Shown here one piece after another: positions 1-35,017 of a stretch of 35,017 nt of DNA. The notes beneath the pieces are model-generated. The model was not told the origin of the DNA. It was given only the letters and a program-made list of their open reading frames with translations, and made no database searches. How positions within the stretch are numbered: the stretch's first letter is position 1; the number at the start of each line of letters is the position of its first letter. Both the position numbers and the translations under genes were made by a program. This stretch comes from a bacterium (GTDB lineage Bacteria; Patescibacteriota; Minisyncoccia; Sungbacterales; GWA2-42-14): positions 1-35,017 of the forward strand of contig JAUSFV010000049.1 in NCBI GenBank assembly GCA_030649305.1. The letters run 5' to 3'.

Positions 1-1229
1 GCCGTATTTTCAATTTCTTTCTTATGTAATGAAAGAGTCGCTGCCATACCCCCCAGCGCGTCAATTCTTTTGATATACTCCCATGCCGCTTTCTCAATTT
101 CATTGGTAAGCGATTCTATATAGTATGAACCCGCAAGTGGGTCAACAGTTTCAGTAACGCCCGACTCGTGCGCAATAATCTGCTGCGTGCGAAGTGCTAC
201 CAGTACGGCAAGCTCGGACGGAAGGCCAAGCACCTCGTCCATGGAATTCGTATGCAACGATTGCGTCCCTCCGAGTACCGCGGCGAGTGCCTGAAGCGCT
301 ACCCGCACAATATTATTATGCGGCTCCTCCGATGTTAAGCTGGATCCCGCGGTCTGCGAATGCGTCCGCAATATCAGCGACTTCGGATTCTTAGCGCCGA
401 ATCTCCCGCACATAATCTTCGCCCACATGCGCCGTGCCGCGCGAAGTTTCGCGATTTCCTCAAAAAAATTATTGTGAATATCAAAGAAAAAAGAAAGACG
501 CGACGCAAACGAATCAACGCTCATCCCCCGCCGCACGCACTCCTCCACATACGCAATGCCGTCAGCCAAGGTAAGCGCAAGCTCTTGTATTGCTGTCGCC
601 CCCTTCTCTCGAATATGATACCCCGAGATGGAAATAGTGTTCCAAAGAGGAACACGCGCAGTTCCGAATTCTACCGTATCTGCCACCAAACGCATTGAGG
701 GCTCAATCGGATAGATGTACTCTTTTTGGGCGATATACTCTTTCAAAATATCGTTCTGAATCGTACCGCGAAGCTTCTCAAAAGGAACGCCCTGTGCTTC
801 GGCATTGGCAAGAAACATAGCCCATACCATTGCCGCGGGAGAAGAAATGGTCATGGAAACAGAGACCTTTGCGAGATCAATGCCGTGAAAAAGAATTTCT
901 ACATCGCGAAGCGTATCAACCGCAACCCCCTGAATGCATGCCTCTCCCCACGGCGAATCAGAGTCATATCCGTACAGGGTCGGCATATCAAACGCAACCG
1001 AAAGACCGGTCTGGCCCTGTCCGAGTAGAAAATGAAACCGCTCGTTTGTTTCCTCCGCCGTACCGAATCCCGCGAATTGGCGCATGGTCCAAAGACGTCC
1101 GCCGTCTTTTTGATACATGGTGCGATGCGGACCCCGGGCATACGGAAACTCGCCGGGTTCTCCCAAATCACGCGTGTAATCAAAACCCGTAATATCTTTC
1201 GGACGATAAATACCGTCTTCTTTGCCCAT
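1..1229 (-). CDS. B12-dependent acyl-CoA mutase large subunit, isobutyryl-CoA mutase-like (3' end outside window)
   Basis: This is the first 409 codons of a methylmalonyl-CoA-mutase-family large subunit (PF01642); the rest lies off the left edge. The start is ATG 1229, eight bases after an AAGGAG ribosome site. Family landmarks in order are [62 protein letters not shown] and [12 protein letters not shown]. True methylmalonyl-CoA mutases have Tyr89 and Arg207 (P. shermanii numbering) holding the substrate carboxylate. Here the equivalents are Phe52 and Gln168, the pair known from isobutyryl-CoA mutases, while the catalytic His244 is kept as His205. It probably interconverts isobutyryl-CoA and n-butyryl-CoA using adenosylcobalamin. 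No B12-binding small subunit or MeaB-type chaperone is visible; they may lie to the left. The family call is near certain, the substrate is inferred. Confidence 0.93.
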
Positions 1230-1266
1230 CGCGTGTACTCCTTTTTCAATTTCAAAAACCCACCAT

Positions 1267-1295
1267 ACTATACCAGAAAGATACCACAAAGACAA
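1267..1295 (-). promoter_or_regulatory. Sigma-70-type promoter of the acyl-CoA mutase gene
   Basis: On the minus strand TTGTCT (1290-1295) is followed after exactly 17 bases by TATAGT (1267-1272), about 38 bases upstream of the mutase start codon. The spacing is ideal and both boxes are one or two bases from consensus. Confidence 0.7.
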
Positions 1296-1311
1296 CCCCT
1301 ATAAAATTTGT

Positions 1312-1391
1312 ATATCCGCCAAAGGCGGATATTTTTGTGTCCCGCAATTCACTCACCCCCCGACCTAAGACGGCGATGAATTGCGGACAAA
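1312..1391. other. Two successive intergenic hairpins
   Basis: Bases 1312-1332 form a perfect 9-bp stem (ATATCCGCC / GGCGGATAT) with a 3-base loop. Bases 1339-1391 form a second, longer stem: TGTCCCGCAATTCA pairs with TGAATTGCGGACA with one bulged C, and a short CCG/CGG helix lies inside. They sit between the terminator of the ligase operon and the mutase promoter. The first is followed by five T on the plus strand. They could be a backup terminator or a structured element; no protein or RNA family is recognised. Confidence 0.5.
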
Positions 1392-1425
1392 AATAAAAAG
1401 GCCTAAATAGAAGGCCTTATTTTTT
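1386..1425 (-). terminator. Rho-independent terminator, probably bidirectional
   Basis: AAGGCCT (1398-1404) pairs with AGGCCTT (1412-1418). T-rich runs follow the stem on both strands. It overlaps the stop codon of the 62-aa Cys-rich protein and closes the ligase operon. Confidence 0.75.
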
Positions 1426-1605
1426 CTGAATATTATGACACTCAATCAGGTGCCAATTCTTTTTACTGCACTCAATACGAACATCGCAAATCTTACATTT
1501 CTCACAACAAATCCCTAATTGTATGGCTCCTGGATTATGACATATAGAATTGCATCTGTGCTTACAGATCTTTTTTGTAAAAACAGAAACATCATACTCT
1601 GTCAT
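1417..1605 (-). CDS. 62-aa Cys/His-rich putative zinc protein, paralogue of its upstream neighbour
   Basis: ATG 1605 is preceded by AAAGGAG at good distance, giving 62 residues with nine Cys. Two metal-binding-like blocks are visible: C14-x-H16-x-C18-x3-C22-H23, and C37-x2-C40-x11-H52-x3-C56-H57. Both are also present in the neighbouring 76-aa protein with the same residue numbers for the first block and the same spacing for the second, so the two are tandem paralogues. The start overlaps the end of the 76-aa gene by 14 bases, so they are co-translated behind the acyl-CoA ligase. No named family is recognised. Zinc (or another thiophilic metal) binding is inferred from the Cys/His pattern only; a regulator, a metallothionein-like store or a ligase partner are all possible. 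Confidence 0.75.
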   Translation of the reverse strand: MTEYDVSVFTKKICKHRCNSICHNPGAIQLGICCEKCKICDVRIECSKKNWHLIECHNIQKK

Positions 1606-1822
1606 CACAAATCTCCTTTCTTGTTTTATGACACTCGGCAATATGTTCGTCCTGTGTTCCGGGTCGTAGAACATGACCACACAAAAGACAGGACGGGTCG
1701 TATTTGCATACACAATTCGCAATCTGACACGGCATGCGTCCCGAACTTGTATCGTGGCACGGACACCCGCACCAATGAAGACACCTGCCCGCGAAATGCG
1801 ACTTTCCGATACGCCCTATCAC
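1592..1822 (-). CDS. 76-aa Cys/His-rich putative zinc protein, paralogue of its downstream neighbour
   Basis: The GTG at 1822 overlaps the ligase stop as GTGA, a classic translational-coupling junction. It is preferred over the in-frame TTG 1846 because it places C14, H16, C18, C22 and H23 at exactly the same residue numbers as in the 62-aa paralogue. The chain has 11 Cys and ends in the same C45-x2-C48-x11-H60-x3-C64-H65 block. No signal peptide or membrane segment is present, so it is probably cytoplasmic. Its position between an acyl-CoA ligase and a second copy of itself suggests a role tied to acyl-CoA chemistry or to metal/redox sensing, but this is a guess from context. Confidence 0.7.
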   Translation of the reverse strand: MIGRIGKSHFAGRCLHWCGCPCHDTSSGRMPCQIANCVCKYDPSCLLCGHVLRPGTQDEHIAECHKTRKEICDDRV

Positions 1823-3531
1823 GCGCCGCTCTCTTTCTGTTCCCAATTCTTCACATGTTCGCGAAGGTGCCGTTTCAAAATTTTCCCGATTATTGTCTTG
1901 AACGGATCAAGCGATTCCAGAATAATAACGCGGCGCGGCACATGCAAATGTGACAAACCGGCCTGCTTAATATCCGACGCAAATTCTTTTCGGAGGAGAT
2001 CAGGCAATATAGATTCCCCCTCCTTTACTACCACAACGGCAACCGCCGCTTCTCCCCAGCTCGCATCAGGAACGCTTATAACAACTACTTCCCGAACGCG
2101 ACGATGGTGCGATAGCACTGCCTCAATGTCGGTGGCATAAATATTCTGCCCGAGCGATTTAATAATATCGTTCTTTCGGTCAGTAAAACAAAGATGGCCG
2201 TATACATCAAAATATCCGATATCACCCGTCTTGAGCCACTCGCCATCCAATGATTTGGCGGTTGCTTCTTTGTTCAAATAATACCCCTTCATTACCTGCG
2301 GTCCGCGTACCCATAGTTCTCCTTCTACGCACTCATTCCCCTCCTCATCACGGATCTTCACGATAGTTTCGGGAAGCGGTTTGCCGATACGGCTTCCCCG
2401 TGCCGGAGGAGGCAATTTCAAATCATCAGGAAGCAAAATGGACACAATGGGAGATGCTTCAGAAAGGCCGTACCCGACGACCACGTTTGTTCCTGCTATA
2501 TCCTCAAATCCTTTTCGGATTTCTTCACGAATGCCGCCGGCACCATTGATGCAAAGCTTAAGAGAAGAGATATCTTTCGTCTTGATAAGTTCGGAACACT
2601 CCAGCATCTTGCTATACATTTTCTCAACGCCCGGAAATATGGTTACGCGATAGCGGTCAACCGCGCCAATAGCTTCAACGGGGTCAAACGCATGCAGTAT
2701 CACGACCTGTCCGCGAAGTGCAAGCAGGGTCATATTAAGGCATGCGGTAAGCCCGTACACATGGAAAAAGGGCAGCGCTCCAAGAACAACCTCTTCTTCC
2801 TCTTTCAGAAAATCAGCAATGCGCTCCCGCGCCTGCCAGATGTTGCTTGCGATATTGCGATGCGTCAGCATCACCTGTTTCGGCGTACTGGTGGTTCCTC
2901 CGGTTGCCTGAAATTGCGCGACTGCATCAAGCGAGATGTCCGACGGAAGCGAAAAGCGTTCTTTGAAAAAAATGCCGCGAAAACACATCGCGTTTTTCGG
3001 AAACGCGACATACTTCCCGAGCTTTCTCATCTTGAAAGGATAACCAAGGCGCTTATACCACGCCGCGGAATCCGTAAGACGCGTAAAAATAATTTTACAG
3101 GGCCAATCAATATGAATTTGCGAAAGAACGGGATGCAAAATATCAAGCACAAAGATGACAGACGGCTTTGCGTTGATGATCTGGCTTCGCACTTCGTCAT
3201 TCACTTTTATTTCATACGGATTTTTGTTTTTGATTTCCGAAATAAGCGAATCAAACTTGATAGGCACCGCAACGCGTCCGGCCAAAAGCGCTCCGTAATA
3301 GCACATGGCAAATTGGGGGCTATTCAGCATAAAGAGCGCAACGCGGTCATTTCGCTTTGTGCTACCGAGGATGTACGAAGCGATACGCACGGAAGATTTC
3401 CAGAGTTTTTTGTACGACATGCTCTCGCCGAGAAACACGAGCGCTGTCTTTTTCCCCATCTTTTCACAGGAACGCTTGAATAATTCGGGAATCGTTTTGA
3501 TATTCTCTTCCGTAAACCAGCGATATGCCAT
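1819..3531 (-). CDS. Long-chain fatty acyl-CoA ligase (AMP-binding, FadD-like)
   Basis: A 570-aa ANL-superfamily enzyme that should activate a carboxylic acid to its acyl-AMP and then acyl-CoA. Core motifs are in order: P-loop QATGGTTSTPKQV (about 208-220), GYGLSEASP (353-361, aromatic/acid binding motif), KTGDIGYFD and DRKNDIIKSLGQNI around 430-450 (ATP ribose binding and hinge), and GKILKRHLR near the C-terminus with the catalytic lysine region. ATG 3531 is chosen because GGGAGG lies eight bases upstream; an upstream TTG at 3558 has no such site. It ends by overlapping the small Cys-rich protein genes, and the acyl-CoA mutase follows in the same direction, so the product may feed branched or short acyl-CoA metabolism. 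Substrate length cannot be told from the sequence. Confidence 0.93.
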   Translation of the reverse strand: MAYRWFTEENIKTIPELFKRSCEKMGKKTALVFLGESMSYKKLWKSSVRIASYILGSTKRNDRVALFMLNSPQFAMCYYGALLAGRVAVPIKFDSLISEIKNKNPYEIKVNDEVRSQIINAKPSVIFVLDILHPVLSQIHIDWPCKIIFTRLTDSAAWYKRLGYPFKMRKLGKYVAFPKNAMCFRGIFFKERFSLPSDISLDAVAQFQATGGTTSTPKQVMLTHRNIASNIWQARERIADFLKEEEEVVLGALPFFHVYGLTACLNMTLLALRGQVVILHAFDPVEAIGAVDRYRVTIFPGVEKMYSKMLECSELIKTKDISSLKLCINGAGGIREEIRKGFEDIAGTNVVVGYGLSEASPIVSILLPDDLKLPPPARGSRIGKPLPETIVKIRDEEGNECVEGELWVRGPQVMKGYYLNKEATAKSLDGEWLKTGDIGYFDVYGHLCFTDRKNDIIKSLGQNIYATDIEAVLSHHRRVREVVVISVPDASWGEAAVAVVVVKEGESILPDLLRKEFASDIKQAGLSHLHVPRRVIILESLDPFKTIIGKILKRHLREHVKNWEQKESGA

Positions 3532-3587
3532 TTTTGTTTCCTCCCTGTTGTTTTTCAAACACCTGCCATATCAGTACCATATTTTCA

Positions 3588-3620
3588 AAATAAAAACAAC
3601 TCCGACGTAACGTCGGAGCT
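3588..3620 (-). terminator. Terminator of the DUF427 gene
   Basis: CTCCGACGT (3600-3608) and ACGTCGGAG (3610-3618) form a 9-bp stem. On the minus strand it is followed by GTTGTTTTTATTTT. Confidence 0.8.
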
Positions 3621-3645
3621 ATCTTTTTCTCAAAAAAATAAAATT

Positions 3646-3927
3646 TTACGGCGTCACCTCAACTCCTCTCCAAAATGCAAAACGCCCCTTGATTTCTTTC
3701 GCGGGCTCGGTTGGTTCGGGGTACACCCACGCCGCATCCTCATTCGTTTTTCCGTCCACGACAACATTATAATAATCCGCAAGCCCCTTCCACGGGCACT
3801 GATACGTGCGTCCGCTTTTTTGCAGATACTCCGTCTTCACCGACTCCGGCGGAAAATAATGATTATTCTCTACCACGACCGTATTATTACTTTCGGCAAT
3901 AATTGTATTATTCCAAACTGCCTTCAC
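3646..3927 (-). CDS. DUF427-family protein
   Basis: A 93-aa protein matching DUF427 along its full length: a beta-rich domain with NNHYFPPESV, then YQCPWKGLADYYNVVVDG, AAWVYPEP and a closing FWRGVEV. The biochemical role of DUF427 is not established. The GTG at 3927 is chosen because it aligns exactly with the start codons of other genes that follow the same inverted-repeat element; the adjacent GTG at 3930 is also possible. The gene is monocistronic, with its promoter inside the repeat element and a strong terminator behind it. Confidence 0.9.
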   Translation of the reverse strand: MKAVWNNTIIAESNNTVVVENNHYFPPESVKTEYLQKSGRTYQCPWKGLADYYNVVVDGKTNEDAAWVYPEPTEPAKEIKGRFAFWRGVEVTP

Positions 3928-4029
3928 CACGTTAGAAGTCTGTCGTTATATAGCTTGAACTAATTTCCGACAAACAATAATTTTATCATCATAACCCCTT
4001 CATCAAATTACTCAGTACTTCTAACGGGG
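3927..4029. repeat. Inverted-repeat element IR-A, copy 1
   Basis: The arms are 3927-3939 and 4017-4029 (13 bases, consensus CCCCGTTAGAAGT, one mismatch here). The element is 103 bases and lies between the terminator of the 149-aa gene and the DUF427 gene. The last arm base is the first base of the DUF427 GTG start codon. The DUF427-proximal 50 bases closely match the half copy at 24668-24717 (38 of 50 by eye) and resemble copy 2 at 23087-23214. Confidence 0.85.
3945..3973 (-). promoter_or_regulatory. Promoter inside IR-A copy 1
   Basis: On the minus strand TTGTCG (3968-3973), 17 bases, then TATAAC (3945-3950). Transcription would begin around 3938, giving the DUF427 mRNA a leader of only about 11 bases and no Shine-Dalgarno site. 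The same boxes at the same spacing recur in the half copy at 24668-24717. Confidence 0.6.
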
Positions 4030-4060
4030 TTCATATATACTATGCTACCGCGTTCCGTCC

Positions 4061-4087
4061 AAAAAAGAAAAACCCCGCAAGGGGTTC
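4061..4087 (-). terminator. Terminator of the 149-aa gene
   Basis: AACCCC GCAA GGGGTT (4071-4086) followed on the minus strand by TTTTTCTTTTTT. Confidence 0.85.
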
Positions 4088-4095
4088 CTGTGTGC

Positions 4096-4545
4096 CTATA
4101 AATATATTCTCTCAAACCCGAGAAGAATCGCCTGATCGTGTTCCCAGCGCGCACCGAATGAGGTTTTCCAATCAGGCAAAAAATAAAGCTTCGTCATGCG
4201 CCCGCTTTGAAAAAGAGGGAAATAAAACGTCTCAAGCAGAGGAAGTCCATCAAGATGGGGGCAAGCGCGCACAATGCGATGCATATGCGGCTCAAAGGGC
4301 ATCTGATTGAAGATAACGCGACCCTCGGCCATGAGCTTCGCAATCACCACATCAAGCACGGCAATGTTTTCTGCGACAGAACCCCTACCTCCCGTCGTAA
4401 TCGGCCCGCATACCATGCCGGCCGGATACGGCATTCGTAAAAGAACTCTCATTGCTATAGTATGCAGGGCCTCAAGCGACTCAACATTCTCCGCTTGTCT
4501 CGTATCTTCCTCATCCCAATAAGATAGCTGAAGGGCTTCAGACAT
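4096..4545 (-). CDS. Conserved-looking hypothetical protein, possibly nucleoside 2-deoxyribosyltransferase-like fold
   Basis: 149 aa starting at ATG 4545 behind a GGAGGA site. The middle has GMVCGPITTGGRGSVAEN, then an alternating helix/strand stretch ending GRVIFNQMPFEPHMHRI. A glycine-rich GP(I/M)T..G..N segment followed by a strand and another polar loop resembles DUF4406/nucleoside deoxyribosyltransferase-type proteins, but this is weak pattern matching. No signal peptide or membrane helix is seen. It stands alone between its own terminator and the DUF378 terminator. Coding status is supported by the ribosome site, the terminator and the absence of a better frame. Confidence 0.75.
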   Translation of the reverse strand: MSEALQLSYWDEEDTRQAENVESLEALHTIAMRVLLRMPYPAGMVCGPITTGGRGSVAENIAVLDVVIAKLMAEGRVIFNQMPFEPHMHRIVRACPHLDGLPLLETFYFPLFQSGRMTKLYFLPDWKTSFGARWEHDQAILLGFERIYL

Positions 4546-4619
4546 TTCGTCCTCCTCAACAGCATAAAGAGCACGATTAAAAAGATATTACGACATATAA
4601 AAATAGAAAGCAAGATATT

Positions 4620-4655
4620 GAAATATAAAACAACTCCGACACGATATCGGAGTTG
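4620..4655 (-). terminator. Terminator of the DUF378 gene
   Basis: CAACTCCGA (4631-4639) pairs with TCGGAGTTG (4647-4655). The minus-strand continuation is TTTTATATTT. Confidence 0.8.
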
Positions 4656-4671
4656 TTATCTCACAAAAATA

Positions 4672-4890
4672 TTATGCCATTCCTTCCTTCCCGCACATCT
4701 TGCAGGTCTTTGCGTGAGTCGCTACTTCCCAGATAGCCGAAAGGCCGACCAGAACGTAGACCGCGCGCGACAACATCGTACCCGCGCCGAAAATCAGAGC
4801 AACTACATCCCACCCGCCCGCTCCTACCAGAAGCCAATTAAGACCTCCAATCGCCAACAGGCCGAATGCTACCATATGTAAAACTTTCAT
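4672..4890 (-). CDS. DUF378-family small membrane protein
   Basis: 72 aa with two hydrophobic helices. The pattern VAFGLLAIGGLNWLLVG followed by a second helix (VYVLVGLSAIWEV) is typical of DUF378 (YuzA-like) proteins of unknown function. The tail TCKMCGKEG adds a CxxC that could bind metal or be redox active. A good -10 box (TATAAT, 4956-4961 on the minus strand) lies about 65 bases upstream but no convincing -35 was found. The gene is monocistronic and ends in a strong terminator. Confidence 0.9.
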   Translation of the reverse strand: MKVLHMVAFGLLAIGGLNWLLVGAGGWDVVALIFGAGTMLSRAVYVLVGLSAIWEVATHAKTCKMCGKEGMA

Positions 4891-5029
4891 AATAAAAAGA
4901 TAGGTTTTTATAAATAATTATTTTGTACCAAAAAACGACCTTTTTGCGTATTTTTATTATATCATATTGAAAAGAAACACCTCATATAAGTTATGCACAG
5001 AACCCCGTAACGTAGCATGAATCGCAAAA

Positions 5030-5968
5030 CTAATATGTAGGAAGTTTATCTACAATCTCTCCGAACATCCGAAAGGGTTCATCCACGTCAGTAAATCCGG
5101 GGATGAAATCAGTTGTATTAAAAATCTTGTGATCCTTATATAATAAAACAAAGCCGGTTAAAAAAAGATAAACCCAAAGTGCCTTCAAAAAAGAAAAAGG
5201 ATCCCTCCGTGGAAGAAACGCTACCGCGGTTAATCTGCTTCTTTTATCATTTGTAGGAGTATTAGAAAATAGAATAAAAAAATCTACCGGAATTCGCACA
5301 CTAATTATTGCAATATTTGCGCCCATAGTTTCAAAAGAGGCGTTAAAATCTTTTTTTGCGGTCCATGTAAGCAACTGGAACAACCGATTTTTCGGTCTTC
5401 CCCAGTGTTCTACTTCCACTCCGTATTCACCTTTCTTAAACCACTGTGATTGCTTACTAAACTGCATATCGTGTAATGTATCCAAATGCCGCCAATCAAG
5501 TCCGTTGGCAGTCAGAAAATGAGGATGATTATTTATGTAACGCGATGGAAGTCCGAGGGCGCGATACCGATTTGCATCAATATCAGGAATGTCAAATAAC
5601 GATTCTGGTCCGTTGAAAATCCATACGTGACCATATTTCTCGGCGGTCGGATATGCCCTCACTCTTCGTTGCGGTATTTCTCTTTCATACGGAGCGCTTG
5701 CCACCCGCCCCTCAGAATCATATTCCCATTTATGAAGCGGACACTGCAAACAACATCCGACTACTTTACCAAGACTTAAATCAGCGCCCATATGAGAGCA
5801 CCGAGCATCCAGAGCATAGATTCTTCCGTTACTATCCCGATAGAGAGCGATTTTTCTATTAAGAATCGTAAACCCTTTTACTTTTCCCGGCCTTACCTTA
5901 CTTGAACGACAAACCGAGTACCACGATTGAACAGTTACATCAAAATTGTTTAGGTTTCTCCCGATCAT
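5030..5968 (-). CDS. Rieske non-haem iron oxygenase (oxygenase component)
   Basis: A 312-aa protein. The N-terminal Rieske domain holds the [2Fe-2S] ligands C57-x-H59 (ARCSHMGADL) and C76-x2-H79 (QCPLHKWEYD). The C-terminal catalytic domain shows the mononuclear iron signature D158, H161, H166 (NGLDWRHLDTLH). Such enzymes use O2 and electrons from a reductase to hydroxylate, desaturate or cleave ring or lipid substrates. No reductase partner is in the window. It is transcribed divergently from a second Rieske oxygenase with the same iron-ligand numbering, only 100 bases away. The start has no Shine-Dalgarno site but an extended -10 box seven bases upstream, suggesting a leaderless mRNA. The region is AT-rich compared with most of the window. 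The substrate is unknown. Confidence 0.9.
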   Translation of the reverse strand: MIGRNLNNFDVTVQSWYSVCRSSKVRPGKVKGFTILNRKIALYRDSNGRIYALDARCSHMGADLSLGKVVGCCLQCPLHKWEYDSEGRVASAPYEREIPQRRVRAYPTAEKYGHVWIFNGPESLFDIPDIDANRYRALGLPSRYINNHPHFLTANGLDWRHLDTLHDMQFSKQSQWFKKGEYGVEVEHWGRPKNRLFQLLTWTAKKDFNASFETMGANIAIISVRIPVDFFILFSNTPTNDKRSRLTAVAFLPRRDPFSFLKALWVYLFLTGFVLLYKDHKIFNTTDFIPGFTDVDEPFRMFGEIVDKLPTY

Positions 5969-5975
5969 GATGTTT

Positions 5976-5984
5976 ATACTACCA
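5976..5984 (-). promoter_or_regulatory. Extended -10 promoter of the minus-strand Rieske gene
   Basis: The minus strand reads TGGTAGTAT, a TGn-extended -10 box, ending seven bases before ATG 5968. Transcription would start at or next to the start codon. There is no good -35 box. Confidence 0.45.
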
Positions 5985-6016
5985 CAATGGGTTTTTAATA
6001 AAAAGTACGACGATTA

Positions 6017-6045
6017 TTGCTCTTAAATAAAAAACGTGCTTTAAT
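6017..6045 (+). promoter_or_regulatory. Promoter of the Rieske-hydrolase-SnoaL-desaturase operon
   Basis: TTGCTC (6017-6022), 17 bases, TTTAAT (6040-6045), about 24 bases before ATG 6069. Confidence 0.5.
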
Positions 6046-6068
6046 TAACCCCAGAAGATATCCGACCT

Positions 6069-7055
6069 ATGCAATCTATACAAAATCAAGAAAATTTGCC
6101 AAGATCGTGGTACCCCGTCTGTCTCTCTCGCGAGCTTAAAAAAAATGGTTTGATGCCCATTAAACTTTTTGGGAACGACTGGATATTGTTCCGCGAATCG
6201 CATGGAACCATCGGAATGCTGTATCGATTTTGTCCACACATGGGTACTGACTTAGCTAATGGGTGCATTATAGAAAATTGTGTTCGTTGTCCTCTCCACC
6301 ATTGGAAATTTGATAAAAATGGAATTCGTGCTGAATCTGGTTTCGGCGACTCCCCCCAACAGCCTGTGAAGACACAATATCTGCCCGTACAAGAAAAGTA
6401 TGGAATCATTTTTGCATACTGGGGACGTAATCCGGAATTTCAGCCACCGACATTGCCCGACTCTCTTAATTTACTATATTCAAATCCAATCACAATGCAA
6501 TTAAACAATAGTTATGTTGCGGTGATTCTGAACGCTTTTGACGTTCAGCATTTAACAGCCGTTCATAATAGAATCATAGATGGCGAGATTACATTTAATA
6601 ACGAAAGTATCTACCATCTCGGGATAAAATTTTCGCTACGCGTAAGTCGCAAAAAATTGCTGGATTCTATGCTTATTATGTCCGGTATGGGATCATCGGA
6701 GATTCAATACAATTGCTGGGGCGGCAATTACCTAATAGTGCAAAACCCAACAACGAAATTCTGCGCTGTTATGATTTTACAACCAAGTGAAAGGGTTGAT
6801 GAATCTAAGCTTTTCCTTGTCGTTGCTACGAGTATTGCGTCAAAAAATTTTATTAACGCGTTCATAACGAAACAGAAATTAAGAATTATGAGGTTTTTTG
6901 CAGTAAGTTTTTTACAACAAGATGTGAGGATATTAAAAAATATGAGACCCGTCTTAGGGCTGTCATCGCCTGAAAAAGATATCGGGGCAATAAAGTTTTG
7001 GGATTACTTCCAAAAATTGCCCCGGTTTTCAATTTCTCAAGACCCGCATGTTTAA
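6069..7055 (+). CDS. Second Rieske non-haem iron oxygenase
   Basis: A 328-aa oxygenase component with Rieske ligands C55-x-H57 (FCPHMGTDLANG) and C74-x2-H77 (RCPLHHWKFD). The mononuclear iron triad D158, H161, H166 (NAFDVQHLTAVH) has the same residue numbers as its divergent partner at 5030-5968, so the two probably derive from one ancestor despite low similarity elsewhere. It opens a four-gene plus-strand operon; its last eight bases overlap the hydrolase-like gene (ATGTTTAA). A C-terminal hydrophobic patch (RFFAVSFLQ) may touch the membrane, which would suit a lipid substrate. No reductase is nearby. Function beyond oxygenase class is inferred. Confidence 0.9.
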   Translation: MQSIQNQENLPRSWYPVCLSRELKKNGLMPIKLFGNDWILFRESHGTIGMLYRFCPHMGTDLANGCIIENCVRCPLHHWKFDKNGIRAESGFGDSPQQPVKTQYLPVQEKYGIIFAYWGRNPEFQPPTLPDSLNLLYSNPITMQLNNSYVAVILNAFDVQHLTAVHNRIIDGEITFNNESIYHLGIKFSLRVSRKKLLDSMLIMSGMGSSEIQYNCWGGNYLIVQNPTTKFCAVMILQPSERVDESKLFLVVATSIASKNFINAFITKQKLRIMRFFAVSFLQQDVRILKNMRPVLGLSSPEKDIGAIKFWDYFQKLPRFSISQDPHV

Positions 7056-7983
7056 AAAAAGAATGTTTGGTCAGGCGTTCATAGACGAAGTTGCGCTATT
7101 CGATTCAATAGCCGATTTTAATCTTACTGTTCCTCATGAACGACCCCTACAACAACTACTTCTCGAAGAGGGTATCGAGAAAACGACCGCGATTGTATAT
7201 AAACACGTCTATCAAAAGCATCGTTCATTTATCGAGAAAGTAAATTCCTACCCCACAACCCCCGCGCCGGCGTTAACAATAAAACTTGTTGTGATTCCCG
7301 GGATGTTTTATAAAGAATATCCGGAAATGGGTTGTGATGGAATGCTAATAAAAAATATTGCGGAAAAATTTAATTTCGTATGCGATATACTGGATATAGA
7401 TAGCCGCGGATCTATATTGAAAAATAAAGAAACTATAGTGCGGAAGTTGACAGACGATCCGCACGAAAATATTTGGATCGTATCCTTCAGTAAGGGGTCT
7501 ATAGAAACACGTATCGGCTTGGAAGAAATATATAAATCCGGCCTAACTCGCAATAACATAAAAGGATGGATTAATGTGTCGGGTCCGATCAAGGGAACAG
7601 CGTTAAGCGATGAAAAATTGAACTCGGCCTTGAAATATTTCCTATGGCGGGTGTTTGCCGAAATGACAGGTATTTTCGGCAGGATGCCGGACGAAACAGC
7701 CAAAAGTAATGCCCTTCTCAAGGCCCCCGTAAACGTTCCTCCGCAACTCGAACAAATTCACCTGGTGGGGTTTCCACTTGCTTCTCATCTGCAACCATTT
7801 ACTATAGGGAGATATAGGAAATTATCGACTTACGGCCCAAACGATGGTATAATTATGCTTAGTGAAGCGCTAAATTTAGATGGCCACGTATACCCGATTT
7901 GGGGCGTTGACCATTTTCTTAGGTCGAATCACATCAGCGAAATAATTTATAAATTATTAAATTATATAACTAATAAAAATTAA
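7048..7983 (+). CDS. Alpha/beta-hydrolase-like protein with SFSKG nucleophile elbow
   Basis: 311 aa. A strand-turn-helix WIVSFSKGS (143-151) looks like a hydrolase nucleophile elbow with Ser148, but the usual first Gly of GxSxG is Ser146. YGPNDGI (Asp266) and GVDHFLRS (His289) are placed as the acid and base of a catalytic triad would be. An early strand LVVIPGMFY may supply the oxyanion hole. No signal peptide is seen. It overlaps the Rieske gene by eight bases and the SnoaL-like gene follows after one base, so it is translated with them. It may be an esterase, thioesterase or acyltransferase acting on the oxidised product; alternatively a non-catalytic relative. The hydrolase fold is moderately certain. 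Confidence 0.7.
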   Translation: MFKKRMFGQAFIDEVALFDSIADFNLTVPHERPLQQLLLEEGIEKTTAIVYKHVYQKHRSFIEKVNSYPTTPAPALTIKLVVIPGMFYKEYPEMGCDGMLIKNIAEKFNFVCDILDIDSRGSILKNKETIVRKLTDDPHENIWIVSFSKGSIETRIGLEEIYKSGLTRNNIKGWINVSGPIKGTALSDEKLNSALKYFLWRVFAEMTGIFGRMPDETAKSNALLKAPVNVPPQLEQIHLVGFPLASHLQPFTIGRYRKLSTYGPNDGIIMLSEALNLDGHVYPIWGVDHFLRSNHISEIIYKLLNYITNKN

Positions 7984-7984
7984 A

Positions 7985-8614
7985 ATGAAAAAAAATATAT
8001 TTCTATCAGTTATAATAATATTGTTCTTATACAGTGCTTCTGTTTTCGCAAAAGATCCTGCCGGCTCCGAGGATCCGCGACATGATGAACTACGTGCGGT
8101 TATGGTCGATCTGCAAGACGCATTGGATTCTAAGGACATCGAAAAAATCAAATCCCATCTTAGCCCAAACGTAAATGTAGTGTTGCAAGACGCGGAGGTT
8201 GCAGATGGCATTGAGGCTGTTGATGCGCTCTACAAGCGCTTGTTCGTTGGCAACGCTGCTATTCTTAATCTTAAAAGTTATAGTTCCAGAGCGCAGGCAG
8301 ATGTTCTGTCTGAAATCTATGAAAATACGGCTGTCGTATACGGCACAATCACCGATTCGCTTTCTTTCAGTGACTGGAGGGGGGATATTCAAGTAACATC
8401 CCGATGGACAGCCACGCTATTGAAAGAAGATGGTAAATGGAAAATTATCTCTCTGCAGCTCGGTGCAAATTTATTTGACAATCCTTTACTGAATGCGGCA
8501 ACAAAGAGTATTAAATACTTCGGCCTTGGAGGGCTCGTAATTGGACTTATTGTCGGATTCTTTACGGCAAAAATTTATCTAAAAAAGAAGCTTTCAACGA
8601 ATGCACAACTTTAA
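7985..8614 (+). CDS. Secreted, membrane-anchored SnoaL/NTF2-like protein
   Basis: 209 aa. An N-terminal signal segment (lysines then IFLSVIIILFLYSASVFA, likely cleaved before KDPAG) is followed by an NTF2-like domain: a helix (AVMVDLQDALDSKD), then strands including TAVVYGTITDSL, RWTATLLKEDGKWKIISL. A C-terminal helix (GLGGLVIGLIVGFFTAKIYL) plus KKK anchors it with the domain outside the cytoplasm. SnoaL-like domains can be cyclases, isomerases or simple ligand pockets. Its place in an operon with an oxygenase, a hydrolase and a desaturase suggests binding of a lipid-like product at the membrane. The stop overlaps the desaturase ATG (TAATG). Confidence 0.75.
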   Translation: MKKNIFLSVIIILFLYSASVFAKDPAGSEDPRHDELRAVMVDLQDALDSKDIEKIKSHLSPNVNVVLQDAEVADGIEAVDALYKRLFVGNAAILNLKSYSSRAQADVLSEIYENTAVVYGTITDSLSFSDWRGDIQVTSRWTATLLKEDGKWKIISLQLGANLFDNPLLNAATKSIKYFGLGGLVIGLIVGFFTAKIYLKKKLSTNAQL

Positions 8615-9537
8615 TGGTTAGTATCAAAAGCTCCCTAAACATAACACTGGTTTTAGGCATCCAAGTATTAGCTTGGGGGCTCTTGTGGTTTGCTTCTGAA
8701 TTAAATCTGGCACTAAATATCTTTTTGGGAATTATCTTCTCCTTTCTTTTGCTCACAAATTATGCTCTCATGCATGAGTCCGCGCATCATCTCTTTCATC
8801 CATCGCAAAAACTAAATTATTTGTTTGGAGTACTTTCGACCAGTATTTTTCCCATGTCATTTACGGTATTTGAGCTTACACACCGCGTTCATCACAGAGG
8901 CAACCGAACAGATCCTGAACTATTCGACTATTTTTACCCCGGAGAAAGCAGAATTGTCAAAAGCATTCAATGGTATGGAATACTTACCGGTTTATATTAT
9001 CCCTTCGTTCCCCTTGGCACGATTATTATGGCGTTAGTTCCATGGATCTACCAAACTCCACTATTCACGAAAAGACGAACATTTAAGGTGCTCCTTAAAG
9101 ATTTCAAAAACAGAGAGGTATTTTTGGTAAGAATCGAGGTCCTCTTTATTCTTCTATATTGGATCGGTATGTACTATCTGCTCGGTTTGAATTTGACAAC
9201 TGTTTTAATTTTCTACGGCCTTTGGGGAATTAACTGGTCAACTCGACAATTTGTTGCTCATGCTTGGAGTCCGCGTTATATTGCAGACGGCGCCATAGAC
9301 TTGAAAGTAAGTAAGCCTCACGGCTGGCTCTTGTTACATGGCAATTGGGAACACGTTCATCACAAATTTACCCACCTTCCGTGGACAGAGTTATCGAACC
9401 GCAAATATCATACCAGCGTCGCGAGATCATACCTGAAACAGTGGATGAGTTTATGGAAAGGAATTCGACTAGTTACAGAGCCCGAACCAACTCCGATCAT
9501 GAAGGTTAATGAACTTTCCCAAAGGGCTTCCCGCTGA
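8614..9537 (+). CDS. Membrane fatty-acid desaturase/hydroxylase
   Basis: 307 aa with the three histidine boxes of the di-iron membrane desaturase family: HESAHH (54-59), HRVHH (90-94) and HGNWEHVHH (242-250). Hydrophobic helices at about 9-30, 33-53, 122-145 and 172-202 give the expected hairpin topology with the boxes on the cytoplasmic face. Family members introduce double bonds, hydroxyls or ketones into acyl chains or carotenoids; the short size and HGNWEHVHH are also seen among carotenoid-type relatives. Its ATG overlaps the preceding stop by one base. Its 3' end runs 32 bases into the end of the opposing PAP2 gene with no terminator between. It is probably one step in building or modifying the lipid made by this cluster. 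Confidence 0.9.
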   Translation: MVSIKSSLNITLVLGIQVLAWGLLWFASELNLALNIFLGIIFSFLLLTNYALMHESAHHLFHPSQKLNYLFGVLSTSIFPMSFTVFELTHRVHHRGNRTDPELFDYFYPGESRIVKSIQWYGILTGLYYPFVPLGTIIMALVPWIYQTPLFTKRRTFKVLLKDFKNREVFLVRIEVLFILLYWIGMYYLLGLNLTTVLIFYGLWGINWSTRQFVAHAWSPRYIADGAIDLKVSKPHGWLLLHGNWEHVHHKFTHLPWTELSNRKYHTSVARSYLKQWMSLWKGIRLVTEPEPTPIMKVNELSQRASR

Positions 9538-10114
9538 TGGCAAAGTAAACAATGAACGCAAGAAGCCCCCCGGATAAGATATCAAGTATATGATGCTGAT
9601 GCGTAAAAACAGTAGAAGCGACTATGACCATAATCCACAATCCCAAAAAAGTTTTTACATATATGGACCTCAAAAAGTCTATGCAACTTATCAAATATAG
9701 AAATGAGAACGCGACATGTAGTGAGGGGAAGGGGTTTACGTATGGATCTATTTTAAACATCGTTTCGTAAAGCGAGGCGGTAAATCCAGCGGGAACAATT
9801 CTTGTGAAACCGTACTCGGACGGGAATATAAAGAATATTATTCCCGCACAAACTGTACAAAAAGCAAAAGCTAAACTCAATTTTTTAATTTCTTCTCTGG
9901 GGAATAAAAATAATGGAAACAGAAATAAGAAGCCGAATGATAAGTATGGTATAATCATCCAGCCCACCAAAGGAATATTCGTTTCCCACGCAAAATAAAG
10001 TTTTGCTTTTTCGTAGCCGAAGTTAGCGTGATTCAAAAAATATATAGGCAAATACAGAAATACATTAAAAAGAAGATATTTGCCGAAATATATTTTATCG
10101 TTTCTTGTAGACAT
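9506..10114 (-). CDS. PAP2-superfamily membrane phosphatase/transferase
   Basis: 202 aa from ATG 10114 with about five to six membrane helices. NPFPSLHVAF is the PSxH motif with the catalytic-site histidine, and STVFTHQHHILDILSGG carries the final H-x3-D motif; the (T/S)x5HHxxD style is like inositol-phosphoceramide synthase/AUR1-type members. It may remove a phosphate from a lipid phosphate or swap head groups. The frame stays open to TTG 10240, but that would overlap the GH3 stop by 34 bases and run through a terminator hairpin, so the internal ATG, typical for the family's first helices, is preferred. The start remains uncertain. AT-rich, like the Rieske-desaturase block it converges on. 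Confidence 0.8.
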   Translation of the reverse strand: MSTRNDKIYFGKYLLFNVFLYLPIYFLNHANFGYEKAKLYFAWETNIPLVGWMIIPYLSFGFLFLFPLFLFPREEIKKLSLAFAFCTVCAGIIFFIFPSEYGFTRIVPAGFTASLYETMFKIDPYVNPFPSLHVAFSFLYLISCIDFLRSIYVKTFLGLWIMVIVASTVFTHQHHILDILSGGLLAFIVYFAISGKPFGKVH

Positions 10115-10179
10115 TTTTATATAAGACGGAGATATAAATAATATAGCCAAGCCGACATTTAAAATATAACAAAAATACA

Positions 10180-10210
10180 CAATAATAAAACCCTCAAACG
10201 AGGGTTTTAA
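10180..10210 (-). terminator. Terminator after GH3
   Basis: AAACCCTC (10188-10195) pairs with GAGGGTTT (10200-10207); the minus strand continues TTTATTATT. It includes the first base of the GH3 stop codon and argues that PAP2 starts downstream under its own promoter or by readthrough. Confidence 0.65.
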
Positions 10211-11886
10211 ACGTAATAACCAGAAAATTCTTTTGCCCAATTTTCATAGCGATGAAGCCTCACCATCTTTATCGCTCCAAAGCGCTGTCCAAGGCGATAT
10301 GAAGTTTCAAGAAAAAACTCGGTAGCTGTCTTACTATCCTCCGGCTTAATAACAAAAACGGCAAGTGATGCCAACTGACCGAGACTCCGGGCGTATTGAT
10401 AATAATAATTATCCTGAAACGCCTTTTCCGCCGATTCCTCAAGTTCTGTTAATTTCGCCGGTGTAACTCCAAATTTTGATTCCAAAAATAATACATACCG
10501 ATAACACCCGCTGGATATTTTTTCCGGCGCTACCATCCAAAATTCCGCTTTTATATCAAGTAACGACAGTAATGCGCCGATTGCTTTCTCCACAAATGTC
10601 TCGTTGAGTTTTTCTCCGACACAATCAACAACCTTGTCTCCGCGACCTATGAACTTCAAAACAGGAACACCCCGCCAGAAATCATGGACTTCCACGATAT
10701 CGCCGATATCATAGCGATACAGCCCGCCGTTTGTGGTAACAATCATCCGATACTGCTTGTTTCTTTCAACTTCATGCGCGAAAACAACCTGCTTCGCGCC
10801 GCCAACCTCTTCAAACTCAAAGAAGTGAGAATTAACGGACAGAACGGAATACCTCGAAAAGAAGGGGAACGATACAAACATTTCTGTCGCAAGAAGTCCT
10901 TTCGGCTGAATCGCGACGCGAGGAAGCATTTGTAGAATATCTTTGACCTGGCCATGAGCCAAACCGTCTGTCCAGCAGCTAATTACCGAAAGCTTGGGCC
11001 ATATGCTCTCATAAAGAGTTTTCTCTGAATCCCGCTGCGCACAAACAAGTTCTTCCAGCTCTCGAATGCGCCCCGAAGGACAATGAAGTTTTGTTTCAAG
11101 AATTCGCCGAATTTCGTTTGGACATTTTGGAATTTTCCGAGAACGAAGACTGAGAACAAGCTCGGGCAATAAGCGCGGCAAATCCTTCAAAAGAATGACG
11201 AGGTACGTGGGATTCCAGACAGAAATAAGACGCAAATTTTTTCTTGCGAGAAGAAAGAGTAGCGTACAATAACGAAATGTTTCGATATCCTCAATCTTCT
11301 TTACTTCGGTCGGTGCTGCGCTCACGGTATCAAGAACCCATTTTTGTAACGCGCCAAAATATTCGCCATCTTCGCTAAATCCAATCGGAATACCGCATTC
11401 TGTATATCGATTCTTGGAATGCGCGGGGGTAATGGACCAATATACCGACCCGATGAACAATCGCGGATACTTCAAATACAAAGAAAAAATCCATGGATCG
11501 ATTCCCCGTCTGAAATCGACCTTGAGGGAAGCGGTATAGGGAATCAATTTTGAGGCCGAAGCAGAACCGCTTGTGGGCTCAAACATACGAACTGGATCTT
11601 CGGTAAGAATCGATCCTCCTCCAGTAGCAACTTCGTTAATAAAAGGCAGAAAATCCTCATAGGTCTGGATAGGTACGCGCGTCCTAAATTCTTCAGGAGT
11701 ATGAATCCGCCCAAAGGAGTGTTTCTTCCCGAATTTAGAGTTCTTGTTCGCGGCGAGAATCTGAAGAAGTATTTTCTTTTGCGTCCGTTCTACGTTACGA
11801 ATCGCCCCAAAAAAACGAAAGGTGTTGGGCAATGTAGAAAGCCAAAAGAAGACATGAGCTATCAGAAAACGCAAGGTGCTATTCAT
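10207..11886 (-). CDS. GH3-family acyl-adenylating enzyme
   Basis: 559 aa, full length for bacterial GH3-domain proteins. GH3 enzymes, best known from plants, activate a carboxylate as acyl-AMP and transfer it, usually to an amine. The ATP-binding motif FEPTSGSASASK (102-113), the YRYDIGD segment (second nucleotide motif) and GRGDKVVD with the C-terminal hinge are all present. An N-terminal amphipathic/hydrophobic stretch (FLIAHVFFWLSTL) could associate with membrane. ATG 11886 has GGAG eight bases upstream and overlaps the GNAT-like gene by eight bases. In this cluster it is the only obvious amide/ester-forming ligase, so it probably joins the modified acyl chain to an acceptor. Its substrates are unknown. 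Confidence 0.9.
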   Translation of the reverse strand: MNSTLRFLIAHVFFWLSTLPNTFRFFGAIRNVERTQKKILLQILAANKNSKFGKKHSFGRIHTPEEFRTRVPIQTYEDFLPFINEVATGGGSILTEDPVRMFEPTSGSASASKLIPYTASLKVDFRRGIDPWIFSLYLKYPRLFIGSVYWSITPAHSKNRYTECGIPIGFSEDGEYFGALQKWVLDTVSAAPTEVKKIEDIETFRYCTLLFLLARKNLRLISVWNPTYLVILLKDLPRLLPELVLSLRSRKIPKCPNEIRRILETKLHCPSGRIRELEELVCAQRDSEKTLYESIWPKLSVISCWTDGLAHGQVKDILQMLPRVAIQPKGLLATEMFVSFPFFSRYSVLSVNSHFFEFEEVGGAKQVVFAHEVERNKQYRMIVTTNGGLYRYDIGDIVEVHDFWRGVPVLKFIGRGDKVVDCVGEKLNETFVEKAIGALLSLLDIKAEFWMVAPEKISSGCYRYVLFLESKFGVTPAKLTELEESAEKAFQDNYYYQYARSLGQLASLAVFVIKPEDSKTATEFFLETSYRLGQRFGAIKMVRLHRYENWAKEFSGYYV

Positions 11887-12616
11887 TGAGTTTCACTCCT
11901 GCTAATCGAAGCATTCTCACGAACGCCGGAGCAAAATTTTTCACCGTTATTTCAGCGACACACACAAGCTCATTCCCCCGAATATGATCCGGGTTTCTCT
12001 GAACAAAATATTGAATATGCGGATCTTTCAGGCGACCCTCGTGCGCTTCCGCAACTCCAACCCGCAACACTTCTGCTTCCGACGAAGCAATGATAAGCCC
12101 TAAAGAGCCGTCATATTGATCCGGATACTTATATGCACCAAACATATCCATAACATTCCTAATTTCTTCCGGCGTTTCGCGGTCGTAACGCGGATACCAT
12201 TCACGAAAGAATATGGGAAGAATTCGATACGTTCGGCAGCCCTTTGAAATAAGAATCCAATACATGCGTTCAAGAGGAAATCGTTGTACGGCCGTAAGAA
12301 AGTTTTTTCCGATTTCAACGCCCATCGTTGCGGTACGCCGATACTCTTCCCGTACAACGGTATCGCCCGAGAAAAACCCCTTCACCCCCACGCCATGTTC
12401 TCCCAGATCAAAAATTTTGAACGTGGAAAATCCCACGATCGCGCCGGAGCGCGAATCAAGCATCGTCATAACCGCCTCCTTTTCATCAAGGTCGCAGTTG
12501 AATTTTTCTTCAGTCATCCCATCATAATAATCCAGCATCAGCGAAAACATCTGTTTTCGTTCCGATGCTGTTACCGCCGGTATCGGCTTGGTCACGCCGT
12601 GTGTCAAAATCTCCAT
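11879..12616 (-). CDS. GNAT-like acyltransferase (tentative)
   Basis: 245 aa. The strand-helix order, a central GVGVKGFFSGDTVV strand pair and YRRTATMGVEIGKN, which resembles the R/QxxGxG/A acyl-CoA pyrophosphate loop followed by a helix, suggest a GNAT fold; the match is loose. ATG 12616 has AAGGAG eight bases upstream and is the first gene of a transcription unit with its own strong, apparently regulated promoter. It overlaps GH3 by eight bases. A role as acyl or aminoacyl donor enzyme to GH3 chemistry is plausible. No membrane helix or signal peptide is seen. Confidence 0.65.
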   Translation of the reverse strand: MEILTHGVTKPIPAVTASERKQMFSLMLDYYDGMTEEKFNCDLDEKEAVMTMLDSRSGAIVGFSTFKIFDLGEHGVGVKGFFSGDTVVREEYRRTATMGVEIGKNFLTAVQRFPLERMYWILISKGCRTYRILPIFFREWYPRYDRETPEEIRNVMDMFGAYKYPDQYDGSLGLIIASSEAEVLRVGVAEAHEGRLKDPHIQYFVQRNPDHIRGNELVCVAEITVKNFAPAFVRMLRLAGVKLNE

Positions 12617-12642
12617 GACGCTTACTCCTTGCTTAATTTAAA

Positions 12643-12667
12643 AGAACGCTTGTTCTACAAGCGTTCT
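12643..12667. promoter_or_regulatory. 25-base palindrome over the -10 box, probable operator
   Basis: AGAACGCTTGT (12643-12653) and its exact reverse complement ACAAGCGTTCT (12657-12667) are separated by three bases. The palindrome covers most of the -10 box and the expected start site of the GNAT-GH3 promoter. Size and position fit a dimeric repressor (for example TetR type). No regulator gene is in the window. Alternatively it is the terminator hairpin of the upstream gene. Confidence 0.6.
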
Positions 12668-12691
12668 ATCATAGATATAATTAATTGTCAA
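12663..12691 (-). promoter_or_regulatory. Promoter of the GNAT-GH3 unit
   Basis: TTGACA (12686-12691, perfect), 17 bases, TGA then TAGAAC (12663-12668), an extended -10. About 40 bases before the start codon of the 245-aa protein. Confidence 0.75.
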
Positions 12692-12693
12692 TA

Positions 12694-13803
12694 TCAGAGA
12701 ATTGCAATTTCCAGATGCGGTAACCTATTTTCAAGTTCTGCCACTCTTTTTCTTCCGTCTTCCCAGCAAACCACATACATTCGGCTCTTAACGATACGAT
12801 GCCGGACATTCAGAAGAACCGATCCCAGTGGGTCTTTCTCATTGAAACCAAACAGAGCATACTCGTAACTGGATGAATTCCAATCGCGATAGATGCGATG
12901 AAGAAACATCCGAAGAACTTCGGGCTCAGGAGGATTAATCGCAATAAAAGATATGTATAATGACCGTATCTGTTCACCGATCTGCGGAAGCTGTGGCGCG
13001 CCAATAAGCATGGCATACGCATTATACCATGGCCGCAGATATTTTAGTGTCTTACTATAGCCCTCAACCACCGTTTGTTTCGTACTACTCTGATCCCACA
13101 CACCGACTACGCCAACGATTGATGCGCCAATACGCGCAACGTAGAAATTCTCGGGAACAAACCCTGAGAACATTCCCCTCTCAAAATCCGAAACTTCAAA
13201 ACATGGAGCAAACTGAAATTGCGCATTATACACATTCAAAAACGCAACAATTTCAGGGATGATCTCCCGGGAGCCGCGGACAATCGTTCCTCTAAAATCG
13301 GGGGGGTTCCCGCGAAATGATCTCAACGTAACAATATGGGTATTAAGCGCGCCAATCTCCTGATAAGTCGGAAGCCCGGCACGACCCGAGGTAAGAAGTT
13401 TTTTTGCCGTTTCATTTTCATCAAAAATCGTTGTGAAGTAAAATGGGACTTTTCCGTCAGCGGCATGAAGCTCCCGCAATGCATTATACGCGCGGGGAAG
13501 CAGTATTCCTCCGCGAACTTCGGGAATTGCTCTTAATGATGAAAGATAGCCGATGTTTTCCGGTCTGCCGTTAACAAATACCCTTCTCACTGACCTTGAT
13601 CCAAAGCCAACTATCTTACGAGATACCCGTTCGCGACAGAGAAGAACGTCGAGGGATTGAGCACCGATTCTTTCGGCGGCAAAAAAATCGGGCTCTTTTT
13701 GGAATACGATCCTCAAAGAGCCCTCCATTGGTATACTGCGGATAATATTCCGTAACGCCTTATCATCATCTCTGCCGGCCAAACCAAAATAGTATTTAGA
13801 CAT
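12694..13803 (-). CDS. GNAT-family acyltransferase-like protein
   Basis: 369 aa. ENIGYLSSLRAIPEVRGG followed by LLPRAYNALRELH and FYFTTIFDENETAKKLL is the pattern of a duplicated GNAT family often annotated as N-acetyltransferase, with the acyl-CoA loop around RGG. A second GNAT-like half follows (about 190-340, with VARIGASIVGVVGVWDQ). ATG 13803 is chosen because GAGGAAG precedes it and it overlaps the radical SAM gene by eight bases (ATGTCTAA). It ends 26 bases before a new promoter, so it closes the radical SAM transcript. It probably transfers an acyl or aminoacyl group in the same pathway; the exact reaction is unknown. Confidence 0.75.
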   Translation of the reverse strand: MSKYYFGLAGRDDDKALRNIIRSIPMEGSLRIVFQKEPDFFAAERIGAQSLDVLLCRERVSRKIVGFGSRSVRRVFVNGRPENIGYLSSLRAIPEVRGGILLPRAYNALRELHAADGKVPFYFTTIFDENETAKKLLTSGRAGLPTYQEIGALNTHIVTLRSFRGNPPDFRGTIVRGSREIIPEIVAFLNVYNAQFQFAPCFEVSDFERGMFSGFVPENFYVARIGASIVGVVGVWDQSSTKQTVVEGYSKTLKYLRPWYNAYAMLIGAPQLPQIGEQIRSLYISFIAINPPEPEVLRMFLHRIYRDWNSSSYEYALFGFNEKDPLGSVLLNVRHRIVKSRMYVVCWEDGRKRVAELENRLPHLEIAIL

Positions 13804-15157
13804 ACGCGACTTCCTCAATCGGAACCGGCTCATACGGCTCATTTCCGAGCGGCAAATCGTTCTTCTGGTCTATCTCTTTTTTGAGAAGCAAATTTAGACC
13901 AAAGTACGTAGCTGTCATTTTTGCGCTTGACAAAACAACCGATGGGTTGAAACGACGCAAAATCGCGGGAAAGCCGTAAAACTTCTTTCGCGCCTCAAAA
14001 CATGCCTTTCTCAATTCTTCGTGGGTACAATTTTTGGGATTGAACGGAATTTCATTGTACCGGAATTCCGGGCTCAGCCACCACTTCTTATACCGAAGTT
14101 TTCCCGCCTCTTCAAATTCACGGTACAAAGGAGTTCCCGGAAGAGGCAAAAGATGATTAAACGCCCCGATATAAAGTTTCATCTCAATCGCCCGCTCAGT
14201 CGTATACTGGATATCCTCAAGCGTTTCGGTGTCATACCCAAAGATAAATGTTCCGTAAATACCAAGGCCGTATCCATGAATTTTTGCGACCGCCTTTTCG
14301 TAATCCCCGATTACAATATTCACTCCCTTATCCATGAGCCTCAGAGTTGATTCTTTGAATGATTCAAAACCAATAAGAACTCCCTTGCAGCCGGATTCAA
14401 CCATAAGCGACAAAAGCTCGTCGTCTTTTGCCATATTCACCGTGCCCTGACTCACCCAACGAATGTTCAGCGGTTTCAGGGCTCGGAAAAGTTCCTTGGC
14501 GGTTCGAATACTGCCAATGATATTGTCGTCAACGAAAAAAATATCTTTTCTCCCCGACAATTCTATCTCCTGAACAATTTCCGGAATCGGCCTTCGGATA
14601 AAGGTGGATTTCGTCGCGGCCGCAATGGAACAAAAATTGCACCGAAGCGGGCATCCCCGGCCCGTTTCTACGCAGGCAATATTGAAGTAGGGCTTGCTCT
14701 CAAAAATATCACGCCGCGGCATGGCAAAACGCATCGGCTGATCCTGAAGCCTTTTGTAGAACGGCTTAAGCTTGCCGACGGTCTTGAGATCTCCGAGAAG
14801 CTCTTCCCACGCCCCTTCGGCTGGCCCGACAACAACACTATCTCCGTAATGAGATACCTCATCGGGAATGAGGGCTGCCTGATATCCGCCAAACACAACG
14901 GGCACTCCGCGCTTCCGGAATTCAGCTGAAATTTCATAACCGCGTTTCGCGGTATATGTTTCAACATTGATTCCGACAAGATCAGTTGGATCATCAAAAT
15001 CAATGTCTTCCAGACGCTCGTCATACAGTTTAATCTCCACGTCAGGCGGCGTAATCCCGGCAAGCATCGCAAATGCAAGTGGTTCCATCTGCCATGTCCT
15101 TACATACTCTTTTTTGTTCTTACGACCGATATGAGGAACAACAAATGTTACTTTCAT
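13796..15157 (-). CDS. Cobalamin-binding radical SAM enzyme A
   Basis: 453 aa of the B12-binding-domain radical SAM class (HpnP/BchE-like methylases and cyclases). An N-terminal Rossmann-like cobalamin domain (about 1-130; DLVGINVET and VPVVFGGYQAALIPDE) lacks the DxHxxG motif, as usual in this class. The 4Fe-4S cluster motif is C169-x3-C173-x2-C176 (GRGCPLRCNFCSI). IFFVDDN and GVLIGFES are typical barrel segments, and PLPGTPLYREF is typical of the C-terminal part. It overlaps the second such enzyme by four bases (ATGA) and the GNAT gene by eight. Such enzymes methylate or cyclise at unactivated carbons, so it likely modifies a lipid or polyketide-like chain. Confidence 0.9.
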   Translation of the reverse strand: MKVTFVVPHIGRKNKKEYVRTWQMEPLAFAMLAGITPPDVEIKLYDERLEDIDFDDPTDLVGINVETYTAKRGYEISAEFRKRGVPVVFGGYQAALIPDEVSHYGDSVVVGPAEGAWEELLGDLKTVGKLKPFYKRLQDQPMRFAMPRRDIFESKPYFNIACVETGRGCPLRCNFCSIAAATKSTFIRRPIPEIVQEIELSGRKDIFFVDDNIIGSIRTAKELFRALKPLNIRWVSQGTVNMAKDDELLSLMVESGCKGVLIGFESFKESTLRLMDKGVNIVIGDYEKAVAKIHGYGLGIYGTFIFGYDTETLEDIQYTTERAIEMKLYIGAFNHLLPLPGTPLYREFEEAGKLRYKKWWLSPEFRYNEIPFNPKNCTHEELRKACFEARKKFYGFPAILRRFNPSVVLSSAKMTATYFGLNLLLKKEIDQKNDLPLGNEPYEPVPIEEVAYV

Positions 15158-16545
15158 TCGTTAACCTCCCCCAACACTAATGGCTGGTGCGCAACCGCAT
15201 ACTCAGGGGCGCTGAACCACGACCTCTCTTCGCATGGGATGGGCATATACGCCGGATACTTTCTTGCGTACACATTATATCCGAGATTGACGCCAACCGA
15301 TGTCACGAAAACAAGCGGATTAAGCGAGGCGGCGGATGTTGCGATTCTCCGCGCAATTGATGTAAGTTTATACGCCTCTTTCCACGTTCTTTTGGTTCCT
15401 TCGTACAAACACTCTGGCGTTATTCCTTTGGGACGAAAAACAACATGCTGTCCGTCATACCACTCCCAATTCTTGTTAATAATACGTTTTTCCTGGTCAA
15501 GCATCCGATAAAGTGGAGTATTCGGAAACGGTGTTGCGATAGCGAAACGAGGCAAATCAATACTCGCCTTAAAAACAAATTCCAGAGTTTCATCAAAAAC
15601 ACGTTCTGTGTCGCCATCAATACCAAATACAAAACATCCGTTTACCGCAATCCCATGATCGTGCAGCATACGAATACGCCAAAGATTGTCGTCTGGCTTC
15701 TGCCACGACTTTCCCATGGCTTTCAAGGTTTTTGGGTTTTGCGATTCAATCCCAACCAAAAGCCCTCTGCAACCGCTCCGCTCCAAACGCTTCATCAATT
15801 TTTGATTATCTGTAATATCGAGCGTCGCAAGCCCGCCCCAATATTTCTGAAGCGGCGCGAATGCGTCAGCAAGCCGTCCGAAGTATTCTTGGTCTGACGA
15901 CGGCGAAAGGTCGATCAGAATGAATGTCTTTCCCGAAAGCTCCGATGCCTCCCGAGCTACATCATCCGGATCCCGTTGATACTGCTTTGGCCACGCAGAC
16001 GGCACAACACAAAACGTGCAACGATACACACAGCCTCTCGTCGCCTGCACCACATTCATTGTTGTATATTTTTCTTTCTTTAAAAGATCGCGACGCGGAC
16101 GAGGATATCCATCAAGCGTTGTCGGTTGCCTGTCATAACGCTTTTTAAGAAGTCCCGTCGCAAAATCACGCAAAAGATCCGGCCACGCTTCTTCAGCATA
16201 CCCGAACACAATGGCATCGGCATGCTGTTCTGCTTCGTCAGGACAAAGCGTAATATGAACTCCGCCGAGCACCACCGTAATACCACGGTCACGAAGAATA
16301 CGGCTGTACCGGTATGCCTTCGGAGCATTTCCGGTAATCACCGTAATTCCCACAAGATCAGCGTCAATCGTATACGGGTCAAAATCGTCCGCCCACTCAT
16401 CAATACATTTTACTGAAACATCGAGTTTCTGCGGTATCAAAGCAGCAAGCGTAGACATAGTTAATGGCGCATAACGAAGCCTTTGATCAAATGCGCCGTT
16501 CTTCCCGTATCGATTGGATTGCGGCGTAAGCAGTACGATTTTCAT
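15154..16545 (-). CDS. Cobalamin-binding radical SAM enzyme B
   Basis: 463 aa, same class as its downstream neighbour but clearly diverged. The cobalamin-type domain has DADLVGITVITGNAP and ITVVLGGVHITLCPDE. The cluster motif is C172-x3-C176-x2-C179 (TRGCVYRCTFCVV). GLLVGIESQNP and PFPNTPLYRML are conserved barrel and tail segments. ATG 16545 is chosen over 16557 because GGAGG lies between them at correct distance. It is first in the operon radical SAM B, radical SAM A, GNAT, behind its own promoter. The paired enzymes may act in sequence on one substrate, for example two methylations or a methylation and a cyclisation; this is inference. Confidence 0.9.
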   Translation of the reverse strand: MKIVLLTPQSNRYGKNGAFDQRLRYAPLTMSTLAALIPQKLDVSVKCIDEWADDFDPYTIDADLVGITVITGNAPKAYRYSRILRDRGITVVLGGVHITLCPDEAEQHADAIVFGYAEEAWPDLLRDFATGLLKKRYDRQPTTLDGYPRPRRDLLKKEKYTTMNVVQATRGCVYRCTFCVVPSAWPKQYQRDPDDVAREASELSGKTFILIDLSPSSDQEYFGRLADAFAPLQKYWGGLATLDITDNQKLMKRLERSGCRGLLVGIESQNPKTLKAMGKSWQKPDDNLWRIRMLHDHGIAVNGCFVFGIDGDTERVFDETLEFVFKASIDLPRFAIATPFPNTPLYRMLDQEKRIINKNWEWYDGQHVVFRPKGITPECLYEGTKRTWKEAYKLTSIARRIATSAASLNPLVFVTSVGVNLGYNVYARKYPAYMPIPCEERSWFSAPEYAVAHQPLVLGEVNE

Positions 16546-16583
16546 CTTACCCTCCATTGATTTTCAAAGTCCAACTGCCTGTC

Positions 16584-16611
16584 ATTCTACCTAAAAAATA
16601 TAATTTGTAAA
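16584..16611 (-). promoter_or_regulatory. Promoter of the radical SAM operon
   Basis: TTTACA (16606-16611), 16 bases, TAGAAT (16584-16589) on the minus strand, about 38 bases upstream of ATG 16545. Confidence 0.65.
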
Positions 16612-16628
16612 GGGGGGCAAACGGGATA

Positions 16629-16657
16629 TTGACAAAATGAATTATAAAAGATACTAT
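16629..16657 (+). promoter_or_regulatory. Promoter of the 100-aa membrane protein gene
   Basis: TTGACA (16629-16634), 17 bases, TACTAT (16652-16657). This shows that the in-frame ATG at 16637 lies inside the promoter and is not the start. Confidence 0.8.
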
Positions 16658-16690
16658 AGAGATAGTTCAAATTTTCAAAAGGAGAGGGCT

Positions 16691-16993
16691 GTGATAACAA
16701 TTAAAATATTTGAACTTCTTCTGTGGGTCGGCTTTGTGTGTGCGTTAGGCGGAGGTATCGCAATCACACTGCTCGCGTCTTCCGCCTACTGGATACGAAT
16801 CTCTTTTGCCGCGATATTCCCCAGCATTATATTCTTTATCTTTCTTCTGCTTGGTTTGGACAAATCAATTTCTCCCGCGTCCTACGTCCATACATTCTAC
16901 TCACTGCTCTCTTTGGCATATCTTGGCATCATATTCTTGGCTACGATGTGGGCATCCATCGGTATAACAAAATTACTTTCGCTCCTCCGATAA
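16691..16993 (+). CDS. Small polytopic membrane protein
   Basis: 100 aa from GTG 16691, with AAGGAG shortly upstream. Three to four hydrophobic helices (IFELLLWVGFVCALGG, ISFAAIFPSIIFFIFLLL, a SLLSLAYLGIIFLATM stretch). No family recognised. It is transcribed divergently from the radical SAM operon and has its own promoter and terminator, so it is a free-standing gene that need not belong to the cluster. Confidence 0.8.
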   Translation: MITIKIFELLLWVGFVCALGGGIAITLLASSAYWIRISFAAIFPSIIFFIFLLLGLDKSISPASYVHTFYSLLSLAYLGIIFLATMWASIGITKLLSLLR

Positions 16994-17003
16994 CAACATC
17001 AAG

Positions 17004-17028
17004 AAAAACCGGCACATGCCGGTTTTTT
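17004..17028 (+). terminator. Terminator of the 100-aa membrane protein gene
   Basis: ACCGGCA (17008-17014) pairs with TGCCGGT (17017-17023), followed by six T in total. A-rich sequence before it means it may also work on the minus strand. Confidence 0.85.
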
Positions 17029-17035
17029 AGATACA

Positions 17036-17060
17036 AAACAAAAACCCCAAAAGGGGTTAG
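17036..17060 (-). terminator. Terminator of the glycosyltransferase gene
   Basis: AACCCC AAAA GGGGTT (17043-17058), with minus-strand tail TTTTTGTTTTG; it overlaps the glycosyltransferase stop codon. Confidence 0.85.
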
Positions 17061-17773
17061 GATTTTTGAAAAAATGGTTTGTGGAAAACAGTGACCCAAA
17101 AAAAATTCAGAAGATATAAGGCGAGTACGCGCATAATTCCCATACGCACAAATCGACGGGCTGACGACCGAACTACTATATCGTTGCGATATAACACCCT
17201 GCCAACTGAGCCTAAACGGCGTCCGGTATCGGTGTCATCCCCATAAAAAACAATTGCGGTATTAAATCCGTTAATACGCTCCATGGCGGATGCCCGAATA
17301 AACGAGTTGCCACCGACCATAACAGCACCCTTCCTCCATACGCGGTGCACAAGAAAATGCATCCCGCGATATCCGATCTTCTGAAATACAAGCGATGTCC
17401 GGCGAAACAATGGACGCGCATCATAATAATCAAGGGGTCCGGAAACGCCGACAATATCCGGGCGCTTAAAATACGTAGTTCCGTTTTTAAGCCAGCCCAA
17501 CGGAGGAAGCGTATCCGCATCAAGATATACGAGAATTTCACCCCGCGCCTCTCTTCGCCCGCGCTCGCGCGCGTGCTGAACGCCCTTCTTCTCTTCACGA
17601 ACAACTCGCACCCCCGGGAAAGCTGCCGCACGCGAACCGGTATCATCCGTACTTGCATTATCAACCACAAGAATTTCAAAATCGTCCTGAAAATCCTGCG
17701 CTTTTACCGCCGCAAGTGTTTGAGTAATATATGTTCCTTCATTATAGGCGGGTATGATGACGGATACTTTCAT
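17057..17773 (-). CDS. Family 2 glycosyltransferase
   Basis: 238 aa with a GT-A fold: MKVSVIIPAYNEG at the N-terminus, FEILVVDNASTDDT (nucleotide binding), LVYLDADTLPP (the metal-binding DxD region as DAD) and VGGNSFIRASAM, then FYGDDTDTGRR near the acceptor site. A hydrophobic C-terminal stretch (MRVLALYLLNFFWVTVF) likely attaches it to the membrane. ATG 17773 is chosen since the family motif begins there and GGGAGAAAC is just upstream. It follows the DgkA-type kinase by 13 bases. Together they could make or recycle a lipid-linked sugar. The sugar and acceptor are unknown. Confidence 0.9.
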   Translation of the reverse strand: MKVSVIIPAYNEGTYITQTLAAVKAQDFQDDFEILVVDNASTDDTGSRAAAFPGVRVVREEKKGVQHARERGRREARGEILVYLDADTLPPLGWLKNGTTYFKRPDIVGVSGPLDYYDARPLFRRTSLVFQKIGYRGMHFLVHRVWRKGAVMVGGNSFIRASAMERINGFNTAIVFYGDDTDTGRRLGSVGRVLYRNDIVVRSSARRFVRMGIMRVLALYLLNFFWVTVFHKPFFQKS

Positions 17774-17786
17774 ATTTGTTTCTCCC

Positions 17787-18149
17787 TTACACAAACCAGA
17801 TACCAAGATGTCGTCCGCCAATTACAACAAAAACAAATCCGGCGAAAAGCATCGTTACGAATACCGCAGCGGCGGCAATATCTTTACTTGCACCGATTGC
17901 CTCATGCCGGCCAGGATGAAGACGGTCCAGCGCCTGTTCCAATGCCGTATTAAAAAGCTCTGCCGTAATGATCAAAATATAAGACATGACAAAAAACAAA
18001 AACTCAGGCATGGAAAGCGGCCAAACTATATAACCAAATACAAGAAAAATGGCGGATGATGCAAGTTCCAGACGAAAACTTATGTCGCACGAGTATGCCG
18101 CTCGAAGTCCGCGAAGCGCATACACAATGCTTTTAATCTTCTTTCTCAC
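17787..18149 (-). CDS. dgkA: Diacylglycerol/undecaprenol kinase (DgkA family)
   Basis: 120 aa, usual family length. The signature ELFNTALEQALDRL and the following GASKDIAAAAVF are the ATP- and metal-binding helices of prokaryotic DgkA; three membrane helices are visible. The family phosphorylates diacylglycerol (Gram-negative) or undecaprenol (Gram-positive type). GTG 18149 is chosen because AGGGGGG lies eight bases upstream. It is co-oriented with the GT2 gene. With PAP2 elsewhere in the window, it suggests lipid phosphate cycling, but the two are not in one operon. Confidence 0.92.
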   Translation of the reverse strand: MRKKIKSIVYALRGLRAAYSCDISFRLELASSAIFLVFGYIVWPLSMPEFLFFVMSYILIITAELFNTALEQALDRLHPGRHEAIGASKDIAAAAVFVTMLFAGFVFVVIGGRHLGIWFV

Positions 18150-18163
18150 GGCTGCAACCCCCC

Positions 18164-18178
18164 TTGACGATACGTCAA
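18164..18178. promoter_or_regulatory. Short palindrome in front of dgkA
   Basis: TTGACG ATA CGTCAA: six-base arms and a three-base centre, sitting between the msrB terminator and the dgkA ribosome site. A possible operator or chance. Confidence 0.35.
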
Positions 18179-18185
18179 ATGAGCC

Positions 18186-18214
18186 AAAATAAAAATAGCA
18201 CATTTCGTGCTATT
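18186..18214 (-). terminator. Terminator of msrB
   Basis: ATAGCAC (18195-18201) pairs with GTGCTAT (18207-18213); the minus strand continues TTTTATTTT. Confidence 0.8.
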
Positions 18215-18238
18215 CAACAAGCATTCAAGAATATTCAG

Positions 18239-18667
18239 TTATCGATTTCCAAAATCAAGCGAAATCGAATTTATGCAATAACGTTTGCCGCCTTTTTCCT
18301 GCGGACCACCCGCCTTGCCCGCAACGCGAGGCAGGTCATCAAATACGTGACCCAAGTGCGCTCCGCATGTTTTACACACAACTTCGGTGCGCCGCATACC
18401 GCCGCTCGTATCATCCCGCAGTTCAATATTTTCTAGATTTACCGGCTCGGCAAAACTCGGCCAACCGGTGCCCGAATCAAATTTTGTATCGGAAGAAAAA
18501 AGCTCATTCCCGCACGCCCGACACCGATACATTCCTGGTTCGTGATTGTCCCAATATTTTCCCACAAAGGGGGCCTCCGTCCCCTTTTCGCGCATCACGT
18601 GATATTCCTCGGGCGTCAATTCTTTTTTCCATTCGTCTTCGGTTTTTGTTATTTTTTGTTCATTCAT
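18239..18667 (-). CDS. msrB: Peptide methionine (R)-S-oxide reductase MsrB
   Basis: 142 aa. Reduces methionine-R-sulfoxide in proteins using thioredoxin. Two CxxC zinc pairs (YRCRACG and VCKTCGAH), [15 protein letters not shown] and the catalytic Cys region [11 protein letters not shown] are all intact. [15 protein letters not shown] at the N-terminus is typical. No export signal, so probably cytoplasmic. It has its own -10 box seven bases before the start and its own terminator. It fits the wider thiol/oxidative theme of the right half of the window. Confidence 0.97.
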
Positions 18668-18674
18668 ACCTATG

Positions 18675-18680
18675 ATTATA
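18675..18680 (-). promoter_or_regulatory. -10 box of msrB, implying a leaderless mRNA
   Basis: TATAAT (consensus) is separated from ATG 18667 by exactly seven bases, so transcription should begin at or beside the start codon. No properly spaced -35 box is seen. Confidence 0.5.
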
Positions 18681-18694
18681 GCAACCGCCCGACA

Positions 18695-18720
18695 AATAAA
18701 AAAGCCCCGCAGGGGGCATG
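18695..18720 (-). terminator. Terminator of the P-loop/CYTH gene
   Basis: GCCCC (18704-18708) and GGGGC (18713-18717), then TTTTTTATTTG on the minus strand. Confidence 0.8.
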
Positions 18721-18731
18721 AAAAATTTTGT

Positions 18732-19859
18732 TTATCTCTTTTTCGCGAGGCCTCGGCTCGTGTATGCCGGATTATCCGTTACTTCGCGAATAACATTCAG
18801 AAACGGGGGTAAAATAACAGGGTCGTCTTTATCAAGCAATTCAATCTCAAGCATAAAAAGTCCTTTGTGCCGGCGGGGTGCCAGAAACTCATCAAGCTCG
18901 CAATACTGATTTTCCCACAAAAAATAATGGCGTATCTTCTTGATGATATCACATGACATATCCTTCTCTTCATGAAAAATCTTTTGATACCGCACAGCAT
19001 CAATTCGCACTTCGGGGTCGGTGCGAATACCATCCGCAATCTTCTCTTTTTTCGTTTCGTAATACAGGAAGTAGCCGTCCTGTCCCCGTTTGCGAATACG
19101 CCATGTTATTTTTTTCAAACTCTTCAAATAGACCTGCTCAAGAGGCACCGGCACGACCCGAATACCCCGCTTCGCAAACTCACCAAACCGCGGCGCTTCC
19201 ACCAAAAACTTTCGTTCTATCTCATATGGCTTCGGAAGACCGAGGATATGACACACAACCTGATACGCTTTTTCCTTCTTCTTCTCAAAATCTTCCATGC
19301 CCGGCACAACCCAAAGATGCGGATGTCCGATCCATACGTCTTTTGTGCACGCATCCCGTTTTGCAGCCTCTTGCGGCGTTTTTTCGCTACGCCAAGGATT
19401 ATTTTCCCTCGTATAAGCCCCGGGTACGCGAACCCCGGCACTTTCGCAATGTACGACACCATCGTATGGTTCGTCCCGAAGTGCTGTATCATTCATACCA
19501 AGATGCCGCATAAGATTTATAAACTCCGAAGGTTCTATATAGACTCGATTATCTATGAATCCCCGATTGCATAAAAGAACTCCCCTCTGTTTTTGAACAT
19601 TGCGCATGATGTCCAGCAAAAGTTCCCGCCATCGGGTTTCATGTTCTTTTTGGGCAAATAAAACATGCTTCTGAAAATCGGAAGAGGTTACGCCGTTCTC
19701 TCCCAGCTCAGCGCCGCTACCGAAAAACTCGGTTGCAATCTCGGGCACGCCAAGCGCGGGAATTCCCCATTCAGCCACCAGTCGCTTCCTGACATACGGA
19801 ATAATACCGTCTTTGCCGCCGCCAGGACCCCCCGTCACCGCAATTTTTTGTATGTACAC
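18732..19859 (-). CDS. P-loop NTPase fused to a CYTH (triphosphate tunnel) domain
   Basis: 375 aa. The N-terminal half is an AAA_28/NadR-like P-loop domain: [12 protein letters not shown] (Walker A region), [14 protein letters not shown] (Walker B-like), and a lid region. The C-terminal half (from about residue 215, [12 protein letters not shown]) is a CYTH domain with the hallmark ExExK (EIERK), basic strand residues (ITWRIRKRG), and MLEIEL near the end. CYTH domains bind triphosphates. The Walker A residue after Lys is Asp instead of Ser/Thr, an oddity that may weaken magnesium binding. The start lies at GTG 19859 or the preceding GTG 19862, behind AGAGGGGGG. Monocistronic. Similar two-domain proteins exist; their role is poorly defined. 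Confidence 0.85.
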
Positions 19860-19930
19860 CACTACCCCCCTCTTGTATTCATATTTCAACGAACCGAAAC
19901 CATCATACCAAAATGCGATATCCCGCGCAA

Positions 19931-19959
19931 TTGAAAAATTTAAAAAAAACTGATATGAT
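19931..19959 (+). promoter_or_regulatory. Promoter of the 108-aa gene
   Basis: TTGAAA (19931-19936), 17 bases, TATGAT (19954-19959); an alternative -10 TATAAT is at 19959-19964. Confidence 0.7.
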
Positions 19960-19990
19960 ATAATAAGAACAAACAACATGGAGAAAGCCC

Positions 19991-20317
19991 GTGAAATACG
20001 ATCCGAAAATCGTAGAAAAAATAGATTTTCTCAAATGGCATCTTGAAGTACTTACCCGATTAAGTATCGTAGCACCCGATACGACGACCTACGAATACTT
20101 CGCGGGAAAAGCAGAGGAAGCACGAAAAGAAATAGAATCATACGGACTTCTGGTACAGATAAAACGAGGTTTTACCCTTGATTCATCTGGAATGATACGG
20201 GGAGTAGCGGAAGCTCATATTTTGAAACCAAAAGAAAATCTATCACCGGAAGATCAAAAAATCTACAACGAATGGTTCCTGCGAAACGCGGGCATCAAGA
20301 CAAAAGGAGATCAATAA
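19991..20317 (+). CDS. Hypothetical 108-aa protein
   Basis: Starts at GTG 19991, with GGAGAAAG just upstream, a promoter and a terminator of its own. The chain is soluble and mostly helical (VEKIDFLKWHLEVLTRL, AGKAEEARKEIESYG), with a short strand pair in the middle. No family is recognised. It is a free-standing plus-strand gene among minus-strand neighbours. Confidence 0.75.
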   Translation: MKYDPKIVEKIDFLKWHLEVLTRLSIVAPDTTTYEYFAGKAEEARKEIESYGLLVQIKRGFTLDSSGMIRGVAEAHILKPKENLSPEDQKIYNEWFLRNAGIKTKGDQ

Positions 20318-20333
20318 TGATCTCTTTTTTTAT
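20305..20333 (+). terminator. Terminator of the 108-aa gene
   Basis: GAGATCA (20307-20313) pairs with TGATCTC (20318-20324), followed by seven T. The stop codon lies in the loop. Confidence 0.85.
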
Positions 20334-20364
20334 TCACATGGGCTACACACCACACAATATAACG

Positions 20365-20499
20365 CTAATCCTTTTTATTAATTTGCTTCCAAAGCCACGC
20401 GGCGGCAAGAATGCCAACCGCAAGCCATACAAGCCAGGTCAAAAGAAACAACAGCGAACCGCCGCCCCCCATAAAACCCGGACCAAAACCTCCCATCAT
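20365..20499 (-). CDS. 44-aa single-helix membrane protein
   Basis: A short gene with a Gly/Met-rich head (MMGGFGPGFMGGGGS), one membrane helix (LLFLLTWLVWLAVGILAAAW) and a charged tail (KQINKKD). This arrangement is common in small bacterial membrane proteins near metal or stress genes, but no named family is certain. No Shine-Dalgarno site is seen before ATG 20499; the second ATG (20496) is equally possible. It lies just downstream of the DoxX gene on the same strand. Confidence 0.65.
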   Translation of the reverse strand: MMGGFGPGFMGGGGSLLFLLTWLVWLAVGILAAAWLWKQINKKD

Positions 20500-20559
20500 A
20501 TTTTTTAAAACACGAATTACTACAAGAGAATCGACTAAGTCCTCTCTTCAATACTATTA

Positions 20560-21036
20560 CTAGCCGAACCACTCGCGAAGACGAGGGAAACGCGAGCATA
20601 TCGGCAAATTGGCGCACCAGTTCTCAAGTCCCCACGCTCTTCCCGCGCGCACCGCCGCGAAGAACAACAGAACGAACGCGTAAATAATATGCTCATCCAC
20701 GATATAGGAATGCGCGTTCGGATACGGAAAATCAAGAATCGGAAAATAATACAGCATCATCAAAACCGCCCCAAGAATGGAAGTCATCCGCACACCAATA
20801 CCCAAAATCAACGAGATGCCGAGAAGGGTCAGTCCCCATTCATTTATAAAATTAACCACAGGAAGCATTCCCGGTGTTGTGAGCCATTGATAAAATCCGC
20901 CAAACGTTTTTGCACCCGCCAAATATCCCGCGGCAGTCCATTCAGGATTTAGCACCTTCGTAATGCCCGCGTAAAACATCATCCACCCCATGGAAATACG
21001 AAGAAGAAATAACGAAATACGAGAAAAATGAGACAT
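20560..21036 (-). CDS. DoxX-family membrane protein
   Basis: 158 aa with four hydrophobic helices. The family pattern is clear: LFLLRISMGWMMFYAGITKVLNPEW, then GLTLLGISLILGIGVRM and IYAFVLLFFAAVRAGRAWGL. DoxX proteins are integral membrane proteins linked to quinone or thiol redox chemistry in some species; the function here is unknown. The start region ATACTGGGTATG resembles that of the DUF1573 gene at 33283. A second DoxX-like gene is at 24284. Confidence 0.88.
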   Translation of the reverse strand: MSHFSRISLFLLRISMGWMMFYAGITKVLNPEWTAAGYLAGAKTFGGFYQWLTTPGMLPVVNFINEWGLTLLGISLILGIGVRMTSILGAVLMMLYYFPILDFPYPNAHSYIVDEHIIYAFVLLFFAAVRAGRAWGLENWCANLPICSRFPRLREWFG

Positions 21037-21054
21037 ACCCAGTATTTTAAAGAA

Positions 21055-21095
21055 TTAAAAACTAAAAAGCATGGATCAATTCGACCGCTTGATCC
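21055..21095 (-). terminator. Terminator of the two-component operon
   Basis: GGATCAA (21073-21079) pairs with TTGATCC (21089-21095). On the minus strand the stem is followed by ATGCTTTTTAGTTTTT. It overlaps the response regulator stop. Confidence 0.65.
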
Positions 21096-21450
21096 TCTGG
21101 GCTACCATATGCACAACCTCATCGGGCTTCCAATCTTTTTTAACCAGAAAATCATACGCCCCGTTTTCTATAGCCCCCGCGACTGACTCACTATCGCTCA
21201 AATTTGTCAGAAGAATAACGGGCACGCGCCTTCCCCACGTATCTTCGCGAAGTTTCTGCAACATCGCAATACCGTGCATTTTCGGCAAAATAATATCAAG
21301 TAAAATAACGTCCGGATGATCCCGCAATGCCGATACGAGCCCCGCCTCTCCATCGGCCGCTTCTGAAACACTATATCCCGCCTCGCGAAATGCACCAGCG
21401 ATAGGCGCGCGTATTGCTGCCTCATCTTCTATAATAAGAATAGTTGCCAT
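21076..21450 (-). CDS. Single-domain response regulator (CheY-like receiver)
   Basis: 124 aa, one receiver domain and no output domain. Acidic pocket E8/D9 (IIEDE), phospho-acceptor D52 (VILLDIILPK), a Thr switch (VILLTN) and the conserved Lys (DFLVKKDWKPDE). ATG 21450 is chosen over an upstream TTG. It begins 26 bases after the histidine kinase gene and is surely its partner. With no DNA-binding domain it must act by protein contact or pass phosphate on. Confidence 0.95.
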   Translation of the reverse strand: MATILIIEDEAAIRAPIAGAFREAGYSVSEAADGEAGLVSALRDHPDVILLDIILPKMHGIAMLQKLREDTWGRRVPVILLTNLSDSESVAGAIENGAYDFLVKKDWKPDEVVHMVAQRIKRSN

Positions 21451-21476
21451 ATGCAAAAAAGATGGCGCGACATTTG

Positions 21477-23087
21477 CTACACGGAAAAAGTAACAACAAA
21501 TGTCGTACCCTCCTGTTCTTTTGAGGTAAAATGAATCGTTACTCCGATTCTTTCCGCAATCATTTTTACGAGATACAGCCCAAGCCCCGTCCCTTCCGGC
21601 ACCATGGTGGTCACGCTGGGAGAACGGAAAAATTTTATAAACACCTGTTTTTGTTCCGCCGCGGGAATGCCGTATCCCGTATCGGCAACGGAAAAATAAA
21701 TCTTCCCTTCCTCCGCTTTCAGCACAAGCGTAACGCGCCCACCCGCGGGCGTATATTTAATAGCGTTTGAAAGAAGGTTCTGCACGATAATCCGCACGCC
21801 GCGCGCATCTGTTACAACGAGGGGCACGCCTTGCGAAAACTGCTTCACTATCTCAATCCGTTTTTGCTTGAGTGAAATAGCATAGTTTCGCAAAACATTT
21901 TCAACGATATCCGCAAGTTGCAGCGATTCACGACGCAGAGCAAAATTTCCCGACTCAAGCCGCCCGATATTCAAAAACATATCTACAAGCTCCTCCATTC
22001 CCTTGGAGGACTCGTAAATTTGTGCAAGATACCCCTTCTGTTCCTCGGTCAGCGCACCCATGCGCTCGCGCAGAAGCGCATCCGTATTCCATCCGATAAC
22101 CGTAAGCGGCGTTGAAAGCTGATGCGCGGTAAGCGAAATAAACTCATTTTTCGCGCGGTCCACTTCTTTTCGCTTCGTAATATCGCGGATAACCGCCACG
22201 TAAAACAATATCACTCCGTCGCGCCGCATGGGAGAAATTGAAATCTCCTCGCGGTATTCCGTGCCGTCTTTACGCCGATTCACCACCTCGTCGCTCACAA
22301 ACGATTCTCCGCGCTGCAACGCTTCCCACATTCCGCGGTATACATCCGAGGAAGTTTTTCCGCTTTTCAATACGCTCGGATTTTTGCCATATACCTCCTG
22401 AAGGATATACCCGTTCAGACGTTCCCAGGCAGGATTCACGTAAACAATTTTTGCGTCAACATCCGTAATCAAAATGGCATCGGCGGACGATTTCACCGCA
22501 TCCGCGAACGTCTGAATATACTGCATCGCGGATGCCATTTTTTCCTCCGCGATATTTGAGGCAAATACATAGTCCTTCTGCAAAAGTTCAAACGCGTCTT
22601 CCGCCCACCCTTCGGCAGATGAACGAAGAAGCGCTTTGTCAAAAATTTTAATCAGATCGTAGCGCGCGATAATACCGACAACGCGTCTTGCCGTATCCAC
22701 AATCGGAATAGGATTTACGCGATGATGCGCCCGGAATGTTTCGACCACTTCCTGAAGAGCCGTATCAGGAGCAAGCGTTAAGGGGTCCGTATTCATAACG
22801 TCCCGCACGACAAGCGATTTAATTTTTTTCAATTCTTGCGTGTCTTCTTCCCCGTGAAGCGGCAAAGTATGCAGAAGTTTTTGCAGAGTCGGCAAGTGCA
22901 ACGCCGACCCCTTTGTCACAAGGTCGTAATCCGTCAAAATTCCGACGAGTACCCCTTTTTCATCCACCACGGGAACGCCTGAAAAATCGTGATCGCGCAA
23001 AACTTTCGCGGCATCAAAAAGCGGCGTTTCGGAGGATACCGAAACGACACCGGTTGTCATAATATCTTTCGCAGCTGCGATTTTCAC
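21477..23087 (-). CDS. Soluble hybrid-input histidine kinase: CBS-CBS-PAS-HisKA-HATPase
   Basis: 536 aa with no membrane segment. Two CBS domains (about 1-60 and 92-150, DIMTTGVVSVSSETPL and DVMNTDPLTLAPDTAL) form a Bateman-type adenine-nucleotide sensor. A PAS domain follows (about 195-308, ILITDVDAKIVYVNPAWERL). The HisKA helix has H322 in an unusual box, AHQLSTPL instead of HELRTPL. The ATPase part has the N box with N441 (NLLSNAIKYTP), DTGYGIP and GTGLGLYLVK. The GTG start at 23087 is formed by the edge of inverted-repeat element IR-A. It likely senses cell energy or redox state and signals through the adjacent receiver. Confidence 0.95.
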   Translation of the reverse strand: MKIAAAKDIMTTGVVSVSSETPLFDAAKVLRDHDFSGVPVVDEKGVLVGILTDYDLVTKGSALHLPTLQKLLHTLPLHGEEDTQELKKIKSLVVRDVMNTDPLTLAPDTALQEVVETFRAHHRVNPIPIVDTARRVVGIIARYDLIKIFDKALLRSSAEGWAEDAFELLQKDYVFASNIAEEKMASAMQYIQTFADAVKSSADAILITDVDAKIVYVNPAWERLNGYILQEVYGKNPSVLKSGKTSSDVYRGMWEALQRGESFVSDEVVNRRKDGTEYREEISISPMRRDGVILFYVAVIRDITKRKEVDRAKNEFISLTAHQLSTPLTVIGWNTDALLRERMGALTEEQKGYLAQIYESSKGMEELVDMFLNIGRLESGNFALRRESLQLADIVENVLRNYAISLKQKRIEIVKQFSQGVPLVVTDARGVRIIVQNLLSNAIKYTPAGGRVTLVLKAEEGKIYFSVADTGYGIPAAEQKQVFIKFFRSPSVTTMVPEGTGLGLYLVKMIAERIGVTIHFTSKEQEGTTFVVTFSV

Positions 23088-23214
23088 CCCGTTAGAAGTC
23101 TGTCTTGATAGAACAAATGGTTAATTTCAGACAGACAAATTACCGTGATAATCCCCGCTATGCCCGAGCAGAAAAATTGTATCACAATTTTTCTGCCGAA
23201 AACTTCTAACGGGG
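23087..23214. repeat. Inverted-repeat element IR-A, copy 2
   Basis: Perfect 13-base arms CCCCGTTAGAAGT at 23087-23099 and ACTTCTAACGGGG at 23202-23214; 128 bases in total. It fills nearly the whole gap between the SDR stop and the histidine kinase start. An internal perfect hairpin (GCAGAAAAATTGT and its complement, three-base loop) lies at about 23168-23196 and could terminate readthrough from the SDR side. The kinase-proximal half matches copies 1 and 4, with weaker promoter boxes. Confidence 0.9.
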
Positions 23215-23225
23215 TTCATGCTCCA

Positions 23226-23990
23226 TTAAGCCGCTAACCACCCCCCGTCCACGTACAGCGTAGCGCCTGTCACATAGCTTGCTTCCTCCGATGCCAAAAA
23301 TACAACTGCGGCGGAAACTTCCTCCGGCCTGCCGATACGTTTCAACGGAACGCCCGCAAGCATTGCTTTCATTGCGTCTTCGGGAATTTGCGCGGCTGAA
23401 ACCATCGGCGTATCAATAGCACCCGGCCCAATCGCGTTTACGGTAATGCCAAGAGGCGCCCACTCAACCGCAAGAGTTTCCGTCATGCCGATAATGCCGC
23501 CCTTAGACGCGGTATAATGCGCCGCGCCGGCAATGCCAACACCAACACCCCCCGACGCGATGGACGCGATATTGATAATCCGCCCCCACTTATTTTTTGC
23601 CATTTCCTTGGCTGCACGCTGAGCGCATAAAAATTGCCCCTTCAAATTAATAGCAATCATCCTGTCCCACTCCTCTTCGGTAAGTTCAAGCGCGGGCTTT
23701 GAAAAATAAATGCCGGCGTTATTTACCAGAATATCAAGCCGCCCGAAATATTTTATTGCCTCGTCAAACGCGGCATCCACCCGCTCTTTTTTAGAAACAT
23801 CCATTTCAAGGCAGAGCGCCGTCCCGTCGCCTCCCTTTATTTCATTGATAAAATCGGGGCAGTCTTTTTCAAGGCCGATATCCGTCACAATCACTTTCGC
23901 GCCTTGGCGCGCCAAGGCAATCGCATGGGCCTTACCCATGCCCTGTTTCGCACCCGTAATGAGCGCTACTTTTCCTTGTAGATTAAACAT
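23226..23990 (-). CDS. Short-chain dehydrogenase/reductase, FabG-like
   Basis: 254 aa classical SDR. NAD(P)-binding TGAKQGMGKAHA near the N-terminus, NNAGIY, the catalytic Ser (IINIASIASGG), YTASK with Tyr and Lys of the active site, and the substrate-loop PGAIDTPM. The end GGWLAA is typical. It reduces a ketone or oxidises an alcohol; many relatives are called 3-oxoacyl-ACP reductase, but substrate cannot be told. It follows two small membrane protein genes on the same strand (27-base gap to DUF5676). Confidence 0.93.
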   Translation of the reverse strand: MFNLQGKVALITGAKQGMGKAHAIALARQGAKVIVTDIGLEKDCPDFINEIKGGDGTALCLEMDVSKKERVDAAFDEAIKYFGRLDILVNNAGIYFSKPALELTEEEWDRMIAINLKGQFLCAQRAAKEMAKNKWGRIINIASIASGGVGVGIAGAAHYTASKGGIIGMTETLAVEWAPLGITVNAIGPGAIDTPMVSAAQIPEDAMKAMLAGVPLKRIGRPEEVSAAVVFLASEEASYVTGATLYVDGGWLAA

Positions 23991-24017
23991 GGTGTTTATA
24001 ATATTATTGTTATAGTT

Positions 24018-24272
24018 TTAGTGCTTTATGGTGTTATAAAGAAACGCAAAAAGCCAAACGGCTACCAGCGCGATACTATTCCAAATCACCAATCCGATAA
24101 TAAATGTCGTGATGGTAAGAATATTTTGCCCCATATCAATGCCCATATGCAATCCGTATCTCATAAATCCGGGTCGAATTCCAGGAAACAGTGCCACGCC
24201 CGCGAAACAAACCACATAGACAACGCTAATCCAAGCTGATGCGACTTTTAATAAATGTTTTGTGTTAATCAT
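24018..24272 (-). CDS. DUF5676-like small membrane protein
   Basis: 84 aa from ATG 24272; two hydrophobic helices. LKVASAWISVVYVVCFAGVALFPG, the YGLHMGIDM region and VWLFAFLYNTIKH match the DUF5676 layout, a family of unknown function often beside heavy-metal genes. The gene follows the DoxX-like gene after 11 bases and precedes the SDR, so all three are likely one operon driven from the half IR-A element. Confidence 0.75.
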   Translation of the reverse strand: MINTKHLLKVASAWISVVYVVCFAGVALFPGIRPGFMRYGLHMGIDMGQNILTITTFIIGLVIWNSIALVAVWLFAFLYNTIKH

Positions 24273-24283
24273 GGTTGTATATA

Positions 24284-24670
24284 TTATTTTGTAAACCATT
24301 CTCTAAAATTGCGCGGCCATCCGAGCATAAGCAATAACGCAAGCGGCGCTCCCCAGTTTGCCCACCGCTCCACAAAATCAAGCCATCCTACGCCGACCAG
24401 CGGACGCAGAAGTGCGGTCCAAAATCCCCAAAGAACCGCCCACAAAAGCGCTATGCGAATCGTCGGTTTCACCAGAACAATCAGCGCGACTAAAATATCC
24501 AAAACGCCTATCGCAAACAAAAATTGCGCGGCGAGCCCAGGGTCGTCCACGCCGAATTTCGCAAACCACGCTATCCAATCCTTTTTTCCCTGAAGTGCCA
24601 GCATGCCGTGGCCGAAGAATTCTCCGGCAACCGCGACGCGCAATACCCACTCAATTAATTTTGTATTCAC
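24284..24670 (-). CDS. DoxX-like four-helix membrane protein
   Basis: 128 aa with four helices: LIEWVLRVAVAGEFFGHGM, FLFAIGVLDILVALIVLV, IALLWAVLWGFWTALLRP and APLALLLMLGWP. The FFGHG of helix one and the overall topology resemble DoxX/DoxD relatives. GTG 24670 is used, exactly at the edge of the half IR-A element, and no Shine-Dalgarno site is seen. It begins the DoxX-DUF5676-SDR operon. Specific function unknown. Confidence 0.78.
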   Translation of the reverse strand: MNTKLIEWVLRVAVAGEFFGHGMLALQGKKDWIAWFAKFGVDDPGLAAQFLFAIGVLDILVALIVLVKPTIRIALLWAVLWGFWTALLRPLVGVGWLDFVERWANWGAPLALLLMLGWPRNFREWFTK

Positions 24671-24717
24671 TTTATAAGAAGTCTGCCCTTATATAACCTG
24701 AGTTAATTTCAGACAAA
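24668..24717. repeat. Half copy of inverted-repeat element IR-A (copy 4)
   Basis: These 50 bases align without gaps to the gene-proximal half of copy 1 (38 of 50 identical by eye). They include GAAGTCTG next to the DoxX start codon and the AATTTCAGACAAA promoter end. The distal arm is absent, so this is a solo promoter half or a decayed element. Confidence 0.75.
24688..24716 (-). promoter_or_regulatory. Promoter inside the half IR-A element
   Basis: TTGTCT (24711-24716), 17 bases, TATAAG (24688-24693) on the minus strand, about 18 bases from GTG 24670. Same boxes and spacing as in copy 1. Confidence 0.65.
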
Positions 24718-24735
24718 CCCGAGTTAAATAAAATT

Positions 24736-25209
24736 CTATGTATTCGGCATCTGAAATGATGCCCGACCTTTATAGTATATCACGAACATACCAAGCGAAA
24801 AAAGCAGCGTTGAGATAAGCACGGAAACAAGGCAGTAAAAGCAGAACGCGTGAAGCACAAAGGCCTGAAGGTACAAAAGACCCAAAGAAGCGAGAAAGCC
24901 AACCGCGGTTCCGTATGCCACAAACGAAAAAAGCCGCGTACTCCTGTTTTCGAAATAAAGAAACGCCAGAATAAAGATAGCGGCATAATACAACACGCCG
25001 AAAAGTGCTGTCGGTATTCCCGCTATCGTCGCATACGGACTCCCGAGCACCTGATCACATCCCTCAACCAGAAAACACTGCGCGCCAATGCCGTTGTAGT
25101 GCAGAATCGAGAGATACGATGCGTCCAAAAAACCGAGCGCGCCGAGAACCAAAAACGCATGCGGAGCGTACTTATTGATTTGCTGCAGCAAGTGCTTCAT
25201 TGATGGCAT
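24736..25209 (-). CDS. Vitamin K epoxide reductase (VKOR)-family quinone-linked oxidase
   Basis: 157 aa, four helices. Bacterial VKOR re-oxidises a DsbA-type partner and passes electrons to quinone. The loop cysteines (GAQCFLVEGCDQVLGS) and the active CxxC (FCFYCLVS) are present, with YATIAGIPTALFGVLYY the conserved Ser/Thr helix. The start is ATG 25209 or 25200, both inside the end of the dsbA gene, so the two are co-translated. The DsbA-VKOR pair forms a complete periplasmic or extracytoplasmic disulfide-making system. Confidence 0.93.
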   Translation of the reverse strand: MPSMKHLLQQINKYAPHAFLVLGALGFLDASYLSILHYNGIGAQCFLVEGCDQVLGSPYATIAGIPTALFGVLYYAAIFILAFLYFENRSTRLFSFVAYGTAVGFLASLGLLYLQAFVLHAFCFYCLVSVLISTLLFSLGMFVIYYKGRASFQMPNT

Positions 25210-25855
25210 TTTTAAATTCGTCATAACTTCTTGGATTTTGTATTTTTCGACCATTCAAATAAAACGTTGGCGTTCCCGAAATACCGGCGCGAACACCGCT
25301 TTCATAATCGCGCTGGACGTTTTCTTTCACCCCCTGCGAATGGAAATCATTGACGAAGCGCGCCGTATCAAGTCCAAGCGCCCCCGCGTAGGAAACAAAT
25401 GTTCCTTCCGCGTCGCGGTCATCCGACCATTCCTTCTGACGCTCAAACAAAACACTGTGCATCTCCCAGAATTTTCCCTGTTTGCCCGCGGCCTCTGCCG
25501 CGCGCGCCGCGTTCTCGGCATTCGCGTGGATTTGCCGCAACGGAAAATGGCGATACACAAAAAGCATTGAATCTCCTAATTCTTCATGAAGCGCTTGCAA
25601 AAGCGGCTCGTAACTGGCGCACGCGGGACATTGAAAATCGCTATATTCCACCAAAACAGCTTTCGCGTTTTCTCCCCCCAACTTCCAGTCGTCGGCAGAA
25701 GCCGCACTCAATAGAAGAGAAGCTGTTTCTTCCGAACCGCCTTTTTCCACGAGGCCAAACGAAAGCCACGCCAAAAGAAGTAGGATGAACAACCCGCCCC
25801 CGATAAAAAGAAGGCGACGACGCATTTGTTTTATAGATGTATATGTTTGCGACAT
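25172..25855 (-). CDS. Membrane-anchored DsbA-family disulfide oxidoreductase
   Basis: 227 aa. One N-terminal signal-anchor helix (LLFIGGGLFILLLLAWLSFGLV) then a thioredoxin fold with the active site FQCPACASY and the cis-Pro loop GISGTPTFYLNGR. The inserted helical part fits DsbA-type (thioredoxin_4) proteins. It donates disulfides to exported proteins and is recharged by the overlapping VKOR. ATG 25855 is close to a TATAGT box, so the leader is short or absent. Confidence 0.93.
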   Translation of the reverse strand: MSQTYTSIKQMRRRLLFIGGGLFILLLLAWLSFGLVEKGGSEETASLLLSAASADDWKLGGENAKAVLVEYSDFQCPACASYEPLLQALHEELGDSMLFVYRHFPLRQIHANAENAARAAEAAGKQGKFWEMHSVLFERQKEWSDDRDAEGTFVSYAGALGLDTARFVNDFHSQGVKENVQRDYESGVRAGISGTPTFYLNGRKIQNPRSYDEFKNAINEALAAANQ

Positions 25856-25898
25856 AGTACTATATGGTTATGCTTTTAAAAAATAATACTTCGACATC

Positions 25899-27275
25899 CT
25901 ATTTCATTCTGCCAACCGGCGCGAAACGCGCCTGGAAAAACCTGAGCGATTTTGGTTCATAGACCATCTTCAAGCCCTTAATATATTTTCGGCGCCGAAA
26001 CACTTTTTCAATACCATCTACCACGATATCAAGATGCTCCCGATGATACGCTCTTCTTGGAATCGCGAGCCGTACCAACTCAAGCCCGTCATACGGCTCT
26101 TTCCCGTGCTGACCCGACACGATGCCGCGCTCCATAGTGCGAACCCCTGATTCAAGATAAATTTCCGCCGTAAGACGCTCGGCCGGAAATTGCTCTTGCG
26201 GGATATGCGACAAAAACCGTTTTGCATCAAGAAACACCGCATGCCCTCCGACGGGAAGCACAATCGGAATTCCGCGTTTCCGCAATTCCTTGCCGAGATA
26301 CGCAACTTGTGACACGTAATATGCGACCTCTTCATCGCGGGAAAACTCCTTAAGGCCAATCGCGAGCGCCTCCATATCGCGCCCCGCCATACCGCCATAG
26401 GTATGCAAACCTTCAAACACAACCACTTCTTCTTTCGCCCTTCTAAAAAAATCCCTGTCGTTCATCGCGAGAAAGCCGCCGATATTCACAACACCGTCTT
26501 TTTTTGCGGACATGGTACAGCCGTCGGAAAACAAAGTTATTTCACGCGCAATCTCACGCACCGTCTTTTTACTATACCCTTTTTCGCGCTGCTGAATAAA
26601 GTACGCGTTCTCAAAAATTCGGGTGATATCAAGATATAATGGAATACGATATTGTTTTGAAATACGGCGGACTTTTTTTAAATTATCCAATGAAAACGGC
26701 TGCCCCCCTGCCATATTCACCGCGGCCTCCATGCTGATATACGCGATATTCTTTACGCCATGCCGCTTAATTACACGGAGTAATTTCTTTATATCTACAT
26801 TACCCTTAAACGGGAAGGTGTTTTTCGGGTCATGTGCTTCCGAAACGGCAACATCAACCCAAACACCCCTTGCCAATTCCTGATGAAAACGGCGCGTCGT
26901 AAAATAAAGATTATTCGGAATAATCTGCCCCGGCTGAATGCAGATACGGGACATCAGGTGTTCCGCTCCTCTGCCCTGATGCGTAGGAACGACATAACGG
27001 TATCCAAATAATTCACGCACCGTTTTTTCCATATGATAAAAACTTCGCGAACCCGCGTATGCCTCATCGCCAAGTTCCAAGCCGGCTTTTTGCGCGTCGG
27101 ATTGCGCTGACGTACCCGAATCAGTAAGAAAATCAATATATACCTCATCGGACTTCAGAAGAAACGTATTATAGCCCGCGCGCGCAATCGCGCGCGCTCG
27201 TTTTGCGCGCGTCAATGCGGCACCGGGCGTATATTCAATGACTTTTATCTTAAAAGGCGGTTTCAACATATACAT
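25899..27275 (-). CDS. tpl: Tyrosine phenol-lyase (beta-tyrosinase)
   Basis: 458 aa, family length about 456. A PLP enzyme splitting L-tyrosine into phenol, pyruvate and ammonia. Landmarks: NTFLLKSDEVYIDFLTDSG, GDEAYAGS (phenol-side Tyr), VPTHQGRGAEH, FTTRRFHQE, CTMSAKKDGVVNIGGF with the PLP Lys, GGMAGRDMEA and GGHAVFLDA. YLESGVRTMERGIVS keeps the Arg of MERG that separates tyrosine phenol-lyase from tryptophanase (EIGS there), and the C-terminal LRFFQARF keeps the two Phe. The substrate call is therefore good. The start (ATG 27275 or 27269) has no clear ribosome site. It sits seven bases after the P1B ATPase gene. An amino-acid catabolic enzyme here is out of keeping with its metal/thiol neighbours. 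Confidence 0.93.
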   Translation of the reverse strand: MYMLKPPFKIKVIEYTPGAALTRAKRARAIARAGYNTFLLKSDEVYIDFLTDSGTSAQSDAQKAGLELGDEAYAGSRSFYHMEKTVRELFGYRYVVPTHQGRGAEHLMSRICIQPGQIIPNNLYFTTRRFHQELARGVWVDVAVSEAHDPKNTFPFKGNVDIKKLLRVIKRHGVKNIAYISMEAAVNMAGGQPFSLDNLKKVRRISKQYRIPLYLDITRIFENAYFIQQREKGYSKKTVREIAREITLFSDGCTMSAKKDGVVNIGGFLAMNDRDFFRRAKEEVVVFEGLHTYGGMAGRDMEALAIGLKEFSRDEEVAYYVSQVAYLGKELRKRGIPIVLPVGGHAVFLDAKRFLSHIPQEQFPAERLTAEIYLESGVRTMERGIVSGQHGKEPYDGLELVRLAIPRRAYHREHLDIVVDGIEKVFRRRKYIKGLKMVYEPKSLRFFQARFAPVGRMK

Positions 27276-27282
27276 ATAAGAA

Positions 27283-29469
27283 TTAAATTTTTAATTTGGG
27301 TTCGACCCGTTTTAATAGTACCGCGTTTGTCGCGACAATAATTGAAGACGCCGACATAAGCAATGCCGAAATTTCCGGGCGCAACGACCAACCAAATGAA
27401 TTATAGAAAACACCCGCCGCAACCGGAATAGAAAGCACGTTATAAATCGCCGCCCAAAAGAGATTTTGTTTCATTTTGACCACCGTAGCTTTGCTGAGGC
27501 GAATCGCCGCGACAATATCATACGGGTCAGATTTCATAAGAACGATATTACCCGTTTCAATCGCAACATCCGTTCCCGCGCCTATCGCAATACCAATATC
27601 CGCTTGCGCGAGTGCTGGCGCGTCATTGATGCCATCGCCCACCATCGCGACGAATTTTCCTTCTTCCTGAAGTTTTTTTACATAGAGAGATTTTTCTTCA
27701 GGAAGCACTTCAGCAAAAATCCGAGTAATGCCCAATTCTCTGCCGATAGCTTCGGCAACTTTTTTATGGTCACCCGTAATCATCGCAACTTCCATACCGA
27801 GCTGTTGCAATGCCGCAACGGTTTTTTTCGCGTTTTTTCGCGACGTGTCCGCAGCCGCGACAACCCCCGCGAGTTTTCCGGAAACCGCGAGCAAACTAAG
27901 TGTTTTCCCCTCGCCAGCCAAACGGTCAAAAATATCCCGACCCAAGGAGGTATCAATGCCATTGTTTTGCAATAATTTTTCTTTTCCCGCATACACAACC
28001 TCTCCTTTTATAACGGCCTTTAAGCCGTACCCCGCGATGGATTCAAATTTTTCAATCGGCTCAAGCGGTAACGCATTCCGCCGCCCGGTTTCCTCAATGA
28101 TTGCTTTCGCAAGCGGATGATTTGAGCCCGCCTCAACGCTCGCTTCAAAACGCAGCACGTCGTGCTCGCTCAAATCTCCAAACGCGACCACATCAGTTAC
28201 GCGTGGCTTCCCCTCGGTAAGCGTGCCGGTTTTATCAAGGACAATCGCATTAATGCGCGATGTATTTTCAAGCGTTGCCGCATCTTTAATAAGAATATTA
28301 TATTTGGCGCCAATACCCGTGCCGACCGCAACCGCCGTTGGCGTAGCAAGACCCAAGGCATCGGGGCAAGCAATAACAACGGTTGAAACCGCAAAAGTGA
28401 GTGCGACAAGCAACCCCGCGCCCGCGAAGAAGTACCATCCGAAAAACGCGGCAAGCCCCGAGCCAATCGCAACAATCACCAGCCACCCGGCGGCCTTATC
28501 GGCAATACGCTGGCCCGGCGCTTTGGAGTTTTGCGCGGTCTCCACAAGCTTGATGATATGCGCGAGGACAGTTTCTGCTCCAACCTGCATCGCTTTGAAT
28601 TTTACCGTGCCCGTCTGATTCACCGAACCGCCAACCACTTTGGCACCGATGGATTTCGTAACCGGCATGGATTCTCCGGTAACGAGCGACTCGTCAATCG
28701 CGGTCTCGCCTTCCGTCACCTCGCCGTCAACCGGCACCTTATCACCCGGACGCAACACCACAATATCGCCGTGTATAATTTCAGACGTAAGAACTTCAAT
28801 CTCCGTGCCGTTGCGGATAACCCGGGCTTTCGGCGGAACCAGATCAAAAAGCGCGCGAAGCGCATCAGACGTGCCGCGGCGCGATTTCATCTCCATCCAA
28901 TGGCCGAAGAGCACAAACGTGACCAACAGCGCCGCGGCCTCATAAAATGTTTCTGTTCCCGGCCGCAAAATCGTCAAGAGAACACTAAAAAGATACGCCG
29001 CAAGCACGCCTGTCGCAATAAGCACGGACATATTTAAAACCCGCGCTTTCAAAGAATAGTAGGTTCCCGTGATAAAAATAGACCCCGTCCAAAAAACAAT
29101 GGGGGTCGTCAAAATAAAAAGAAGCCAATGCGCGGGGATAGGCGTCGGCAGATCAAGACCGAAATAATTTAATCCGAGCGGAGAATACAGGACAATCGGA
29201 ATAGAAAGAAAGAATGAAACAAAAAACCGGCGGCGCATGTCTTGCTCCATTTGCTTGGCAATCAACGGATTTGTCATCGCGGCTTCATGGTCCTGATGGC
29301 CCGCGTGGCTCATTTCTGATACATCATACCCGTTGCCTTTTTTCTCTGCCTTTTTCGGAATGAGCGCCATCCCGCACCCTGGGCAATTTCCTGGCTCTTG
29401 TTTAATTACCCCCGGATGCATCGGGCATGTATAGATTTTTTCTTGTACGTTATGATTATGCTGATTCAT
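27283..29469 (-). CDS. P1B-type heavy-metal (copper-like) transporting ATPase with CPD motif
   Basis: 728 aa. The N-terminus has a His-rich head and a heavy-metal-binding domain (YTCPMHPGV, GNCPGCGMALIPK). Eight helices are expected. The actuator has TGES, the phosphorylation site is DKTGTLTEGKP, GDGINDAPAL is the hinge, and SNHPLA holds the nucleotide-domain HP. The metal-site helix reads VVIACPDALGLATP: CPD rather than CPC (CopA) or CPH (CopB). The later helices keep YN (WAAIYNVLSIP) and MSASS as in Cu+ ATPases. Most likely exports copper or a similar soft metal; the Asp makes the ion uncertain. ATG 29469 lies six bases after the preceding gene. Confidence 0.93.
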   Translation of the reverse strand: MNQHNHNVQEKIYTCPMHPGVIKQEPGNCPGCGMALIPKKAEKKGNGYDVSEMSHAGHQDHEAAMTNPLIAKQMEQDMRRRFFVSFFLSIPIVLYSPLGLNYFGLDLPTPIPAHWLLFILTTPIVFWTGSIFITGTYYSLKARVLNMSVLIATGVLAAYLFSVLLTILRPGTETFYEAAALLVTFVLFGHWMEMKSRRGTSDALRALFDLVPPKARVIRNGTEIEVLTSEIIHGDIVVLRPGDKVPVDGEVTEGETAIDESLVTGESMPVTKSIGAKVVGGSVNQTGTVKFKAMQVGAETVLAHIIKLVETAQNSKAPGQRIADKAAGWLVIVAIGSGLAAFFGWYFFAGAGLLVALTFAVSTVVIACPDALGLATPTAVAVGTGIGAKYNILIKDAATLENTSRINAIVLDKTGTLTEGKPRVTDVVAFGDLSEHDVLRFEASVEAGSNHPLAKAIIEETGRRNALPLEPIEKFESIAGYGLKAVIKGEVVYAGKEKLLQNNGIDTSLGRDIFDRLAGEGKTLSLLAVSGKLAGVVAAADTSRKNAKKTVAALQQLGMEVAMITGDHKKVAEAIGRELGITRIFAEVLPEEKSLYVKKLQEEGKFVAMVGDGINDAPALAQADIGIAIGAGTDVAIETGNIVLMKSDPYDIVAAIRLSKATVVKMKQNLFWAAIYNVLSIPVAAGVFYNSFGWSLRPEISALLMSASSIIVATNAVLLKRVEPKLKI

Positions 29470-29474
29470 ATGAT

Positions 29475-29924
29475 TTATTTTATATTCCACGTAAATAAGC
29501 GCTCCGGAATGCCGCCAACGTCTTGAATCGTAATCTCAAAAGTCTGCGGCTGCGGCGAAATAACGCCAAAACTTAGCACGCCTTCCCGATGATGGCCCCC
29601 GAGCGGACTGCCATCCCACCGAATAGGCATATATTTTTTTCCGGTTTCATCCTTAAGTACTGTTACTCGAACCAAATCAGCGTCCAACGCTCCGGAATGA
29701 GTATCAAGCACGATCTCAAGTGATATCTCCAAAGATGAGAAGCGCGGCGTGACTTTTACCGTCACGCCTCCCTCGTTATTGATTTGCGACTCAGGGGAGT
29801 TAGACAAGGCCAGCTCCCCGTTCGTGTCCTGAAGAGAATCATTTTCTTGAAAACGGGAATTCAAAACAAGACCTGCCGCCACGACAATCGCAATACCCAC
29901 GATAATAAATGGAATATATTTCAC
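29475..29924 (-). CDS. Membrane-anchored beta-sandwich protein beside the metal ATPase
   Basis: 149 aa. One N-terminal anchor helix (YIPFIIVGIAIVVAAGLVL), then a beta-rich domain outside the membrane: SSLEISLEIVLDTHSG, RVTVLKDETGKKY, and IRWDGSPLGGHHREGVLSFG with a HH pair that could hold metal. No named family is recognised. GTG 29924 is taken as start because it aligns with the other starts at IR-A edges; an in-frame ATG 29960 lies inside the repeat and would add 12 residues encoded by it. It runs straight into the ATPase gene (5-base gap), so it may be an accessory metal-binding subunit. Confidence 0.75.
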   Translation of the reverse strand: MKYIPFIIVGIAIVVAAGLVLNSRFQENDSLQDTNGELALSNSPESQINNEGGVTVKVTPRFSSLEISLEIVLDTHSGALDADLVRVTVLKDETGKKYMPIRWDGSPLGGHHREGVLSFGVISPQPQTFEITIQDVGGIPERLFTWNIK

Positions 29925-30047
29925 CCCGTTAGAAGTTTGCGATGGAATAAGTGATGACATTATATTTATATGAGCATCCCGCAGAAACTCGCAAAAGAGT
30001 ACTGCGAAACTCTTTTGCTCCTACTATTAGGCAAACTTCTAACGGGG
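29924..30047. repeat. Inverted-repeat element IR-A, copy 3
   Basis: Arms of 17 bases here: CCCCGTTAGAAGTTTGC (29924-29940) and its complement ending at 30047. Length 124. It fits exactly between the TGA of the 141-aa gene (one base apart) and the GTG of the 149-aa gene. An internal hairpin (GCAAAAGAGT and ACTCTTTTGC, eight-base loop) lies at about 29990-30017. A TATAAT box at about 29960-29965 could serve as the -10 of an internal promoter. Confidence 0.9.
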
Positions 30048-30048
30048 T

Positions 30049-30474
30049 TCATTGTTTTAAAAATTTGATGATACGGCTTATGATGTAACCGATACCAATA
30101 GCATTCGCCAGAAGACCGAACCAAAATAATTCAATCTGATACTGGCCGATAAGCGCGACCGCGCCCGATACGCCGATAAGCGGAATGAGATTTGCAAGAT
30201 AATGTGCGCAACAGGAAACCATAGCAATGGTGGAAGTCGTTCCGGAAACGGCAATAATACCGCCCGATGCGCGCTCGCGAATGGCACCCCGCAAATATGA
30301 ATAAAGCCCGATCTGAATACCGAATCCCGCCGACAAACTTACAATAAAATACCAAAATTGCGAAAATTGATTGAGGGCAAACGGCCATCCCGAAATAAAA
30401 CTCACCACAGCAAAATAAAGCGCAAGCAGCGCAGCCATTCCCAAAAATCCCCGTAGTGTTGATTTGGTAATCAT
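30049..30474 (-). CDS. Polytopic membrane protein with SCCAH motif
   Basis: 141 aa, about four helices. A central stretch TSTIAMVSCCAHYLANLIPL has a Cys-Cys-x-His cluster inside or next to a helix, as in small membrane proteins found with mercury/copper genes (MerT-like in general style), though no family is certain. The rest is SAGFGIQIGLYSYLRGA and a last helix GLLANAIGIGYII. ATG 30474 is six bases after the preceding gene. A metal or thiol transport role is inferred from the motif and from the ATPase downstream. Confidence 0.75.
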   Translation of the reverse strand: MITKSTLRGFLGMAALLALYFAVVSFISGWPFALNQFSQFWYFIVSLSAGFGIQIGLYSYLRGAIRERASGGIIAVSGTTSTIAMVSCCAHYLANLIPLIGVSGAVALIGQYQIELFWFGLLANAIGIGYIISRIIKFLKQ

Positions 30475-30479
30475 ATTAT

Positions 30480-31493
30480 TTATACTCCACAACCCGGATT
30501 GCCCCCTCCTCCGCTTGCCGGCGGAGCATCTCCCTCAACGCCGCAACCCGAGCCATTCTTTTGCTGTCCTCCCTGATCAAATTTCTCGAGAATTTTCACA
30601 TACCCCGAGGCGCTTGAATATTTCGCCCCCAAAAGTTCTTTGGGGCTCACCGCGTCCCACGAACTGCCGATTGACTCAAGATACCCCGCAATCGCCATGT
30701 ACGCGTCGGGAAACCAGAATGCGTTTAACTTCAAAGCCGCTTTATACATCTCGTCTTCCGAAACGCCTTGCGACGCCATCAGTTCCAGAAACCCGAGCAT
30801 CGCCATACCATGATTGCAATCAGGAAAATACGTCGCGTTATTACAGCAGGGACGGTAAATATTTTTTGCAACGCGCTCAACCAATTGCTGTTGTTCTAAT
30901 GTCAGAATAATGAACGGATGGCGGCCGTAGTGTTCCATCGCGTTACCTTCCGCGAGCGTCCATCCGCCGGTTGAAGCGAAATTTCCCGCGCCTCCGTATC
31001 GCGCATCCATCATAGGCCCCGATGTTAAAATATCGTTTTTTGTGCCAAGCCCCAATGCCCATAACAAATTTAGAATAACCCCCGCGTTTTCTTCCGTAAC
31101 AGCCAAATTGCCGTTATCCGTACCGGAAAGAAGTTTTTCGCCTTCCGCGCCGAGGCCCCCGCGCGCGGCATACAGTTCGCGGAACCTGTTTTCGTCAATA
31201 ACGCCGACACTTACCATCTTTGCTCCGAGGTCATTCCACCGAACCGGCAACATAACCCCCTCCTTTGGCGCGACACTCTCCGCAAAAGGTACTGCCGCGG
31301 AACCATTGTCATCAGAAAGTTTTTGCAGGCGTTCAGTCCGGCTGAATGCTCCCTCCGGGCTTGCGGTATATACCCAAGCACCCGCGAGAATGAGTGCCGC
31401 AAGAACGATACTTCGCGCAAGCGTGTGGTCGCTTTCCTGCGAAGAAATTTTTTCTTCATTTGTTTCTTCTTCTGTTATTTTATTTTGTTCCAT
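30480..31493 (-). CDS. Anchored Cys-rich extracytoplasmic protein with GCGV tail
   Basis: 337 aa. A polar head with many Glu, one helix (LARSIVLAALILAGAWVY), then a largely helical external domain. KNIYRPCCNNATYFPDCNHG is a Cys/His cluster that may bind metal (residues about 213-232). The last 30 residues are Gly/Pro-rich and contain GSGCGV and end in NPGCGV. No named family is recognised; no enzyme motif is seen. In the same operon as the CcdA-like and DUF1573 genes, it may be a thiol or metal carrier. Confidence 0.75.
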   Translation of the reverse strand: MEQNKITEEETNEEKISSQESDHTLARSIVLAALILAGAWVYTASPEGAFSRTERLQKLSDDNGSAAVPFAESVAPKEGVMLPVRWNDLGAKMVSVGVIDENRFRELYAARGGLGAEGEKLLSGTDNGNLAVTEENAGVILNLLWALGLGTKNDILTSGPMMDARYGGAGNFASTGGWTLAEGNAMEHYGRHPFIILTLEQQQLVERVAKNIYRPCCNNATYFPDCNHGMAMLGFLELMASQGVSEDEMYKAALKLNAFWFPDAYMAIAGYLESIGSSWDAVSPKELLGAKYSSASGYVKILEKFDQGGQQKNGSGCGVEGDAPPASGGGGNPGCGV

Positions 31494-31506
31494 AATTTTG
31501 TAATAC

Positions 31507-31962
31507 CTAGCAACAATTTTTCATTTTTTTCTTCAGCATTTCAATTTGTTTATTATCTTCAGCGGAATTACGGCGGGAGCGCCCCCAACAGCTCAAAAGC
31601 CATATAGCCAAAAGCGGCGCGGATACCCAAAAACCGACCATCCATCGCGAAAGAATGCTATAGACCAGCACAAATCCCGTTGGAATAAAAAGCGTCTTCC
31701 ACAAAAGGGGCGAACATCGTTCAGAAAGATATTTTTCCATTTGGTACGCGATACCGACAACGGAACCGCCCATAGCAAGTGCTGCTACCAGCGACCAGCT
31801 TCCGGCATCTAGCAGACCGAAAAACATTCCGATTACAATCCAAATCCACGTTCCGGAAACGCCCGCACAAATCGGACAGATATAAAATGGCAAAATCCTG
31901 TTTGCCGTCCATACAAACGCCGTAATGCCAAGAATTGAAATTGTCGCAATTATTATTTCCAT
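31507..31962 (-). CDS. Membrane protein with CPIC motif
   Basis: 151 aa with about four helices and a C-terminal cytoplasmic-looking tail ending KKKMKNCC. The first helix is followed at once by FYICPICAGVSGTW, so a CxxC lies at the membrane edge, in a position suited to thiol relay or metal binding. No family recognised. It starts at ATG 31962, six bases after the CcdA-like gene. Confidence 0.75.
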   Translation of the reverse strand: MEIIIATISILGITAFVWTANRILPFYICPICAGVSGTWIWIVIGMFFGLLDAGSWSLVAALAMGGSVVGIAYQMEKYLSERCSPLLWKTLFIPTGFVLVYSILSRWMVGFWVSAPLLAIWLLSCWGRSRRNSAEDNKQIEMLKKKMKNCC

Positions 31963-31968
31963 AAACGT

Positions 31969-32766
31969 CTAGAGAAAAAATATAAGAATACCAAGAAGAA
32001 CCATCGCGAGTCCCCCGCCAAGACGCATCATCTTTTTTTCGCCCGTCTGCCACGCCTGAACTTTCGCAAGAAGCGTTTTCTGGCTTGCCAAAAGAAGAAT
32101 TACCACAAGAGGCGATATAAAGACGACGTTATAAAATAAAAGATACCAGATTCCTTTCACATACGTAGCCGTATCGTGCAGGAGCCCGAGCACCATGAGG
32201 TACGGGCCGCCCGTGCAGGGAAACTCGCACAAGCCCACAAGCCCTCCGAGCGCGAAGGCGGCAGGAAGCGAGCCCTTGTCCATAAGTTCCGCGATTTTGT
32301 GATGCGCGGATTGCGGAATGCGGAGCTTGATTGGAAACGCGGGAAAAAATTCATTTATCACATTAATGAGCCCGAACGCAACGAGAAGTGATGCCCCGAC
32401 TTTTGCCATAAAATGCGGCGTGTTGAAAAGATGAAGCGCGTGGAATATCCCGAGTCCGATAAGCACATACGCGGTAAATATGCCAAAGATATAGAAGAGG
32501 CCCATTTCAAGAATGCGCGAACGCACAGCACCGATACTTAAGAGAAACGCTACGGTCAGAATCAGAATGGAAAACGCGCACGGATTGATGCTGTCAATGA
32601 GTGCCGCAAACCCAACCAACGGAAGAAGAAATGTTCCTTCGCTGCTGATGTTCCAAATAAACGCGGTGCCCCAGGCGGTAAAGCGAAGCAAAAACACTCC
32701 CCCCACAAGAAGTAGAAATACGAGCATCAGGGAAATAAATCCAAGTTTTGATTTTTTCTGTTCCAT
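31969..32766 (-). CDS. CcdA/DsbD-like transmembrane thiol-electron transporter
   Basis: 265 aa, seven or so helices. Helices with DSINPCAFSILIL and GLCEFPCTGGPYLM carry the two paired membrane cysteines of the CcdA/DsbD-beta family, each next to Pro. Such proteins carry reducing power from cytoplasmic thioredoxin to external thiol proteins. It follows DUF1573 in the operon and precedes three Cys-bearing membrane proteins that could be its clients. An N-terminal extra helix makes it a little longer than CcdA. Confidence 0.9.
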   Translation of the reverse strand: MEQKKSKLGFISLMLVFLLLVGGVFLLRFTAWGTAFIWNISSEGTFLLPLVGFAALIDSINPCAFSILILTVAFLLSIGAVRSRILEMGLFYIFGIFTAYVLIGLGIFHALHLFNTPHFMAKVGASLLVAFGLINVINEFFPAFPIKLRIPQSAHHKIAELMDKGSLPAAFALGGLVGLCEFPCTGGPYLMVLGLLHDTATYVKGIWYLLFYNVVFISPLVVILLLASQKTLLAKVQAWQTGEKKMMRLGGGLAMVLLGILIFFL

Positions 32767-32776
32767 ACGTGTTCGG

Positions 32777-33283
32777 TTAAGGAGTTACCGTTGCCGAAAT
32801 ATTAAACTCAAGCGTGGCTCCGGAGTTTTCCACAGAAACGACCCGCTCAATTCTACCAACACCCGCGGGACCGTGCGCCGCCGGGTCAAACGTAACCGCG
32901 AGCATCGCGCCCTCGCCCGCCCCGAGCATTTCCTGAACGCGTGGCAGAGCCACATGTCCCGGCATTCCAAACGGCCCCCGTACGACATCACCGATCTTTA
33001 AAGACGCTTCCGTACACATGCAGGAAGTATATATCTTTGAAATTTCTACCGGTTCAGTACCGTTATTTTTGATTATAAACTCATGCGTTACTTTTCCCGC
33101 GGCCATTGAAATCGCGCCGAAATCATACGAACGCTCCTCCAAAATAAGAGCTCCGCTTACCTCCGCGCCACCCAATGAAGCGTCATCTTCGCCCGAAGAA
33201 AAAGAACCGGAAACCCAAGCGATGCCAAAAAGCAAAGCCATGCCCGCTATAAGACTGATAATTATTTTTTTATTTTTTTGCAT
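32777..33283 (-). CDS. DUF1573-family secreted protein
   Basis: 168 aa. N-terminal anchor/signal (IIISLIAGMALLFGIAW), then an Ig-like beta domain of the DUF1573 family: RSYDFGAISMAAGKVTHEF, IIKNNGTEPVEISKIYTSC and TSCMCTEASL with a CxC. First gene of the DUF1573-CcdA-like-metal operon. ATG 33283 lies two bases beyond the arm of inverted repeat IR-B. Function of the family is unknown; the CxC and the operon suggest thiol or metal handling outside the membrane. Confidence 0.9.
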   Translation of the reverse strand: MQKNKKIIISLIAGMALLFGIAWVSGSFSSGEDDASLGGAEVSGALILEERSYDFGAISMAAGKVTHEFIIKNNGTEPVEISKIYTSCMCTEASLKIGDVVRGPFGMPGHVALPRVQEMLGAGEGAMLAVTFDPAAHGPAGVGRIERVVSVENSGATLEFNISATVTP

Positions 33284-33285
33284 AC

Positions 33286-33387
33286 CCAGTAGTACAACTT
33301 CGAATTATCAAAAGAGATAAACTCAAAATCGCTTCGCTAAAAACTTTTAATCCCCAGTAGTTTTTTAATACAATGTTGTACTACTGG
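33286..33387. repeat. Inverted-repeat element IR-B in front of the DUF1573 operon
   Basis: Perfect 13-base arms CCAGTAGTACAAC (33286-33298) and GTTGTACTACTGG (33375-33387); 102 bases in total. A third partial arm CCAGTAG is at 33354-33360. The gene-side arm ends two bases before the DUF1573 ATG. Same architecture as IR-A but unrelated sequence. Confidence 0.75.
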
Positions 33388-33403
33388 TCATATCCCGTTT
33401 TCA

Positions 33404-33433
33404 TAAATAAAAAATCCCTTCTTAAAGAGGGAC
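33404..33433 (-). terminator. Terminator of the 135-aa gene
   Basis: On the minus strand TCCCTC and GAAGGGA form a stem (33415-33432), followed by TTTTTTATTT. Confidence 0.7.
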
Positions 33434-33437
33434 GCGC

Positions 33438-33483
33438 GCGTGACGTAAATTCGCCGTTCGACAAACGGACTTACATCACACGC
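33438..33483. other. Three-helix stem directly after the stop of the 135-aa gene
   Basis: GCGTG pairs with CACGC, GTAA with TTAC, and CCGTT with AACGG, nested in that order with small internal loops over 46 bases. It lies between the stop codon (33484) and the terminator. A 3'-UTR structure or a small RNA domain; no family recognised. Confidence 0.5.
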
Positions 33484-33891
33484 CTACATGTATGAAGGGC
33501 TATGCTCGTGAAGAGAAAACCACTTGGTTAACTTCCTTTCGGAAGGAAGAGATAAAAGGTCAAAAGAGGATGCGCCCCGAATGGGAGATAGCACGAGCAA
33601 AGAAAGAAGTTCTGTGCGCGTACTAAGAAAAAACCACGCGAAGAAAGTACTAAGAAGAAGGGCCGCAAGCGCGAAGGAAGAAGCGCCCGCCGTCGCGTTG
33701 GAAAAATTCTTAAGCGCTCCCACATGAAAATTCAGCGAAGCAATGGGGTCTTCATGGGGGCACGCCATTCCCCGCGCAAGTTCAGAAATACAGCAGGAAC
33801 CGGTTTTTCCGTCGCATATCACGCCCAAAAATCCAAGCAAAGCCATGCCCGAAAAGACGAAAAGAATCGCTATGGCAACAAATGACTTCAT
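33484..33891 (-). CDS. Small two-helix membrane protein with GSCC motif
   Basis: 135 aa from ATG 33891, with AAAGGG upstream. Two helices (FVAIAILFVFSGMALLGFLGVI and SSFALAALLLSTFFAWFFL) flank an outer loop CDGKTGSCCISELARGMACPHE with four Cys and one His, spaced as a metal or disulfide site. The tail is cytoplasmic. No family recognised. It stands alone with its own terminator, just upstream of IR-B, and fits the Cys-rich membrane theme of the operon that follows. Confidence 0.75.
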   Translation of the reverse strand: MKSFVAIAILFVFSGMALLGFLGVICDGKTGSCCISELARGMACPHEDPIASLNFHVGALKNFSNATAGASSFALAALLLSTFFAWFFLSTRTELLSLLVLSPIRGASSFDLLSLPSERKLTKWFSLHEHSPSYM

Positions 33892-33945
33892 AACCCTTTC
33901 ATTATAGCAAAAATAAGGAAACGGCGCAACAGCAATTGTTAGCTC

Positions 33946-33974
33946 TTGACAAGATAATAAATATGAAATAAACT
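33946..33974 (+). promoter_or_regulatory. Promoter of the 319-aa gene
   Basis: TTGACA (33946-33951, perfect), 17 bases, TAAACT (33969-33974), about 39 bases before ATG 34014. Confidence 0.65.
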
Positions 33975-34013
33975 GATGGAAGTTCACGAAAATTCAAAGT
34001 TGGAGGAGTGGCG

Positions 34014-34973
34014 ATGTCACGAAGAACCCGAACAGATAAAGAACCTCATTTCCGAAAATTCTGGTGTAACTTGTTCAACAAGAAAGCAAATAAAACCCGC
34101 AAAATACTTCATGCCGGACCAGAATTAAAAATGTACAAAGAATTTGCGCGTAAACTTGTTGATGACAAAGAATGGTTTCTTATCCCTCTGTATAGCGGAA
34201 TGCAAAATCCTCTTTCTGATGCCATAGATTATCTTGCCTCAATCTCCGATTACGACTCAATTCCGCGGCTAAGAATACTGCTTGAAAAATATATGTCAGG
34301 CGCATCAGAAAAAAAGCAGGAGCATCAATGGGGCGGTTATCGTGTTACCGTTTCGTATGGACCAAGAGATTATATTTCTCAATCTATCCAAAATCACATC
34401 GTGCAAGCACTTCTGCAATTGCTTCCTATTAATGATGCGAAAGAATTCGTCAAAGAAGTATTCTCGCGTTTTGACGTCCGCAGTATGGCACACCAAACCA
34501 TAGAAACACTCACTAACTTTGCAATAAAAAACGAAATGCACGAAGCGTTTCCCCTTCTGCAAAAACATGGTATAACCCTCAAAAATTTCTTCGATACCCA
34601 ATGGCGCATATTTATATCAAGACGCGAGGGAGGAGTGTCGTATGACCACTTATACGCGTACGAAACACTTATCAACGGCGCGTATCAACTTACCAAAGAC
34701 TCGGCAGAAAAAGAAGAAACGCTTAAAATCCTTATTGAAGAATATAACAATCCCGACGCAGATAGAGGCAATGGTATAGATCAACGCCCCCATGACTTTA
34801 TTGATTTTATTATCTGTCGAATTATTGATTCCGACATCACACATCACGAAAAAGCCCTTATCACATCTCGCCTCAACCAAACACGTCTGCAAAAAGACAT
34901 GGAATCCTATAAAAGGATATCTAAAGTCCGAGCAATAACAAAACATCGTATACAAACAAAAGGCGCCGAATAA
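34014..34973 (+). CDS. Hypothetical 319-aa helical protein
   Basis: Starts at ATG 34014, five bases after GGAGGAG. The chain is soluble and almost all helical, with repeated two-helix units (for example IPRLRILLEKYM, IVQALLQLLPINDAKEF, MAHQTIETLTNFA), suggesting an alpha-solenoid (HEAT/ARM-like) fold, but no family is certain. The N-terminus is basic. It has its own promoter and terminator and no partner in the window. Confidence 0.8.
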   Translation: MSRRTRTDKEPHFRKFWCNLFNKKANKTRKILHAGPELKMYKEFARKLVDDKEWFLIPLYSGMQNPLSDAIDYLASISDYDSIPRLRILLEKYMSGASEKKQEHQWGGYRVTVSYGPRDYISQSIQNHIVQALLQLLPINDAKEFVKEVFSRFDVRSMAHQTIETLTNFAIKNEMHEAFPLLQKHGITLKNFFDTQWRIFISRREGGVSYDHLYAYETLINGAYQLTKDSAEKEETLKILIEEYNNPDADRGNGIDQRPHDFIDFIICRIIDSDITHHEKALITSRLNQTRLQKDMESYKRISKVRAITKHRIQTKGAE

Positions 34974-34990
34974 TCGGGCCTTTTTTCTTT
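34958..34990 (+). terminator. Terminator of the 319-aa gene
   Basis: AAAGGCGCCGA and TCGGGCCTTT pair around the stop codon region with one bulge; six or more T follow. Confidence 0.75.
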
Positions 34991-35017
34991 TTCAACTTAT
35001 CGCTTCTCCCCGGTCGC

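Follow-up and report, generated by a model that had tools for sequence, protein, structure and literature searches.

A recurrent bacterial gene cluster with a GH3-family ligase, an N-myristoyltransferase-like acyltransferase and B12 radical SAM enzymes, proposed to make an N-acylated, lipid-like molecule

Eleven adjacent genes at 5030-16557 of the window (the whole 35,017-nucleotide stretch analysed here) raise the question of whether they act together and, if so, what they make. They are a real biosynthetic cluster, laid out in two converging arms (Table 1). The first-pass annotation had named eleven adjacent genes, all of which are present as ORFs, and its family assignments are borne out by Pfam and NCBIfam for the two Rieske oxygenases, FA_desaturase, PAP2_3, GH3, the two B12-binding/radical SAM enzymes and the DUF4440/SnoaL-like protein. 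The protein it described as hydrolase-like displays an S-x-S-x-G elbow together with conserved D266 and H289 in the alignment of its homologues. GN1 and GN2, which it called GNAT-like, matched no Pfam or NCBIfam family, and structure prediction confirmed a GNAT fold for each. The catalytic motifs are intact in RO1, RO2, DES, RS1, RS2, PAP2 and HYD, with the cluster ligands CxH...CxxH and the iron site D-x2-H-x4-H found in both Rieske proteins. GH3 scores above the curated PF03321 cut-off of 23.6 bits and possesses N-terminal and middle domains.

Table 1. Genes of the cluster and one neighbouring gene, with window coordinates
Gene	Assignment	Coordinates	Strand	Evidence
RO1	Rieske non-haem iron oxygenase	5030..5968	-	PF00355 88 bits; Rieske CSH...CPLH, mononuclear-iron motif DWRHLDTLH
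RO2	Rieske oxygenase, accessory module	6069..7055	+	PF00355 63 bits; CPH...CPLH, DVQHLTAVH
HYD	Serine alpha/beta-hydrolase-like	7048..7983	+	Weak DUF7379; invariant S146xS148xG150, GPND266, D288H289 in 6 homologues
SNO	SnoaL/DUF4440-like	7985..8614	+	PF14534 32.7 bits; homologues in 11 loci
DES	Membrane fatty-acid-desaturase-family di-iron enzyme	8614..9537	+	PF00487 64.9 bits; HESAHH, HRVHH, HVHH
PAP2	Membrane PAP2_3 (Aur1/inositolphosphotransferase-like) enzyme	9506..10240	-	PF14378 35.7 bits; PSLH, HQHHILD motifs
GH3	Acyl-acid amido synthetase family, core	10207..11886	-	PF03321 165.8 bits, GH3_M 70 bits
GN1	Single-domain GNAT-fold acyltransferase, unnamed family, core	11879..12616	-	AF2 pLDDT 95, PDB GNAT matches
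GN2	Tandem-GNAT, N-myristoyltransferase-like acyltransferase, core	12694..13842	-	AF2 pLDDT 93; best PDB matches NMT, E about 1e-14
RS1	B12-type radical SAM, core	13796..15157	-	PF04055 57 bits, CPLRCNFC; weak B12-binding 26.9 bits
RS2	B12-binding radical SAM, core	15154..16557	-	PF04055 67 bits, PF02310 44 bits, CVYRCTFC
ACS	Long-chain acyl-CoA ligase-like, membership uncertain	1819..3558	-	PF00501 225 bits; homologue in only 3 loci

The overlaps of 1-8 bases that had been reported for most junctions are found at RO2/HYD (8 bases), SNO/DES (1), GH3/GN1 (8) and RS1/RS2 (4), and also at GN2/RS1 (8) if the third Met is the GN2 start, whereas HYD and SNO are separated by 1 base, GN1 and GN2 by 77 bases, and PAP2 and GH3 overlap by 34 bases, counted from a TTG start. 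The arms do converge, DES and PAP2 overlapping tail to tail by 32 bases, but they are not quite the two units proposed, RO1 being divergent from RO2 and outside the plus-strand operon. GC3 is unequal between the arms (0.35-0.43 versus 0.44-0.49), so these may have been acquired separately in the host lineage.

The comparison covers 84 GH3 loci drawn from collections of genomes and of plasmids, the scan of genome contigs being built on a GH3 alignment and thus selecting for GH3. Of these loci, 75 contain GN1, 72 contain GN2 and 71 contain B12 radical SAM genes; among the 49 loci with flanks of at least 6 kb, the corresponding counts are 46, 44 and 40. As a check on this GH3-selected scan, searches were anchored on GN1, and every full-length GN1 match (two host-phylum genomes, three of the Ruminococcus family) adjoins GH3 and radical SAM genes. 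Azospirillum relatives of GN1 (22-25% identity) were placed outside the family, as no GH3 was seen there. In the plasmid collection, the four records that match GH3 are the same four that match GN2, and a mobilizable Citrobacter plasmid carries a copy of the cluster. By gene content, the core is GN1-GH3-RS2-RS1-GN2, and it recurs in at least 15 phylum-level bacterial groups. Cultured isolates with cluster genes include Citrobacter youngae, Neisseria elongata, Leminorella grimontii and Ruminococcus flavefaciens, alongside gut and rumen MAGs, the cluster of N. elongata ATCC 25295 being of the aerobic type and that of C. youngae ATCC 29220 of the mixed type; no copy was found in the E. coli genomes searched. 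No paper on a GH3/B12 radical SAM cluster was found in the open-access literature, where absence is not proof, and the earlier statement that no described pathway has such a gene set found no match there either. A link of UnbU and UnbV to enediynes was considered and set aside, as we found no supporting paper. Given that the core recurs across phyla and that no description was found, the cluster probably makes a lipid-like molecule of an undescribed kind.

An indication of what this molecule may be comes from GN2. Its predicted structure contains two adjacent GNAT domains, as required of an N-myristoyltransferase (NMT), the eukaryotic enzyme that places myristate on the N-terminal glycine of proteins, and its top PDB matches are NMTs; alignment rows from plasmid records were left out of the structure predictions. 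Against the Pfam NMT models, GN2 gave no match even at E values up to 10, and its profile matches to NMT chains are only weak. In human NMT, the C-terminal carboxylate serves as the base (PMC7048800). The GN2 model is low in confidence at the C-terminus; among 69 homologues, 67 have E or D at position -5 and 62 end in Leu, a fixed C-terminus that would be expected if the terminal carboxylate were catalytic. The NMT-like fold backs the earlier proposal of a lipid product, the lipid nature itself being inferred. GN1 has no obvious characterised relative. GNAT folds acylate many things.

The two radical SAM enzymes differ in how clearly they belong to the B12-dependent kind. RS2 combines CxxxCxxC with a B12-binding domain (44.1 bits, cut-off 32.1), whereas RS1 has the cysteine motif and a B12 domain scoring under the cut-off. 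Their tree resolves two ancient paralogues, with an RS1-like clade in 68 loci and an RS2 clade in 64 loci, RS2 occurring about once per locus. A search with PADLOC for a defence system gave no meaningful match, only one weak 18-bit match of RS1.

The genes for the Rieske, hydrolase, SnoaL-like, desaturase and PAP2 proteins make up an accessory, optional module: they are enriched near the core compared with farther ORFs (51/521 versus 3/251, Fisher p=1.4e-6), and RO2-HYD-SNO-DES-PAP2 is joined to the core here and in other phyla. An RO2 orthologue is found in L093 (34%) and in others, HYD adjoins RO2 here and in L037, L062 and L093, DES homologues occur in 15 loci, and PAP2 adjoins the core in Citrobacter loci. 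SNO has an N-terminal signal and a C-terminal membrane anchor, read from its sequence, and is likely extracytoplasmic. We recognised neither a dedicated carrier protein nor a reductase for the Rieske enzymes. Some loci have Rieske and desaturase genes and no radical SAM gene, which suggests that the aerobic and anaerobic tailoring sets could be interchangeable. Members reduced to GN1-GH3-GN2, such as A. baumannii L015, where only these genes and an efflux system are present, show that the B12 radical SAM and oxygenase genes are dispensable, so a single product class is not guaranteed.

Based on these data, we consider it rather probable that the locus encodes one version of a widespread and apparently undescribed pathway to an N-acylated, lipid-like (aminolipid-like) molecule, whose identity and substrates we infer. 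GN2 would acylate an amine with a long chain donated by CoA or some other thioester, its own C-terminal carboxylate serving as the base, as in N-myristoyltransferase. GH3 would join an amine to a carboxylic acid that it adenylates, which could be the acyl chain or a different acid, while GN1 may add or hand over a further acyl group. RS1 and RS2 would act on unactivated carbons independently of oxygen, by methylation, oxidation or the formation of C-C bonds, and, when oxygen is present, the Rieske and desaturase enzymes would oxidise or desaturate the chain. HYD may move or remove an acyl group, SNO would act outside the cytoplasm, and the Aur1-like PAP2 enzyme may attach or remove a phospho head group. 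As no ketoacyl synthase was detected in the host genome, whereas 14/14 controls gave one, the acyl chain is probably scavenged in this host, and would perhaps be activated by the upstream acyl-CoA ligase-like ACS, a possible supplier of acyl-CoA to the cluster.

The same enzymes could produce, in place of a membrane lipid, an exported small-molecule natural product (a toxin, a signal or an antibiotic-like acyl amide); an acid would be conjugated to an amine by the GNATs and GH3, and the radical SAM and Rieske enzymes would decorate the conjugate. We regard this as unlikely, yet deserving serious attention: in A. baumannii, efflux genes whose sequences read as EmrA/EmrB-like and TolC-like lie between those of the core, and both the plasmid-borne Citrobacter copy and the patchy distribution (3/249 Ruminococcus-family genomes; 2 full-length matches in 380 host-phylum genomes), typical of secondary metabolism, fit it. 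However, PAP2_3, the fatty-acid desaturase and the NMT-like fold indicate long-chain lipids, and no single transporter family recurs beside the majority of loci, the commonest extra family being the generic ABC ATPases (13 loci). Far less probable is an ornithine-lipid-type pathway in which GH3 makes an N-acyl amino acid and HYD is the equivalent of the O-acyltransferase OlsI. The product of OlsH in Singulisphaera acidiphila is N-acyl ornithine, and OlsH is partnered by an alpha/beta-hydrolase, OlsI (PMC12493201), in keeping with the fold class of HYD, but the window GH3 scores 55 bits on the OlsH model NF052613 (cut-off 620), where true OlsH in Planctomycetia reaches 620-1000 bits, and the cluster GH3s form their own clade apart from OlsH, which rules out that identity. 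Moreover, most cluster loci lack HYD, a search of the ORFs beside OlsH in three planctomycete loci (where OlsI was not pinned down with certainty) gave no homologue of HYD, and GN1 and GN2 have no counterpart in that pathway. That two unrelated operons merely converge in this genome, as the GC3 difference and a second host-phylum genome (L011) with the minus arm only might suggest, is hardly credible. We rejected it because other phyla also have the two arms together: all 11 gene types in L028 (a Gemmataceae MAG), 10 of 11 each in L093 and L062 (one a gammaproteobacterial and one a Leptospiraceae MAG), and members of both arms near the core in nine more (L016, L089, L090, L096, L043, L037, L022, L032 and L082), with both arms in part in Citrobacter/Leminorella loci and others.

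The first-pass annotation had named neighbourhood in this genome alone as the refutation of its idea and had proposed surveying GH3, B12 radical SAM and Rieske co-occurrence; the refutation test came out in its favour. Its single pathway of two arms is retained in a modified form, in which the minus arm is the core and the plus arm is optional. On balance, we favour an undescribed pathway class, spread over at least 15 phyla and represented among gut and rumen Clostridia, in Citrobacter and Neisseria, and in ultra-small bacteria, in which a GH3 ligase and an NMT-like enzyme would build an acyl-amide lipid, with O2-independent and O2-dependent tailoring replacing or supplementing each other. 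If so, bacteria make a whole class of lipids or lipid-like natural products that has been overlooked, even though cultured isolates and gut and rumen MAGs carry its genes; the existence of isolates makes a direct search for the product possible. A bacterial NMT-like enzyme outside protein myristoylation would bear on the origin of eukaryotic NMT, and the aerobic and anaerobic enzyme sets would offer a natural comparison of maybe equivalent chemistry on one scaffold. For the host of this window, in which no ketoacyl synthase was detected, one would also have to ask how so ultra-small a cell tailors lipids that it must obtain from others.

Compared with known systems, GN2 resembles eukaryotic NMT in its tandem GNAT fold, which aligns across about 400 columns, and in an extreme C-terminus as fixed as a carboxylate base would need; unlike NMT, it is bacterial and sits in a biosynthetic cluster, and the likeness, at about 12% identity and a TM of about 0.6, is one of fold. 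RS1 and RS2 share with the BchE, HpnJ, HpnR and PhpK families the radical SAM core with CxxxCxxC and a B12-binding-type N-terminal domain, but miss all NCBIfam equivalog cut-offs by wide margins. The candidate ladderane clusters of anammox bacteria likewise place several radical SAM enzymes, proposed to modify fatty acyl chains, beside desaturase-type enzymes (PMC2649909). In contrast to the present locus, the ladderane clusters are of the FASII type and encode phytoene-desaturase-like enzymes as well as numerous fabF paralogues, and their description mentions no GH3, acyltransferase or Rieske genes (PMC2649909); the ladderane pathway is ruled out here by the scores of RS1 and RS2 on TIGR04072 (64 and 52 bits, cut-off 360) and by the lack of such a FASII/fabF setting in this host. 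OlsH is the only characterised bacterial GH3 that we found (PMC12493201). The OlsH/OlsI pathway resembles the cluster in having a bacterial GH3-family amide synthetase, an alpha/beta-hydrolase partner and no acyl-carrier assembly line, and differs from it not only in the clade and score of its GH3 but also in its partners, which in the core described here comprise a pair of GNAT-fold enzymes together with radical SAM enzymes of the B12 type.

All eleven genes listed by the first-pass annotation are present as ORFs at 5030-16557 of the window, which is contig C50 of a 1.02-Mb genome (94.7% complete) from a phylum whose listed genomes are small (0.5-1.4 Mb). We divide them into a core, comprising two GNAT-fold acyltransferases (GN1, GN2), an amide-forming ligase of the GH3 family and two B12 radical SAM enzymes (RS1, RS2), and an accessory module of Rieske oxygenases (RO1, RO2), hydrolase-like (HYD), SnoaL-like (SNO), desaturase (DES) and PAP2_3 membrane (PAP2) proteins. 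The Rieske and iron sites of RO1 and RO2, the three His boxes of DES, CxxxCxxC in both radical SAM proteins, the PSLH and HHxxD motifs of PAP2 and the S/D/H catalytic set of HYD are intact, while GN1 and GN2 matched no Pfam or NCBIfam family.

Gene content and layout at the window and comparison loci
Locus	Position	Feature	Arrangement
Window		RO2 (Rieske), HYD, SNO, DES	plus strand
Window		RO1, second Rieske oxygenase	divergent from RO2
Window		RS2, RS1, GN2, GN1, GH3, PAP2	minus strand, order as read from right to left
Window	1819-3558	gene for a long-chain acyl-CoA ligase-like protein	near the cluster
Window	18732-19979	CYTH domain fused to AAA_28 kinase-like domain	
L011 (G189)	6270-17300	core cassette	inside ribosomal-protein region, between S10/EF-Tu genes and L3 gene
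L015 (Acinetobacter baumannii X4-300)	8422-16101	GN1-GH3-GN2	interleaved with a TolC-like gene; EmrA/EmrB-like genes precede
L017 (Burkholderia arboris)	12696-14591	one ORF, PAP2-like domain and fatty-acid desaturase	adjoining GN1/GN2
L028 (Gemmataceae)		three Rieske, SNO, HYD, RS2, RS1, GN2, GN1, GH3	then PAP2 and DES on opposite strand
L058	6230-9172	NQR2/RnfD + FG-GAP + UnbV_ASPIC fusion	beside GH3 and Rieske genes
L062 (Leptospiraceae)		RS-HYD-RO-PAP2-DES-SNO-RS2-RS1-GN2-GN1-GH3	
L074	12723-15590	same fusion	beside GH3 and Rieske genes
L093 (Gammaproteobacteria NIOZ-UU29)		GN1-GH3-RS2-RS1-GN2-RO-HYD-SNO-DES-PAP2	single strand
L095	4915-7680	same fusion	beside GH3 and Rieske genes

A GH3 alignment was used to scan 84,980 species genomes and retrieved 80 loci; together with four others these form the survey (n=84), in which many loci are MAG contigs. 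B12-type radical SAM genes occur at 71/84 GH3 loci (252 ORFs) and Rieske genes at 12/84. GN1 lies at 75 and GN2 at 72 of the 84, DES at 15, SNO at 11, PAP2 at 9 and HYD at 5; where GH3 is flanked by more than 6 kb on each of its two sides (n=49), GN1 occurs in 46/49, GN2 in 44/49 and radical SAM in 40/49. The gene order of the core is conserved: GN1-GH3 recurs in 69 loci, RS-RS-GN2 in 58 and GN1-GH3-RS-RS-GN2 in 35, and 14 loci share the window order, RS-RS-GN2-GN1-GH3. Six neighbourhoods of other-clade GH3 contained no match to GN1, GN2, RS, HYD, SNO, DES or PAP2, and one Rieske match. Because the survey loci had been retrieved via GH3, we added searches anchored on GN1; both full-length matches in the window's phylum, and all three among 249 genomes of a Ruminococcus family sample, lie beside GH3 and radical SAM genes. 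Going by the labels of deposited records, the loci fall into about 17 phylum-level groups and include the isolates Citrobacter youngae ATCC 29220, Neisseria elongata ATCC 25295, Leminorella grimontii ATCC 33999, Ruminococcus flavefaciens 007c and Planktothricoides SR001. L097, labelled Chryseobacterium sp. 18061, is identical in match statistics and gene layout to L090 (Citrobacter sp. 18056), and its assembly probably carries Citrobacter contamination. Azospirillum plasmid records, including L018, hold distant GN1 relatives (22-25% identity) without nearby GH3.

That the two arms form one unit, rather than being neighbours in this genome alone, is supported by their joint recurrence in L028, which has 11/11 gene types, L093, whose proteins share about 26-47% identity with their window counterparts, and L062. 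Accessory genes are concentrated around the core, with 51/521 ORFs up to four genes away versus 3/251 beyond (p = 1.4e-6). In the plasmid collection, GH3 and GN2 matched the identical four records, GN1 being in 4/4, and on one of these, a mobilizable plasmid of Citrobacter portucalensis, the order is GN1-GH3-RS-RS-GN2-RS-RS-PAP2-SNO, RS-DES being convergent. G189, a genome from another class of the window's phylum, holds GH3 (40% identity), GN1 (42%), GN2 (35%), RS1 (53%) and RS2 (40%) together, and the plus arm is absent at that locus. A ribosomal-protein region is an unusual site for a biosynthetic cassette in such a small-genome bacterium. GC3 is 0.35-0.43 for the plus arm and PAP2, 0.43 for GH3 and 0.44-0.49 for the remaining core genes (GN1, GN2, RS1, RS2), a compositional contrast suggesting that the arms may have been acquired separately, with distinct histories inside one functional unit. 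In the radical SAM tree, RS2 (65 sequences, 64 loci) splits from RS1-like proteins (150 sequences, 68 loci), by which both paralogues are judged old components of the system.

The loci differ in their tailoring genes. Clostridial loci have up to six radical SAM genes, with Rieske and DES absent, and five loci (Burkholderia, a Comamonas-labelled record, Planktothricoides, Neisseria elongata, Verrucomicrobiaceae) have Rieske without radical SAM. Of these five, three carry the NQR2/RnfD fusion, which is reminiscent of UnbU/UnbV of enediyne clusters, and two carry di-iron AurF-like or PF10118 proteins. Mixed loci, the window among them, combine radical SAM with Rieske/DES, from which we infer that oxygen-independent and oxygen-dependent enzyme sets may work on one scaffold. 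L015 is a minimal version with export genes, radical SAM and Rieske being absent. No ketoacyl synthase was matched in the window's genome versus 14/14 control genomes, so any acyl chain used is probably imported by the host cell; the acyl-CoA ligase-like gene near the cluster could activate it.

The GNAT-like calls were confirmed by predicted structures, with one GNAT domain in GN1 (pLDDT 95, generic PDB matches) and two in GN2 (pLDDT 93). The leading PDB matches of the GN2 model are N-myristoyltransferases (NMT; E about 1e-14, TM about 0.6), which share its two-domain fold but only about 12% identity, and the GN2 profile also matched NMT weakly at sequence level. Of 69 stop-closed GN2 ORFs, 67 carry E or D at position -5 and 62 have Leu as the final residue; such a fixed C-terminus is expected of an NMT-like mechanism, since the catalytic base of human NMT1 is the C-terminal carboxylate (PMC7048800).

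All cluster enzymes are individually members of known superfamilies, and we found no description of a GH3/B12 radical SAM cluster in the open-access library searched. We rate the pathway class as new, with putative substrates and product, because the signature families GN1 and GN2 are unnamed and the core falls outside the nearest characterised pathways. GH3 enzymes adenylate an acid and then join it to an amine. The sole characterised bacterial GH3 that we found, OlsH of the ornithine-lipid pathway, yields N-acyl ornithine (PMC12493201); the window GH3, in contrast, scores far under the OlsH cut-off and falls in a different clade.
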